DNA from: a virus
Length of the DNA: 42,067 bases
Reading direction: 5' to 3' (one strand)
IMG/VR virus record: IMGVR_UViG_3300031251_000049
Location: 1 to 42,067 of that record
A program made the position numbers and the translations under genes. The notes beneath the pieces were generated by a model. It searched no databases. It was not told where the DNA came from and saw only the letters and a program-made list of their open reading frames with translations. This document shows, piece after piece, positions 1-42,067 of this stretch; within the stretch, counting starts at the first letter, position 1, and the number at the start of each line of letters is the position of its first letter.

Positions 1-33
1 ATCCGACGCCAAGCGTGAAATAGTCGCCGATAT
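1..33. repeat. Terminal direct repeat, left copy (circular closure)
   Basis: The first 33 bases are identical to the last 33 (42035-42067). A long reading frame continues in phase from position 1 into position 42034, so the repeat is best read as an assembly overlap of a circular or circularly permuted molecule, not as a biological terminal repeat. The unique circle would be 42,034 bp. Confidence 0.9.
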
Positions 34-1459
34 CAGCCGTGCTAATCATGATGCTCGCATTTGGCGGGATACCGTAGACCTCGACCGGAGTGTCTGTGCC
101 GGGGACCGGCGCGGTGGCTTTGTTGAACAATTTGAAATATGCCCACGAAGCCGAGTTGTTAGAGAGAATGGTGCTATAGACCTGATGTTGACCGGTGATA
201 ACGAGCGTCGCATTTGTCGTCGCCGCGGATATCACTGCGCTGCGGCCGGTGAGGCCGGTGTTGACCTGCGTTCTTAGGATGGTCGCAACGGTGGCATTTG
301 TAATGTTTGCCAGAGGCGGTGGCGTGACGCTAAGCCGGTAAGCTACCGTAAACGTGCCGCTTGTATAGGTATTGAGACGGAAGCGGAGTAGCGGCGCGAC
401 GGTGGCCGCGATGACTGTGTTACCGACCGCCAGACCGAAGTTTGCGGCCGTAGGGTTTGCCAGGGCGTTGAGGGCGGTATTTTGTATGAACGTCCAAGTT
501 GTTCCGCCGTCCCATGAACCCTCGAGATACATGGTCCCGCCCACGCCGACCGATGTGAGCTGGAATGTGATTGACGCATATCCGTTCGCGCTGAAAGCCG
601 AGCCCAAGACGCCAGCGGCGCTCCCGCTTACCGTCCCTGTGGCGTCGGATGTGATTACCCCGAGTGTGCCGGCGAGCTTGCTGTAAAGCGACTTTAGGAT
701 GGCGACGACGCTACCGCTACCCGTTCCGCTCCACGCCGCATCGGCTTGCGAGCCCTGCGTAACGTCAGAGCCGTCGGCAACTGAAACGGCGCTACCGCCC
801 GCGCTGGCGATCTTCTTTAAAAGCGCAATGACCGATCCGCTACCAGACGTCCACGCCGCATCGGATTGAGTGCCCGTCGCCGTCGCCATCGCCGCGAGAT
901 TGCCGCCGCTCTCAAGCGCGAGCGCCGACGTGTTAAGGTTTGTTCCCGCGTTCGCCGTGACTGCGCCGCTAACAGGAACGGCGACGCCGCTCGCGTTGCC
1001 TTGAATGGTGAGCGCCGTAGTCTGCGGCGTGCCGGGCGCGCTCTGCACATTCGTCAAATGCGCGTCGGTAGCTGCGCCGTTGAGCGTCCCGAGGTTGAAT
1101 GTCGGAGTCGCTGCGAAACTCGGAAGCGTGCCAGAAATGCCGAAGCTAGTATTCGAAATCGAGCCAATGACATTCGCGCCAGAGCCGAGTGTGATGTTTC
1201 CGGTTATGGAAACGCTTTGTCCAGACCACGAGACGGGCTGCGTTGTCTGGTAAAATGTCCCTGTTACAGCGAATGTTGCGCCGGTCGCCGGCTTGACGGG
1301 TAAGCCATTCGCCAGAGAGACAAGGCTTTCGGCGTTCGACGCCGATCCGCCAACGTCGAGTTGCACAACCTGCGTCTTTACGCCGGCCGAGAGCCTGTCT
1401 AGGCCGCGATATTTGTCACCGCTCGTCGTATTCTGATTAAGAATTGTGTCGTCTGTCAT
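1..1459 (-). CDS. Putative tail fibre/baseplate structural protein, N-terminal 486 codons (gene crosses the circular junction)
   Basis: The frame opens at ATG 1459 (MTDDTILNQN...) and is still open at position 1. Joined to 42034-41949 it gives 514 residues ending in TGA. The sequence is rich in Ser, Thr, Ala, Gly and Asn with alternating hydrophobic residues, as in beta-structured tail proteins. Two related segments of about 40 residues follow each other, each with a (S/A)DAAW motif followed by GSGSV(I/V)A(L/I)LK. That motif recurs in phage tail and baseplate proteins. The gene lies 4 bp after a small membrane protein gene and before two more tail-associated genes, far downstream of the tape measure gene in the same leftward series. 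The role in receptor binding or the baseplate is inferred from composition and position; no enzymatic motif is visible. Confidence 0.7.
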   Translation of the reverse strand, partial: MTDDTILNQNTTSGDKYRGLDRLSAGVKTQVVQLDVGGSASNAESLVSLANGLPVKPATGATFAVTGTFYQTTQPVSWSGQSVSITGNITLGSGANVIGSISNTSFGISGTLPSFAATPTFNLGTLNGAATDAHLTNVQSAPGTPQTTALTIQGNASGVAVPVSGAVTANAGTNLNTSALALESGGNLAAMATATGTQSDAAWTSGSGSVIALLKKIASAGGSAVSVADGSDVTQGSQADAAWSGTGSGSVVAILKSLYSKLAGTLGVITSDATGTVSGSAAGVLGSAFSANGYASITFQLTSVGVGGTMYLEGSWDGGTTWTFIQNTALNALANPTAANFGLAVGNTVIAATVAPLLRFRLNTYTSGTFTVAYRLSVTPPPLANITNATVATILRTQVNTGLTGRSAVISAATTNATLVITGQHQVYSTILSNNSASWAYFKLFNKATAPVPGTDTPVEVYGIPPNASIMISTADIGDYFTLGVG

Positions 1460-1463
1460 TGTT

Positions 1464-1754
1464 CTATTTCCAGAGGTTTTGATGCGAGCCGATGTATGAT
1501 AGAACGATTACGCCGCCGACGCCGATCAACCAGAAAATCGTGCGGTTTAGTCCAGTTTGCGCAGTTGTCCGCATATACCGCGTAAACTCCTGGTCTTTGC
1601 GAATTTCGCGCCGCTCGTCTGCGTCCTTACAATTCCATCCGGCCGTTATCTCTAATTTCCTCGCCATCGCCTCGAACAATAAGTCTTGACCCTCTTCGCT
1701 TCTCAGGGCCTCGATTACAGCCAGTTTTATATCTTCCTTCGTTAACTCATTCAT
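1464..1754 (-). CDS. Small protein with C-terminal membrane segment, lysis region
   Basis: This 96-residue protein starts MNELTKEDIK. It has a charged N-terminal two thirds (including a CKDADERREIRKDQE stretch) and one hydrophobic segment at about residues 71-89 (TIFWLIGVGGVIVLSYIG) close to the C-terminus. The shape, a soluble amphipathic part followed by one C-terminal membrane helix, resembles XhlA-type membrane proteins that assist holins. It directly follows the spanin genes, and no other holin candidate is obvious nearby. A holin-related role is a guess from position and topology; the family is not recognised. Confidence 0.6.
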   Translation of the reverse strand: MNELTKEDIKLAVIEALRSEEGQDLLFEAMARKLEITAGWNCKDADERREIRKDQEFTRYMRTTAQTGLNRTIFWLIGVGGVIVLSYIGSHQNLWK

Positions 1755-1765
1755 AGCGAAAAACC

Positions 1766-2050
1766 TTATTTATCGTCTGCGCCAAACTCGCTTTGAACAT
1801 CGCCATAAAATTGCGCGTCGTCTTCGAGGCGGCGATTCGCATTGATCGCAGCCGCTCTATTCTCAAGAGCGAATGTTTTTACGCTCTTGCCTTTCGTGAC
1901 TTTCGGAAGCGCCACAGGCTTACCGAAATTTTCGGGGGCGTCGGGGAGGCGTTGGCGCTCTAGCAGCGGCGTCGTCGAGTGAGCGCACGCCGCGAGCGAA
2001 AGCGTCGTCAACGTCACAGCCGCCATTCGTGCGATCGATCTTGGTTTCAT
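1766..2050 (-). CDS. Rz1-like outer membrane spanin lipoprotein (o-spanin), out-of-frame overlap with the Rz-like gene
   Basis: The product is 94 residues and starts MKPRSIARM. A basic N-terminus and hydrophobic stretch end in a lipobox (LSLAAC, Cys about residue 20), so it should be a lipidated outer membrane protein. Phage o-spanins bridge to the i-spanin and fuse the two membranes in the last step of lysis of Gram-negative hosts. The first 131 nt overlap the end of the Rz-like gene in another frame, the classic embedded Rz/Rz1 arrangement. Upstream in-frame codons exist, but only this ATG (2050) places the signal sequence at the N-terminus. It is longer than lambda Rz1 and only moderately proline-rich. 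Confidence 0.8.
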   Translation of the reverse strand: MKPRSIARMAAVTLTTLSLAACAHSTTPLLERQRLPDAPENFGKPVALPKVTKGKSVKTFALENRAAAINANRRLEDDAQFYGDVQSEFGADDK

Positions 2051-2372
2051 GTGCTGTGCCTTTCTCTGAATTCGAGAACTCGTCAATCTTCGCTTGTAAT
2101 GATTCCGCAAGGTCTTCGTTATCGTGCGCGCGACGCGCGGCCTCCGCTGCGATATGTTGCGCGGCTTCCCGCTCGCGCGCAAGCTCTCTCGCGTGCGCGT
2201 CCTCAAGCTCTGCCCGTGCCTGCGCCTCGTGCGCCTCATAGGCGACGCTGGCGCGATGATGGCCGTATCCATAGGCGAGCATCGCCACGATGGCGAGGCG
2301 TCCGACCTGGCTATTGACTAGCGATACAATGGCCTCGCCAATCATTTTGGCCAGTGTAAGAATGAAAGGCAT
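1920..2372 (-). CDS. Rz-like inner membrane spanin (i-spanin)
   Basis: This protein has 150 residues. A hydrophobic segment lies at about residues 20-38 (VNSQVGRLAIVAMLAYGYG), followed by a long Ala/Glu/Arg-rich helix with coiled-coil character (about residues 45-100), and a basic, Pro-rich end. This is the topology of phage i-spanins, which sit in the inner membrane and span the periplasm to meet the o-spanin lipoprotein. It lies immediately after the endolysin gene and contains the start of the o-spanin gene in another frame. A holin-like role is less likely because of the long coiled coil. Confidence 0.75.
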   Translation of the reverse strand: MPFILTLAKMIGEAIVSLVNSQVGRLAIVAMLAYGYGHHRASVAYEAHEAQARAELEDAHARELAREREAAQHIAAEAARRAHDNEDLAESLQAKIDEFSNSEKGTAHETKIDRTNGGCDVDDAFARGVRSLDDAAARAPTPPRRPRKFR

Positions 2373-2373
2373 T

Positions 2374-3327
2374 TTATATCCTCGCGTTTAAGCCAGAGCG
2401 GGCGTCGTCTACTCGCGCGTCCGCTGCGACGGATGCGCCTCGCCAAATGCGCCAAGCGAAGTAGGCCAGGAGCGCCAGAGAGAGCGCCAGAGCAGCATGT
2501 TCCCAATGCGCCTCGACCCATGCCAGCGCGCTGATGCCGCTATGCGCCGCTTCCGTGGCGCTCTGGACGGCGCTCGAGGCTTGCGAGGCCGTGTCGCTGA
2601 TTTGCGAGATGGTCTCCGCGGCCGTGCCGGCGATGGCGACGCCGGTCAATCCGCTTTTGACGCTATCTGTTCCCTGAATGGTGCGCGATCCGGCCGCGCG
2701 CAAATCATGCGCCGTGATTTCATCGCGCGGCTTATCCGTCACGCGACGCCACTTCGCATAGGCCGCGGCGAGGTCCGACGCATAGGCGTCAACCTTGCCA
2801 GGGCCATTATAGACGCGCGCGAATTTGCGCCAGTCGCGATTGCGAAGCGCGTCGGTGAGTTTGCTTTCCTCGATGAAAGAGGCCATTTGTTCAAGCTGTT
2901 CGCCCTCGCTGTCGCAAGCGCGCGCAAACATTTCTTTCGCGCTGGCGCATCCTGCGAGCTTGTAATTTTCCCCGAGAATTTGGCCTAGCCCGATAGAGAC
3001 GGCGCGGAATGCGCACTCTTCGTCAATATCAATTGCAGCGGATAGGCGAGCATAATTGCCGTCGCTCGTCCTAGGATATGGCCGCGTCCCCCAGCGCTTA
3101 TAAGCAAGTCCCGCGTCTATCGCGCCTTGCAGTTTGCGTGGCGGTAACACGCGGTAGAAGACATGCGGCTCGAAGAGAATGATCGGCCGGCGATTGGCGT
3201 CGTATCCGCTGTTGCGGCTTTCGACCGCCATGACGGCGCGCAAGGCCGCGACTTCGCAGCCGAGACGCTGCGCCGCGTCCTCAATATCGCCCGCTGTTAT
3301 GCGCTGAGCGCGCCCGGTAAAGTTCAT
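2374..3327 (-). CDS. Endolysin, N-acetylmuramidase (DUF3380/PF11860 type) with C-terminal membrane anchor
   Basis: The product is about 317 residues. Residues 1-180 match the phage N-acetylmuramidase pattern: AVMAVESRNSGYD with probable catalytic Glu36, then PIILFEPHVFYR, then the GLGQILGENY segment. It should cleave peptidoglycan glycan chains during lysis. The last ~45 residues hold a membrane segment (about 277-295, ALALSLALLAYFAWRIW), so the enzyme may be tethered to the membrane. The ATG at 3327 is chosen because GTGAGG lies 6 nt upstream; a GTG at 3339 would overlap the previous stop codon as GTGA. The spanin genes follow directly. Confidence 0.85.
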   Translation of the reverse strand: MNFTGRAQRITAGDIEDAAQRLGCEVAALRAVMAVESRNSGYDANRRPIILFEPHVFYRVLPPRKLQGAIDAGLAYKRWGTRPYPRTSDGNYARLSAAIDIDEECAFRAVSIGLGQILGENYKLAGCASAKEMFARACDSEGEQLEQMASFIEESKLTDALRNRDWRKFARVYNGPGKVDAYASDLAAAYAKWRRVTDKPRDEITAHDLRAAGSRTIQGTDSVKSGLTGVAIAGTAAETISQISDTASQASSAVQSATEAAHSGISALAWVEAHWEHAALALSLALLAYFAWRIWRGASVAADARVDDARSGLNARI

Positions 3328-3335
3328 GGCGCGCC

Positions 3336-4388
3336 TCACATTCTTAGTTTGATTTGCAGAAGCGCATTGCTTCCAGAGTTAAATGTATTTGCGTGCGATC
3401 CGTCTCCCTGCTCAATCGCCTGCACGTAATGCCATCCTAACTGCGGAGCGGCGCTTAATGATAGGTTTTGCGAAATAGCCTGAGACGCATTTTGTGTAGT
3501 ATTGTTTTGGGCAAACTGCCCATTAATCTGCGACGACGCGGAGTCGAGTCCTAAACTAACTTGCGTATAAGAGCCGGCGGTCGCCGCTGTCGTTGTAAGA
3601 GAATTATACGAGATTGCGATTGCGTCCTCTGCAAATCCGGTGACGAAATAAATTCGATTATTTGTGCTGCCATGGGCTGCGCGATAGCCGCTCGCCGTGA
3701 GCGTATAACTTGTATTGTCTTGAACGGATGCGAGCGCCTCGTCACGATTAAACATATTCCAAATGAGAAGCGCGCAATACGCCCCTCCGTTCGCCGCAGT
3801 GGGCGCAGGAACCCAATCGACAGCCGCCGATCCGCCGCAAAAAATCGTCCCCACATAAAGCCCGTAGCTTGCGGCGGGCCCATTCGTGACCGCATATTTA
3901 TTGACGATCAGTCCGGCGCTTCGCGTTAGTTCGGTTGTTCCCGCGCCTGTTCCGCGGGCTGTTTGCGATGACCACGCAGGGCCGCGCGTCGCGCGGATCG
4001 TGCCGGCGTCGCTCCACACGAATATGTCGTAAAGAGAATTTATGGCGGCTGCGGCCGGGCTTTTCGTGGCGTCGGTCGTGAGTTGCGATACCTCAGAGAA
4101 GACGGTCGGAACCCAGATTGTTCCATTCCAAACCGGGACCATGTTTCCGATATACGGCGTGTAATAAACCGTATTCGCGCCAGACACGCTGCTTGAGCCA
4201 AGCACAGGGGCTCCGCTCGTCAGCGTGAGCCTTCCACCAGGAGGACATTGCGCAAAAACGTAGCTCTCGATTTGCGCGCCAATGCCGCGGCAATCCGACT
4301 TGTCTGTGTTTTTATTTCCGCTCGCCGGAACGCCATCTGTGTTATAGTCGCGAAATACCGACTTAAAGAGTGTGTCGAGAGCGCCCAT
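3336..4388 (-). CDS. Putative tail-associated structural protein
   Basis: This 350-residue protein starts MGALDTLFKSVFRDYNTDG. It is rich in Gly, Ser, Thr and Asn and carries an NTVYYTPYIGNMVPVWNG stretch (about residues 72-90), a motif seen in proteins of unknown structure coded after tail-tip genes in many proteobacterial phages. The absence of charged clusters and the beta-rich composition suggest a virion component. It sits between the host-specificity (J-like) gene and the endolysin gene, with a short gap upstream. No enzymatic motif is seen; a fibre or tail-tip attachment role is inferred. Confidence 0.65.
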   Translation of the reverse strand: MGALDTLFKSVFRDYNTDGVPASGNKNTDKSDCRGIGAQIESYVFAQCPPGGRLTLTSGAPVLGSSSVSGANTVYYTPYIGNMVPVWNGTIWVPTVFSEVSQLTTDATKSPAAAAINSLYDIFVWSDAGTIRATRGPAWSSQTARGTGAGTTELTRSAGLIVNKYAVTNGPAASYGLYVGTIFCGGSAAVDWVPAPTAANGGAYCALLIWNMFNRDEALASVQDNTSYTLTASGYRAAHGSTNNRIYFVTGFAEDAIAISYNSLTTTAATAGSYTQVSLGLDSASSQINGQFAQNNTTQNASQAISQNLSLSAAPQLGWHYVQAIEQGDGSHANTFNSGSNALLQIKLRM

Positions 4389-4397
4389 TTTGTTCCT

Positions 4398-6425
4398 TTA
4401 AGCGTAGGTGGAAACGGAAGAAGACCACGGCCCCGTTGTCCCGTTCAATCCGATAAAGCGCGCCTGCGCATAGATCAGCGTCCCGCGCTTCACGCTTGGG
4501 CCTCGCAAAGCCCATTGCGAGAGAAGGATGGTCATCGGCTGCCAAGTCGCATTATCGTATGACCATCGGCCGTCCATCGTTAGCGTCTGGTCCGAAACGA
4601 GCGCGCTGAGATTGAGGCCGGGGACGCCATTTATCGGGCTGTTTGTATTCACGTCGAGCGAGAGCAGCACATAGCCATTCTGCGAATTCGCGGCGTCCGC
4701 TTGCGACGAAATATTGACCACGCTAGGGGCGGTAAGCGACGCCGCATTGATGATCGTGAGCGTAGAGACCGGATCGACTGGCGCAGGAACGTCCGCGTAA
4801 ATGTCCGCCGTTACCTCGCGGACAACGGCGCTCCACGTCGCTAGATTGCCAGACGGCTCGAGCTTTTCGACTCGACACACGGCGGGCAAGTTGAATGTTG
4901 GCGTATTAAACCCTATGACACGTTGACGAAGCGCCAGAATACCGCGAGGGCCGAGCGTTAGCGTGATCTTGCGTTTGCCGGCAAGGCGCTTCACCGCGCG
5001 CGCCGTCAGCCGGTATGCTTGGTTTGGCGAGGTAACATATTCATAATCAATCGTGGACGGGCGCTTTCCGACCTGCGATTGCGATACGAGATCGACATAT
5101 GTGGGCGCGGCATATTTCGCATATGACATGCGCGGCTCTACATACGTCGAGGCGACCTCATTAATCGCATCCGTCGTCGTCTCCGCGAACTCTTCTGAAA
5201 ATGATCCTATGTCGTTTTCTGTGAAAACGACTGATGGGTCCTCCCATTTTCCTATCCACATTGTAAAAAGGCCGCTTTCGTCTATGTCGTAAATTCCATC
5301 GCAAGACGCCATGATTTTCGCGAGCACGTCGCGCGGCGCTGCGTCAAACGGAATTATAGCCGACATGCGCGCGAAGGGCTCTTGCGCTGCGCCGCCTCCA
5401 AAAATGTTGTATGTCGCGCTAACGAGCGCCTCGCAGTCATTCGCGGCCGTCGCTATGTCTGTCCAATTCACCCCAGGCATTGCCGTTAGGCCCTGCGAGA
5501 TTAGCCACATGATGTAATGCGCTGCGATCAGGGCGGGATTTTCAGACCATTTCCAAGTCGTATTGTAAATGTCCCAAACGCCGCCGTTGAGCAGCGTTTG
5601 CGTCGCGTCGCGCGGATCATAAACGCGCGCCCCGCGATAGACGAAAGAAAACGCCGGGAAGCCATTAGGAAAGTATTTTGGACGGTCCCCATTCGTCGCG
5701 TTGGAGCTAGCATACATATAAAAACACGTTATACCTTTTCCTAAGCGCGTATTGTCCCAAATAGTTCCTAATGTTGTCCCGTCAGTGTTATCGGCTAGAT
5801 AGGTCAAGAGGACTGACGCATATCCCGCCTGCGTGGCGTTAATTGGCTCAATTCCGACATATGCGCAACCGAACAATCCCGCCAGAGTAGACGACGAATT
5901 GCTCTTAAACTTTATACCAGAATTAGGATAATATACATTGCATGGCGAGCCGCCTGCATAGTTATTGTTTAATTGCGTATATGATGTTACTTCGTCGTCA
6001 CATATAATTGCGTCAAATCCGTCGATTGGACCATCGCAAATATAAATCCCATAGACGAGATGCGCGCCGCCGTTGGACTCCACGACAAAGAAGACGCCGC
6101 TATGCTTCACCCGCCCGAACGTCAAAACGCGCGGGGCGTTGCTCTGGCGAATGGTCTGGCGCAGCGGAAGCGGGGGCGCGCCTAAAGATGGCGTCTGTTG
6201 TCCAAGGGACGGCCGCGAAGAGGTCCGGCTGAGAAGCGCATTAGCCCCGATAGACGCGCCGGCCGCGGCGACGCCAAGAGCCGTCCCGATGCCGACGGTG
6301 CCAAGGCCGAGAGAGGCCGCTCCGACGCCGGCGAAGGCCACGGCGTCGACCGCAAGGCCGACTCCGGTTAGCGCCAGCAAGCCGCCCGCGACAATGCCGG
6401 CGACCGTCCCGATGACCTTGCTCAT
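4398..6425 (-). CDS. Tail tip / host specificity protein (J-like, GTA gp15-like position)
   Basis: The product is 675 residues, beginning MSKVIGTVAG. The N-terminus is strongly hydrophobic and Gly/Ala-rich (residues 5-70), a form common in tail-tip proteins. Next come RVLTFGRVKHSGVFFV and the GGAHLVYGIYICDGPIDG region, typical of phage tail proteins that build the central tip and contact the host. The C-terminus (about 570-675) looks like Ig or fibronectin-type beta domains. The ATG at 6425 overlaps the previous stop as ATGA; a longer frame back to 6500 exists but would run into the preceding gene. Gene order (tape measure, three small distal tail genes, this gene) supports the call. Confidence 0.8.
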   Translation of the reverse strand: MSKVIGTVAGIVAGGLLALTGVGLAVDAVAFAGVGAASLGLGTVGIGTALGVAAAGASIGANALLSRTSSRPSLGQQTPSLGAPPLPLRQTIRQSNAPRVLTFGRVKHSGVFFVVESNGGAHLVYGIYICDGPIDGFDAIICDDEVTSYTQLNNNYAGGSPCNVYYPNSGIKFKSNSSSTLAGLFGCAYVGIEPINATQAGYASVLLTYLADNTDGTTLGTIWDNTRLGKGITCFYMYASSNATNGDRPKYFPNGFPAFSFVYRGARVYDPRDATQTLLNGGVWDIYNTTWKWSENPALIAAHYIMWLISQGLTAMPGVNWTDIATAANDCEALVSATYNIFGGGAAQEPFARMSAIIPFDAAPRDVLAKIMASCDGIYDIDESGLFTMWIGKWEDPSVVFTENDIGSFSEEFAETTTDAINEVASTYVEPRMSYAKYAAPTYVDLVSQSQVGKRPSTIDYEYVTSPNQAYRLTARAVKRLAGKRKITLTLGPRGILALRQRVIGFNTPTFNLPAVCRVEKLEPSGNLATWSAVVREVTADIYADVPAPVDPVSTLTIINAASLTAPSVVNISSQADAANSQNGYVLLSLDVNTNSPINGVPGLNLSALVSDQTLTMDGRWSYDNATWQPMTILLSQWALRGPSVKRGTLIYAQARFIGLNGTTGPWSSSVSTYA

Positions 6426-6769
6426 GCAGGAAAGCCCCAAGAGGCGAGTGGCCGCGGCCTCACGACAGCCACGACGCCGAAAGAGCGCACGACCGCCCAT
6501 CCGTCCCCCATGGCTAGCCCTAGCAACGCATCGCCGGCCAACTGCTCAAAAAGCAAGATGTCTCCTATCTGCGTCTCGCGCTCGAATAGGCCGATGCGAG
6601 CGGCGATGAATCTTGATCCCACGACCGAGCCGAGCCGCATCCAGGCCGCGCGCGCCTCGCGATCCGTCGTGACCGTCTTAACGCCGTGCTCTCGCATCCA
6701 AGCGAAGGGAAGCGCATAGCAGCCGCACCGCAGCGTCTTTTGTGCGCGCGCGAATTCCAGCGGCGTCAC
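6422..6769 (-). CDS. Distal tail assembly protein (DUF6950-like, NlpC/P60 position)
   Basis: This 115-residue protein starts TPLEFARAQKTLRCGCYALP after the initiator. The order tape measure, distal tail protein, DUF2163-like, this gene, J-like protein matches GTA-like and lambda-like tail modules, where this slot holds a DUF6950 or NlpC/P60 protein. The CGCYALPFAWM segment could correspond to the Cys of that fold, but a full Cys-His-His triad is not evident, so peptidase activity is doubtful. The GTG at 6769 is chosen because it overlaps the previous stop as GTGA; the frame is open farther upstream, but that part would lie inside the preceding gene. Confidence 0.65.
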   Translation of the reverse strand: MTPLEFARAQKTLRCGCYALPFAWMREHGVKTVTTDREARAAWMRLGSVVGSRFIAARIGLFERETQIGDILLFEQLAGDALLGLAMGDGWAVVRSFGVVAVVRPRPLASWGFPA

Positions 6770-7374
6770 GACGCCCAAATCACAGTTTGCCGCCCTGTGA
6801 GCAGCGCCACGCGCTCGAATACCTTGTCGCCAGGGTAGGCGTTTTGCTGATCCTGGTCGGTCACAAGCGCAATAGGCGGGATATGCTTTGTCGCAAAGAG
6901 CGGCTCGCATTTGAGCGGGATTGAGATTGTGCGCGTTTCGGAGTCGACCACGAGCGACGCGCTATCCATCAGATAGAGACCGATCAAATACGGCGTGTCC
7001 ATCGCTTGCTCGCTTCCGTCGCGCATGAGCGCATAGACGGCGCATGTCCTACCGCGGATTTGGTTCACTTCGTCTCGCGCGAGATCGAGAAACGACTTGC
7101 CGTCAGGCTCCATATTTGCAGCGAGTTGCAAGCCGGATAGCGTTAATGTGATCGCTTCCGTTTGCATGTTCGCGGAAGCCTCTAGGCCATCTATCGAGGC
7201 CAATCCCCCGAGACCAATCCACGACGTTCCGTCGCCTGCGATATGCTGGCCCTGGCCAGTCCAGACGCGCATGACGCCATCGGCGAAATCGAAGCGAACG
7301 CCAAGCGCCATTCGCACGATATGCCCAGAGACCATAGCTTGCGCGGTCCGGCTGAATACGATTGATTGCGTCAC
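6766..7374 (-). CDS. Distal tail / baseplate hub protein (DUF2163-like)
   Basis: The product is 202 residues from a GTG at 7374, which overlaps the previous stop as GTGA. Its N-terminal region (ALGVRFDFADGVMRVWTGQG, then DGTSWIGLGGLASIDG) has the pattern of tail proteins in the GTA gp13/DUF2163 position: a beta-rich domain followed by TEAITLTLSGL. It lies between the distal tail protein gene and the DUF6950-like gene in a fully overlapping gene chain, which suggests coupled translation. Family assignment is from pattern and order. Confidence 0.65.
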   Translation of the reverse strand: MTQSIVFSRTAQAMVSGHIVRMALGVRFDFADGVMRVWTGQGQHIAGDGTSWIGLGGLASIDGLEASANMQTEAITLTLSGLQLAANMEPDGKSFLDLARDEVNQIRGRTCAVYALMRDGSEQAMDTPYLIGLYLMDSASLVVDSETRTISIPLKCEPLFATKHIPPIALVTDQDQQNAYPGDKVFERVALLTGRQTVIWAS

Positions 7375-8066
7375 CAGGAAGCTTCCACAAAGTCGAATGT
7401 AACGCGGCCACTCCATGGAACGTCGAGGCTTTGCGCAAGCGCGGCGCTGTCTGGCGTGAGATAGGCGAGCATCATCGGCTCGTCGATCTCAATCGAGAGC
7501 CCCGACGAATAGGCGGCGCGCGTCGGAGGCCAAATGCTCAAGAGCGTCGGCGTTCCCGCCCAAATGCCTTGCACAAGATGAATACGGCCATTCAACTCGA
7601 TATAGTCCCCGGCTGTGATTGGCGCAGCGGTCGAATTCGTCACCTGAATTTGCGTCGCATTTTGCGCCACGTCAGCGGCAAGAAAGCAATCGCCAGTGCG
7701 CTGCGAGAACTTCGTTCCGTCAGAGAACGAAACAGGCTGCGAAAACTGCGTTAGGATCGGCGTCGTAACGCCAGCGCGCGTATAAGGCGCGTTCGCGTGG
7801 TCATATGGTCCGACATAGACAGGGACGCGCGATCCGCAAAGCTGAGACCACATGGCGCGATAAGCAGGAAGCTTCGTCAGTTTGAATACGGGGATATCCT
7901 CAAGAGACAAGCGCCAGCCGCCCGCGCTGCTCACGACCGATTGAGCGCGACCGGCGAGAGGCGTCGGCCCGTTCCAAATCGGTTGATCAACTTTCATTGT
8001 GACTTTGCGCGGCGCGAGCATCTGCGGCCACGCGACGATTGTTGGGTCTCTCACGTTGAACGCCAT
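7371..8066 (-). CDS. Distal tail protein following the tape measure (Dit-like position)
   Basis: This 231-residue protein starts MAFNVRDPTIVAWPQ. It is beta-rich, with WRLSLEDIPVFKLTKLPAYR and a later DYIELNGRIHLVQG segment, as in phage proteins encoded directly after the tape measure. Its place at the start of the distal tail cluster suggests the first protein of the tail tip. ATG 8066 is chosen because the frame upstream lies within the tape measure gene; the overlap is 16 nt. It could instead be a second minor tail protein of the DUF2460/2163 group. Confidence 0.65.
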   Translation of the reverse strand: MAFNVRDPTIVAWPQMLAPRKVTMKVDQPIWNGPTPLAGRAQSVVSSAGGWRLSLEDIPVFKLTKLPAYRAMWSQLCGSRVPVYVGPYDHANAPYTRAGVTTPILTQFSQPVSFSDGTKFSQRTGDCFLAADVAQNATQIQVTNSTAAPITAGDYIELNGRIHLVQGIWAGTPTLLSIWPPTRAAYSSGLSIEIDEPMMLAYLTPDSAALAQSLDVPWSGRVTFDFVEASW

Positions 8067-10087
8067 CCGCGCTGTGATTGCTTCGCGTTGTTTTGCTCGA
8101 TAGCGCTGCGCACAATGAGCGCGACGCCTTGAGGCGTGATTTGCGGCGCGACGTTCACGCCAGCGGCATAATTGTGAATTGTGACCTTGGGCGCGCTCGA
8201 TTTCCCGAGCGGAACCATGTTCGCCGGTCCCTGCACAAGCTCCGGCCCCGCCTCGCCGGCAATTCCCCATTTGCCAGCGCCAAGCGTTCCGCCGTCGGCA
8301 AATTTCGGGAGGCTCACGCGGCTAAGCAGGCTCCCGAGCAAGCCGCCCATTTGGCCGCTCCCTGTCGGGGCCGCGAGGCCGAGCGCCTGGCCAAAGAAGC
8401 CTTGTCCTGTGAGCGCGCCAGTTAGCAGGCTCTTGAGCGACGACGAAGCGAGCGTCTGCACAAGGCTCTTGAGAACATCATTAACCTTGCCGCCCTTGAC
8501 AATGACTTGATCGAGCGCGTCGATAAATGAGTTCGACCATTCTTGCACGGCTTGATTTAGCGCTTGCTGCGCCGCTTTGATTTCGTCAAGCCTTTGCTTG
8601 TATGTCGCCGCCGCCGTTGAAAGCTCCACGACTTTCTGGCGCTCTTGCTCCGTCAGGTCGCGGCCTTCCTTGCGCGCCGCGCTCTCCGCGCCAGCAAGCG
8701 CCACGGCTTTCGCCCTGTCGACGTTGCCGAGCTTCCACGTGTCAAGCTCGGCCTTCGCGGTCTCTTCGGCCTTCTTGAGATTTTCAAGATAGGTTTCAAT
8801 CTGGCTCGTGCCGCTCCCGCTCGAGCTTTGCGCGTCCTCATAGCCCTTGTATCGAGCGCGAGACGCGCCGGCCCTCTCGTTCCCCAAGCCGCCAGGGCGG
8901 GACGGAGGCAAAGGCGCATTGCTCTCTTGATACGGCCCGAATGGCTGGCCTGTCGTTTCCCAGCCGATACCGCCGCGCGTCGCAGGCTTTGCCCAAGGCG
9001 ACGTTGGCAGAGAGAGAATGCTTTTGATTTGATTATAGAGCTTTCCGACCTCGGAAACGGCGGCGCTAATACCCTCGACGAAATCGAACCATTTCTTTTT
9101 TAGATCGGCGACAAGTTCGGCGATATCCTGCATTGCGGACTTGAATTTTCCGCTCGCCTTCGCTTCCGCCGCGTCAACTTCGCGCTGCAAGTCGACAAAC
9201 TTGTCGACAAGGCCGTCCTTGATATCAATCCCAGCCGCCTTCGCAGCCGCCGCGAATTGCTGGACGCCGATTTGACCGCGCATAAGCGGCGCATAAAGCT
9301 TCTCTCCCGTGTCATCGCCGAACAAGGCTTGAACAAGGTCGAGCCCTTCCGTCTTCGGAAGCGCCTTCACTTTCTGCGCAAGAATGTCAATGAATTGCGG
9401 AAGATTGCGCGCCGTGTCGAGTGTTTTGAGAAAGCCCTTGTCGATAAGCTCGACGCGATCTTTCACGTCGCCTGCGTTGCGACGGAATTGCTCGAGTTGC
9501 TGATTTGCGCTAACGAGCGCCTTCGTCATTTCCTCCGCGCCGACGCCGAACTTAGCGCCAAGGATTTTCGCGCCCTCGAGTTCATTGGCGCGCAGTCCGA
9601 GCTTGCGCATTTGCTCGCCAAGCGCGGCGAGTTCGTCTTGGACGTGTGAGCCGGCCATGGCCAGGAGGCCGACGCCAGCCACGCCAGCCACAGCGCCGAC
9701 AAGAGGAAGCCAACGCACGGCGATGGCCCCGAGCGCCGCCATGGTGCCCGCAACGCCGCCCTGGCCCGCCGACAAGATTTGCGATATCCTGCCGCCTTCC
9801 ATCGCCAGGCCGCGAAATACCGATCCGCCCGCCGCCATTTCGTCAAATAGCGACCGGGAGACGTGCGCAAGCTCTAGGGCTTGCAGACGATTTAAACCCA
9901 TCGCCTTCTGATTGTCGTTTAACGCCTTGTTTGTCTCTTCGAAGCCTTGGCGCATCTTTGATGACGCGCCGGCGACTTCATTCGCCATCGTGCGAACCTG
10001 CGCCGCCGCATCTTGCGCGCCTTTGCGCAGCGACGACACATCGGCGCTAAATTTATAGACGAGCGAGCCTGCAACGGTTTCAGCCAT
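8051..10087 (-). CDS. Tail tape measure protein
   Basis: This 678-residue protein is one of the longest products here. The N-terminal part (residues 1-70) is helical and Ala/Gln-rich. A hydrophobic Gly/Ala segment lies at about 110-150 (WLPLVGAVAGVAGVGLLAMA), and long charged helices fill the middle. The C-terminus has the lambda-type signature LPKFADGGTLGAGKWGIAGEAG followed by PELVQGPANMVPLG. It sets tail length and is threaded inside the tail tube. The two tail chaperone genes lie just upstream and distal tail genes downstream. The modest length predicts a short to medium flexible tail, on the usual relation of about 1.5 angstrom per residue. Confidence 0.92.
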   Translation of the reverse strand: MAETVAGSLVYKFSADVSSLRKGAQDAAAQVRTMANEVAGASSKMRQGFEETNKALNDNQKAMGLNRLQALELAHVSRSLFDEMAAGGSVFRGLAMEGGRISQILSAGQGGVAGTMAALGAIAVRWLPLVGAVAGVAGVGLLAMAGSHVQDELAALGEQMRKLGLRANELEGAKILGAKFGVGAEEMTKALVSANQQLEQFRRNAGDVKDRVELIDKGFLKTLDTARNLPQFIDILAQKVKALPKTEGLDLVQALFGDDTGEKLYAPLMRGQIGVQQFAAAAKAAGIDIKDGLVDKFVDLQREVDAAEAKASGKFKSAMQDIAELVADLKKKWFDFVEGISAAVSEVGKLYNQIKSILSLPTSPWAKPATRGGIGWETTGQPFGPYQESNAPLPPSRPGGLGNERAGASRARYKGYEDAQSSSGSGTSQIETYLENLKKAEETAKAELDTWKLGNVDRAKAVALAGAESAARKEGRDLTEQERQKVVELSTAAATYKQRLDEIKAAQQALNQAVQEWSNSFIDALDQVIVKGGKVNDVLKSLVQTLASSSLKSLLTGALTGQGFFGQALGLAAPTGSGQMGGLLGSLLSRVSLPKFADGGTLGAGKWGIAGEAGPELVQGPANMVPLGKSSAPKVTIHNYAAGVNVAPQITPQGVALIVRSAIEQNNAKQSQRGWRST

Positions 10088-10138
10088 TTTTCACCTAACT
10101 TGCGCGTAGCGCCAGAATGCCGTAATAGAGTGCGCCTG

Positions 10139-10185
10139 CGCATCGCCGCGCTTCGCAGCGCCCCGCATCGCCACGCAACGCAACG
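10139..10185 (+). repeat. CGCNN pentamer element 1 (opposite to local transcription)
   Basis: Nine units of 5 bp, each starting CGC (AT, CG, TT, AG, CC, AT, CA, AA, AA as the two variable bases), then CGTTTTC. The AA-unit end lies 8 bp from the stop codon of the leftward chaperone gene, and the other end lies 52 bp from the tape measure start. Adjacent genes read leftward, so here the element is inverted relative to transcription, unlike the copies at 35.8-37.4 kb. The gap 10088-10192 holds nothing else recognisable. Confidence 0.85.
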
Positions 10186-10192
10186 TTTTCAG

Positions 10193-10384
10193 TCACGAAT
10201 TTTGGCTTTCCTCTTGCAGCATTTCAAGAAGCTCGTCAGCTTCCTCCGGAGACAGAGCGCCGGCGTTTTTGCGCTTGCCGCCCTTGCTCTCCGCATAGCC
10301 CTCGCAGGCTGCGAAGAACTCCCTCAAAGTCATGCGCCAAAACACGTCCGGCGCGAGACGAAGATGGCCGAGGCCGATCTTCAT
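10193..10384 (-). CDS. Tail assembly chaperone, small (PF09550 / GTA rcc01693 type)
   Basis: The product is 63 residues: the LGHLRLAPDVFWRMTLREFF segment is the hallmark of the short phage tail chaperone family found after the larger chaperone in gene transfer agents and related phages. It is thought to coat the tape measure during tail assembly. It overlaps the upstream chaperone gene as ATGA and precedes the tape measure gene, separated by the pentamer element. No frameshift signal is needed because the two chaperones are separate proteins. Confidence 0.85.
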   Translation of the reverse strand: MKIGLGHLRLAPDVFWRMTLREFFAACEGYAESKGGKRKNAGALSPEEADELLEMLQEESQNS

Positions 10385-10740
10385 CCATTCTTTGAACCGG
10401 TCTCCGACGCTAAAGGGTCCGGCTTCGCTTCGGCCTCCGCGCCCTTCGTCTCTAAGCCGCCCGCCATAAAGATTTCAGCGGCGATCTTTTGAGCATCGAA
10501 GAAAGAGAGGCGCGAAATCGCAGCGTTGCGCCTCTCGTTAATCAGGACCGCGTTGCCGCGCAAAAGGCCAACAAAGAAGCCTTTCGCCTTGAGCGGGTTT
10601 GACGGCGCAAGAAATACGTCGTCAACGGTGGTCGCGCCGATCTCTGCGGCAATTTCGGCCGTAGCGTCGAGCGTCATGCCGACGACGAATTTCTCGTCGC
10701 CGATCTCGATTTCAACAAACCCGCGAGCTTTATTCGCCAT
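10381..10740 (-). CDS. Tail assembly chaperone (GTA rcc01692 / PF11836 type)
   Basis: This 119-residue protein starts MANKARGFVEIEIGDEKF. The pattern of an N-terminal beta unit, then LDATAEIAAEIG, then FFVGLLRGNAV, fits the GTA-type tail assembly chaperone encoded between the tail tube protein and the short chaperone. Its C-terminal tail is low-complexity and acidic. Overlap with the next gene (ATGA) implies coupled translation. Confidence 0.8.
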   Translation of the reverse strand: MANKARGFVEIEIGDEKFVVGMTLDATAEIAAEIGATTVDDVFLAPSNPLKAKGFFVGLLRGNAVLINERRNAAISRLSFFDAQKIAAEIFMAGGLETKGAEAEAKPDPLASETGSKNG

Positions 10741-10749
10741 GTTCTAGCC

Positions 10750-11121
10750 TCAAATCGACGCGGGAGCGAGATGGAAAGCGGCGACGGTCAAATTCGTGAT
10801 CGTGCCGGTATTGGCCAGCGTCACCTGTCCGGTCGCGTCGATATAGGCCTGCGAGATAGGGCCGATGAGAACGTCTCCCGTCGTCGCCGGCACGACTTTC
10901 GTAATTGCCGGAACGGTGATTGTGCCGACGCCAGGAACCTTGGCCGAAGTCGGAGAGACCGGGTTGATCGTGATCGTCGCCGTTGCGGCGTTCGAATTCT
11001 TGGCGTGAATATAAAGGCGCTCGTCCGCCTTCGCTCCCTGCACAGCGTCCGAAGCCGTCGCGGCCTGGTAGGTCGGCGCAATGCCGGCCTGAGTGATTTC
11101 TTGAATGGTGATCGCGGTCAT
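10750..11121 (-). CDS. Putative tail- or head-associated decoration protein
   Basis: This 123-residue protein starts MTAITIQEITQAG. Its pattern of short beta strands (RLYIHAKNSNAATATITINP, then a TITVPAITKVV segment) and its Gly/Thr/Ala content resemble small decoration proteins that stud phage heads or tails. It lies between the tail tube and tail chaperone genes, which favours a tail decoration or Ig-like protein. No enzymatic motif is present, and the precise family is not recognised. Confidence 0.6.
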   Translation of the reverse strand: MTAITIQEITQAGIAPTYQAATASDAVQGAKADERLYIHAKNSNAATATITINPVSPTSAKVPGVGTITVPAITKVVPATTGDVLIGPISQAYIDATGQVTLANTGTITNLTVAAFHLAPASI

Positions 11122-11138
11122 GTTTCTCGCCTTTCAGA

Positions 11139-11543
11139 TTACGAGTAGGTGAAGGTAGGCTGCCCGCTCGAGAGCAGTTTCGCCGTGAACGTGGTTGCCT
11201 CGTTATAGGGGCCGGCTTCCTCATAGGAGTCGATAAGGGCCGTCATGTCGATCTGAATGCCCGGCGAAATCAGGCGCACGGTTTGCAGCGTCGAGGTCGT
11301 CGCCGCCTGAAAGAGCGTTTTCGCCGTTGAGTCTTGCTGATAGATGCCGGCGATATCAATCTCGAGCGACTGGACGCCAGCGCCGCCAAGAAGCTCTTGC
11401 CAGCGTCCGGCGCTATCCGCCGTCGTAACGTCGACGTTTGTGTTATCGGCCTTGAATGAGCGCGTGCGGACGCCCGCGACGGTCACGTAAGAGCCGGAGA
11501 TAAGCATTTGAAGCGACCAGTTTCGCCCAGCCTGCGCAGTCAT
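11139..11543 (-). CDS. Major tail tube protein
   Basis: The product is 134 residues. MTAQAGRNWSLQMLISGSYV, the TRSFKADNTNVDVTTADSAG segment and GVQSLEIDIAGIY match the TP901-1/GTA gp9 type of major tail protein, which polymerises into the tail tube. The position directly after the DUF3168-type completion protein and before the tail chaperones is canonical. Confidence 0.85.
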   Translation of the reverse strand: MTAQAGRNWSLQMLISGSYVTVAGVRTRSFKADNTNVDVTTADSAGRWQELLGGAGVQSLEIDIAGIYQQDSTAKTLFQAATTSTLQTVRLISPGIQIDMTALIDSYEEAGPYNEATTFTAKLLSSGQPTFTYS

Positions 11544-11557
11544 GGTTTATGTTCCTT

Positions 11558-11995
11558 TTAGCCGTGGTCAACAAAGGCGTGAAGCGAAACAACACCGTGT
11601 AGCGTTGTCCCGTCAGGATCGAGATAAGGGCCGATCATAGAGTCCACGCGCATTTGCGTGAGTGTGAACGGCGACGCGAGCGACAATGACGCGGTGTGTA
11701 GAACTTGTTTAAGCCTCGACATGATGTCTCGCGCCACGTCTGTCTCGGGCGTTTGCGATAAGCGCTGATGCCAGACATGCAAATCGAGAAAGATTTCTTG
11801 ACCGTCCTCCGTCGCGGTCGCCCAATCCTGTGAGCGCGCCGTCAACTGAATGTAGGGCGTCGGATGCGACGACGGGGCTTGCACGAGAACCTTGCTTCCG
11901 ACTAGCGTGCTCGAGAGCGTCGCGTCGGCAAGAATGGCGGTGCGAACCGCTCCCCGGAACGCCGGGACGCTATCGAGCGACGACGACGTTGCCAT
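11558..11995 (-). CDS. Tail completion / terminator protein (DUF3168, GTA gp8-like)
   Basis: This 145-residue protein starts MATSSSLDSVPAFRGAVR. The segments PYIQLTARSQDWATA, IFLDLHVWHQ and the C-terminal LHGVVSLHAFVDHG match DUF3168 proteins, which cap the tail tube and join it to the head. ATG 11995 is chosen; a TTG three codons upstream (12004) is the alternative. The gene start overlaps the end of a small upstream gene by 26 nt. Confidence 0.8.
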   Translation of the reverse strand: MATSSSLDSVPAFRGAVRTAILADATLSSTLVGSKVLVQAPSSHPTPYIQLTARSQDWATATEDGQEIFLDLHVWHQRLSQTPETDVARDIMSRLKQVLHTASLSLASPFTLTQMRVDSMIGPYLDPDGTTLHGVVSLHAFVDHG

Positions 11996-12188
11996 TTTCG
12001 TCAATCACTTTGATTTTTCCCTCGCTGCGTATCTTCCAGACGGTCGACTCGTCCTTCTTTACAGCGTCCTCGACGCCGTTGCTCCACTTTATGACGAATT
12101 TTCCACTGCGCACGTCCAGCCACATATCCACGATATGCGGAGCTTTGAACGAAACAGAGAGCGGGTTACCGTTGCTCGGCTTTGACAT
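11970..12188 (-). CDS. Small hypothetical protein among head-tail connector genes
   Basis: This 72-residue protein starts MSKPSNGNPLSVSFKAP and has a beta-rich, charged C-terminus (VWKIRSEGKIKVIDENG). It overlaps both neighbours, by 23 nt upstream and 26 nt downstream. The frame has sensible composition and fills the space without leaving a gap, which supports a real gene. I do not recognise the family; it is probably a minor connector or assembly factor. Confidence 0.55.
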   Translation of the reverse strand: MSKPSNGNPLSVSFKAPHIVDMWLDVRSGKFVIKWSNGVEDAVKKDESTVWKIRSEGKIKVIDENGNVVVAR

Positions 12189-12591
12189 AGGCGCTTATTA
12201 TCCCCGCCGATTTGTCGCGCATCGCGTCGCCAGCCGGGCGAAGGAATGGGCGCGCTTCCATATTTTTCGTCCCGTATTCGAGGCAAACCGAATAGGGCGC
12301 GAGCGAGCGGAGATTTGCAGTCCTGTCGTCGCTCATGTCGCATTTGATATTCTGCACAAGGAAGCCAAGATCATTTGCGGGCGCTTCGCCGGGAGCGGAA
12401 GCTGTATGCGAGACGTTGCCGCGCTTGTATGTGCGCCCGGTTTTAGGTCCACGAATGATAGACTCTTGCGCCGCAGACTGAGCCATTAGCGCGACGGCCA
12501 TGAGCCCTTTAGCCGTCCCCTTTTCTATCTGCGCAAGAAGCGCCTCCGTTTCCGGCGTCTTCTCAATTTTCACTTCAAGCGAGAACATCAT
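12166..12591 (-). CDS. Tail completion / head-tail connector protein (HK97 gp10 family)
   Basis: The product is 141 residues. The C-terminal half has the family signature: SAPGEAPANDLG, then PYSVCLEYGTKNMEARPFLR. This family closes the head-tail interface. The start is taken at ATG 12591, which overlaps the previous stop as ATGA; a GTG two codons upstream is possible. It is encoded between a head closure protein and the DUF3168 protein, as in HK97-like phages and GTAs. Confidence 0.85.
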   Translation of the reverse strand: MMFSLEVKIEKTPETEALLAQIEKGTAKGLMAVALMAQSAAQESIIRGPKTGRTYKRGNVSHTASAPGEAPANDLGFLVQNIKCDMSDDRTANLRSLAPYSVCLEYGTKNMEARPFLRPAGDAMRDKSAGIISAYVKAEQR

Positions 12592-12809
12592 TTGCACTCG
12601 AAGTTGACGACGACGCGCGGGCGCTCATATCTCACGCGCAATTCACATTCGCGCTCTCCGACAATCGAAAAGCCAATGCAATGCGGCCGACGCGACGCAA
12701 GAAGAAAGCGAGGGTCGAACCATTCATACCGTCGCTCGAGCGACGGATGAAAGCAGCGCACGCCGTCATTGCATCGCGTGGCGTGAATGCAATTCGCAAC
12801 GCGGTTCAT
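12588..12809 (-). CDS. Small Cys/Arg-rich hypothetical protein
   Basis: This 73-residue protein starts MNRVANCIHATRCND and is basic, with five Cys (CIHATRC, CFHP, CIGF, CEL and the final C) and several His. It is joined to both neighbours by ATGA overlaps, so it is very probably translated. It interrupts the usual pair of head closure and gp10-like genes. Function unknown; the Cys/His content allows metal binding, but no standard zinc motif is clear. Confidence 0.6.
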   Translation of the reverse strand: MNRVANCIHATRCNDGVRCFHPSLERRYEWFDPRFLLASRRPHCIGFSIVGERECELRVRYERPRVVVNFECK

Positions 12810-13135
12810 GCGTTTATTTCTCTGACGTAAACGTCGATAAATTGGCGCTGCTCTGTCGGATCGGTCACGCCACGCACATCAAACTTGCGCCCTCGCCAAA
12901 TCAGCCGACTATTCGTCGTAATGTCTGTGCGGTAGCGCGTCGTGACCGTATATTCGCGAATGGCATCGTCACGGCCGGCGAGAGTCACCTGTGCCGCCTT
13001 TGTCGGGGTGAAGCGAGCCCAAAGCGTCGCAACGTCCGCCCACGTCGTCGCAATGTCGCCGTAGCTGTCAACGGCTTGCGACTGCGCTTGCAGCGTTGGG
13101 CGCTCACGAAGCTTGCCGACGTTCGCAGGCTTCAA
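12806..13135 (-). CDS. Head closure protein (SPP1 gp16 / head-tail adaptor family)
   Basis: The product is 109 residues. The segments LRERPTLQAQSQAVDSYGD, WADVATLWARFTP and YTVTTRYRTDITTNSRLIWR, then a C-terminal FIDVYVREI, are typical of the head-tail joining family PF05521. It forms a ring below the portal adaptor. ATGA overlaps link it to both neighbours. Confidence 0.87.
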   Translation of the reverse strand: MKPANVGKLRERPTLQAQSQAVDSYGDIATTWADVATLWARFTPTKAAQVTLAGRDDAIREYTVTTRYRTDITTNSRLIWRGRKFDVRGVTDPTEQRQFIDVYVREINA

Positions 13136-13803
13136 CGAAGCCTCATTTGTCGCCAGCCGTTAATCAAATCCTCGTATTGATGCGGGACGGGCGTTGTCCG
13201 CCCTTCCATGACCATTTCGCGATTGTCATACCAATGCTTGACGAGAATACGCATTGCAGTCAGCAAATCGTCAGGCACGCCGCTATAGGGCGAGGCGTCA
13301 AATCCGCAAGTGAACGTGATTTGAATTGCGCCGCGCGGCGAGAGGACCAGGATAGGCCACGTCGAGCCGAGCTTGCGCACAATCGCGCCTTTATAGTCGC
13401 TCCACTCGGTAAAATAGATGGTTGGGTCGACCGTTGTGAGCGCGCCATATGCGTCAAGCAATTGCATCGTCGTCACAGCCTGAAAGGGCCGTTTCGGGAT
13501 TTCAATAATACCTGTCGGAATGAGCGCAGATAGCGGCCCTTCTTGCACGCCGTCCCACCACGGAGTTGAAAGGCCGGGGCCGCTTTGATCCGGCCATGTG
13601 TCGTAAACCGCCTGCCATGTCTGCGTTTTTAGCGCGAGGCCGGTTTCTTTCTCGACGCGCCGACGCGCCGACGCAATGAGCGAGACGATTAGAGGGTCAT
13701 CGTCCGTTAGATCGACGCGACAAAACGCTTTCGCGTCGGCCGGCGTGATCGGCTCGCTCTTGGCGTCGGTTATGAGCCGCAGGCGCGGCGTGGCGGATTT
13801 CAT
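13132..13803 (-). CDS. Head-tail connector / adaptor protein (gp6-like)
   Basis: This 223-residue protein starts MKSATPRLRLITDAKSEPI. The N-terminal ITPADAKAFCRVDLTDDD and helical IASARRRVEKETGLAL segments are characteristic of the HK97 gp6/GTA gp6 connector, which binds under the portal. The C-terminus has the expected amphipathic helices (DDLLTAMRILVKHWYDNRE). ATG 13803 overlaps the stop of a tiny upstream gene as ATGA. Confidence 0.85.
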   Translation of the reverse strand: MKSATPRLRLITDAKSEPITPADAKAFCRVDLTDDDPLIVSLIASARRRVEKETGLALKTQTWQAVYDTWPDQSGPGLSTPWWDGVQEGPLSALIPTGIIEIPKRPFQAVTTMQLLDAYGALTTVDPTIYFTEWSDYKGAIVRKLGSTWPILVLSPRGAIQITFTCGFDASPYSGVPDDLLTAMRILVKHWYDNREMVMEGRTTPVPHQYEDLINGWRQMRLR

Positions 13804-13925
13804 TGCGTGTGCCAAACCGTAAAGAGGAAGAACGCCGCTTCGAAAACAAAGAACGAAACGACAAGCCACGCGCATTCCGCTTGCTGCTTTGCAATATCGA
13901 CTTTGACTTTAGGGTTTTTAAGCAT
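13800..13925 (-). CDS. 41-residue single-pass membrane protein
   Basis: A short gene, starting MLKNPKVKVDIAKQQ and ending in a hydrophobic stretch (about residues 20-38, WLVVSFFVFEAAFFLFTVW). Two facts support it: an AGGAG ribosome binding site 8 nt before ATG 13925, and an ATGA overlap with the connector gene. It lies just after a predicted terminator, so it is the first gene of the distal segment of the morphogenesis series. The function is unknown; a membrane role within a head-tail block is unexpected. Confidence 0.65.
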   Translation of the reverse strand: MLKNPKVKVDIAKQQAECAWLVVSFFVFEAAFFLFTVWHTQ

Positions 13926-13979
13926 GTCGCTTCTCCTATCGCCTCGCCAATGATCGCACAAAAGACACTGCGCAAACTG

Positions 13980-14027
13980 TCAAACAAAATAGCGAAATGA
14001 GACTTACCAACGCGGCCTCATTTCGCT
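13980..14027 (-). terminator. Predicted intrinsic terminator inside the morphogenesis series
   Basis: A perfect 11-bp inverted repeat (AGCGAAATGAG at 13991-14001, its complement at 14017-14027) with a 15-nt loop. Read leftward it is followed by a T-rich tail (ATTTTGTTTGAC). It lies 12 bp beyond the stop of the 14039-14398 gene. It could end or attenuate the head transcript before the connector and tail genes. Confidence 0.65.
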
Positions 14028-14038
14028 TTAGCATGGCG

Positions 14039-14398
14039 TTAGGCCGTGCGCGGGGCCGGTGAGCCAGTGTCGGGGGCCGGACCGACGACCATAGCGGCTG
14101 GGGCCGGATCGCTCGCCACGGGCTGCGCCACGGCCGGCGCGGGGTCCAGCTTCGCCAGTTCGGCCTCGATCTCCGCGCGCTGTGCGACCATATAATCGGC
14201 CACAGCATTCTGGAAGCTCTCGAGGGCTGCCTCCGCGTCGTCGCGCTGCTTCGTCAGGCTTGCGACCTGAGATTGCAGCGCGGCAATGTCCACGACGGGG
14301 GCGGCCACGACGGGGGCGGCGATGGCAGAAAGAAGCTTGTCGAGGGCCGCCTGTGCGGCGGCGCTCTCTGCGTTGTAACGGTCTGCGGCGGCTGTCAT
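14039..14398 (-). CDS. Hypothetical Ala/Pro-rich coiled-coil protein
   Basis: This 119-residue protein starts MTAAADRYNAESAAAQAALD. A helical region with a heptad-like pattern (about 38-80, IAALQSQVASLTKQRDDAE) is followed by a Pro/Ala-rich tail. It lies just before the predicted terminator and after another Ala-rich small gene downstream of the capsid and decoration genes. The family is not recognised. Confidence 0.65.
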   Translation of the reverse strand: MTAAADRYNAESAAAQAALDKLLSAIAAPVVAAPVVDIAALQSQVASLTKQRDDAEAALESFQNAVADYMVAQRAEIEAELAKLDPAPAVAQPVASDPAPAAMVVGPAPDTGSPAPRTA

Positions 14399-14409
14399 GT
14401 TTTTCCCTT

Positions 14410-14721
14410 TCAGGCTTTGGGCGGGTTGGGGGCTTTGACGCCCTTGACGGCGCGAGCGGCTGCGTCCGCAGCCGCATCGTTCAAGGCTTCGGCTTCGCGC
14501 GCCGCTTCAGCCGCCGCTTCCGCCGCAGCGTGAGCCGCGCTTTCCGCGAGGGCGTCCGCCTTGGCGTCGCCTGTGACGACTACGGCCGCGAGCGTCGAGG
14601 AATGCGCCAGGTCTTCGGCGAGTTCTTCCGAGACCTCGTGCACCTCGCCCGCGAGCCACTTTTCGACGGTGAAGCCATCGGCTGCAACGCGAAAATCTCT
14701 AAGCATTTTGATGGTCGGCAT
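14410..14721 (-). CDS. Hypothetical Ala-rich protein of the head region
   Basis: The product is 103 residues. The N-terminal 45 residues (MPTIKMLRDFRVAADGFTVE...AGEVHEVSEELAEDL) resemble the small beta domain of short proteins encoded between capsid and connector genes. The rest is an Ala/Glu-rich helix and a Lys/Pro tail. A GAGGAAGTTTC context upstream provides a ribosome binding site. Its role is unknown. Confidence 0.65.
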   Translation of the reverse strand: MPTIKMLRDFRVAADGFTVEKWLAGEVHEVSEELAEDLAHSSTLAAVVVTGDAKADALAESAAHAAAEAAAEAAREAEALNDAAADAAARAVKGVKAPNPPKA

Positions 14722-14742
14722 TTTGAAACTTCCTCAAAGTGA

Positions 14743-14760
14743 CGGCGCTGCGAAGCGCCG
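14743..14760. other. Stable hairpin between decoration and Ala-rich genes
   Basis: A 7-bp perfect stem, CGGCGCT and AGCGCCG around GCGA (TCGC on the transcribed strand), lies in the 56-bp gap between two leftward genes. No T-run follows, so it is more likely an mRNA processing or stability element than a terminator. Confidence 0.5.
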
Positions 14761-14777
14761 CCAGTTGAAATTACGGC

Positions 14778-15299
14778 TTACGCGGCCGGGAGAACGTCAG
14801 GGAAGCCGAGAATTGCCCAAACCGTTCCAAGCGTCCCGGTCGAGTGCGTTCCGCCATAGAGAAGCGTCACGCGAATGTAGCGCTTGTTTCCGACGTAGTC
14901 GCACGTAAACGGAATGGTGTCGGCCGCGGCCTTCGCCGCATTGATAATCCGCACATATCCGTTCGCGTCCGGCTGTTGGCCGAAGTTCACGCCAGGCTGA
15001 TTGCTCACGCCAAGATTGACCGCGCCGCCGCCGCCCGAACCGGACGCGGGGCCGGCCACCACGTTAAACGTCGAATTGTCGTCGCTCTCTTCGATCTTGA
15101 GCGCGATGAAATTCGTTCCGGTAAACGTGATACCGCCCGCGCCGATGTGGCAAGCGATGGTGACGGCTTCATATTTGCGATTGCCCGTGCCGGTCGTATT
15201 GGCGCGGTCAATGGTGACAGCGGCCGGCGTCGACGCTTGCGTGTAGACGACTTCGGGAATGAGCCGCAGCGGAGTGATATACGAGTCAAGATCGCGCAT
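14778..15299 (-). CDS. Putative head decoration / fibre protein next to the capsid gene
   Basis: This 173-residue protein starts MRDLDSYITPLRLIPEVVY. The pattern includes FIALKIEESDDNSTFNVVAG, then a D-NGYVRI segment, then CDYVGNKRYIRVTLLYGG. It is common in phage proteins coded directly after the major capsid protein and thought to decorate the shell. It is separated from the capsid gene by 75 bp that include a hairpin. Confidence 0.7.
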   Translation of the reverse strand: MRDLDSYITPLRLIPEVVYTQASTPAAVTIDRANTTGTGNRKYEAVTIACHIGAGGITFTGTNFIALKIEESDDNSTFNVVAGPASGSGGGGAVNLGVSNQPGVNFGQQPDANGYVRIINAAKAAADTIPFTCDYVGNKRYIRVTLLYGGTHSTGTLGTVWAILGFPDVLPAA

Positions 15300-15332
15300 T
15301 TGCGCATGTCCTTTTCGAAAGAATGGGAAAGC

Positions 15333-15358
15333 GAGACGGCGCGCGATTGCGCCGCCTC
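15333..15358 (-). terminator. Possible attenuator after the capsid gene
   Basis: An imperfect inverted repeat: GAG-A-CGGCGC pairs with GCGCCG-C-CTC around a 6-nt loop. Read leftward it is followed by CGCTTTCCC, a weak pyrimidine tail. It sits in the gap after the major capsid gene, where partial terminators often adjust expression. The tail is poor, so this is tentative. Confidence 0.35.
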
Positions 15359-15374
15359 TTTGCCTGCGTCGTGA

Positions 15375-16703
15375 TTACGAAACGCTGGCCTTGATGATCT
15401 TCGCGGCTTCGAAGTTGCGAATACCGCCGCCCACGCGCTTCGTCGTGTAGAACAGCACGAAGGGCTTGCTCGAGAACGGATCGCGAAGCACGCGAACGCC
15501 CATGCGGTCGACGATGCGATAGAACTGCTTGAAGTCGCCGAACAGAAGCGAGAACGAGTTCGCCGCAAGGTCCGGCATGTCCTCCCATTCCGTAAGCGGA
15601 TAGCCGGCGAAAGAGTCGGCCTGGCCATTCTGTAGGCCGGGGACCCACAGATAATCGGCGTAAGTCGACTTGATCTTGCGCATAGCCGCGACGGTGCGGC
15701 GATTGGCGGCAAAACGAGCGTTGGCGCGATAGGGATATTTCAACGCCGCAATCGCGTCGAAGAAAATATCGCCACCGGTGCCGGCCGTCTGCGTCTGCGT
15801 CGTAAATGCGCCAGAAGCGCCTGTCGGGATATATCCGACAGAGCCCCACGAATAGGAGGCGTCCGCGACGACGTTGTAAGCCAGAACGCCCTTCGGCTTC
15901 TTGACGCCATCGCCCGTCACAAACGCGGCGGCTTCCTTCACGGCGAAGGCAAGCGCGACCTCGTTACTCATCCACTGCTCGACGTTCAAGAAGCTGTCGT
16001 CGAGCATTTGCTGCGTCGCGGCCGGCTCCGCATAAAGCTCGCCAGGAACCCATTCAAGCTCGGCAAGCTGCGACGTCGCAGTCTGCGGCCTCGCGTCGGT
16101 CTCTCCGACCCACGCAGCGCTCGTTCCGCGCTTATTGACCGGCTGCTTGAGCGAGCCAGAACCGATGGTCACGACTTCGGCGAACTGGCGCACTGGCGAG
16201 TAGAGCAACACAAGGTCAATCATGCTCTGCTCGATCTGCGGCACGACGGTGAAGCCGCCGTCCGGCTCCGAAGTCGTGGCGAGCGCCTTCGCCTCGATTG
16301 CCTTCTGTTCGGCGATCTCAAGGGCCGCGCGCGTCTTGTCGCCGCCCTTGCGGATATATTCGCCGAACTTGGCTTCATACTCGACCAGTTCGGGAGCCTT
16401 GGCTTCGCCGCCGTTCTTGGCGAAGATGGCCTGCCTCTTCATGTCGAGGATTTCGGCCTGCATCTTCTCCTGCACGCCGTCGATTGCCTTGTTAATGCGG
16501 TCGACGTGCTCTTTCAGAACAACGTCGTCGATCTTCTTGGCCTTGAGTTCGGCAATCGACTCGTCGTTCTTCGTGCGGAAGGCCGCAACGGTGTTCATAA
16601 GCTCGTCGGTCAGCTTCTTGAACTCGACACCGGACGGGACGGTGTTATCGTCTTTGCGCTCGAGCGGGTTATAGCCGCCGCGCAACTGAAAATGTTCGGT
16701 CAT
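15375..16703 (-). CDS. Major capsid protein, HK97 fold
   Basis: The product is 442 residues. Residues ~25-110 form a charged coiled coil (FKKLTDELMNTVAAFRTKND...), the expected delta scaffold domain. A mature domain begins near EPDGGFTVVPQIEQSMIDLV. The core shows AEVVTIGSGSLKQPVNKRG, WVGETDARPQTATSQLAELE and AAAFVTGDGVKKPKGVLA, all typical of HK97-family capsid subunits. The prohead protease gene directly upstream should remove the delta domain. It assembles the icosahedral shell. Confidence 0.95.
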   Translation of the reverse strand: MTEHFQLRGGYNPLERKDDNTVPSGVEFKKLTDELMNTVAAFRTKNDESIAELKAKKIDDVVLKEHVDRINKAIDGVQEKMQAEILDMKRQAIFAKNGGEAKAPELVEYEAKFGEYIRKGGDKTRAALEIAEQKAIEAKALATTSEPDGGFTVVPQIEQSMIDLVLLYSPVRQFAEVVTIGSGSLKQPVNKRGTSAAWVGETDARPQTATSQLAELEWVPGELYAEPAATQQMLDDSFLNVEQWMSNEVALAFAVKEAAAFVTGDGVKKPKGVLAYNVVADASYSWGSVGYIPTGASGAFTTQTQTAGTGGDIFFDAIAALKYPYRANARFAANRRTVAAMRKIKSTYADYLWVPGLQNGQADSFAGYPLTEWEDMPDLAANSFSLLFGDFKQFYRIVDRMGVRVLRDPFSSKPFVLFYTTKRVGGGIRNFEAAKIIKASVS

Positions 16704-16721
16704 TTCTATTGCCTGTGAGGT

Positions 16722-17384
16722 TTAGCGAAACGCTTCTCTAAGCGTCCGCATGGCTTCGGCGACGTGCGCCGCTTGCGTCGCCGATTCCGCCTCACGCGGA
16801 TCAATCTCGACATTTACGCCGGCATCGCGCAGGCGCTTTTGAAAGATCGCGACTGCCTTCACGGCGTCCGCCCGCGAGAGACCTGCGTCACGCAAGCCCC
16901 TTTCAATTTCTCGCGGATTGAATTCCTTAACTCCCGTCACCGTCGCCTTGTCATTCATGGGGAACGTAACGAGCGAAATCTCATAGAGGCCGATCTCTTT
17001 AAGCTGGCGAACGCCGCCCTGCGTGAAATCAGCCTCGAGCGTCTTGTATCCAATCGACATGCTGTCGATAACGCCGGCCTTCATGAGCGAATAGGCTTCC
17101 GCGCCTTTTTGCACGTCGCGCAAGATTTGGCCTTTGACGAAGAGGCCGCGCTCGTCTTCTTTCGCCGAAGTCCAGAATCCAATAGGCTGCGTCGCGTCAT
17201 GCTGCCAAAGCATCTTGATTGACGTGGCCGGGCGCGCGCCAAGCGACTTGGTAAACGCGCCCTTCATAACGACGTCTGCGCCCTGGTCGACATTGCCGAA
17301 CGTCGAGGCATAGCCTTCGAATTCGCCATTGTCATTCACGGCCTTGCCGTCAAAGATGATTGGCAGGTGCTTTAGTTCGGTCAT
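16722..17384 (-). CDS. Prohead maturation protease (HK97 gp4 family, S78-like serine protease)
   Basis: The product is 220 residues from ATG 17384. It shows FEGYASTFGNVDQGADVV, then KMLWQHDATQPIG with probable catalytic His62, then DSMSIGYK with probable nucleophile Ser110, then LYEISLVTFPMN with an acidic residue. This is the normal order of the family. It cleaves the capsid delta domain. The frame extends upstream to 17552, but that part lies inside the minor head gene; a GGTGGGG sequence precedes the chosen ATG. Confidence 0.93.
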   Translation of the reverse strand: MTELKHLPIIFDGKAVNDNGEFEGYASTFGNVDQGADVVMKGAFTKSLGARPATSIKMLWQHDATQPIGFWTSAKEDERGLFVKGQILRDVQKGAEAYSLMKAGVIDSMSIGYKTLEADFTQGGVRQLKEIGLYEISLVTFPMNDKATVTGVKEFNPREIERGLRDAGLSRADAVKAVAIFQKRLRDAGVNVEIDPREAESATQAAHVAEAMRTLREAFR

Positions 17385-17415
17385 GATCCCCACCAAATGA
17401 AGCCGTCGTCGTCGA

Positions 17416-18195
17416 TCATATTGGAACCCTCGGTCGCCACAGAATGACGCAGCGGCAATTGATGATGTTTCCAGCGCTCCCGTGCGGATCGCCAGGGTAG
17501 CGAAGGCGCTCGCCTCCGACGATAAAGTCTGCGTCCTTAGCGACCGTCTCACCGTCAGCGATTGAGTGCGCTAGGCGCGTCCTAGCGTCCTCTGTCGCGC
17601 CCCATTCCTTGTCTAAGTCTAGTCCCGTCGCTTCCGCTGCTGCATTGGAGCCGAACATTGCCGCGACATGCGTTTCAGTTCTGGCGATGCGCTGCGCTCT
17701 ATGCTTGCCGATCTCGCCATGCGTTTCGGCTCGAATTCGTCGCGCCAAAACTCGCGGCGGCTCGTCTTCGTCGTTTCCCCGTCGGATCGAAGCGCGAATG
17801 AGACGCTTGAGCGAGTCGGAGATACGCACAACCTTTTGAGCCGAATAATTCACAATCCAATGTGTGACGGCGGATTGTGCTATCTCGAATAGCGAGAGGA
17901 ATTTCGTCTCAAGCTGAAAGTCCGACTTGCCTTCTGATGCAAGCTCCGTGATCACCAGTTTCGCGCTCGCCAGCGCCGCGACCGTGAGACGATTTTTGAT
18001 CGCATTATGTAACGCTTGCTCGTATTGAGCGACGACGTTCGCCGCCAGGTGCGCTTGACCGTTGCCGGCCATCTCTGCGGCGGCGCGCCCGATGCGAGCA
18101 ATGATTTTCTGTAGATCATGCTCAAGAGCGCGCTCAAGTGTCGCGCCAAGAATGACATGGCGTCGAATACGCCGCTCACGCCTTGTTAGCGCCAT
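17416..18195 (-). CDS. Minor head protein (SPP1 gp7 / Mu F-like head morphogenesis)
   Basis: This 259-residue protein starts MALTRRERRIRRHV. A long helical region is followed by the family region HRAQRIARTETHVAAMFGSN and, at the C-terminus, DPHGSAGNIINCRC, the conserved Cys-x-Cys end. Such proteins are packaged in a few copies and bind near the portal. ATG 18195 overlaps the end of the upstream small gene by 20 nt; a longer frame to 18336 is rejected because it lies inside that gene. Confidence 0.88.
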   Translation of the reverse strand: MALTRRERRIRRHVILGATLERALEHDLQKIIARIGRAAAEMAGNGQAHLAANVVAQYEQALHNAIKNRLTVAALASAKLVITELASEGKSDFQLETKFLSLFEIAQSAVTHWIVNYSAQKVVRISDSLKRLIRASIRRGNDEDEPPRVLARRIRAETHGEIGKHRAQRIARTETHVAAMFGSNAAAEATGLDLDKEWGATEDARTRLAHSIADGETVAKDADFIVGGERLRYPGDPHGSAGNIINCRCVILWRPRVPI

Positions 18196-18340
18196 TCGCC
18201 CTGCAAACCGCGTCGCGCTCGAGGGCTCGCATGATCGCCACAGCCTCGAGGCTCTTGTCGCCAGGATTGGCGCGCGCGATCTGCTCCCATGCGCCGGCCA
18301 TGTTCGCGGCAAGCGTGCAAACCAAGAGAAGATCAATCAT
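18176..18340 (-). CDS. Small hypothetical protein with N-terminal hydrophobic segment
   Basis: This 54-residue protein starts MIDLLLVCTLAANMAGAW, with a hydrophobic start, then a charged helix (SLEAVAIMRALERDA). It overlaps neighbours on both sides (8 nt and 20 nt) in the portal to minor-head interval. Coupled overlaps support translation. The function is unknown. Confidence 0.5.
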   Translation of the reverse strand: MIDLLLVCTLAANMAGAWEQIARANPGDKSLEAVAIMRALERDAVCRANGANKA

Positions 18341-18503
18341 CGTCTTCGCCCTCGCCGCTATCATCTTCCGGCCAAGCCGCTTCGGCAAGGCAAGCAAGCT
18401 CGGCAATGAACGCTTCGAAATCCTCGAGAGAGACAAGCGTCACGCCGTCAACTAGAATGCTCTTGTCTCCGTTCTTTTGACGGCGCAGAATCAAATCACT
18501 CAT
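18333..18503 (-). CDS. Small acidic hypothetical protein after the portal gene
   Basis: This 56-residue protein starts MSDLILRRQKNGDKSI. Its C-terminus is very acidic (EDDSGEGEDDD). It overlaps the portal gene end by 8 nt and the next gene by 8 nt. I do not recognise it. Small acidic proteins between portal and minor head genes occur in other phages and may be assembly factors. Confidence 0.55.
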   Translation of the reverse strand: MSDLILRRQKNGDKSILVDGVTLVSLEDFEAFIAELACLAEAAWPEDDSGEGEDDD

Positions 18504-19824
18504 TTTCGCCCTCGCCGCCGATGTTAACGTCTTCGTCATCGTCGCTTTCGCTCGCGCCGCCTTCCGGCATTGCGCCAGCCGCCTCAAGAGGCACAAGCAT
18601 TGACGAAACGAGAATAACGTCGCCACCTGAGACGGGCGGCAATCCTTGATGCTCGCGCTTTTCGTTTATCGTCATCGATGTGCTTTTTTCGATGCGGTCC
18701 CATTCCGCGGCGCGCTCGTCTGCAAAGACTTCTAGGTCATCCGTATCGGGGACAATCGAAACATCGCTTCCGAATGACGGGCCGATCCACCACGACATTG
18801 CGCGACACCATTGCGTGAGCATCGGCAATATCGTTTCGCGATACCAAGCCTTGTTTGCCTCTTCGTAATTGGCGAATGTGTTATCGCCGGGAATTCCGAG
18901 AATGAGCGGAGGAACGCCAAGCGCAAGAGCGATCAATCGCGCCGCGCTGTTCATGCCGTCCTCGAAATTCATGTCCTTGGGCGAAAAGCCCATCTCTTTC
19001 CAATCCAAGCCGCCTTGCAGCAAAAGCGGCTTTCCAGCGTTCTTTGAGCCGCTATAGACTTCCTCAAGATCACGCTTAAGGGCGTCCCATTGCTCTTCAG
19101 AAAGCTGTTGCGTTCCCTCGGACGGCGCATAGACGAGAGCGCCAGACGGCTGCGCGCCATTTTTCAAGAGAGCATTATTCCAACGCAAGCCGCCCGTATG
19201 CATGTCGATTGCGAAAGCCGCAGGATCGACATTCGACATGCCGCGCCAATCATCCGTTGGGTTATATTCCTTGACGTGCAATATCGGCACGTTTCCGGCT
19301 TTCAGGTCTACAGGGACGGTGCGCTTTCCGTTTGCGAGCTTGAACGTGTAGCTCTGCGGAAAGCCGTCCGCTCCCGGATCGACCGTAGTCAGGCCGGGCG
19401 ACCATCTATAAAGCTCTTTCGGCCTCTTCCCAACGTCAACGCGCTCCGCGAAGAACTCGCCGGCAATCATTTGGTCGGAAAGCGTAGCGATGCGGAAGGC
19501 TTCGCCATCCTGCGCGATATTCGGTCTGTTCAAGAGGGCGCGAAGCTCTGGAATGTCGGCTTCCTCTTCGCCGCGCATGATCGCCAACGGAACAGAAGCC
19601 GCGGCGCGCGCCGTCTTATAAACGCAAGCGTTAAAGACGGGGTTTTGCTGATAAGCTTCGCGCGCCGATTGGTCAAAGTTCCGCCGCGCCCATTGCGGCA
19701 AGTCGAGAACGCGCGCCGAAATAAGCGGACCGATGCGCGAGTCTTTGCGCTCGATCATCGGCGAAGCGGCAATCTTCGGCTCAACGTGCGGCGCTTCTAT
19801 CTTGCGAGACGAGAAAGGCCACAT
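18496..19824 (-). CDS. Portal protein, HK97 family
   Basis: The product is 442 residues. It contains NPVFNACVYKTARAAASVPL, LLNRPN, SYTFKLANGKRTVPVDLK, ILHVKEYNPTDDWRGMSNVD and a C-terminal EKREHQGLPPVSGGDVILV. These are the hallmarks of HK97-type portal proteins, the dodecameric channel for DNA packaging. Its ATG shares one base with the terminase stop (TGATG). The acidic C-terminal tail is a local feature. Confidence 0.93.
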   Translation of the reverse strand: MWPFSSRKIEAPHVEPKIAASPMIERKDSRIGPLISARVLDLPQWARRNFDQSAREAYQQNPVFNACVYKTARAAASVPLAIMRGEEEADIPELRALLNRPNIAQDGEAFRIATLSDQMIAGEFFAERVDVGKRPKELYRWSPGLTTVDPGADGFPQSYTFKLANGKRTVPVDLKAGNVPILHVKEYNPTDDWRGMSNVDPAAFAIDMHTGGLRWNNALLKNGAQPSGALVYAPSEGTQQLSEEQWDALKRDLEEVYSGSKNAGKPLLLQGGLDWKEMGFSPKDMNFEDGMNSAARLIALALGVPPLILGIPGDNTFANYEEANKAWYRETILPMLTQWCRAMSWWIGPSFGSDVSIVPDTDDLEVFADERAAEWDRIEKSTSMTINEKREHQGLPPVSGGDVILVSSMLVPLEAAGAMPEGGASESDDDEDVNIGGEGENE

Positions 19825-21017
19825 CAGAGGCGCGCAATCCTCGGGGCGACCGGCGCGCGTCGCACTCCCTCGAGCGCATATCGAGCGGCGTCTATGACGT
19901 GGTTTTTCTTGTCTTCTAGCACGGGTAAAACCTCGCCTGTTAGCTTGTCTACTTTGTAACTGTATAGCGCGAATTCATCTATCGTATGTGTGCAGTCGGG
20001 GTGAATGACGATATCGAATGATTTCAGGAACTCGATACCGTCCACGACGGAGTTCGGCCCTTTGAGCGCCGATACGATATTGAAGCCGCGTTTTTGCATG
20101 TAAGAGATTGTTTCAGGCCGCGCGCTGTCTGCTCTTATCGGCCATCGTCGCGAAGCCGGTATCTTGTCGAAAAGAGCCGGCGTCGCATCTATCTCGCATC
20201 CGACCTTATAAACTTCGCGGTCTATATAAAGCGTTCGGTCTCGAACGCGGATTTGCACAAGCGTGGTTGGATCGACAGAGAAGCCCCAATCCGCGCCGAA
20301 ATAAAGCCGCTCGTCTGGCGCATGATTGAATTCGTCGCGCGATCCGATGCGCCAGTTTTTAAACACGCGCGCTTCTGAATTGCGCTGATATTCGCCAAGC
20401 CATATATGCGCGTATTTGTCGGGATCGCGCCGCTTGTCCCATTCCATTTCCTCGCGAAGCACGTCAGGAAAGAACGGGTTTTGATCGAAGTTGACTTCTT
20501 TAATGATCGAATTAGGAGGCGGCATTGCGCCACGAAACATCTCGTCTACAGGGTCTTTTTTAGAAACAGGATTCCACGAAAACCATAATTCTGACTTAGG
20601 CTTGCGCAGCGTCGGGATAAGAATGTCGAGAGACGTTTTCGATACGCTTCGCGCTTCCTCGATCCACGCTATATCTAAACCCTCTGTCGATTTCACGCTT
20701 TCAGGGTTTGAGCGCAATCCACTAAACAAAAAAAGCGATCCATTCGCCCCGCTTATCTCCGTGTCTGTCGAGCGATAGAACTTATTGAGCCCCATAGCGT
20801 CTATCTTGTCGTCAAGAAGCCGCTTGCTCGAGTCGCGAATTGACTTCTGAATTTCTCGATAGCATCCGATGCGCAGCGTCTCTTGCGCTCCACGAATTAG
20901 AAGCGCCGTTGCGACCGAATGTGACTTTGCCGATCCACGTCCGCCGAAATAAGCCTTATAGCGTGAAGGCGTGAATAATCCTTCAAACGCTTCCGGGATT
21001 GAGATTTGATTTGACAA
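19824..21017 (-). CDS. Terminase large subunit (PBSX-type ATPase-nuclease)
   Basis: The product is 397 residues. Walker A is GGRGSAKS (25-32) and Walker B GLDIAWIEEA (about 113-122). The C-terminal nuclease part shows YFGADWGFSVDPTTLVQ, IRADSARPETISYMQKRG and KKNHVIDAARYALEG, with metal-binding Asp residues. It powers DNA packaging into proheads. The size and motif order fit the PBSX/Terminase_3 group. The first 35 nt overlap the small subunit gene. Confidence 0.95.
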   Translation of the reverse strand: MSNQISIPEAFEGLFTPSRYKAYFGGRGSAKSHSVATALLIRGAQETLRIGCYREIQKSIRDSSKRLLDDKIDAMGLNKFYRSTDTEISGANGSLFLFSGLRSNPESVKSTEGLDIAWIEEARSVSKTSLDILIPTLRKPKSELWFSWNPVSKKDPVDEMFRGAMPPPNSIIKEVNFDQNPFFPDVLREEMEWDKRRDPDKYAHIWLGEYQRNSEARVFKNWRIGSRDEFNHAPDERLYFGADWGFSVDPTTLVQIRVRDRTLYIDREVYKVGCEIDATPALFDKIPASRRWPIRADSARPETISYMQKRGFNIVSALKGPNSVVDGIEFLKSFDIVIHPDCTHTIDEFALYSYKVDKLTGEVLPVLEDKKNHVIDAARYALEGVRRAPVAPRIARL

Positions 21018-21309
21018 ACTTGACCGTCAATTTCGCATTGATCGCGCCGCCCTCACCATCGCCATCAACGGGCTGCACAGCTTTTCCATATCCGCGGTCT
21101 AGTAGCTCTTTAATTGCGGCAATGCGCGCCTTCTCATCGGTTGCCGCCGCAAATATTACTCCGTCAATTTCACTTCCGAACGCAATCTGCGCTAAAGCAG
21201 TAATTGCTTCTGGCGCATACTTCCGGCATAGCTCCCGAAGCTCTGCATTAGTTTTCGTTTTTGAACCGTGTTTGCGTCCAGCCCCTGGCCTCGCGCCGCC
21301 GTGCGCCAT
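20983..21309 (-). CDS. Terminase small subunit-like DNA-binding protein
   Basis: This 108-residue protein starts MAHGGARPGAGRKHGSKTKT, the Gly/Arg motif seen at the N-terminus of many phage small terminase or terminase-associated proteins. A helical ELRELCRKYAPEAITALAQI region and ARIAAIKELLDRGYGKAVQP follow. The position directly before the large subunit supports the call. Recognition of pac or cos DNA is the expected role; neither site is identified here. Confidence 0.78.
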   Translation of the reverse strand: MAHGGARPGAGRKHGSKTKTNAELRELCRKYAPEAITALAQIAFGSEIDGVIFAAATDEKARIAAIKELLDRGYGKAVQPVDGDGEGGAINAKLTVKFVKSNLNPGSV

Positions 21310-21330
21310 TTTGATTAACCTCGATTAATT

Positions 21331-21543
21331 TCATGCCTGCGTCGGCGCTGCGGTGATTAGCTGCAATTGCGCCGGAAGAAATGTTGCGGTTTGAAGGGCG
21401 TTGTCGACGTTGAGCCATTCGCACATGACCTCTTGCCTATATGCTTCCTCGAGGCGAGGCTCCGACAATTCCCTCACGGTCATTCGGATATATGAGCAAG
21501 TCAGCGTCACAACGTCGCCGGTTTGGAATGGTCGCGTCGTCAT
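21331..21543 (-). CDS. DUF2158 (YodC-like) family small protein
   Basis: This 70-residue protein starts MTTRPFQTGDVVTLTC. The pattern GDVV-x-L ... RMTVREL ... VMCEWLNVDNALQTATF ... LQLI matches the small beta-barrel DUF2158 proteins common in phages. An AAGGG sequence lies just before the ATG. Its function is not known; it lies directly before the small terminase gene. Confidence 0.65.
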   Translation of the reverse strand: MTTRPFQTGDVVTLTCSYIRMTVRELSEPRLEEAYRQEVMCEWLNVDNALQTATFLPAQLQLITAAPTQA

Positions 21544-21602
21544 TTACGGCCCTTAATGCGCCTTATTCGTCGCTATCATCACAGACCTCGATAGGAGTGT
21601 GA

Positions 21603-21866
21603 ATGATGATACGAATTTGCGCCTTGATTTCGATGATCGCCCTTACGGGCTGTGCGGCGCGTAAGCCAGAGGTATGGCTGAGCGCTTCCGGCAAGCCGGC
21701 TCGTGAGATAGAAACCTCCGCTTGCACAGGAGAGGCCGCGAAGGCGCAGCTATCATCCGGGGTCGCTGGCGGGATCGACCAGGAAGTTGACCGCGTTCGC
21801 ATGGCGCGCGAGGTCATGATCGGCTGCATGGCCGCTCGCGGATACTCTCACGCTGCCCTTAACTGA
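21603..21866 (+). CDS. Small lipoprotein, isolated rightward gene (possible moron)
   Basis: This 87-residue protein has a signal sequence ending in a lipobox (IALTGC) at residues 11-17, then ARKPEVWLSASGKPAREI and a C-terminal EVMIGCMAARGYSH, a pattern seen in small envelope lipoproteins of proteobacterial phages. It has a good AGGAG ribosome binding site. It stands alone on the opposite strand between leftward blocks, which suggests a separately expressed moron gene. A pentamer element starts 5 bp after its stop. Its effect on the host is unknown. Confidence 0.7.
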   Translation: MMIRICALISMIALTGCAARKPEVWLSASGKPAREIETSACTGEAAKAQLSSGVAGGIDQEVDRVRMAREVMIGCMAARGYSHAALN

Positions 21867-21870
21867 AAAA

Positions 21871-21922
21871 CGTTGCGTTGCGTTGCGGTGCGATGCGAGG
21901 CGGGGCGTGGCGGGGCGGGGCG
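21871..21922 (-). repeat. CGCNN pentamer element 2
   Basis: On the minus strand there are ten CGCNN units ending in three CGCAA units and then CGTTTTTC. The CGCAA end lies 5 bp from the stop of the rightward lipoprotein gene; the other end is 84 bp beyond the stop of the leftward NusG-like gene. The interval 21867-22005 holds nothing else recognised. Confidence 0.85.
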
Positions 21923-22005
21923 ACGGAAAACTGAGGCAAATTTTTGGACTTCCCCGCAAATCGCTTGCGGGGATTAAGCCGGAGACGGCGCAGTGTCCGT
22001 GGCGG

Positions 22006-22512
22006 TTAGCCTGCTCGCTCCAAATGTTCGGCCGGCACATGAACGCTGCGCTGCGTGCCGAACAGGATGACATTTAACACGGCTTTACCGGTCTCGTCAA
22101 ATCTCTCGAATTCACCGATGATCTCTACTAGCTTTCCGAGAGCGACCTTGGCGTTTTCGCCCTTTTTGAACGCGATGGCCTTCCCCTCGACCGCGGGGCC
22201 GGCGTCGCGCAGCGCCTCGACCCACTGCGACGGTATTTGCGCTGGCGCAAACGCATCGCCTACGCGATTTCCGAGCAGGTAAGCTACCCCTGTGGCCTGA
22301 GCGGCCCTAAATGCATCCTGGGCCTCGACAGCCCCGACAAAGACATATCCCGGCATGAGCGAGGTCGCGCGCATGGTTTCCCGGCCATGCTTGCGCGAGT
22401 AAACGTGCCGCTCCGGTCGGAACGTGGAAAAGCCCAGGCGCTCGATGCGTCGAGCGACTGCCACGTCAGGGAGCCAACATTTTACTGCAAACCAATTGCG
22501 GAGGGTGGACAA
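22006..22512 (-). CDS. NusG/RfaH-like transcription antitermination protein
   Basis: The product is 168 residues. Residues ~6-75 read as a NusG N-terminal domain (NWFAVKCWLPDVAVARRIER, then ATSLMPGYVFVGA). A C-terminal KOW-like domain (about 112-165) contains FKKGENAKVALGKLVEIIG. NusG paralogues bind RNA polymerase and reduce pausing and termination. The start is a TTG at 22512 with GAGAGG six bases upstream; no in-frame ATG lies before the NGN domain. It is the last regulator before the terminase-led late genes, so late-gene antitermination is the likely job. Confidence 0.85.
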   Translation of the reverse strand: MSTLRNWFAVKCWLPDVAVARRIERLGFSTFRPERHVYSRKHGRETMRATSLMPGYVFVGAVEAQDAFRAAQATGVAYLLGNRVGDAFAPAQIPSQWVEALRDAGPAVEGKAIAFKKGENAKVALGKLVEIIGEFERFDETGKAVLNVILFGTQRSVHVPAEHLERAG

Positions 22513-22540
22513 TGCGGGCCTCTCAGGAAAGGTCCGCCCG

Positions 22541-22765
22541 TCAGTCGCGGTGCTGTGTCTCGCTTATGTCACGCTCTAGGCTGTCCCGCAATCCTTTGAG
22601 CGCGTATCCAACAGCGTCCCTAGCCGCCCATCCTGTCGCCTCGACAAGCGCGTCCAGCGCCTTCGCCTCGTCCGCTGTGAGCATGATAGTCAGCGACCGG
22701 CCCCCGGCCTCTTTGCGGGAGGCGCGGGACCGGGCTTGGCGCTGTGCGTCGGTTTGAGCGATCAT
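22541..22765 (-). CDS. Ribbon-helix-helix-like regulatory protein
   Basis: This 74-residue protein starts MIAQTDAQRQARSRASRKEA. A basic N-terminus is followed by a strand (SLTIMLTADEAKALDALV) and two helices, the pattern of Arc/MetJ-type DNA-binding proteins found in phages. It lies 28 bp before the NusG-like gene and just after a Cys-rich small protein. Its targets are unknown. Confidence 0.65.
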   Translation of the reverse strand: MIAQTDAQRQARSRASRKEAGGRSLTIMLTADEAKALDALVEATGWAARDAVGYALKGLRDSLERDISETQHRD

Positions 22766-22768
22766 GGG

Positions 22769-22990
22769 CTATTGCTCTCGAATAATTTCATGCTCTCCGC
22801 ACCATTCCGAAATGCAGACGGACGGCCATTTTGCAATAAAATCCTGAAGAACGCCCTCTTCTCCGTTCCACGGCTTAGGCGCATATCTCTTGCACTCTCC
22901 CATAAGCGTCGATTCTTCGGAGTCTCTTTCAAAGAAGGCGCAATTTTCGCAAACCCGTTGCCTTCCTGCGGGAATTTCTATTTTAGCCAT
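22769..22990 (-). CDS. Small Cys-rich metal-binding-like protein
   Basis: This 73-residue protein has the pattern CENCAFFERDSEES, then GECKRYAP, then WPSVCISEWCGEHE. The five Cys residues are spaced like a small zinc or iron-sulfur protein, a type often seen in phage early regions. A strong GGAGAGAGAA site precedes the ATG. The function is unknown. Confidence 0.65.
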   Translation of the reverse strand: MAKIEIPAGRQRVCENCAFFERDSEESTLMGECKRYAPKPWNGEEGVLQDFIAKWPSVCISEWCGEHEIIREQ

Positions 22991-23040
22991 TTCTCTCTCC
23001 GTTCTCAGGATAGTCGGGGCCCCGAAGGGCTCCCGTGGGG

Positions 23041-23271
23041 TTAGGCGGCATCGAATTGAATTATTGCAACATTGTCGGACGGCTCAACAGAAGCATAAAT
23101 TTCTTTTGCCTTAACAGGAGTCCCATGTCGAAATATCGACATATAAACATTTTGGTCGTTCATGAAACGAGAAATAGCCGCATCTGCGCTGTAAGCGCGG
23201 TAATTGCCGATATATTGGCCAGATGCATTTCTCAGCGTCCATACTTGCAGAACTTTTGCCTTACGCGCCAT
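23041..23271 (-). CDS. Small hypothetical protein with a duplicated leader
   Basis: This 76-residue protein starts MARKAKVLQVWTLRNAS. ATG 23271 is chosen because AGGAGTGACGGAA precedes it, almost identical to the leader of the next upstream gene. The region GQYIGNYRAYSADAAISRFM looks like a compact alpha/beta fold; the pattern suggests a paralogue of small phage proteins that handle arguments such as IGxYxA, but I do not recognise it. The frame is open farther upstream, inside the neighbouring gene. Confidence 0.55.
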   Translation of the reverse strand: MARKAKVLQVWTLRNASGQYIGNYRAYSADAAISRFMNDQNVYMSIFRHGTPVKAKEIYASVEPSDNVAIIQFDAA

Positions 23272-23314
23272 TTCCGTCACTCCTGTTTGCGTTTCGATGA
23301 TTGATAGCGACATG

Positions 23315-23701
23315 TCACGCCATACCCGCTGCGCAATAAGCGTCATACTCACGCGACATTGCGATGCACTCCCATGCCTCCGCTGCGGAGTCGAATGAAT
23401 TTAAGCGACGGTCTCCTAAATAAACGGAATATAAAAACCAGTCATCTCCATTGCTTTCGCGAACCATACGGTAATCATCGGCTATCTTGGGGGCGGCGAC
23501 CTCTCCCGCGAAAAGCTCCCTAAGCGTAACGCCTTCCACGCGGATTGTGGCAACGCCGTCAGCGCTTACTGCGTAGTCGCTGCCAATTTCAGGGTTCTCG
23601 CCCACATATTTCACAGCGAAAGCTCGCGCCCCTTTGATCGTCTTGAACGTCCGCATATCGCGGAAACCGTCACAAGCTCGGCGGGTGATTTTAATGGTCA
23701 T
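23315..23701 (-). CDS. Hypothetical protein, first gene after a predicted promoter
   Basis: This 128-residue protein starts MTIKITRRACDGFRDMR. ATG 23701 is preceded by AGGAGTGACGGAG, the same leader as the gene at 23271. It has an alpha/beta pattern (FAVKYVGENPEIGSDYAV, then ATIRVEGVTLRELFAGE) and contains DDWFLYSVYLGDRRL. An upstream ATG at 23737 is the alternative. It is the first gene after the promoter at 23753-23781. The function is unknown. Confidence 0.6.
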   Translation of the reverse strand: MTIKITRRACDGFRDMRTFKTIKGARAFAVKYVGENPEIGSDYAVSADGVATIRVEGVTLRELFAGEVAAPKIADDYRMVRESNGDDWFLYSVYLGDRRLNSFDSAAEAWECIAMSREYDAYCAAGMA

Positions 23702-23752
23702 CTCCGTCACTCCTGTCGCTTTCATTTCGTCCTCCATTGCTCTGATGATTAG

Positions 23753-23781
23753 AACCTATCACCGTGACAAGTCACAGTCAA
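23753..23781 (-). promoter_or_regulatory. Predicted leftward promoter with palindromic operator
   Basis: On the minus strand, TTGACT (23781-23776) and TAGGTT (23758-23753) are separated by 17 bp. Immediately after the -35 box lies a perfect palindrome, GTGACTTGTCAC (23764-23775), so a repressor or activator could act there. It faces the genes from 23701 to the NusG-like gene, and perhaps the late genes beyond. The -10 box is a poor match (3 of 6). Confidence 0.5.
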
Positions 23782-24084
23782 GCCCCTCGGGAGGGATTTT
23801 TTTGGGGCGCTCGACCGGTCGAGTGTGTCGAGTGTGTCGAGTGTGCAAGAGAAACTAAAAAAATAGGAACAAAAAAAGAACTAAAGAAAGAGACTATAGA
23901 AAGAAAAAATGAACACACTTGATTCTTTTATATATGTATGTTGAAGCAAAATCAATGACTTACGAGTGTGTGCGCGAGTGTGTAAAAATGGCGAGAGTGA
24001 CCGTCCGCACTTGCGCTGCATTAAATTATAAGACGCACACGCTCGATTTGTCACACTCGGGCGCGCGCACTCGCTGAGCCGGGG
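23782..24084. other. AT-rich iteron region, candidate replication origin
   Basis: This gene-free stretch lies beyond the stop of the prim-pol gene. It holds three tandem 9-bp repeats of GTCGAGTGT (23818-23844) preceded by the palindrome CGACCGGTCG (23812-23821), two more CGAGTGTG copies (about 23963-23982) and one inverted copy (24052-24059). Between them is a purine-rich, AT-rich tract (23847-23935), strikingly unlike the GC-rich surroundings. Iterons plus an unwinding tract beside a primase/helicase gene fit a replication origin. No strong match to a consensus DnaA box was seen. Confidence 0.5.
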
Positions 24085-26358
24085 TTATGAGCGTCGAATG
24101 AGCTTATAAAATCTTTGCGGATGACCGCCGCGCTCTTGCTGCAATAGGGCTATTTCGATAATGCCAGCCTCTTGCAATTCTAGCATCTTTTCGTCAAAAG
24201 AGCGAGAGTTTCTAAACGCTCTCCGCACAGAAGCGTATAGATCGCGCCTTGAAATTTCGCCGCCATTTTCGTCAATCTTCGCTTCTATCTTGTCGTCTAT
24301 GTCAAATCCGCTGCTCCCTGGGACGTGCGAATTTATGCCGGATATGAGCGCTTTGAACGAAGCTTCCGCGAGAGATTTGCCTATTTCTATATGTTCTTTT
24401 TCGATAATCGGCTCTTCTAAATTCTCCCCAATAGCGAGCACAGTTGCGGCCCTTATCGCATTCTCGGCACATCTTGCCGCGAGCGCCTTTGCGGCTTTAT
24501 CCGTCTCGATCCTCTCTAGGCACTCATCCTCATAGGAGAGCCACGCAGCCTCCGCGTCTTTTGTCCAATTCACAATTTCAGGGTCGCAATCGCTTTGTGC
24601 CGTTCCCTGGCTGCGGAAGCGTGAGAAGTTCGACCCTCCCGGCCGATCTGCGAGCGCCTTGAGCCCTTCCGTCAACGCCTTCGGGGGCCGTTTTTCGTCT
24701 CCTGGCGTCGGATGGCGCTTTGCGGCCCTTGGCGCAGAGAATAGAAGGAAGCGATTGACGAAGCCGTTTAGAAGCTCGGCAACGCCTATCGAGTCGTAAA
24801 ACTGCCCAGGCGTCGACGCAGCCAGGAGCGAAACGCATGGGTTATCGAGAGCGACGCTTGGGCGCGTTGCTGCGTGCGGCGTCGTGACAATCCCGCCGCC
24901 ATAGAGCCTGCGCCACGCCGCAGAGATTTTCAGCGTATGCGGAGCAGCGTTATTTGATTTGTTAGCCGCGAATATCTCTCCAAATTCGTCAATCGTCACA
25001 CAGCACACAGGTTGCCGCGCCGCATAGTCATAAAGCCCCACATCGCTGCTAATCCCCTCCGGCCCGATCAATTCCGCAAGTCCGGACTCTTTAAGAATTG
25101 TCTTTAATCCCTTTAAAGGCGCGTCTTTTCCGAAGCCTGTTTCTGCGACCATCATCAAATATAAGACGACATTGGCTCTGGTAGGCGTCACAAGCTGTCT
25201 GCTCGCGACGGTCCCGACGGCCGACAATGCGGCTGCGACGGCTAGGGATTTCTGCGGCCTGCGAGCGACGCTCAATATCCAATTGGCTATCTGCGAGACG
25301 AGCCCCTTGCGCGCCAGAATTGCCTCGATCGGCGAAGTGTCCAGCGTCGGGGCCTTCCGATCACGCAACCACGGGGGCGTTTCCGGAGACTTCGCGAGCG
25401 CTTTGATCCGGGGCGATTTCGTCGGGGCGATCATCGGCCCGTTATATTCCCTGCGCTCCGGCTCGAACTTGCGCCCCGCGAAGCCAGAAAGCCTGGCCAT
25501 GTCCACGACGGTCCCGAGAGTGACTTTCAGGCCGCCATAGCCCCGCGAATAGGAGCGCCACGCCTTATCCTGCTCCCGCGGATCGAACTTGGACGAGCCC
25601 CGCGACCAGGTGTCCCAAACCTCGCGCGCCCACGCCTCGCCGCTCTCATGAAGCGCCATGCCGATGCGCAACCATTCCTCTCGCCCGTCGCTCGAGACAT
25701 ATGACAGCGCGTCCTCGATATACCTCCGCTCGTCCCCTTGCGCGCAGTCGAGGTCGTGGCGGCGCGCAATGCGTTGTTTTTGTTCCGTGGCGGGAATGTG
25801 CACCACGGGATTTTTGAGAATATCGAGCAACCACGCGGGCGCATCCGGCGCGCGGTCGAGACCGGGGCTATCCGGAAGCTTGCGCCAGCCGCCGCCATTC
25901 CATACCGCCCCCGGCGCGATCACATAACCGCCCGCGCCGCGAACATCTATCCCGTGGTCCTTGAGCGCCCCAGGCGAGTTACCCGGCGCGCTGTCGGGAA
26001 GCTTGAAATAGACATGCCGTCCGCCCGATATCGTCTCGACTAACGGGGCGGGGTCTGGCAATCCGTTCTCTGCGACAAGCGTCTCGAAATATGCAACGCC
26101 GTCGCAGTCCGGCCTCTTGTCGCAGTCAATGATCAGAAGCTTATTTGCGCCAGCGGGTATCGCCGGCAAGGCGTCCGGCCAAGCGCGCCACCATTTGCCT
26201 ATCTGAATTTCATCGCGCGTCGCATCAGAAGGCCAGCTATTGACGAGCGGAGACTTGCGCGGGCTATTCTTTTTTTTCGGATGTTCCCGCCAATCCGCGG
26301 GAAAAACGAGCAATCCTGAGCGAGCAAGGCGCAAAGCCGCCTCGAGGTTTTGCGACAC
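24085..26358 (-). CDS. Primase-polymerase / helicase fusion (AEP prim-pol, PriCT-like, DUF3987)
   Basis: The product is 757 residues starting GTG (SQNLEAALRLARSG). The prim-pol domain spans residues 1-190: LLIIDCDKRPD with Asp78 and Asp80, SGGRHVYFK with His115, and HGIDVRGAGGYVIAPG with Asp138. A PriCT-2-like helical region follows (about 205-275, SDGREEWLRIGMALHESG). A DUF3987 ATPase-like region (about 345-660) has VAETGFGKDA, a Walker A in which Asp412 replaces Ser/Thr, and VTIDEFGE as Walker B. The C-terminus resembles a winged helix. It should prime and unwind phage DNA. A pentamer element lies just upstream and the iteron region just downstream. Confidence 0.9.
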   Translation of the reverse strand: MSQNLEAALRLARSGLLVFPADWREHPKKKNSPRKSPLVNSWPSDATRDEIQIGKWWRAWPDALPAIPAGANKLLIIDCDKRPDCDGVAYFETLVAENGLPDPAPLVETISGGRHVYFKLPDSAPGNSPGALKDHGIDVRGAGGYVIAPGAVWNGGGWRKLPDSPGLDRAPDAPAWLLDILKNPVVHIPATEQKQRIARRHDLDCAQGDERRYIEDALSYVSSDGREEWLRIGMALHESGEAWAREVWDTWSRGSSKFDPREQDKAWRSYSRGYGGLKVTLGTVVDMARLSGFAGRKFEPERREYNGPMIAPTKSPRIKALAKSPETPPWLRDRKAPTLDTSPIEAILARKGLVSQIANWILSVARRPQKSLAVAAALSAVGTVASRQLVTPTRANVVLYLMMVAETGFGKDAPLKGLKTILKESGLAELIGPEGISSDVGLYDYAARQPVCCVTIDEFGEIFAANKSNNAAPHTLKISAAWRRLYGGGIVTTPHAATRPSVALDNPCVSLLAASTPGQFYDSIGVAELLNGFVNRFLLFSAPRAAKRHPTPGDEKRPPKALTEGLKALADRPGGSNFSRFRSQGTAQSDCDPEIVNWTKDAEAAWLSYEDECLERIETDKAAKALAARCAENAIRAATVLAIGENLEEPIIEKEHIEIGKSLAEASFKALISGINSHVPGSSGFDIDDKIEAKIDENGGEISRRDLYASVRRAFRNSRSFDEKMLELQEAGIIEIALLQQERGGHPQRFYKLIRRS

Positions 26359-26379
26359 TGCTTTTCTCTTTCTTAAAAA

Positions 26380-26426
26380 CGTTGCGTTGCGTAGCGGCGC
26401 GATGCGGAGCGATGCGGTGCGATGCG
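26380..26426 (-). repeat. CGCNN pentamer element 3
   Basis: On the minus strand nine CGCNN units (AT, AC, AT, TC, AT, GC, TA, AA, AA) end in CGTTTTTAAG, then a purine-rich AAGAAAGAG site before the GTG start of the prim-pol gene at 26358. The first unit begins 4 bp after the stop of the upstream gene. Orientation matches transcription. Confidence 0.85.
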
Positions 26427-26430
26427 GAGG

Positions 26431-26856
26431 CTAGAACGGCGGATCGCCGGCGCAGACTTGCGCCTTGACGCTTTCGCCGTATCCCTCGAGGAAGGACTTG
26501 ATTGATTGCTGCGTGTCGGCCGATTCAGCGAAGGCGCTTGCGATCTTCGCAAACTTCGGCCCGTCGAGGTCGTCGAGGTTGCGAACGCCGGCGCTCCAAA
26601 CTTCATTGAGAACGGAAGTTAGCAGCGCGTCGACGCTCTTTTTAACGCCTTCTGTGATTGCAATTTCTTCGTATCGTGAGAGTTGTTTTGCCGGCATTTT
26701 GTAAATCCGCGTTGCAGCCGTCCAGCACTCGCCATCATCGCAAAGCCAGACGATATCCTTGCGATTGAAGGCGACGTGACCATTCGGCCCAGCCTGGCGA
26801 CCGCAGACGCCGCAACAAATCGGCTCTTTATCCCGCCGTCCGAGTAGAATAGCCAC
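26431..26856 (-). CDS. Hypothetical protein with N-terminal zinc-ribbon-like motif
   Basis: This 141-residue protein starts MAILLGRRDKEPICCGVCGR. CCGVC at residues 14-18 and WLCDDGEC (about 37-44) suggest a four-Cys zinc site, as in DUF6511-type phage proteins. The rest is helical and charged. It sits between a GcrA-like regulator and the prim-pol gene in the replication block, so a role in replication or its control is possible. The family is not firmly recognised. Confidence 0.65.
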   Translation of the reverse strand: MAILLGRRDKEPICCGVCGRQAGPNGHVAFNRKDIVWLCDDGECWTAATRIYKMPAKQLSRYEEIAITEGVKKSVDALLTSVLNEVWSAGVRNLDDLDGPKFAKIASAFAESADTQQSIKSFLEGYGESVKAQVCAGDPPF

Positions 26857-26868
26857 GTCGATTAGTCC

Positions 26869-27210
26869 TTACGGAGTTTGCGTTTCCCCGAGCGCCTCGG
26901 AGATCGAGACGGGTTTCGCGATAAGGCCGACGCGCTTCAAATGCGCAGTCACAGAAAGCGCCTTGACCTTGAGATAGGCGGCAATTTCCTTGACCTTGAC
27001 GCCCTTTTTAAAGAGGTCTTCGGCCTTCTCCGTGTCCCATTCCGGCGTCACCGCGACGCGCTTGCGCTCGACTGGATCGACCTCGCCAAGGGCGACAAGC
27101 AAGCTCGCGCCGATACCGACGACGGTAGGCTTGACGCCAAGGGCCGACGCGATCTCTTTCACGGGGATTTTTCCGTATTCGCTTTTGAATTTCTCTAGCG
27201 TGTAGGTCAT
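26869..27210 (-). CDS. Helix-turn-helix protein with GcrA-like motif
   Basis: The product is 113 residues. Two helix-turn-helix-like segments are visible: IPVKEIASALGVKPTVVGIG (about 15-34) and EWDTEKAEDLFKKGVKVKEI then AYLKVKALSVTAHLKRVGL (about 57-96). The second has the layout of GcrA, the alphaproteobacterial cell-cycle regulator: W-x-x-E, then G-(V/L)-x-x-x-x-IA, then a recognition helix and R-x-G-L. It is shorter than GcrA and lacks its C-terminal part. A phage regulator or a mimic of host GcrA is possible. Confidence 0.6.
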   Translation of the reverse strand: MTYTLEKFKSEYGKIPVKEIASALGVKPTVVGIGASLLVALGEVDPVERKRVAVTPEWDTEKAEDLFKKGVKVKEIAAYLKVKALSVTAHLKRVGLIAKPVSISEALGETQTP

Positions 27211-27213
27211 GTT

Positions 27214-27534
27214 TTACCTTCCTGTCGCATCGCGCGACGTTGCTTTGCGCGGGACCGCGCAAATTCCGAGAGATTTAGCAGCTTTCGTCCAGCCCAAATT
27301 ATGCAAGATCGTCGTCCGCTCCAAATTAAAGAAGCGCGATATTTGCTCGATACTCATGTTTGGAAACTCGAGCTTGATCCGCCTTATCGCCTCACGCCTT
27401 GCGTTTACGACTGAGCGAAGCTGTTCGCCGTTCATGATATCGCGTTCCGAAATTTTGAAGTCAGAAGCGGCGTGCTTTACGATGCGGCGCATTTTCTCGC
27501 GCGGCGTCAAGATAATTACGTCGACTGGTATCAT
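27214..27534 (-). CDS. DnaA domain IV-like DNA-binding protein
   Basis: The product is 106 residues. KMRRIVKHAASDFKISERDI, then VVNARREAIRRIKLEFPNMS, then EQISRFFNLERTTILHNL reproduces the layout of the DnaA C-terminal DNA-binding domain. The last segment replaces the RDHTTVLH signature (about residues 70-79). It has no ATPase domain. It may bind the phage origin, the host DnaA boxes or promoters. It overlaps the previous gene as ATGA and lies 1.0 kb from the prim-pol gene. Confidence 0.75.
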   Translation of the reverse strand: MIPVDVIILTPREKMRRIVKHAASDFKISERDIMNGEQLRSVVNARREAIRRIKLEFPNMSIEQISRFFNLERTTILHNLGWTKAAKSLGICAVPRKATSRDATGR

Positions 27535-27725
27535 TGCTTATTATCTTTCCTAAGGTGATTGATGACGTCTTCGGCGAAGCCGAAGAATTCATCGGGTAGG
27601 CCCTCTTCCAAATATCGCAGAGCATCCTCGAAGCGCCTGCATCTGTAAGCGCTAAGCGCGTTACCGAATTCGCCCTCTTCGTCTGTGTGAAACTCATTTT
27701 CGCATCTAGGGCATTCGACTTTCAT
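27531..27725 (-). CDS. Small zinc-ribbon-like protein
   Basis: This 64-residue protein starts MKVECPRCENEFHTDEEG. A single CPRC knuckle at the N-terminus plus one later Cys (YRCRRF) may bind zinc, perhaps as a dimer; the rest is acidic and helical. ATGA overlaps on both sides tie it to the helicase and DnaA-like genes. The function is unknown. Confidence 0.6.
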   Translation of the reverse strand: MKVECPRCENEFHTDEEGEFGNALSAYRCRRFEDALRYLEEGLPDEFFGFAEDVINHLRKDNKQ

Positions 27726-29389
27726 TCCGCAGCCTCCATGAGTTGCAGCGCCGCATGGCGCGCTTTTAGGTCTCTGTCGACTTCCATCAGCCGACCTTGC
27801 GCGCCATAGACGCGCCACGCGCAAACGCGCCAATATTTGCCGTCGCGCTCGATCTGAATTGCCGCGATGTGTGCTTCGTCGCGAAAGCGCGACACGCCGT
27901 CTTTGACGCTCAAAGGCGCATTGTCGCTAACAACTGAGCGCCACCATTTCTGCGCTTTGGCCTTCGCGTATCCGATATGATCGAGCGTCACCCATTCGCG
28001 ATAAATAGATTTTCCGCAAAGATACTCGACGCGCATAGACTGCTTGCCATCTTTGGCGTGGACATGCGCCGATACATACGAGACGGTTAGCCACCTATCG
28101 ACAATCTCGCGCGACATGACAGCCGACTCTTTGTCGGCGGTGCGGTCATGCTTTGGCGTGATATCGCGCGGCCATTCGTGGCCGCAGTTCGGGCATTCCG
28201 TCGCTGCGACGGCGACAAGCGTTTCGCAGTCCGGGCATTCCTTCGCGCGAACGCTGTCCTCTGCGACAGAGCCGGCTTCCTTCGCGCCCCTTATTGTCAC
28301 CGCGTCAACGGGGCCGTGCCGTCGAACATTGCCGGCGAAGTCGAGCACGAGGCAATCTTTTTTGCCTTCCGCGATGCGCGTCCCGCGTCCGAGCATTTGG
28401 ACATAGAGCGATGTCGAGAGCGTCGGACGAAGCATCGCAATGAGATCGACTCGCGGGGCGTCGAAGCCTGTCGTAAAGACCTGGCAACCTGTTAGCGCTT
28501 GAAGGCGGCCGTCTTTGAATGCGCGAAAGATTGCCTCGCGCTCGCCCTTTGGCGTTTCTCCCGAAACCGTTCCGCAAGATATTCCCCGCGCAAGTAAAGC
28601 ATCTCTAACAGCTTGAGAGTGCAAAACGCCCGAGCAGAACGCGAGCCACGCGCGGCGGCCCTTCCCGCGTTCGATAATCTCGTCGCAAGCCGCTTGCGTG
28701 ATTTTATCAACGTTGCAGGCTTGTTCGAGCGCATCGGCTTTGAACTCGCCCCCAGACTTGCCGACTTTCGACACGTCGATAATTTGTCCAGTCGCGCGAG
28801 ATATGAGCGGAGATAAAAAGCCATCGTCAACGCCTTTCGCTATGCCGTATTGATAAACAACCTTGTTAAAGATTGCTCCCTCTCCCCTGTCGAGCCGTCC
28901 CGTTCCCAGGCGATAGGGCGTCGCTGTGAGCCCCACGACGCGCAAGTCTGGCGTGCGCTCGCGCAAGCGACCGATCAGTTGCAGATATTGGCCGGCTCCG
29001 CTCTTTGGAATTAGGTGCGCTTCGTCGACGATGACAACGTGACGCTCGCCAATCGAATATGCGTCATCCTTCGCCACGCTTTGAACGCTGGCGTAAAGAA
29101 TTTGCGAATGGCGGTCGCGGCGTCCAAGGCCGGCGCTGTTTATCCCGAGCGGAGCTTGCGACCACGCGCGCAAGAGAGCTTGCGCGTTTTGCGAGACAAG
29201 CTCGCGGACGTGCGTAAGCATAAGAATGCGAACGCTTGGGTATGCCTCGATCAACTCTTTGCAGAGCGTCGCCAGCACAAGGCTTTTTCCCGTCCCTGTC
29301 GCCAGGTCGATTAGGGGATTGCCGCCGCCATTGCGCCAGTAGTCAAAAACGGCGTCGCAGGCTTCGCGCTGATAATAACGGAGTTGCAT
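27722..29389 (-). CDS. SF2 DEAH-box helicase with C-terminal zinc ribbon
   Basis: This 555-residue protein starts MQLRYYQREACDAVFDYW. The motifs are: Q-like RYYQ, Walker A ATGTGKS (30-36), VIVDEAH (119-125), LTATPYR (154-160) and QMLGRGTRI (331-339). A four-Cys zinc ribbon follows (C385, C388, C399, C402: CPDCETL, CPNCGHEWP). The layout is that of RadD/YejH-like phage helicases acting in recombination or replication. ATG 29389 shares its region with the previous stop; a longer frame to 29500 lies in the neighbour and is rejected. Confidence 0.92.
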   Translation of the reverse strand: MQLRYYQREACDAVFDYWRNGGGNPLIDLATGTGKSLVLATLCKELIEAYPSVRILMLTHVRELVSQNAQALLRAWSQAPLGINSAGLGRRDRHSQILYASVQSVAKDDAYSIGERHVVIVDEAHLIPKSGAGQYLQLIGRLRERTPDLRVVGLTATPYRLGTGRLDRGEGAIFNKVVYQYGIAKGVDDGFLSPLISRATGQIIDVSKVGKSGGEFKADALEQACNVDKITQAACDEIIERGKGRRAWLAFCSGVLHSQAVRDALLARGISCGTVSGETPKGEREAIFRAFKDGRLQALTGCQVFTTGFDAPRVDLIAMLRPTLSTSLYVQMLGRGTRIAEGKKDCLVLDFAGNVRRHGPVDAVTIRGAKEAGSVAEDSVRAKECPDCETLVAVAATECPNCGHEWPRDITPKHDRTADKESAVMSREIVDRWLTVSYVSAHVHAKDGKQSMRVEYLCGKSIYREWVTLDHIGYAKAKAQKWWRSVVSDNAPLSVKDGVSRFRDEAHIAAIQIERDGKYWRVCAWRVYGAQGRLMEVDRDLKARHAALQLMEAAE

Positions 29390-29715
29390 TATTCGCCCCG
29401 CAATCTTTTTGACAATTCCTCGCGCGTTATTTCTCCGCGAGCGAAGGCGATAGCGTGCGGCATATGATCGCGACGCGCTGGCGCGGGGCGGCGCTCCCAT
29501 TTTTTCACCATCGAATGATGAACTTCCGCGATGCGATGCGAGCGCCCTACCGCAACGCCCGCAATAGCGTTGTGGACGGTCTGCATTGGTTTGCCAATGC
29601 GCATACCTATGGCGCGATAACTCATTCCCTGTTTTCGCAGTTCAATCGCCGTCTCGCGCCAATCGCTAACCGGATTCGCAGACGGCGCGCCCTCGATGCG
29701 AGATTGTGTTGTCAT
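29389..29715 (-). CDS. Helix-turn-helix protein
   Basis: This 108-residue protein starts MTTQSRIEGAPSANP. The segment DWRETAIELRKQGMSYRAIG, then KPMQTVHNAI, is a sigma-region-4 or resolvase-like helix-turn-helix (about residues 18-50). The remainder is basic. ATGA overlap with the upstream gene. It is possibly a regulator of the early block; the target is unknown. Confidence 0.6.
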   Translation of the reverse strand: MTTQSRIEGAPSANPVSDWRETAIELRKQGMSYRAIGMRIGKPMQTVHNAIAGVAVGRSHRIAEVHHSMVKKWERRPAPARRDHMPHAIAFARGEITREELSKRLRGE

Positions 29716-29957
29716 GACCGCACCGCAGAGGTTTGATGATGACCAAAAAGAAGACCATCGCCCGAGCCATGAAGCTCGAACCATTCGGCAAATGCGATGG
29801 CGTGTTTTTTAGAGATAGGAAGCTCAACGCCATTTACGCAAAAAAGAAGAACAGCCCCGCTCTGCGTATGCTCTTTACGAAGAAACGCCTTCTTTTGCTC
29901 TAGCATGAGCATGGCGTTTTCTTTGTCGCGCAGCGTGCTGATAGATCGCTTAATCAT
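29712..29957 (-). CDS. Hypothetical small protein
   Basis: This 81-residue protein starts MIKRSISTLRDKENAMLM. A charged helix is followed by a beta-rich segment (SGAVLLFCVNGVELPISKKH) and AIAFAEWFELHG. ATGA overlaps tie it to both neighbours. I do not recognise it. Confidence 0.55.
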   Translation of the reverse strand: MIKRSISTLRDKENAMLMLEQKKAFLRKEHTQSGAVLLFCVNGVELPISKKHAIAFAEWFELHGSGDGLLFGHHQTSAVRS

Positions 29958-30178
29958 TGCTGTTCCTCGAATGGCAGGCTATCCCAAGCGTCGTGCGCGC
30001 GCTTCGTCAGCTCGCCGGAGGCGAGCGCTAGAAGCCATGCGGGAACGCAGGCGATAAGCAGCGCGGCGCAAGCGACCAGGGCGCAAAGAACAATCGGGGC
30101 GGCTAGCGCGAAAGCGATCTTTGAGGCCGTCCCGAGCGCTTCGGCGCGGACGCGGGCGCGCGTTCGAGCGGCGCTCAT
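29954..30178 (-). CDS. Small membrane protein in the early block
   Basis: This 74-residue protein starts MSAARTRARVRAEALG, basic at first. A long hydrophobic stretch follows at about residues 20-52 (IAFALAAPIVLCALVACAAL...), one long or two short helices, and an acidic C-terminus (WDSLPFEEQQ). ATG 30178 is preferred because it overlaps the previous stop as ATGA; a TTG at 30187 is also possible. The function is unknown. Confidence 0.6.
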   Translation of the reverse strand: MSAARTRARVRAEALGTASKIAFALAAPIVLCALVACAALLIACVPAWLLALASGELTKRAHDAWDSLPFEEQQ

Positions 30179-30480
30179 TCGTTCCAACCTCTTACGCGCG
30201 GCGTCGGCTTGACGAGTAGGCGCACGGCTTTGCTTTCCTTTTCATAGGGCGCGAGCGCGTCGCCTAGAAGCTCGCGCAGCCCCTTCGTATCGAGGCGCTT
30301 TGACGTGCTTTCAGAGCGCGTGACCGTCCAGCGCTCGCCGGCAATGGCGTCCTCGCCGATGGCGTGAATTTCATCCTTCAATTCGTCGAGCTTCTTTTCG
30401 AGCAGGGCGATCTCTTCTTTGAGTTCGCCGAATTCATCGGCGATGATAGAAGGCGTCCTATTTTTAAGCGCGTAGCTCAT
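30175..30480 (-). CDS. Coiled-coil hypothetical protein next to the nuclease
   Basis: This 101-residue protein has a heptad-patterned helix at residues 17-45 (ELKEEIALLEKKLDELKDEI), then EGER-like WTVTRSESTSKRLD and a conserved-looking end. It overlaps the nuclease gene as ATGA. Phage proteins of this shape are encoded beside recombination nucleases; a partner role is an inference. Confidence 0.6.
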   Translation of the reverse strand: MSYALKNRTPSIIADEFGELKEEIALLEKKLDELKDEIHAIGEDAIAGERWTVTRSESTSKRLDTKGLRELLGDALAPYEKESKAVRLLVKPTPRVRGWNE

Positions 30481-31421
30481 TCCTCTACCTCCAAAACGAT
30501 TGGCTTAGGGTCGCGTCCGTCAACGTAAAGCTCTTGGCCGCTGCGCACGCGAAGATTGTATGTGACCGTTGCCGACCTTTCGTCCGCGTCGATCTGCTCG
30601 CCCGGCACGAGATCGGGAATGTAAAGATGCGAGGCGCAACCGGCTTTTTGCTCTGCAATCGAAAGCGCGCGAAGATGACGCGTGCATTCCCATTCACCAT
30701 GTTTGAGCAAATTGGCGTGCAAGCACGTCAGGCAATTGAAGCGCGGCCAGTCGTCATAGCGACAAATCTTCTCATGCTTGCACCATCGGCAAGCGAAGCT
30801 TTCTTGTTTCGGCGGCGGACGATCCGCGAAGGCGATGCGCTCCGCTTTCGCAACTAACTTTTCTGCAAAGAGCGGATCATATTTGACTCGCTCGCTCTCT
30901 ACTTCATCCGTGTTTTTGTTGTGAGCGAGATAGAGCGCGCGCGTTAGCCCAAGGCCATGCATATATATTTGCATTTGCGCGTAGTGAACCGGTTTCGCCG
31001 CCTCGACGCCTTTTACTTTCCATTCGTCAAAGCTCTTTTGATTGTGTGTCTTGCACTCCAAAAGATGCTCTGTTTTCTCCGCGCCAGGGACGCCGATAAC
31101 GCGCCCGTCAATGTGTCCCGTGAGAATTCCGCGGAGAAATGAAACGTCGTCTTGCGTGCCGTCCACGGAGCAGCCAATAACGCGGAGGTCTCGAATCATG
31201 CGATCCTCTTCGCGGTGGCCGGTTTGGAACAGGCGCTCGACGCGGCCATCGTGACGCTTGAGAGGCGTTGTCCAGCGGAAAGAATACCAGAGCGAGCGCT
31301 CGCACTCTTCGCCGATCTTGGAGCAGCGCAACGTTGCGTCGTCCCGCGGCTCTTGCACGTCGCGATAGTGCGCTTCGATTGCGAGCGCGACGGGCGATTT
31401 CATGGGAGGGACGGGAGCCAT
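30477..31421 (-). CDS. PD-(D/E)XK nuclease, Cas4/RecB-like, with Cys clusters
   Basis: The product is 314 residues. Nuclease motifs are visible: ILTGHIDGRV with Asp105, HLLECKTHN with Glu122 and Lys124, and HYAQMQIYM with Gln149. Cys40 (EECERSLWY) plus CRWCKHEKIC (C211, C214, C220) matches the iron-sulfur arrangement of Cas4/AddB-like enzymes. A second Cys/His group follows (C230, C233, H235, C246). It probably resects DNA ends for recombination. It is encoded with a Sak4-like ATPase and RusA in the same block. Confidence 0.85.
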   Translation of the reverse strand: MAPVPPMKSPVALAIEAHYRDVQEPRDDATLRCSKIGEECERSLWYSFRWTTPLKRHDGRVERLFQTGHREEDRMIRDLRVIGCSVDGTQDDVSFLRGILTGHIDGRVIGVPGAEKTEHLLECKTHNQKSFDEWKVKGVEAAKPVHYAQMQIYMHGLGLTRALYLAHNKNTDEVESERVKYDPLFAEKLVAKAERIAFADRPPPKQESFACRWCKHEKICRYDDWPRFNCLTCLHANLLKHGEWECTRHLRALSIAEQKAGCASHLYIPDLVPGEQIDADERSATVTYNLRVRSGQELYVDGRDPKPIVLEVEE

Positions 31422-31552
31422 TGCGGCAAGCCTCTAGCGTTCGCGCCGAAGTGCGTTCATTCGATCAGGGAAGGGGAAGCGGGGCGCGACGGATGGTCTG
31501 TTTCAACATTACCGACGCGCCCCCACTCACGGTCGCGACCCCATGAGATTCG
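31422..31552. other. Gene-free spacer
   Basis: The spacer between the DUF669-type gene and the nuclease gene, both leftward, holds only very short frames. I see no convincing promoter, terminator or repeat here; it has a weak leftward AGAGG site for the nuclease gene. Confidence 0.5.
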
Positions 31553-32083
31553 TTAGCGCCTCATCCACTTCGGGGCGCTACCGCCAGCCGCGTCGGCCTT
31601 GGGAGGCGCGGCCTGGGAGACGGCTCGCTTCACTTCCTGGCGCGCCTCCGCGACCGGCCGGCCGTCAGCGGGCTGGTAGCGCTTCACGACGTTGCTCGCG
31701 GCGTATTGATCCGTTGCGGGCTGTATCGCGACGCGGATTTCGACCGGGACGCCGTGAAGCTCAGTCGTGTCGTCAAGCGGCCCCTTGAGTCCGACGGCCG
31801 TGCACAGTTCGGCAAGCGCTTGCTGCCCGATGCGCTGCGTGACCTCGTTCGTATGCCGGAAGTTGATCCGGTCCCAAACGCGCCGGTTTTCGAAGTCGCC
31901 TTGAACGATCTTCCAGGTCAAAGTGATCGTCTGCCCGTTGGGGTTTCCGTGGGCGTCCTTCGCCTTCGTGTCGACAATGTCGCTCTCGACAATTTCGGCG
32001 ATGTATTCGCCGGGAGGAACGGGAGAGATATCGTCGCGCGGTTCTACTGTTGAGGCGTCGAAAGCCTCGCCTAGCTGTGCCAT
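31553..32083 (-). CDS. DUF669 family protein, putative single-stranded DNA-binding
   Basis: This 176-residue protein starts MAQLGEAFDASTVEPRDD. The PPGEYIAEIVESDIVDTKAK region, then QTITLTWKIVQGDFENRRVW, then RINFRHTNEVTQRIGQQALA match the DUF669 family, in which members are placed with SSAP/recA-like recombination genes and thought to bind single-stranded DNA. The C-terminus is disordered and ends KWMRR. It is the immediate partner of the Sak4-like ATPase. Confidence 0.8.
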   Translation of the reverse strand: MAQLGEAFDASTVEPRDDISPVPPGEYIAEIVESDIVDTKAKDAHGNPNGQTITLTWKIVQGDFENRRVWDRINFRHTNEVTQRIGQQALAELCTAVGLKGPLDDTTELHGVPVEIRVAIQPATDQYAASNVVKRYQPADGRPVAEARQEVKRAVSQAAPPKADAAGGSAPKWMRR

Positions 32084-32084
32084 A

Positions 32085-32888
32085 TCAGGATGCCTTTTTC
32101 AGTTCGGTTTGAGTCGTGAAGCCGGGAAGGAAAGGCGCAAGCGCGTTGAAGCCTTCCCCTTTCTCGAACTTGAGTTTCGAAGGAAGGCCGTAGCGGTTTT
32201 TCGCGTCGAACGCCGCCCGGCCTTCCGTGTGAATGAAAATCGCACCGCCTCCGTCTGCGATGGCGCGCTCTTTGGAAAATCCAACCTCTTCCTTTTTCAA
32301 GTTCACTCCGGACTTGAGAAGGAAAATGCAATCCATATCGCGCTCGATTGCGCCGACTGAATGCTTGTGCAGGTCGATTGCCCACCGCGAATAGGAGACC
32401 GTCTCAGGATCATCGAAGCGCTCGACGGCGGAATGAGCAATGAGAACGATTGCCAAATCGCGATCACGCCGCAGAGCGTTGAGGCCGTCGAGGAATTCCT
32501 GCCACACACGCTGCGCCAGCACATAGCCCTTGCCGTATCCGAAGTCCTCGATATTCTCTTTCTTGTGCCCCTTATCGTCGCCGCGCTCGCACGTCTCCGC
32601 AAACACAATGCGTTGCAATTCCGTCACGCTGTCGACGACGACGGTTTTGAATTCGTGCGGCGACTCGTATAGCGCCACAATTGCTTGCATCAGTTCGGTA
32701 AAGCTCTTGAGCAAACCAAAGCTCGTAAGCTCAAGATCGCCCGGCGTTCCGTCCTCGATCTGCAAGAAGACGGGAGAAGGGAACGAAGCGGCAAGGGAGG
32801 TTTTTCCCTTCCCAGGCTCCCCATAAATCAAGATGCGAGGCGGCTTGTCGGCCCGCACCTGGCGCAAGTCTGCGAATGATATCGACAC
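32085..32888 (-). CDS. RecA-like ATPase (Sak4-like, AAA_24)
   Basis: The product is 267 residues from a GTG at 32888 (SISFADLRQVRADKPPR). Walker A is YGEPGKGKTS (22-31) and Walker B FKTVVVDSV; a later AIVLIAHSAV fits the RecA-fold sensor strand. Sak4 proteins help single-strand annealing with a partner SSB, here perhaps the DUF669 protein. The GTG is chosen because AAAGGG lies 9 nt upstream; ATG 32951 would add a basic N-terminus. Confidence 0.85.
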   Translation of the reverse strand: MSISFADLRQVRADKPPRILIYGEPGKGKTSLAASFPSPVFLQIEDGTPGDLELTSFGLLKSFTELMQAIVALYESPHEFKTVVVDSVTELQRIVFAETCERGDDKGHKKENIEDFGYGKGYVLAQRVWQEFLDGLNALRRDRDLAIVLIAHSAVERFDDPETVSYSRWAIDLHKHSVGAIERDMDCIFLLKSGVNLKKEEVGFSKERAIADGGGAIFIHTEGRAAFDAKNRYGLPSKLKFEKGEGFNALAPFLPGFTTQTELKKAS

Positions 32889-32998
32889 TTTAGAGCCCTT
32901 TCTTTTTTGAGCCCTTGCATGGTGCGCGCGGGGAACGCGCGAAGGGCTCATTTTCACACTTTTCGGACGTCTCTAAGGTCCGCCCGCCCCGCGCACTC

Positions 32999-33493
32999 CT
33001 AGGCTGCGCCGACTGAGGGAGGCGCAAACTTGCCGCAGCCTCCCCCAGCGCCAGCACCGCGAACCGACGGGAGGACGGTTGCGGAATCGATTTCGCTCAG
33101 TGTGACGATGATCTCGTCCCGATCTCCGTAAGTCTTCTGGACGGTGAGCGAGGCTACCTGCGCGTCGTCGCGATAGACGACGCCGTTCAATGCGTCCTTG
33201 ATGATCTTCGTCAGATTGTCCAAGTCAGGCTTGCTCGTCTTTGGCCGTCCGATGGCGAACTCTTTTTGCCTTTTCGACCACGACGCGGGCGGCTTGTAAA
33301 CGAATCGCGCTTGAAGGATCAGCGCGCTATCGAAAAGCGCTTCGCCATTCATCGCCAGCGCGGCGTTGTCACGAATGAGCTTCATGTATCCGCGCTGCTT
33401 CGGAGGCGTGAAGCGATGATTCGTCATCGTCCCGCCCCTGGCGCGCGCGAAGGCGACCGGCTCGCTCTCGACCTTGAAAATGATCGTTCTCAT
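32999..33493 (-). CDS. RusA-like Holliday junction resolvase
   Basis: The product is 164 residues from ATG 33493. RTIIFKVESEPVAFARARGG, then GRPKTSKPDLDNLTKIIKDA with Asp90 and Asp92, then GVVYRDDAQVASLTVQKTYG with Asp109/110 gives the RusA catalytic set. It resolves four-way junctions during recombination or before packaging. The ATGA overlap with the tiny membrane gene fixes the start. The C-terminal Gly/Ala-rich tail (about 145-164) is extra. Confidence 0.9.
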   Translation of the reverse strand: MRTIIFKVESEPVAFARARGGTMTNHRFTPPKQRGYMKLIRDNAALAMNGEALFDSALILQARFVYKPPASWSKRQKEFAIGRPKTSKPDLDNLTKIIKDALNGVVYRDDAQVASLTVQKTYGDRDEIIVTLSEIDSATVLPSVRGAGAGGGCGKFAPPSVGAA

Positions 33494-33627
33494 TTGCGTG
33501 GCTCTATCCATCGCGCGCCGTCGGCGCTTTCGTGAACCGGCTCCCAAAATGCCGGGAGGAGTGCGGACGCAAGCCCGAGCGCAATCCCGGTAAGGAAACC
33601 AAAAGCAATCCAGGCGGCGGGCCTCAT
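33490..33627 (-). CDS. 45-residue membrane protein
   Basis: A short gene (MRPAAWIAFGFLTGIALGLA...) with one N-terminal hydrophobic segment at about residues 4-26 and a charged C-terminus ending EPRK. It is joined by ATGA overlaps to both the upstream regulator-like gene and the RusA gene, which is strong support for translation. The function is unknown. Confidence 0.65.
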   Translation of the reverse strand: MRPAAWIAFGFLTGIALGLASALLPAFWEPVHESADGARWIEPRK

Positions 33628-33977
33628 CCTTCATTTCCCTCGCTCAGGATTTCACGCGCGCGCTCAATCGCAATCGTCGCTTGCTCCAAAGAAGCAGGAT
33701 CAAAGCGCGTGCGAGATAAGCGAGCCGTGGCAATTTCATGTTCTAAGGCTTTCATTTGCTTTTCAGCCGCAGATTCCACGGCCGCGCAAAGACGGTCGTA
33801 AAGTTCGGCTGATATTGATTTGGGAGGTCGATTGCGCAGCGAATAGAGAAGACCGCTAGGTAGGCCGTAACGGTTTTGCAGGTGCGCGCGCGTCGAATTT
33901 AGATCATTCGAGCGCTCGCTTTCTTCGACAAACGCAGCCATGCGGCGCGCGCTCTCGACATAGGCATGTGCGCTCAT
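33624..33977 (-). CDS. Hypothetical helical protein, first gene of the replication block
   Basis: This 117-residue protein starts MSAHAYVESARRMAAF. The segment YGLPSGLLYSLRNRPPKSIS (about residues 37-57) suggests a helix-turn-helix-like unit, followed by a long charged helix. GGAG lies 9 nt before ATG 33977, but ATG 34016 also has a good GGGAG site and would add 13 residues. This type of phage protein often precedes replication genes. The function is unknown. Confidence 0.6.
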   Translation of the reverse strand: MSAHAYVESARRMAAFVEESERSNDLNSTRAHLQNRYGLPSGLLYSLRNRPPKSISAELYDRLCAAVESAAEKQMKALEHEIATARLSRTRFDPASLEQATIAIERAREILSEGNEG

Positions 33978-34032
33978 TTTTGTTTTCTCCGATTGCGATT
34001 TGAGATCGCAGACCATGTTGCTACTCCCACGC

Positions 34033-34086
34033 TAGAACTCGAATTGCGTAGCGAGTTCTAAAAGCCCCAGGGCCGCAGCCCTGGGG
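34033..34086 (-). terminator. Predicted leftward terminator after the cro operon
   Basis: A 9-bp GC-rich stem (CCCCAGGGC at 34065-34073 with its complement at 34078-34086, CGCA loop), followed leftward by CTTTTAG. Just beyond is a second perfect 9-bp inverted repeat (TAGAACTCG at 34033-34041 and 34052-34060). It lies between the cro-like operon and the replication block. Confidence 0.65.
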
Positions 34087-34139
34087 AAGTCTAGGGAGGA
34101 ACCAAAGAGCGCCGCACATGCGTTGCGGCTCACGCTTCA

Positions 34140-34162
34140 CCCGGCCAGGTCGGAAGGCCGGG
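34140..34162. other. Inverted repeat downstream of the 74-residue gene
   Basis: A perfect 7-bp stem (CCCGGCC and GGCCGGG) with a 9-nt loop, 5 bp past the stop of the leftward gene at 34167. No T-run follows. Together with the two inverted repeats at 34033-34086 it makes three stacked stems in a gene-free 190-bp spacer. Confidence 0.5.
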
Positions 34163-34166
34163 GAAT

Positions 34167-34391
34167 TCAGTAGGGCAGGCGCGCTGCGTTGAAGTCAGGA
34201 TCGGCGCGGCGCGCGTCATGCTCCGAGCGCAGGGCGCGCTCGAATTGGTTGCCGCTCCAAATTTCCATAAGCTCGTCGCAGTTCTCCGCACCGAGCTTTT
34301 TCATAGCGCTGCGAATGTGCGAACAATTGCCCAATCCGCCGTCCGCATAAGCCGCGAGTGCTCGCGCCTCGTCCAAGGAAAGAGAAGTCAT
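34167..34391 (-). CDS. Hypothetical protein of the cro operon
   Basis: This 74-residue protein starts MTSLSLDEARALAAYADG and is acidic and helical. It overlaps the cro-like gene as ATGA and is followed by a terminator, so these two genes form a short leftward operon. It is possibly an early regulator (a CII-like or antirepressor slot), but no family is recognised. Confidence 0.55.
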   Translation of the reverse strand: MTSLSLDEARALAAYADGGLGNCSHIRSAMKKLGAENCDELMEIWSGNQFERALRSEHDARRADPDFNAARLPY

Positions 34392-34615
34392 GATTGAGCC
34401 CCATAGACAGCGCCGTCACCACGCGGCGGCATTGCGATGAAATCCGATGGCGCGATTGCGCCCTCCGTCACACGGAAGATTTTCTGCATTTGCGCGACGC
34501 GCGGAGTGCGCGCGCCGTTGCGCCAATGGTTCACAGCCGTTGCGGAAACGCCGATCTTTTTTCCGAAGGCGTCTTCGGTCAGGCCGGTCAATTTTAGGTA
34601 GGCATCGAGTTTCAT
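34388..34615 (-). CDS. Cro-like repressor (XRE/YdaS-type helix-turn-helix)
   Basis: The product is 75 residues. DAYLKLTGLTEDAFGKKIGV, then SATAVNHWRNGARTPR, is a helix-turn-helix typical of Cro/YdaS. It reads leftward, away from the CI-like gene, under the operator-promoter at 34625-34666. It should repress the lysogeny functions and early promoters when lytic growth begins. Confidence 0.8.
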   Translation of the reverse strand: MKLDAYLKLTGLTEDAFGKKIGVSATAVNHWRNGARTPRVAQMQKIFRVTEGAIAPSDFIAMPPRGDGAVYGAQS

Positions 34616-34624
34616 GAGCCACTG

Positions 34625-34666
34625 AATATAACAATCCGTTATGAGTGTCAATAACAAAATGTTATT
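34625..34666 (-). promoter_or_regulatory. Leftward early promoter with two operators (PL/OL-like)
   Basis: Two ATAAC-N5-GTTAT palindromes at 34628-34642 and 34651-34665 are 23 bp apart centre to centre. The minus strand carries TTGACA at 34651-34646; TATATT at 34630-34625 gives a 15-bp spacer (TATTCA with 17 bp is an alternative -10). The layout is almost identical to the unit at 35054-35094 and drives the cro-like gene. Confidence 0.8.
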
Positions 34667-34726
34667 TGAAAAATAGCGAATTTTCTCAGATATTTAGGAT
34701 GCTTGGAGGCCGACGGAGAGAACCAA

Positions 34727-35008
34727 ATGCCTAAAGCGCAGTTTCACGCCGCGATAAGCGCGGCGATCAAAAGAGCAGAAACGCCGGATTGGGCTCATAG
34801 GCTAAAGCAGGCCCGTGAGATGACAGGGAAGAACTCCACGCAATTCGCAAAGGATGCTGGCTTATCGCAGCCACGATATTCGCAATATGAGACAGGGAAG
34901 CGCGAGCCGGACGCCGAAGCGTGGAGGAAAATTATGGTCAGGCTCCCGGTTAGCCTCGATTTCATTATTTTGGGTCGTGTCACGATTGGAAACGAAACAA
35001 AAAATTAA
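34727..35008 (+). CDS. CI-like phage repressor (XRE helix-turn-helix, no peptidase domain)
   Basis: The product is 93 residues. WAHRLKQAREMTGKNSTQFA, then DAGLSQPRYSQYETGKREPD, is a classic XRE helix-turn-helix (about residues 22-65). It is too short to carry an S24 self-cleavage domain. It lies between the two operator-promoter units, reading right, and should bind the ATAAC-N5-GTTAT operators to keep lysogeny. ATG 34727 is preferred for its GGAGAG site; a TTG at 34703 is possible. Confidence 0.82.
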   Translation: MPKAQFHAAISAAIKRAETPDWAHRLKQAREMTGKNSTQFAKDAGLSQPRYSQYETGKREPDAEAWRKIMVRLPVSLDFIILGRVTIGNETKN

Positions 35009-35053
35009 ATACATTCCGCGCGTTAGGAGAGGCATATTTTTTTGTCCTCCGAC

Positions 35054-35094
35054 ATAACAAATTGTTATTGACACTCATAACATATCGTTATAAA
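35054..35094 (+). promoter_or_regulatory. Rightward early promoter with two operators (PR/OR-like)
   Basis: Palindromes ATAAC-N5-GTTAT lie at 35054-35068 and 35077-35091, again 23 bp apart. TTGACA at 35068-35073 and TATAAA at 35089-35094 are spaced by 15 bp (TAAACA with 17 bp is the alternative). The sequence TTGACACTCATAAC is shared with the leftward unit. It should drive the rightward gene series from 35141. Confidence 0.8.
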
Positions 35095-35106
35095 CAGGAG
35101 TCATCA

Positions 35107-35126
35107 AATCGGCATTCTCGCCGATT
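35107..35126 (+). promoter_or_regulatory. Hairpin in the 5' leader just before the ribosome binding site
   Basis: A perfect 7-bp stem (AATCGGC and GCCGATT, loop ATTCTC) lies directly before GGAGG (35127-35131) of the gene at 35141. It could help or block ribosome access in the early transcript. Confidence 0.45.
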
Positions 35127-35140
35127 GGAGGGCTCAAACG

Positions 35141-35458
35141 ATGTGCGGTCAAATCAATTACAAGCTCGAAGAGTTCAAGCCATTCCGCGCGCAAGGCGCG
35201 GCGCTTGCGATCTTCGTCTATGGCGACGCGACGATTGGGTTTGACGCAAACGGCCAATGGTCCGTTGACGCTCTCGAAATTGATTTCGATGGTGTCGGCT
35301 CAATCGCAATCTGCGAAATGAGCGAGCTTTGGAGGCCGATTGTCTCAGAGCTTCGCCGCGATGGCGGGAGAGCACGCAAGAGCATTGAGGCGAGAATTCG
35401 CGACGAATTGGCTCATAGCCATGGCCGCGAATACGATTATCACGCGGCTGCGGAGTGA
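35141..35458 (+). CDS. Hypothetical first gene of the rightward early series
   Basis: This 105-residue protein starts MCGQINYKLEEFKPFRAQG. A beta-rich N-terminal part (ALAIFVYGDATIGFDANGQW) is followed by DALEIDFDGVGSIAICEMSE and a helical C-terminus. It has a GGAGG site and is the first gene after the rightward promoter, so it should be made early. No family is recognised. Confidence 0.6.
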   Translation: MCGQINYKLEEFKPFRAQGAALAIFVYGDATIGFDANGQWSVDALEIDFDGVGSIAICEMSELWRPIVSELRRDGGRARKSIEARIRDELAHSHGREYDYHAAAE

Positions 35459-35463
35459 TCGCA

Positions 35464-35574
35464 ATGCGAACCGCTCTCCGCATCGCCCTATTGCTGGCGC
35501 TCGCCGCCCTCGCCTGGCTGCATTGGCTTTATCCGACCTGGGTAGAGCCCCTCACAATCATTGATCGGATGTAG
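35464..35574 (+). CDS. 36-residue membrane protein
   Basis: This very short gene (MRTALRIALLLALAALAWLH...) consists largely of one hydrophobic helix at residues 4-24, with an acidic end. It begins 6 bp after the previous stop and ends 3 bp before another small membrane gene. Its position and clean hydrophobic profile suggest translation; there is no independent evidence for it. Confidence 0.45.
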   Translation: MRTALRIALLLALAALAWLHWLYPTWVEPLTIIDRM

Positions 35575-35576
35575 TC

Positions 35577-35726
35577 ATGCGCGAGATCGCAATCTACATC
35601 GTGGCGCTTGTGTTTGTGGCCGCAATCGTGCCGCTGCTCGCATCGCGCATCGCAGAGCAAAACGCGCCGCGCGGCCCGTTCGATTGCGGCCCCGGATACA
35701 TCGTCGCGGGATGCTGGAGCAAATGA
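35577..35726 (+). CDS. 49-residue membrane protein
   Basis: Starts MREIAIYIVALVFVAAIVP, with a hydrophobic segment at about residues 4-22, then a Cys-containing C-terminus (GPFDCGPGYIVAGCWSK). It lies in a run of tiny genes after the rightward promoter. The function is unknown. Confidence 0.45.
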   Translation: MREIAIYIVALVFVAAIVPLLASRIAEQNAPRGPFDCGPGYIVAGCWSK

Positions 35727-35727
35727 C

Positions 35728-35817
35728 ATGCTCGCGCATCACGCAATCACTCTCTTGCACGACGGTCGCGCGCTTGTCGCGGTCTGTCTCGCGATCCTGC
35801 AACACATAGGAGCTTGA
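35728..35817 (+). CDS. Possible 29-residue peptide
   Basis: Starts MLAHHAITLLHDGRALVA and continues with a hydrophobic segment (VAVCLAILQHIGA). It begins 1 bp after the previous stop (TGACATG) and ends 9 bp before a pentamer element. It may be a real mini-gene or a chance frame. Confidence 0.3.
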   Translation: MLAHHAITLLHDGRALVAVCLAILQHIGA

Positions 35818-35826
35818 AGTTTCCTT

Positions 35827-35873
35827 CGCCTCGCCACGCCTCGCTTCGCCTCGCTTCGCCACGCAACGCAACG
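35827..35873 (+). repeat. CGCNN pentamer element 4
   Basis: Nine units: CGC followed by CT, CA, CT, TT, CT, TT, CA, AA, AA, then CGTCG. It begins 9 bp after the previous stop codon. A long hairpin and another element (35941) follow before the next gene at 36013. Confidence 0.88.
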
Positions 35874-35878
35874 TCGCC

Positions 35879-35924
35879 TTCCCGACGGCAAGGGCTTTCT
35901 CAAGAGAGCCCTTCGCGACGGGAA
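35879..35924. other. Long imperfect hairpin between two pentamer elements
   Basis: TTCCCG (35879-35884) pairs with CGGGAA (35919-35924), enclosing AAGGGCTTTC and its near complement GAGAGCCCTT (one G-T pair) around TCAA. No T-run follows on either strand. It separates pentamer elements 4 and 5 and could act as an mRNA structure or a recombination or protein-binding site. Confidence 0.6.
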
Positions 35925-35940
35925 ACCGTCAAAGAACCGC

Positions 35941-35995
35941 CGCTACGCATCGCGCCGCGCCGCAACGCGACGCACCGCAACGCAACGCAACGTCC
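35941..35995 (+). repeat. CGCNN pentamer element 5
   Basis: Ten units (TA, AT, GC, GC, AA, GA, AC, AA, AA, AA), then CGTCCACATAAAGG, which supplies the ribosome binding site of the gene at 36013. The same CGWYCAYATRAARG leader follows elements 6-8. Confidence 0.9.
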
Positions 35996-36012
35996 ACATA
36001 AAGGAAACAAAA

Positions 36013-36579
36013 ATGAGAAACGTCACGATCACAATCGAAGGGCTCACGGCTTACAGCCCGTCGAAATATTTCGAGCCGAGCGTCCAGAAGGGCGAGACGA
36101 AGGACGCGCACGAAAAGCGCCGCTGGCGTGAGAAGGCTCACACGTTCGAAAACGGCGAGGTCTATGTTCCCGGCGTGTCCTTCAAGATGGCGCTAGACGA
36201 GACGGCCGCCCTCTTGAATGAGAAAATCCCAGGCAAGGGAAATCAGACCTGGACGGGCCAATTTGCTACCGGCGTCGTGGCAATGAATGACGTCGGCCTT
36301 GGCGTCAAAATTGGCGATGTGAAGCCAATTCAGATTTTCGCTCACGCGAACGGAAAGCGCGGACCAGGGACGCGCGTCATGCGCTTTTTCCCATTCGTCC
36401 CGTCGTGGCGCGGGACGCTCGAAATGCGCGTCTTTAACGACACGATCCCGGAAGAAGTTTTCGAGCGCTTCTTTGAGCAAGCAGGCTTGCTTGCTGGCGT
36501 TGGCAGAGGTCGGCCGATCACGAAAAGCGCCGCGGGCAACGGAAGATTTAGGCCGGCTAGCTTCGTTTGGTCGGCGTGA
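36013..36579 (+). CDS. Conserved-looking phage protein of unknown function
   Basis: This 188-residue protein starts MRNVTITIEGLTAYSPSKYF. It has a beta-rich start, FENGEVYVPGVSFKMALDET, then a middle with MRFFPFVPSWRGTLEMRV, and a C-terminal Gly-rich region (LLAGVGRGRPITKSAAGNGR). The order of a strand, a PG-S-(F/L)K-x-AL helix, and a C-terminal Gly-rich loop recalls ferredoxin-fold RAMP proteins, but this is a visual analogy only. Pentamer elements abut both ends of the gene, 11 bp after its stop and just before its leader, so it looks like a movable cassette. Confidence 0.65.
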   Translation: MRNVTITIEGLTAYSPSKYFEPSVQKGETKDAHEKRRWREKAHTFENGEVYVPGVSFKMALDETAALLNEKIPGKGNQTWTGQFATGVVAMNDVGLGVKIGDVKPIQIFAHANGKRGPGTRVMRFFPFVPSWRGTLEMRVFNDTIPEEVFERFFEQAGLLAGVGRGRPITKSAAGNGRFRPASFVWSA

Positions 36580-36589
36580 GAGTTTCCGG

Positions 36590-36634
36590 CGCTTCGCGTC
36601 GCAGCGCTTCGCCCCGCAACGCAACGCAACGTCC
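36590..36634 (+). repeat. CGCNN pentamer element 6
   Basis: Eight units (TT, GT, AG, TT, CC, AA, AA, AA), then CGTCCACATGAAAG, which supplies the leader of the gene at 36651. It begins 11 bp after the previous stop. Confidence 0.9.
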
Positions 36635-36650
36635 ACATGAAAGAAAAACC

Positions 36651-37106
36651 ATGAGACCTATATTCACGCAGTCGCTCGAGACGTCAAAGCTTGTCGAGTT
36701 TTTCCGAACTGTGAAAATCGGCGAGAATGTCTCGTTCGAAGCCGCGTCGGCGGCGGTAGGCTTCAAAGTCAGTTCGGCGCTCCCGGCGTATCAAACGTCA
36801 AAGAGGATCGCGGCGCGCGACCACGGCGTCGTTATCGAGGGCGTCAGAAAGTTCGGGTTTACCCGCCTTAGCGGCTCGCAAATGCTCGGATGCGCGCCAA
36901 AGTTTTTCCAGCACGTTCGCCGCGGCTCTAGGCGACAGTCGCGCGTGCAAGAGATCGCCATATCGAGCAACCTTGACCGATCGGAAATGGCCATCGCAAG
37001 CGAGCAACTTGGACGGCTTCGAATTTTAGAGGCCACGACTTCGCCGCTCAAGCCGACAAGCAATCGCCCCGAGCGCGAAGCGCCGGAGGCCATTAGGGCG
37101 AATTGA
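36651..37106 (+). CDS. Phage protein of unknown function
   Basis: This 151-residue protein starts MRPIFTQSLETSKLVEFFRT. The segments GENVSFEAASAAVGFKV and IAARDHGVVIEGVRKFGFTR look like a helical, possibly winged DNA-binding unit, followed by a basic RRGSRRQSRVQEIAI segment. Proteins of this form occur in other phages, but no function is known to me. It is framed by pentamer elements 6 and 7. Confidence 0.6.
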   Translation: MRPIFTQSLETSKLVEFFRTVKIGENVSFEAASAAVGFKVSSALPAYQTSKRIAARDHGVVIEGVRKFGFTRLSGSQMLGCAPKFFQHVRRGSRRQSRVQEIAISSNLDRSEMAIASEQLGRLRILEATTSPLKPTSNRPEREAPEAIRAN

Positions 37107-37114
37107 GTTTCCTG

Positions 37115-37164
37115 CGCTTCGCTTCGCCACGCGACGCAGCGCGCCGCAACGCAACGCAACGATC
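37115..37164 (+). repeat. CGCNN pentamer element 7
   Basis: Nine units (TT, TT, CA, GA, AG, GC, AA, AA, AA), then CGATCATATAAAGGGG, the leader of the gene at 37182. It begins 9 bp after the previous stop. The last part is included in a 47-bp repeat shared with element 8. Confidence 0.9.
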
Positions 37165-37191
37165 ATATAAAGGGGACCAAGATGGCAGACC
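37145..37191 (+). repeat. 47-bp direct repeat, copy 1
   Basis: Bases 37145-37191 are identical to 37375-37421, exactly 230 bp apart. The repeat covers three CGCAA units, the CGATCATATAAAGGGG leader and the first codons (MAD) of the genes at 37182 and 37412. Confidence 0.95.
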
Positions 37192-37400
37192 CACGAGATG
37201 CCCGCATTTCCGAATTAGAGGCACGCATCGAATTCCTGTCGGAGCGCGAGCGCAAGAGAGTATCTAGTATATCAATGCTCAGGCGCACGATTTTTAATCT
37301 AAAAAATGAGCGCGACGCCGCCCTTGACGCTCTCAGCAACGCACCGCCCCGCCACGCAACGCGGCGCAACGCCACGCAACGCAACGCAACGATCATATAA
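37182..37400 (+). CDS. Small coiled-coil protein whose C-terminus is encoded by a pentamer element
   Basis: This 72-residue protein starts MADPRDARISELEARIEFLS, a charged coiled coil (about 8-48). From about residue 53 the coding sequence is element 8, giving SNAPPRHATRRNATQRNAT and then II before the stop inside the next leader. So this gene appears to have lost its own 3' end or gained the repeat. Its N-terminal leader is identical to that of the next gene. Confidence 0.55.
   Translation: MADPRDARISELEARIEFLSERERKRVSSISMLRRTIFNLKNERDAALDALSNAPPRHATRRNATQRNATII
37340..37394 (+). repeat. CGCNN pentamer element 8 (inside a gene end)
   Basis: Ten units (AC, CC, CA, AA, GG, AA, CA, AA, AA, AA), then CGATCATATAAAGGGG. 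It lies inside the 3' end of the gene at 37182 and provides the leader of the ParB-like gene at 37412. Confidence 0.9.
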
Positions 37401-37421
37401 AGGGGACCAAGATGGCAGACC
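37375..37421 (+). repeat. 47-bp direct repeat, copy 2
   Basis: Identical to 37145-37191. Recombination between the two copies would remove exactly 230 bp, that is the small coiled-coil gene, and leave one intact leader before the ParB-like gene. Confidence 0.95.
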
Positions 37422-38206
37422 TCAAATCGCTCGCGGATTCGCGCGGAACGCTTCTCAACTTCGATCCGCGCCGACTCAAAAGCAAGCCGGGACTGAACTC
37501 GCGCGACCTTGAAGCGCCAGACAACAAAGAGCACGTCGAGGCGCTAGCACAATCTATTGCGGCTGTCGGATGGAAGGCCGGGAGCGTGCTAACAATCTTT
37601 GCCGAAGGCGACGACGTATATGTGGAAGATGGAAATTGCCGCCTTGCGGCCGTCATGCTCGCAATATCTCGCGGCGTCGAGATAATCGCAATTCCCTGCA
37701 TTCCAAACACGCGGGGCGTTAATGACGTTGAGCGCGTGCTGGCGCAGACAATCCACAATTCAGGGAAGCGCCTCACGCCGCTCGAGCAAGGCGTGGCGTT
37801 CAAGCGCGCCCTGGCGCTTGGGGCTAGCGTGCAAGATATCGCCGCCAAGGTTGGCAAGAGCGCGACATACGTTTCGCAAATGATCGACTTCCAGGCCGCG
37901 CCGCAAGAGGTTCACAACTTAGTTCGCGAAGGCGTTGTGTCTGCCACGACGGCGGCGCAAGTCGTGAGGCGCGAAGGCGCGCAGGGCGTAGCGAAGCTCG
38001 CCAGGGCCGCGGACGAAGCCAAGATCGCGGGGAAGGCAAAGGTAACGGCGAGTGACATTGCCGAAGATGACGCGCTTTGGAGCGCGTTCCGCAAAGCCAT
38101 CGCGGCGCGCAGAGAGAGGCCAAGCAGGATCGCGGATTCAAATATCCGGCAAGTCGCATGGGAGCTTGGAATTCGGCTCGATGCTTACGAGAGGCAAGCG
38201 CCGTGA
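37412..38206 (+). CDS. ParB/Srx-domain protein with helix-turn-helix
   Basis: The product is 264 residues. The N-terminal part has HVEALAQSIAAVGWKAG and DDVYVEDGNCRLAAVMLA, the ParB-type nuclease/CTPase fold pattern, where DGNCRLAA replaces the usual GERR box. A helix-turn-helix follows (about 125-160, LGASVQDIAAKVGKSATYVS). It may segregate the phage genome, regulate genes or silence the chromosome. It overlaps the next gene as GTGA. No parA partner is present here. Confidence 0.85.
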   Translation: MADLKSLADSRGTLLNFDPRRLKSKPGLNSRDLEAPDNKEHVEALAQSIAAVGWKAGSVLTIFAEGDDVYVEDGNCRLAAVMLAISRGVEIIAIPCIPNTRGVNDVERVLAQTIHNSGKRLTPLEQGVAFKRALALGASVQDIAAKVGKSATYVSQMIDFQAAPQEVHNLVREGVVSATTAAQVVRREGAQGVAKLARAADEAKIAGKAKVTASDIAEDDALWSAFRKAIAARRERPSRIADSNIRQVAWELGIRLDAYERQAP

Positions 38207-38445
38207 TTGTGAACCTCCTATGCTCCGCGCTTGGGGCGGTAGTCATGGCGCTCATTCTCGCTCCACATATGGAACGCGAGTCTCGCGCGTGGTGGCGAGG
38301 ATACTGCGCACGGATCGCAGACGAAAAGGCGGCAAAGGCCGCGAAAGTTTTCGAATTCAAACGGAGAAACGACAATGCTACGCAATCTTGCAATCGCCTT
38401 CATTCTCACCCCAACTCTCGCTTTCGCCTCGACGGGCTGGAATAA
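38203..38445 (+). CDS. Small membrane protein, Rz-like shape
   Basis: This 80-residue protein starts GTG (IVNLLCSALGAVVMALILA), overlapping the previous stop as GTGA. An N-terminal membrane segment is followed by a charged helix (RESRAWWRGYCARIADEKAA). The 3' 71 nt overlap the next gene. The sequence after FEFKRRND may be only a read-through of that next gene's start. Confidence 0.5.
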   Translation: MIVNLLCSALGAVVMALILAPHMERESRAWWRGYCARIADEKAAKAAKVFEFKRRNDNATQSCNRLHSHPNSRFRLDGLE

Positions 38446-38548
38446 CGCCGCTGGCTGCGGAGCGCCTGCGCCTGAGATCGGCGTCGGAATCCTCGGAGCA
38501 ATCCTGAGTGTTGCGGCGGTGCGGTGGTTTCGGAAACGGGGAGAGTGA
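38375..38548 (+). CDS. Small exported/membrane protein with PEP-type C-terminus
   Basis: This 57-residue protein starts MLRNLAIAFILTPTLAFA, a signal peptide, then STGWNNAAGCGAPAPEIG and a C-terminal hydrophobic helix ending RWFRKRGE. The layout, PAPEIG then a helix then basic residues, resembles PEP-CTERM or VPxxD sorting signals. A GGAG site lies 8 nt before the ATG. The function is unknown. Confidence 0.5.
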   Translation: MLRNLAIAFILTPTLAFASTGWNNAAGCGAPAPEIGVGILGAILSVAAVRWFRKRGE

Positions 38549-38551
38549 GAG

Positions 38552-38782
38552 ATGGAAGGTTTGCTAGTCGAGATTGACTACACCAATTGGAAAGGTGAAC
38601 GCGCCAGGCGAGTGATTGAACCGCTTAGGCTCTCGTTTGGCTCGAACGAATGGCACCAAGAGCCGCAATGGCTTCTTGAAGCGATAGACGTTGAGAAGGA
38701 CTGTGAGCGGACTTTCGCACTGAAAAACATTCATGCTTGGACGACGCTGCGCCAGCGCCGCACTCTCGAACAAGGAGGCTGA
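38552..38782 (+). CDS. WYL-like small protein
   Basis: This 76-residue protein starts MEGLLVEIDYTNWKGERARR. The pattern I-x-Y-x-N-x-x-G-E-R-x-x-R, then PLRLSFGSNEWHQEPQWLLE and ERTFALKNIHAW, is common in small phage proteins related to the WYL fold. It may sense a ligand or bind nucleic acid. It is encoded in the accessory block. Confidence 0.65.
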   Translation: MEGLLVEIDYTNWKGERARRVIEPLRLSFGSNEWHQEPQWLLEAIDVEKDCERTFALKNIHAWTTLRQRRTLEQGG

Positions 38783-38783
38783 G

Positions 38784-38822
38784 ATGAAACCGTCGTGGCC
38801 TAACAATGGAGATGGACTATGA
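38784..38822 (+). CDS. Possible 12-residue leader peptide coupled to the next gene
   Basis: MKPSWPNNGDGL is preceded by a strong AGGAGG site 6 nt upstream and ends in TGA that overlaps the ATG of the next gene (ATGA). It may be a real leader peptide giving translational coupling. A chance frame is possible. Confidence 0.45.
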   Translation: MKPSWPNNGDGL

Positions 38823-39196
38823 GCTTTCCGATGAACCCAGGCGGTCACCCAGACCCGGAACCGACGCGCGAGAACGTGGAGCGCGTTGCGAACGCGCTTG
38901 ACGCCATTCGCATATCCATTGGCGATAACGTCATTTGCCACGGAGCCGCACTCTTCCTCCGCGCTCTCCTCGACCGCGCAGAGAAAGCCGAGGAGGAGAA
39001 AGACATTGTTTATTCAGATGCAGAACTATCGGCCGCCGAGCGCGACGCCGCGCGCGCCGAAGGCCGCAAAGCGCTGAGAGAGGCGGCGGCAAAGCTACGA
39101 AGACTTGCTGAGTCCCGCACAGAAGAATGGACAGAGGACGTTCTCGAAATACACGACGCCCTCCTCGCCCTCGCCGACCAGGAGCCAGAGAGATGA
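38819..39196 (+). CDS. Hypothetical Glu/Ala-rich coiled-coil protein
   Basis: This 125-residue protein starts MSFPMNPGGHPDPEPTREN. Helical, highly charged (about 35-115), with heptad character (ERDAARAEGRKALREAAAKL). It has ATGA overlaps at both ends. The function is unknown. Confidence 0.6.
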   Translation: MSFPMNPGGHPDPEPTRENVERVANALDAIRISIGDNVICHGAALFLRALLDRAEKAEEEKDIVYSDAELSAAERDAARAEGRKALREAAAKLRRLAESRTEEWTEDVLEIHDALLALADQEPER

Positions 39197-39405
39197 CCCC
39201 CGAGCAGCTAGAGAGAGACGTAGCGAAGGCGATACGCATTCGAGACACAACAGATGAATTTGCAATGGCCCGCGCTGCGCTCGCTGTGGCGATTGAGGCT
39301 GCGGCGAAGACAATCGAGGATTGGCCGACGCTCGACGTTTGGCGCAGCGATGGAGCCGCCGGCATCCGCGCTCTCCTGCCCGCGCGCAAAGAGGGCCGCG
39401 ACTGA
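39193..39405 (+). CDS. Hypothetical helical protein
   Basis: This 70-residue protein starts MTPEQLERDVAKAIRIRDTT. ATGA overlap upstream, and TGATG with the excisionase-like gene downstream. It is acidic and helical; no family is recognised. Confidence 0.55.
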   Translation: MTPEQLERDVAKAIRIRDTTDEFAMARAALAVAIEAAAKTIEDWPTLDVWRSDGAAGIRALLPARKEGRD

Positions 39406-39827
39406 TGCGCCGCCACGCCGCAACGCAAACTGATATCGCAGACGACACGCCGATAAGGCTTGCCGACGCCGCGTCTCTGGCTTTTCCACAAGGCGGGATG
39501 ACGGTTTGCGGACTTCGGAGGGAGGCCGCGAAAGGGAGGCTTGCTATTTCGCGCATTGCCGGCAAGGATTATACGACTCTTGCGGCAATCAAGGAAATGA
39601 TCGAACTATGTCGCGTAAAGCCAAAGGCGCGAGACTCTGGCTTCGTCCAGCCGAGAGAGACCGCGCGGCAAGATGGATCATCAGAGACGGAAGCCGGCAA
39701 ATTAGCACAGGTTGCGCTCCGAACGAAGTTGGCTGCGCTGAGAGAAGGCTCGCAGAATACATCGCGTCGAAGCACGCGCCGCAAAGGCGAGAGCGCGACA
39801 TTGCTAAAATTCCAATCGGCGACGTAA
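39405..39827 (+). CDS. Excisionase-like helix-turn-helix protein
   Basis: This 140-residue protein starts MRRHAATQTDIADDTPIRLA. LADAASLAFPQGGMTVCGLR then REAAKGRLAISRIAGKDYTT then LAAIKEMIELCRV has the layout of a MerR-type excisionase DNA-binding domain, followed by a long charged tail. It overlaps the integrase gene by 220 nt in another frame. It probably directs excision with the integrase. Confidence 0.75.
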   Translation: MRRHAATQTDIADDTPIRLADAASLAFPQGGMTVCGLRREAAKGRLAISRIAGKDYTTLAAIKEMIELCRVKPKARDSGFVQPRETARQDGSSETEAGKLAQVALRTKLAALREGSQNTSRRSTRRKGESATLLKFQSAT

Positions 39828-40696
39828 TTGCTATCTATCTTGCAGACGTCGCGCCTCGACAAGCGCGACCAGAGAAAGCGATTGAACGCGCCGGACGGCT
39901 AAATGATTTCTTCGGCGCGAAGATGCTTTCGGAGATCAGCGGGAGCGAGTGCCGGGCTTATGGGGAATGGAGAGGGAATGCGGGCGGTGCGCGCCGCGAC
40001 CTGCAAGACCTTGCCGCCGCGATCAATCATCATGCGAGAATGGGTTTTCACAGGGAAGTTATTTATGTCCCGCTTCCCGAGCGCGGGAAGGCGCGCCAGC
40101 GCTGGCTCACGCGAGGCGAGGCCGCGCGGCTCTTGTGGGTTTGCTGGCGCACGCGCGAGGCGCAGGAAGGCCGTGACACGCGAAAGCGACCGCTGCGCCA
40201 CCTGTGCCGCTTCTTGCTCTTAGGGCTCTATACGGGCTCGAGGCCGGGCGCGATCCTAAATGCCTCTTGGCTCCCTGGTCCCGGCCTATCGCACGTCGAT
40301 TTGGATAGGGGAGTTTTTCACCGTCACGCGGACGGCGCGCGCGAGACCGCCAAGCGCCAGCCGACCGTCAAGCTATCGTCCAGGCTCGCGGCTCATTTAG
40401 AGCGCTGGAAGAGCCTCGACGGGGCGCGCAGGGTCTACGTGGTGGAGTTCGGGGGCCGACCCATATCGAGCATCAAAACGGCTCTAGGGCGCGCCTGTGG
40501 CCTCGCCGGGCTCGACGCTGGCGTGACAGCCTACACGCTGCGACACTCTTGCGCATCGTGGCTTGTGGCGAAGGGATTGCCGACGCGGAAAATTGCAGAG
40601 TTTCTCGGAACGAGCGAGCAAATGATTATCGCGCATTATGGCCATCTTGCGCCAGACTACCAAGACGAAGCCGCGCAGGCCATTGGGTTTAAATAG
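39608..40696 (+). CDS. Tyrosine recombinase integrase
   Basis: The product is 362 residues from ATG 39608. Catalytic boxes: GLYTGSRPGAI with Arg212, YTLRHSCASW with Arg312 and His313, FLGTSEQMI, and AHYGHLAPDY with probable nucleophile Tyr344. The usual HxxR His is Tyr309 here, and the LGH His is Thr335. It integrates the phage into a tRNA gene; attP lies 65 bp downstream. ATG 39608 lies inside the excisionase gene, and the frame upstream is out of context. Confidence 0.92.
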   Translation: MSRKAKGARLWLRPAERDRAARWIIRDGSRQISTGCAPNEVGCAERRLAEYIASKHAPQRRERDIAKIPIGDVIAIYLADVAPRQARPEKAIERAGRLNDFFGAKMLSEISGSECRAYGEWRGNAGGARRDLQDLAAAINHHARMGFHREVIYVPLPERGKARQRWLTRGEAARLLWVCWRTREAQEGRDTRKRPLRHLCRFLLLGLYTGSRPGAILNASWLPGPGLSHVDLDRGVFHRHADGARETAKRQPTVKLSSRLAAHLERWKSLDGARRVYVVEFGGRPISSIKTALGRACGLAGLDAGVTAYTLRHSCASWLVAKGLPTRKIAEFLGTSEQMIIAHYGHLAPDYQDEAAQAIGFK

Positions 40697-40714
40697 TGCG
40701 CGAATCTGTGCGCG
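40696..40714. promoter_or_regulatory. Putative arm-type integrase site, left of the attP core
   Basis: GTGCGCGAATCTGTGCGCG matches 40893-40910 apart from one missing base. The two copies stand on either side of the attP core, as expected of P and P' arm sites for integrase. Confidence 0.55.
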
Positions 40715-40760
40715 AACATTTCTACGAATGTCGGAATGATAAGCAAACTATTGAGATCAT

Positions 40761-40806
40761 TGGTAGGCCGGGAGGGACTTGAACCCCCAACCAGACCGTT
40801 ATGAGC
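40761..40806 (-). other. attP core: 3' half of a CAU-anticodon tRNA (Met or Ile2)
   Basis: The minus strand reads the anticodon loop CTCATAA, then CGGTC, a T-arm (GGGGG TTCAAGT CCCTC), CCGGCCT and ACCA, that is a tRNA from anticodon loop to 3' CCA. The 5' half of the tRNA is absent, so it is not a complete gene. This is what a phage carries to restore the target tRNA after integration. Which of the two tRNAs is meant cannot be told from this fragment. Confidence 0.88.
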
Positions 40807-40892
40807 GGCTTTGCGGCAATGAAACGCAGCGAAAACGGCCGCATTTCATATGGTCTTGAGCGCTATCGTTCCGCTTTTGTTGCGCTCAAATT

Positions 40893-40910
40893 GTGCGCAA
40901 TCTGTGCGCG
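40893..40910. promoter_or_regulatory. Putative arm-type integrase site, right of the attP core
   Basis: GTGCGCAATCTGTGCGCG, the second copy of the site at 40696-40714, on the other side of the core. The 218-bp gap between integrase and the tail gene (40697-40914) holds only the core and these sites. Confidence 0.55.
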
Positions 40911-40914
40911 CCCT

Positions 40915-41460
40915 TTAGGTATGGTCAATCGTGGCTCTAAAATTGATGCGAATGGTTGCGACTGTGAGCGTATTTCCGCCGTCCGTGATTTTTAGCTCGC
41001 AATAGTGGACGCCAGGGAGGATCGCCAGCGTATCGGATCGCACCAGAGAAACGGTCGCATACCAATCGCCAGAGACCTGCGCGAGCGACGCCGTTTTCGT
41101 CAAGAAAGGCGTCTCACCGTTGACCGGATCGGATGAATTGCCGATTGAGAATTTCCCGGTCGGAGACGTATAGGAAGCCGGAAGGCCGTTATCTTTGCAA
41201 AGAAATTTCATCGTGAAGTCGTCGCCGGCGCTTCGGATCAACAGCGCATTGTCATACGGCATAGGATCGCCCTCGGTAGAGGTCGCAGGATCTGCCGCGA
41301 CGTAAAACGTCGAGGTCGAGTCCGCGAATTGGGAGAATTGCGAAGCGCAGTCCGCGCTAAGCGCAAATTGGGACGTCGTGTCGGCGGCGCAATAAAATAC
41401 CCGTGAGGGCGTTGTAATTGCGCCAATAACATCTAAAAGCTGGCGAAGCGGGAGAAGCAT
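40915..41460 (-). CDS. Putative baseplate/tail protein (BppU N-terminal-like)
   Basis: The product is 181 residues from ATG 41460 (MLLPLRQLLDVIGAI). A Ser/Thr/Ala/Gln-rich N-terminal stalk (about 20-60) is followed by a beta domain: MPYDNALLIRSAGDDFTMKF, then TPFLTKTASLAQVSG, then LAILPGVHYCELKITDGG. That resembles the N-terminal beta domain of BppU baseplate proteins. It is the last gene of the late leftward series before attP. The short variant starting at its internal MPYDNALL is possible. Confidence 0.6.
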   Translation of the reverse strand: MLLPLRQLLDVIGAITTPSRVFYCAADTTSQFALSADCASQFSQFADSTSTFYVAADPATSTEGDPMPYDNALLIRSAGDDFTMKFLCKDNGLPASYTSPTGKFSIGNSSDPVNGETPFLTKTASLAQVSGDWYATVSLVRSDTLAILPGVHYCELKITDGGNTLTVATIRINFRATIDHT

Positions 41461-41465
41461 ACTGA

Positions 41466-41939
41466 CTACACGAGCCCTTGCGCGGAGAGATCGGCTTGCG
41501 TGTAGGGCCATTGCTTCCCATCGGCCTGCCACAATGGGATATTGACCGCCCAAAGCGCCTCTAGCTGAGAGACAATCCCAGCCGTTACGCCATGCGTCGC
41601 CCCGTCAAGCGCAAGCGTCGACAAGCTCGACGACAGGGCTGAGGCGATTGTCGCGTTTGACGTCGAGAATACCCCTTGAGGCTGCGCCAGCACGAAGCCA
41701 ATGAAGTTCTTCGCTCGAGTCACCGCGTTAGGGTTTGCTCCGTTCGGAGGCGACGTGGCGTAGCTTTTCAAGCTATCGAAAACGAGATTGAGCGCCAGCA
41801 ACGCGACGACAGAGGACACGGTAACATCGCGCATACCTCCGCTCGTCGTCATCGCGTTGACGAGCGCAAGATTCTGGTCCGCCGTGTTCGACGGGTTAGC
41901 GGCTTTCACCGCGTTATAAGCGTCGCTCAGTATCGTCAT
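41466..41939 (-). CDS. Hypothetical late protein beside the fibre gene
   Basis: This 157-residue protein starts MTILSDAYNAVKAANPSNTA. A long helical part (LVNAMTTSGGMRDVTVSSVV...) has little charge. It lies 9 bp after the stop of the large fibre-like gene and before the BppU-like gene. Its composition fits a virion-associated protein, but no family is recognised. Confidence 0.6.
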   Translation of the reverse strand: MTILSDAYNAVKAANPSNTADQNLALVNAMTTSGGMRDVTVSSVVALLALNLVFDSLKSYATSPPNGANPNAVTRAKNFIGFVLAQPQGVFSTSNATIASALSSSLSTLALDGATHGVTAGIVSQLEALWAVNIPLWQADGKQWPYTQADLSAQGLV

Positions 41940-41948
41940 GACGAGCCC

Positions 41949-42067
41949 TCACACATAAAGGATGGTGCCGACGATGGTATTCGCCGCAGCGAGAGCCGTT
42001 GTGTCATTAAGCGCTGGCGCTCCCGTGATCGCGTATCCGACGCCAAGCGTGAAATAGTCGCCGATAT
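41949..42067 (-). CDS. C-terminal end of the fibre-like gene (continues from position 1)
   Basis: The frame is open from the right end of the window to TGA at 41951-41949. After removing the 33-bp overlap, 42034-41949 adds 28 codons to the gene at 1-1459. Its last residues (AATTALAAANTIVGTILYV as read from the circle: ALNDTTALAAANTIVGTIL then YV) end in TGA. This part is the final segment of the same protein, not a separate gene. Confidence 0.75.
   Translation of the reverse strand, partial: IGDYFTLGVGYAITGAPALNDTTALAAANTIVGTILYV
42035..42067. repeat. Terminal direct repeat, right copy (circular closure)
   Basis: Identical to positions 1-33. See the left copy: the circle has 42,034 unique bp. 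Confidence 0.9.

Follow-up and report, generated by a model that had tools for sequence, protein, structure and literature searches.

The window, i.e., the whole analysed stretch of 42,067 nucleotides (IMG/VR record IMGVR_UViG_3300031251_000049), contains eight arrays of tandem CGCNN pentamers, each comprising 8–10 units when fixed AA units are counted and each finishing with two or three AA units and a CG. We consider it highly probable (about 0.92) that these arrays are guides of a VIPR (Viral Interference Programmable Repeat) system, that the two copies of a 47-bp direct repeat are constant 3' ends of such guides, and that the guides are bound by a Vipr protein and target DNA by a code in which one nucleotide is skipped. 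VIPR is the subject of a 2026 preprint (PMC13142463), according to whose main text the system combines a small RAMP protein (Vipr), a Vap protein and vrRNAs. The latter are described there as 9–16 pentamers with a constant GGY triplet and hypervariable NN, followed by an invariable 3' tail; they are read by a 1-nt-skip rule, and phage SUSP1, which carries a type II VIPR (the SUSP1/P. fulva form), served as an experimental model (PMC13142463).

The 47-bp repeat and the pentamer arrays

A perfect direct repeat of 47 nt with an offset of 230 had been noted in a preliminary description of this DNA, and it is indeed present as a maximal exact match (Table 1); its anatomy, i.e., pentamers, leader, ribosome binding site (RBS) and first codons with one small gene enclosed, had also been recognized correctly. 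Seventeen of its bases are (CGCAA)3CG. The other 30 (ATCATATAAAGGGGACCAAGATGGCAGACC) are non-repetitive and include an RBS and the initial codons of both gene C and the ParB-like gene. To the right of the match the copies diverge immediately (11 of the next 40 bases are equal), and to its left lie similar, non-identical pentamers (21/30 bases equal). The earlier description had missed that both copies are the ends of longer arrays (arrays 4 and 5) and that the window holds six further ones. All repeated 25-mers inspected in the window are explained by the 47-bp repeat, barring those that stem from the overlapping ends of the circular record.

Table 1. Position of arrays, repeat copies, genes and neighbouring elements in the window
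Feature	Position	Strand	Remarks
Guide array 1	35827–35873	+	CT CA CT TT CT TT CA + AA AA; strong hairpin next
RNA hairpin after array 1	35874–35940		fold z −3.4
Guide array 2, gene A leader	35941–35992	+	TA AT GC GC AA GA AC + AA AA AA
Gene A, Vipr-like RAMP (Cas7/Csm3-like)	36013–36579	+	188 aa; AF2 model, PDB matches, profile match to SUSP1 Vipr
Guide array 3, between genes A and B	36590–36631	+	TT GT AG TT CC + AA AA AA
Gene B, Vap1-like accessory	36651–37106	+	151 aa; winged-HTH-like N-terminal part; family profile match to SUSP1
Guide array 4, gene C leader	37115–37161	+	TT TT CA GA AG GC + AA AA AA; 3' end opens repeat copy 1
47-bp repeat, copy 1	37145–37191	+	(CGCAA)3CG + tail/RBS + first codons of gene C
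Gene C, small ORF	37182–37400	+	72 aa; coiled-coil-like
Guide array 5, ParB-like gene leader	37340–37391	+	AC CC CA AA GG AA CA + AA AA AA
47-bp repeat, copy 2	37375–37421	+
ParB-like gene (phrog_1033)	37412–38206	+	outside the conserved module
Orphan guide array, antisense between tail genes	10139–10185	+	AT CG TT AG CC AT CA + AA AA
Orphan guide array, upstream of terminase genes	21871–21922	−	CC CC CA CC CT AT AC + AA AA AA
Orphan guide array, leader of 757-aa replication-type gene	26380–26426	−	AT AC AT TC AT GC TA + AA AA
Inverted repeat flanking HTH repressor gene	34622–34665 / 35054–35097		44 nt, 84% complementary
Likely att site	40762–40806	−	3' end of tRNA-Met-like gene, beside integrase

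Five of the arrays are clustered within 35827–37391 and three are located elsewhere in the window. CGC is constant throughout and NN is hypervariable save for the fixed AA units at the 3' end, leaving 5–7 variable units (10–14 bases) per guide. When CGCAACGCAACGCAACG was searched with up to three mismatches, the window gave 28 matches compared to 0.69 in shuffled sequences. The three orphan arrays lie far from the VIPR genes, and TTTTCAGT is common to two tails. Five arrays stop just 5' of an RBS and start codon. Among the tails in the window, one pair is identical and another is 75% identical. A conserved tail structure was not found, with the exception of the hairpin following array 1; hairpin-like sequences were also seen 3' of arrays in four other loci (L041, L052, L082, L083). 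An Rfam search of the window yielded no match, and evenly spaced long direct repeats of the kind that form a CRISPR repeat-spacer array are absent from 30000–42067.

Genes A and B and their association with arrays

The window appears to be the full circular genome of a temperate phage, linearized at an arbitrary position: bases 1–33 are repeated as 42035–42067, an integrase adjoins a tRNA-like att sequence, and the GC content is 58%. A copy of the likely att site with one mismatch occurs in two of 190 alphaproteobacterial genomes, and the 44-nt inverted repeat looks like a pair of operators.

Gene A has no match in Pfam and only one weak PHROG of unknown function. Its AF2 model (pLDDT 87) matches type VII and type III CRISPR effector chains in the PDB with an E value of 2e-6 (Foldseek), and a type III-A Csm chain is retrieved by VIA with a Z score of 12.1 (3.7 Å over 161 residues). 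By these matches, the protein is predicted to adopt a RAMP fold like the Csm3/Cas7 subunits of CRISPR effectors. Its C-terminal end carries conserved GxGRxRP and NGRF motifs. Gene B was modelled as a winged-HTH-like domain followed by helices; its PDB matches are weak, none reaching an E value of 0.001 or better. The last codons of gene C are read from array 5, with the stop codon in the tail of that array. The ParB-like protein has no relatives in viral contigs (pattern scan) or in the array loci, and the gene was rejected as a member of the module since it is missing from other array-bearing loci.

When a profile of the gene A family was run against the SUSP1 genome, the only significant match was ALH47069.1 (E 7e-9), which is encoded between two GGYNN arrays, and the best match of the gene B profile was the adjacent ALH47068.1 (E 6.6e-6). 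Because the two profiles thus pick the SUSP1 vipr-vap1 pair, we conclude that the window holds a VIPR system with a CGC triplet. The window shares with VIPR a phage-encoded small RAMP, homology to Vipr, an adjacent vap gene and a constant triplet combined with hypervariable NN. The window and the majority of homologous loci have CGC where type II has GGY, and the system is therefore filed as VIPR, not as type II. As far as the preprint's main text describes the SUSP1 type II system (PMC13142463), it resembles the window in having a single small RAMP gene and a DNA-binding vap1 homolog in a phage, as well as flanking arrays of tandem pentamers whose NN is hypervariable and which carry a tail, and a relative of the window's system shares with it 1-nt-skip targets in other phages. 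The window differs from the account given there (PMC13142463) in that CGC takes the place of GGY, the last two or three NN are fixed as AA, each guide has only 5–7 variable units, arrays double as gene leaders, and three arrays are far from the locus. That main text does not mention a CGC triplet and speaks of 'GGY/NN motifs, or a related consensus' (PMC13142463; supplement aside), so that CGC-type VIPR is new relative to the 2026 description unless the supplement of the preprint lists CGC. A RAMP fold in the guide-binding subunit (VIA Z score 12) is also a feature of Class 1 CRISPR-Cas systems (type III Csm3, type VII Cas7). In contrast to these, no cas operon was seen near the locus and no repeat-spacer array was found, and the guide has the form of a gapped pentamer code.

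When viral contigs were scanned at the DNA level alone for the array end CGCAACGCAACGCAACG, 93 loci were retrieved; the window was added to the counts. Of the 47 sequences whose arrays have six or more units, 41 encode homologs of A and/or B, which were found independently by protein search, compared to 1/47 of those without such arrays (Fisher's test, calculated with the last cell lower by one locus, P about 1e-18); as the counts include near-copies and loci from one contig, the true weight of the association is smaller than this P value, albeit large all the same. Across 951 interior units from related arrays, the entropy amounts to 0.24, 0.58 and 0.10 bits at C, G and C, respectively, and to 1.96 and 1.97 bits at the N positions, with the NN pair reaching 3.89 of 4 bits; the final two or three units are mostly AA. 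The gene A/B pair recurs with arrays in many phages. In the relatives L081 (which equals L130), L082, L131 and L132, gene A is 76–81% identical, and arrays lie ahead of A, in the interval separating it from B, and past B, the same places as in the window, with different NN. Loci L130–L132 lack both gene C and the ParB-like gene; apart from array-encoded residues, gene C is not found in L081/L130 and L131. In four loci (L088, L090, L046, L017) CGCNN arrays occur on stretches without gene A or B, which may lie beyond the stretch, and very long arrays of up to 54 units in L036, L008, L045 and L066, in which CTC or CAC replaces CGC at intervals, possibly represent overlapping guides. The exact pattern of array end plus tail was found nowhere in viral or genome contigs, named phages gave no match to the locus, A or B by blastn/tblastn, and a plasmid search returned one weak partial match.

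A decoded guide and the proposed mechanism

A guide could be decoded in locus L103 from Paracoccus litorisediminis, whose Vipr is 40% identical to gene A and whose array at 5910–5964 is the best-defined long guide (variable pairs GA CC CT AT GA CG GT AC CT GT). When 395 genomes of its family were searched with a 1-nt skip and up to two mismatches, it gave 20 matches, as compared to three for the reversed pattern. Four of these 20 matches are exact and three have one mismatch; those of the seven whose loci were retrieved fall within the gene for the terminase large subunit. In viral contigs, the same reading gave 24 exact 20/20 matches against a chance expectation of about 0.07, a value scaled simply from a 16-base pattern with 19 matches in the same collection. 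All 24 are in the terminase large subunit gene, in frame, and encode DPLIERVTLV, the skipped base always being the third in the codon; as a contiguous 20-mer, the guide has no match in viral contigs. The scans of the large collections covered skip 1, the reversed pattern and the contiguous reading. What the decoded guide targets is a DPLIERVTLVKP stretch that is conserved in the terminase large subunit (L154–L177; L125, L127). This one guide, taken together with the rule stated in the main text of the preprint (PMC13142463), is strong evidence, at the sequence level, that CGC/NN arrays would use the 1-nt-skip code.

A match of the same guide with three mismatches in its own genome sits in an unrelated ORF and was discarded. 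The other long guides (L041, the second guide of L103, and L106) gave no targets. Neither did the guides of the window in the searches made with them, their 10–14 variable bases being too few for unguided searches: array 2 extended by one AA unit had 19 matches in viral contigs, which is about the random number. The family of the att-sharing genome, in which targets of the window's guides were also sought, is represented by one genome only, and the attempts were negative. A comparison of all guides with all fetched loci at skips 0–3, for which the database was too small, gave no excess over shuffles.

Beyond what is established by sequence, namely the array form, the association with A and B, the homology to SUSP1 vipr/vap1, the RAMP fold and the relative's decoded target, gene A, a single-domain RAMP, would oligomerise along each array RNA and grip its constant CGC. 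Base-pairing with DNA would be left to the variable NN: each pair would match positions 1 and 2 of a target triplet, the next pair those of the next triplet, every third base being skipped, and binding would silence genes of competing phages with the assistance of gene B (Vap). For the phage of the window, expression of the arrays as RNA, binding, silencing and the identity of its own targets are postulated. Several arrays at the same time serve as mRNA leaders with an RBS in the tail, and a separate RNA product is putative.

Origin of the repeat and other explanations for the arrays

The 47-bp copies are best explained as the constant 3' ends of two guide-RNA arrays that lie next to each other, each end being made up of three AA units and the tail. 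Tail sharing within a phage is common: 27% of same-phage array pairs have at least 60% identity in the 20 nt after the array, compared to 2% between phages, and tails are near-identical within each of L083, L060, L032 and L063. The 47-bp repeat ranks among the strongest examples, and it is special in that the shared tail also holds an RBS and four codons. For this reason, the identity of the 30-nt tail, leader and first codons most likely stems from recent duplication or gene conversion of the 3' part of one guide onto the neighbouring gene. The earlier suggestion of a duplicated 5' end is accordingly a fair reading for these 30 nt, and the pentamers are guide repeats instead. A 230-bp deletion by recombination, which had also been proposed, would indeed remove gene C and leave the ParB-like gene a leader; it would, in addition, delete or fuse a guide.

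The possibility that the repeat marks a modular cassette boundary, with leader and start segments serving as recombination sites at which small genes are gained or lost, can be judged by the comparison of relatives that had been recommended. Gene content 3' of gene B and its array does vary, with gene C followed by the ParB-like gene in the window, a 65-aa ORF in L081 and an HNH-like protein in L131, and the exact identity of 30 nt past the array, first codons included, fits such a boundary as well. To this extent the earlier proposal is partly supported. Mosaic gene content is, however, usual in phages, and arrays are also kept before A and between A and B, where no gene exchange was seen. 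The pentamers themselves are not a cassette border, because guide repeats precede A, separate A from B and follow B in relatives, with different NN each time, and such arrays are not plain homology blocks. As the relative's decoded target points to another function, we regard a cassette boundary as unlikely. TRAP, an oligomeric RNA-binding protein, binds (G/U)AGNN sites. In TRAP-bound leader RNA, as in the window, triplets are separated by two free bases and lie in a leader 5' of the RBS. The five arrays that end directly before an RBS and start codon could by this likeness be mRNA sites at which a protein controls downstream translation. Yet triplet and protein are different, the partner being a RAMP, some arrays are antisense (10139–10185) or have a hairpin or another array behind them instead of a gene, and NN carries sequence information, encoding a 20/20 phage target in the relative. 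Regulation as the main role is thus very improbable, and autoregulation could be a side function of the arrays. Neutral expansion of CGCNN simple sequence plus recent local duplication, as tandem pentamers in a GC-rich genome might suggest, is hardly credible given that the triplet is kept while NN is near-maximally variable, that the arrays are strictly associated with gene A, and that the decoded terminase target of L103 contradicts it in relatives.

A tree of 48 Vipr sequences contains a supported group (96/81) of 38 rows, 33 with CGC, one with CTC and four without a triplet call, and both the window and L103 fall within it; outside this group are GGC, CAC, AGC, CTC and one CGC system. Among the Vipr homologs L101–L120, the constant triplets are CGC, GGC/GGY, CTC (L108, L120), CAC (L118) and AGC (L115), and in L115 one array is duplicated exactly. 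The constant triplet has probably changed more than once, long-branch rows being uncertain. We lean slightly towards the view that the Vipr family has diverged with respect to the triplet recognized (a large clade reads CGC; GGY/GGC, CTC, CAC and AGC occur elsewhere, and one CTC is nested in the CGC clade), giving different and possibly mutually independent scaffolds for one 1-nt-skip code, and that guides of the CGC clade are also placed in ordinary phage gene leaders genome-wide.

VIPR was reported only in 2026 and, according to the main text of the preprint, was tested on GGY guides (PMC13142463). The independent sequence test presented here indicates that the 1-nt-skip code is also valid for CGC/NN guides and that the target is the terminase of rival phages. 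With the terminase gene read at codon positions 1 and 2, most synonymous changes would give no escape. A repeat that resembles a cassette border can thus be part of a guide RNA. The swap of triplets within the family means that the rule of scaffold recognition can be tested directly, and it may be a source of independent guide systems.
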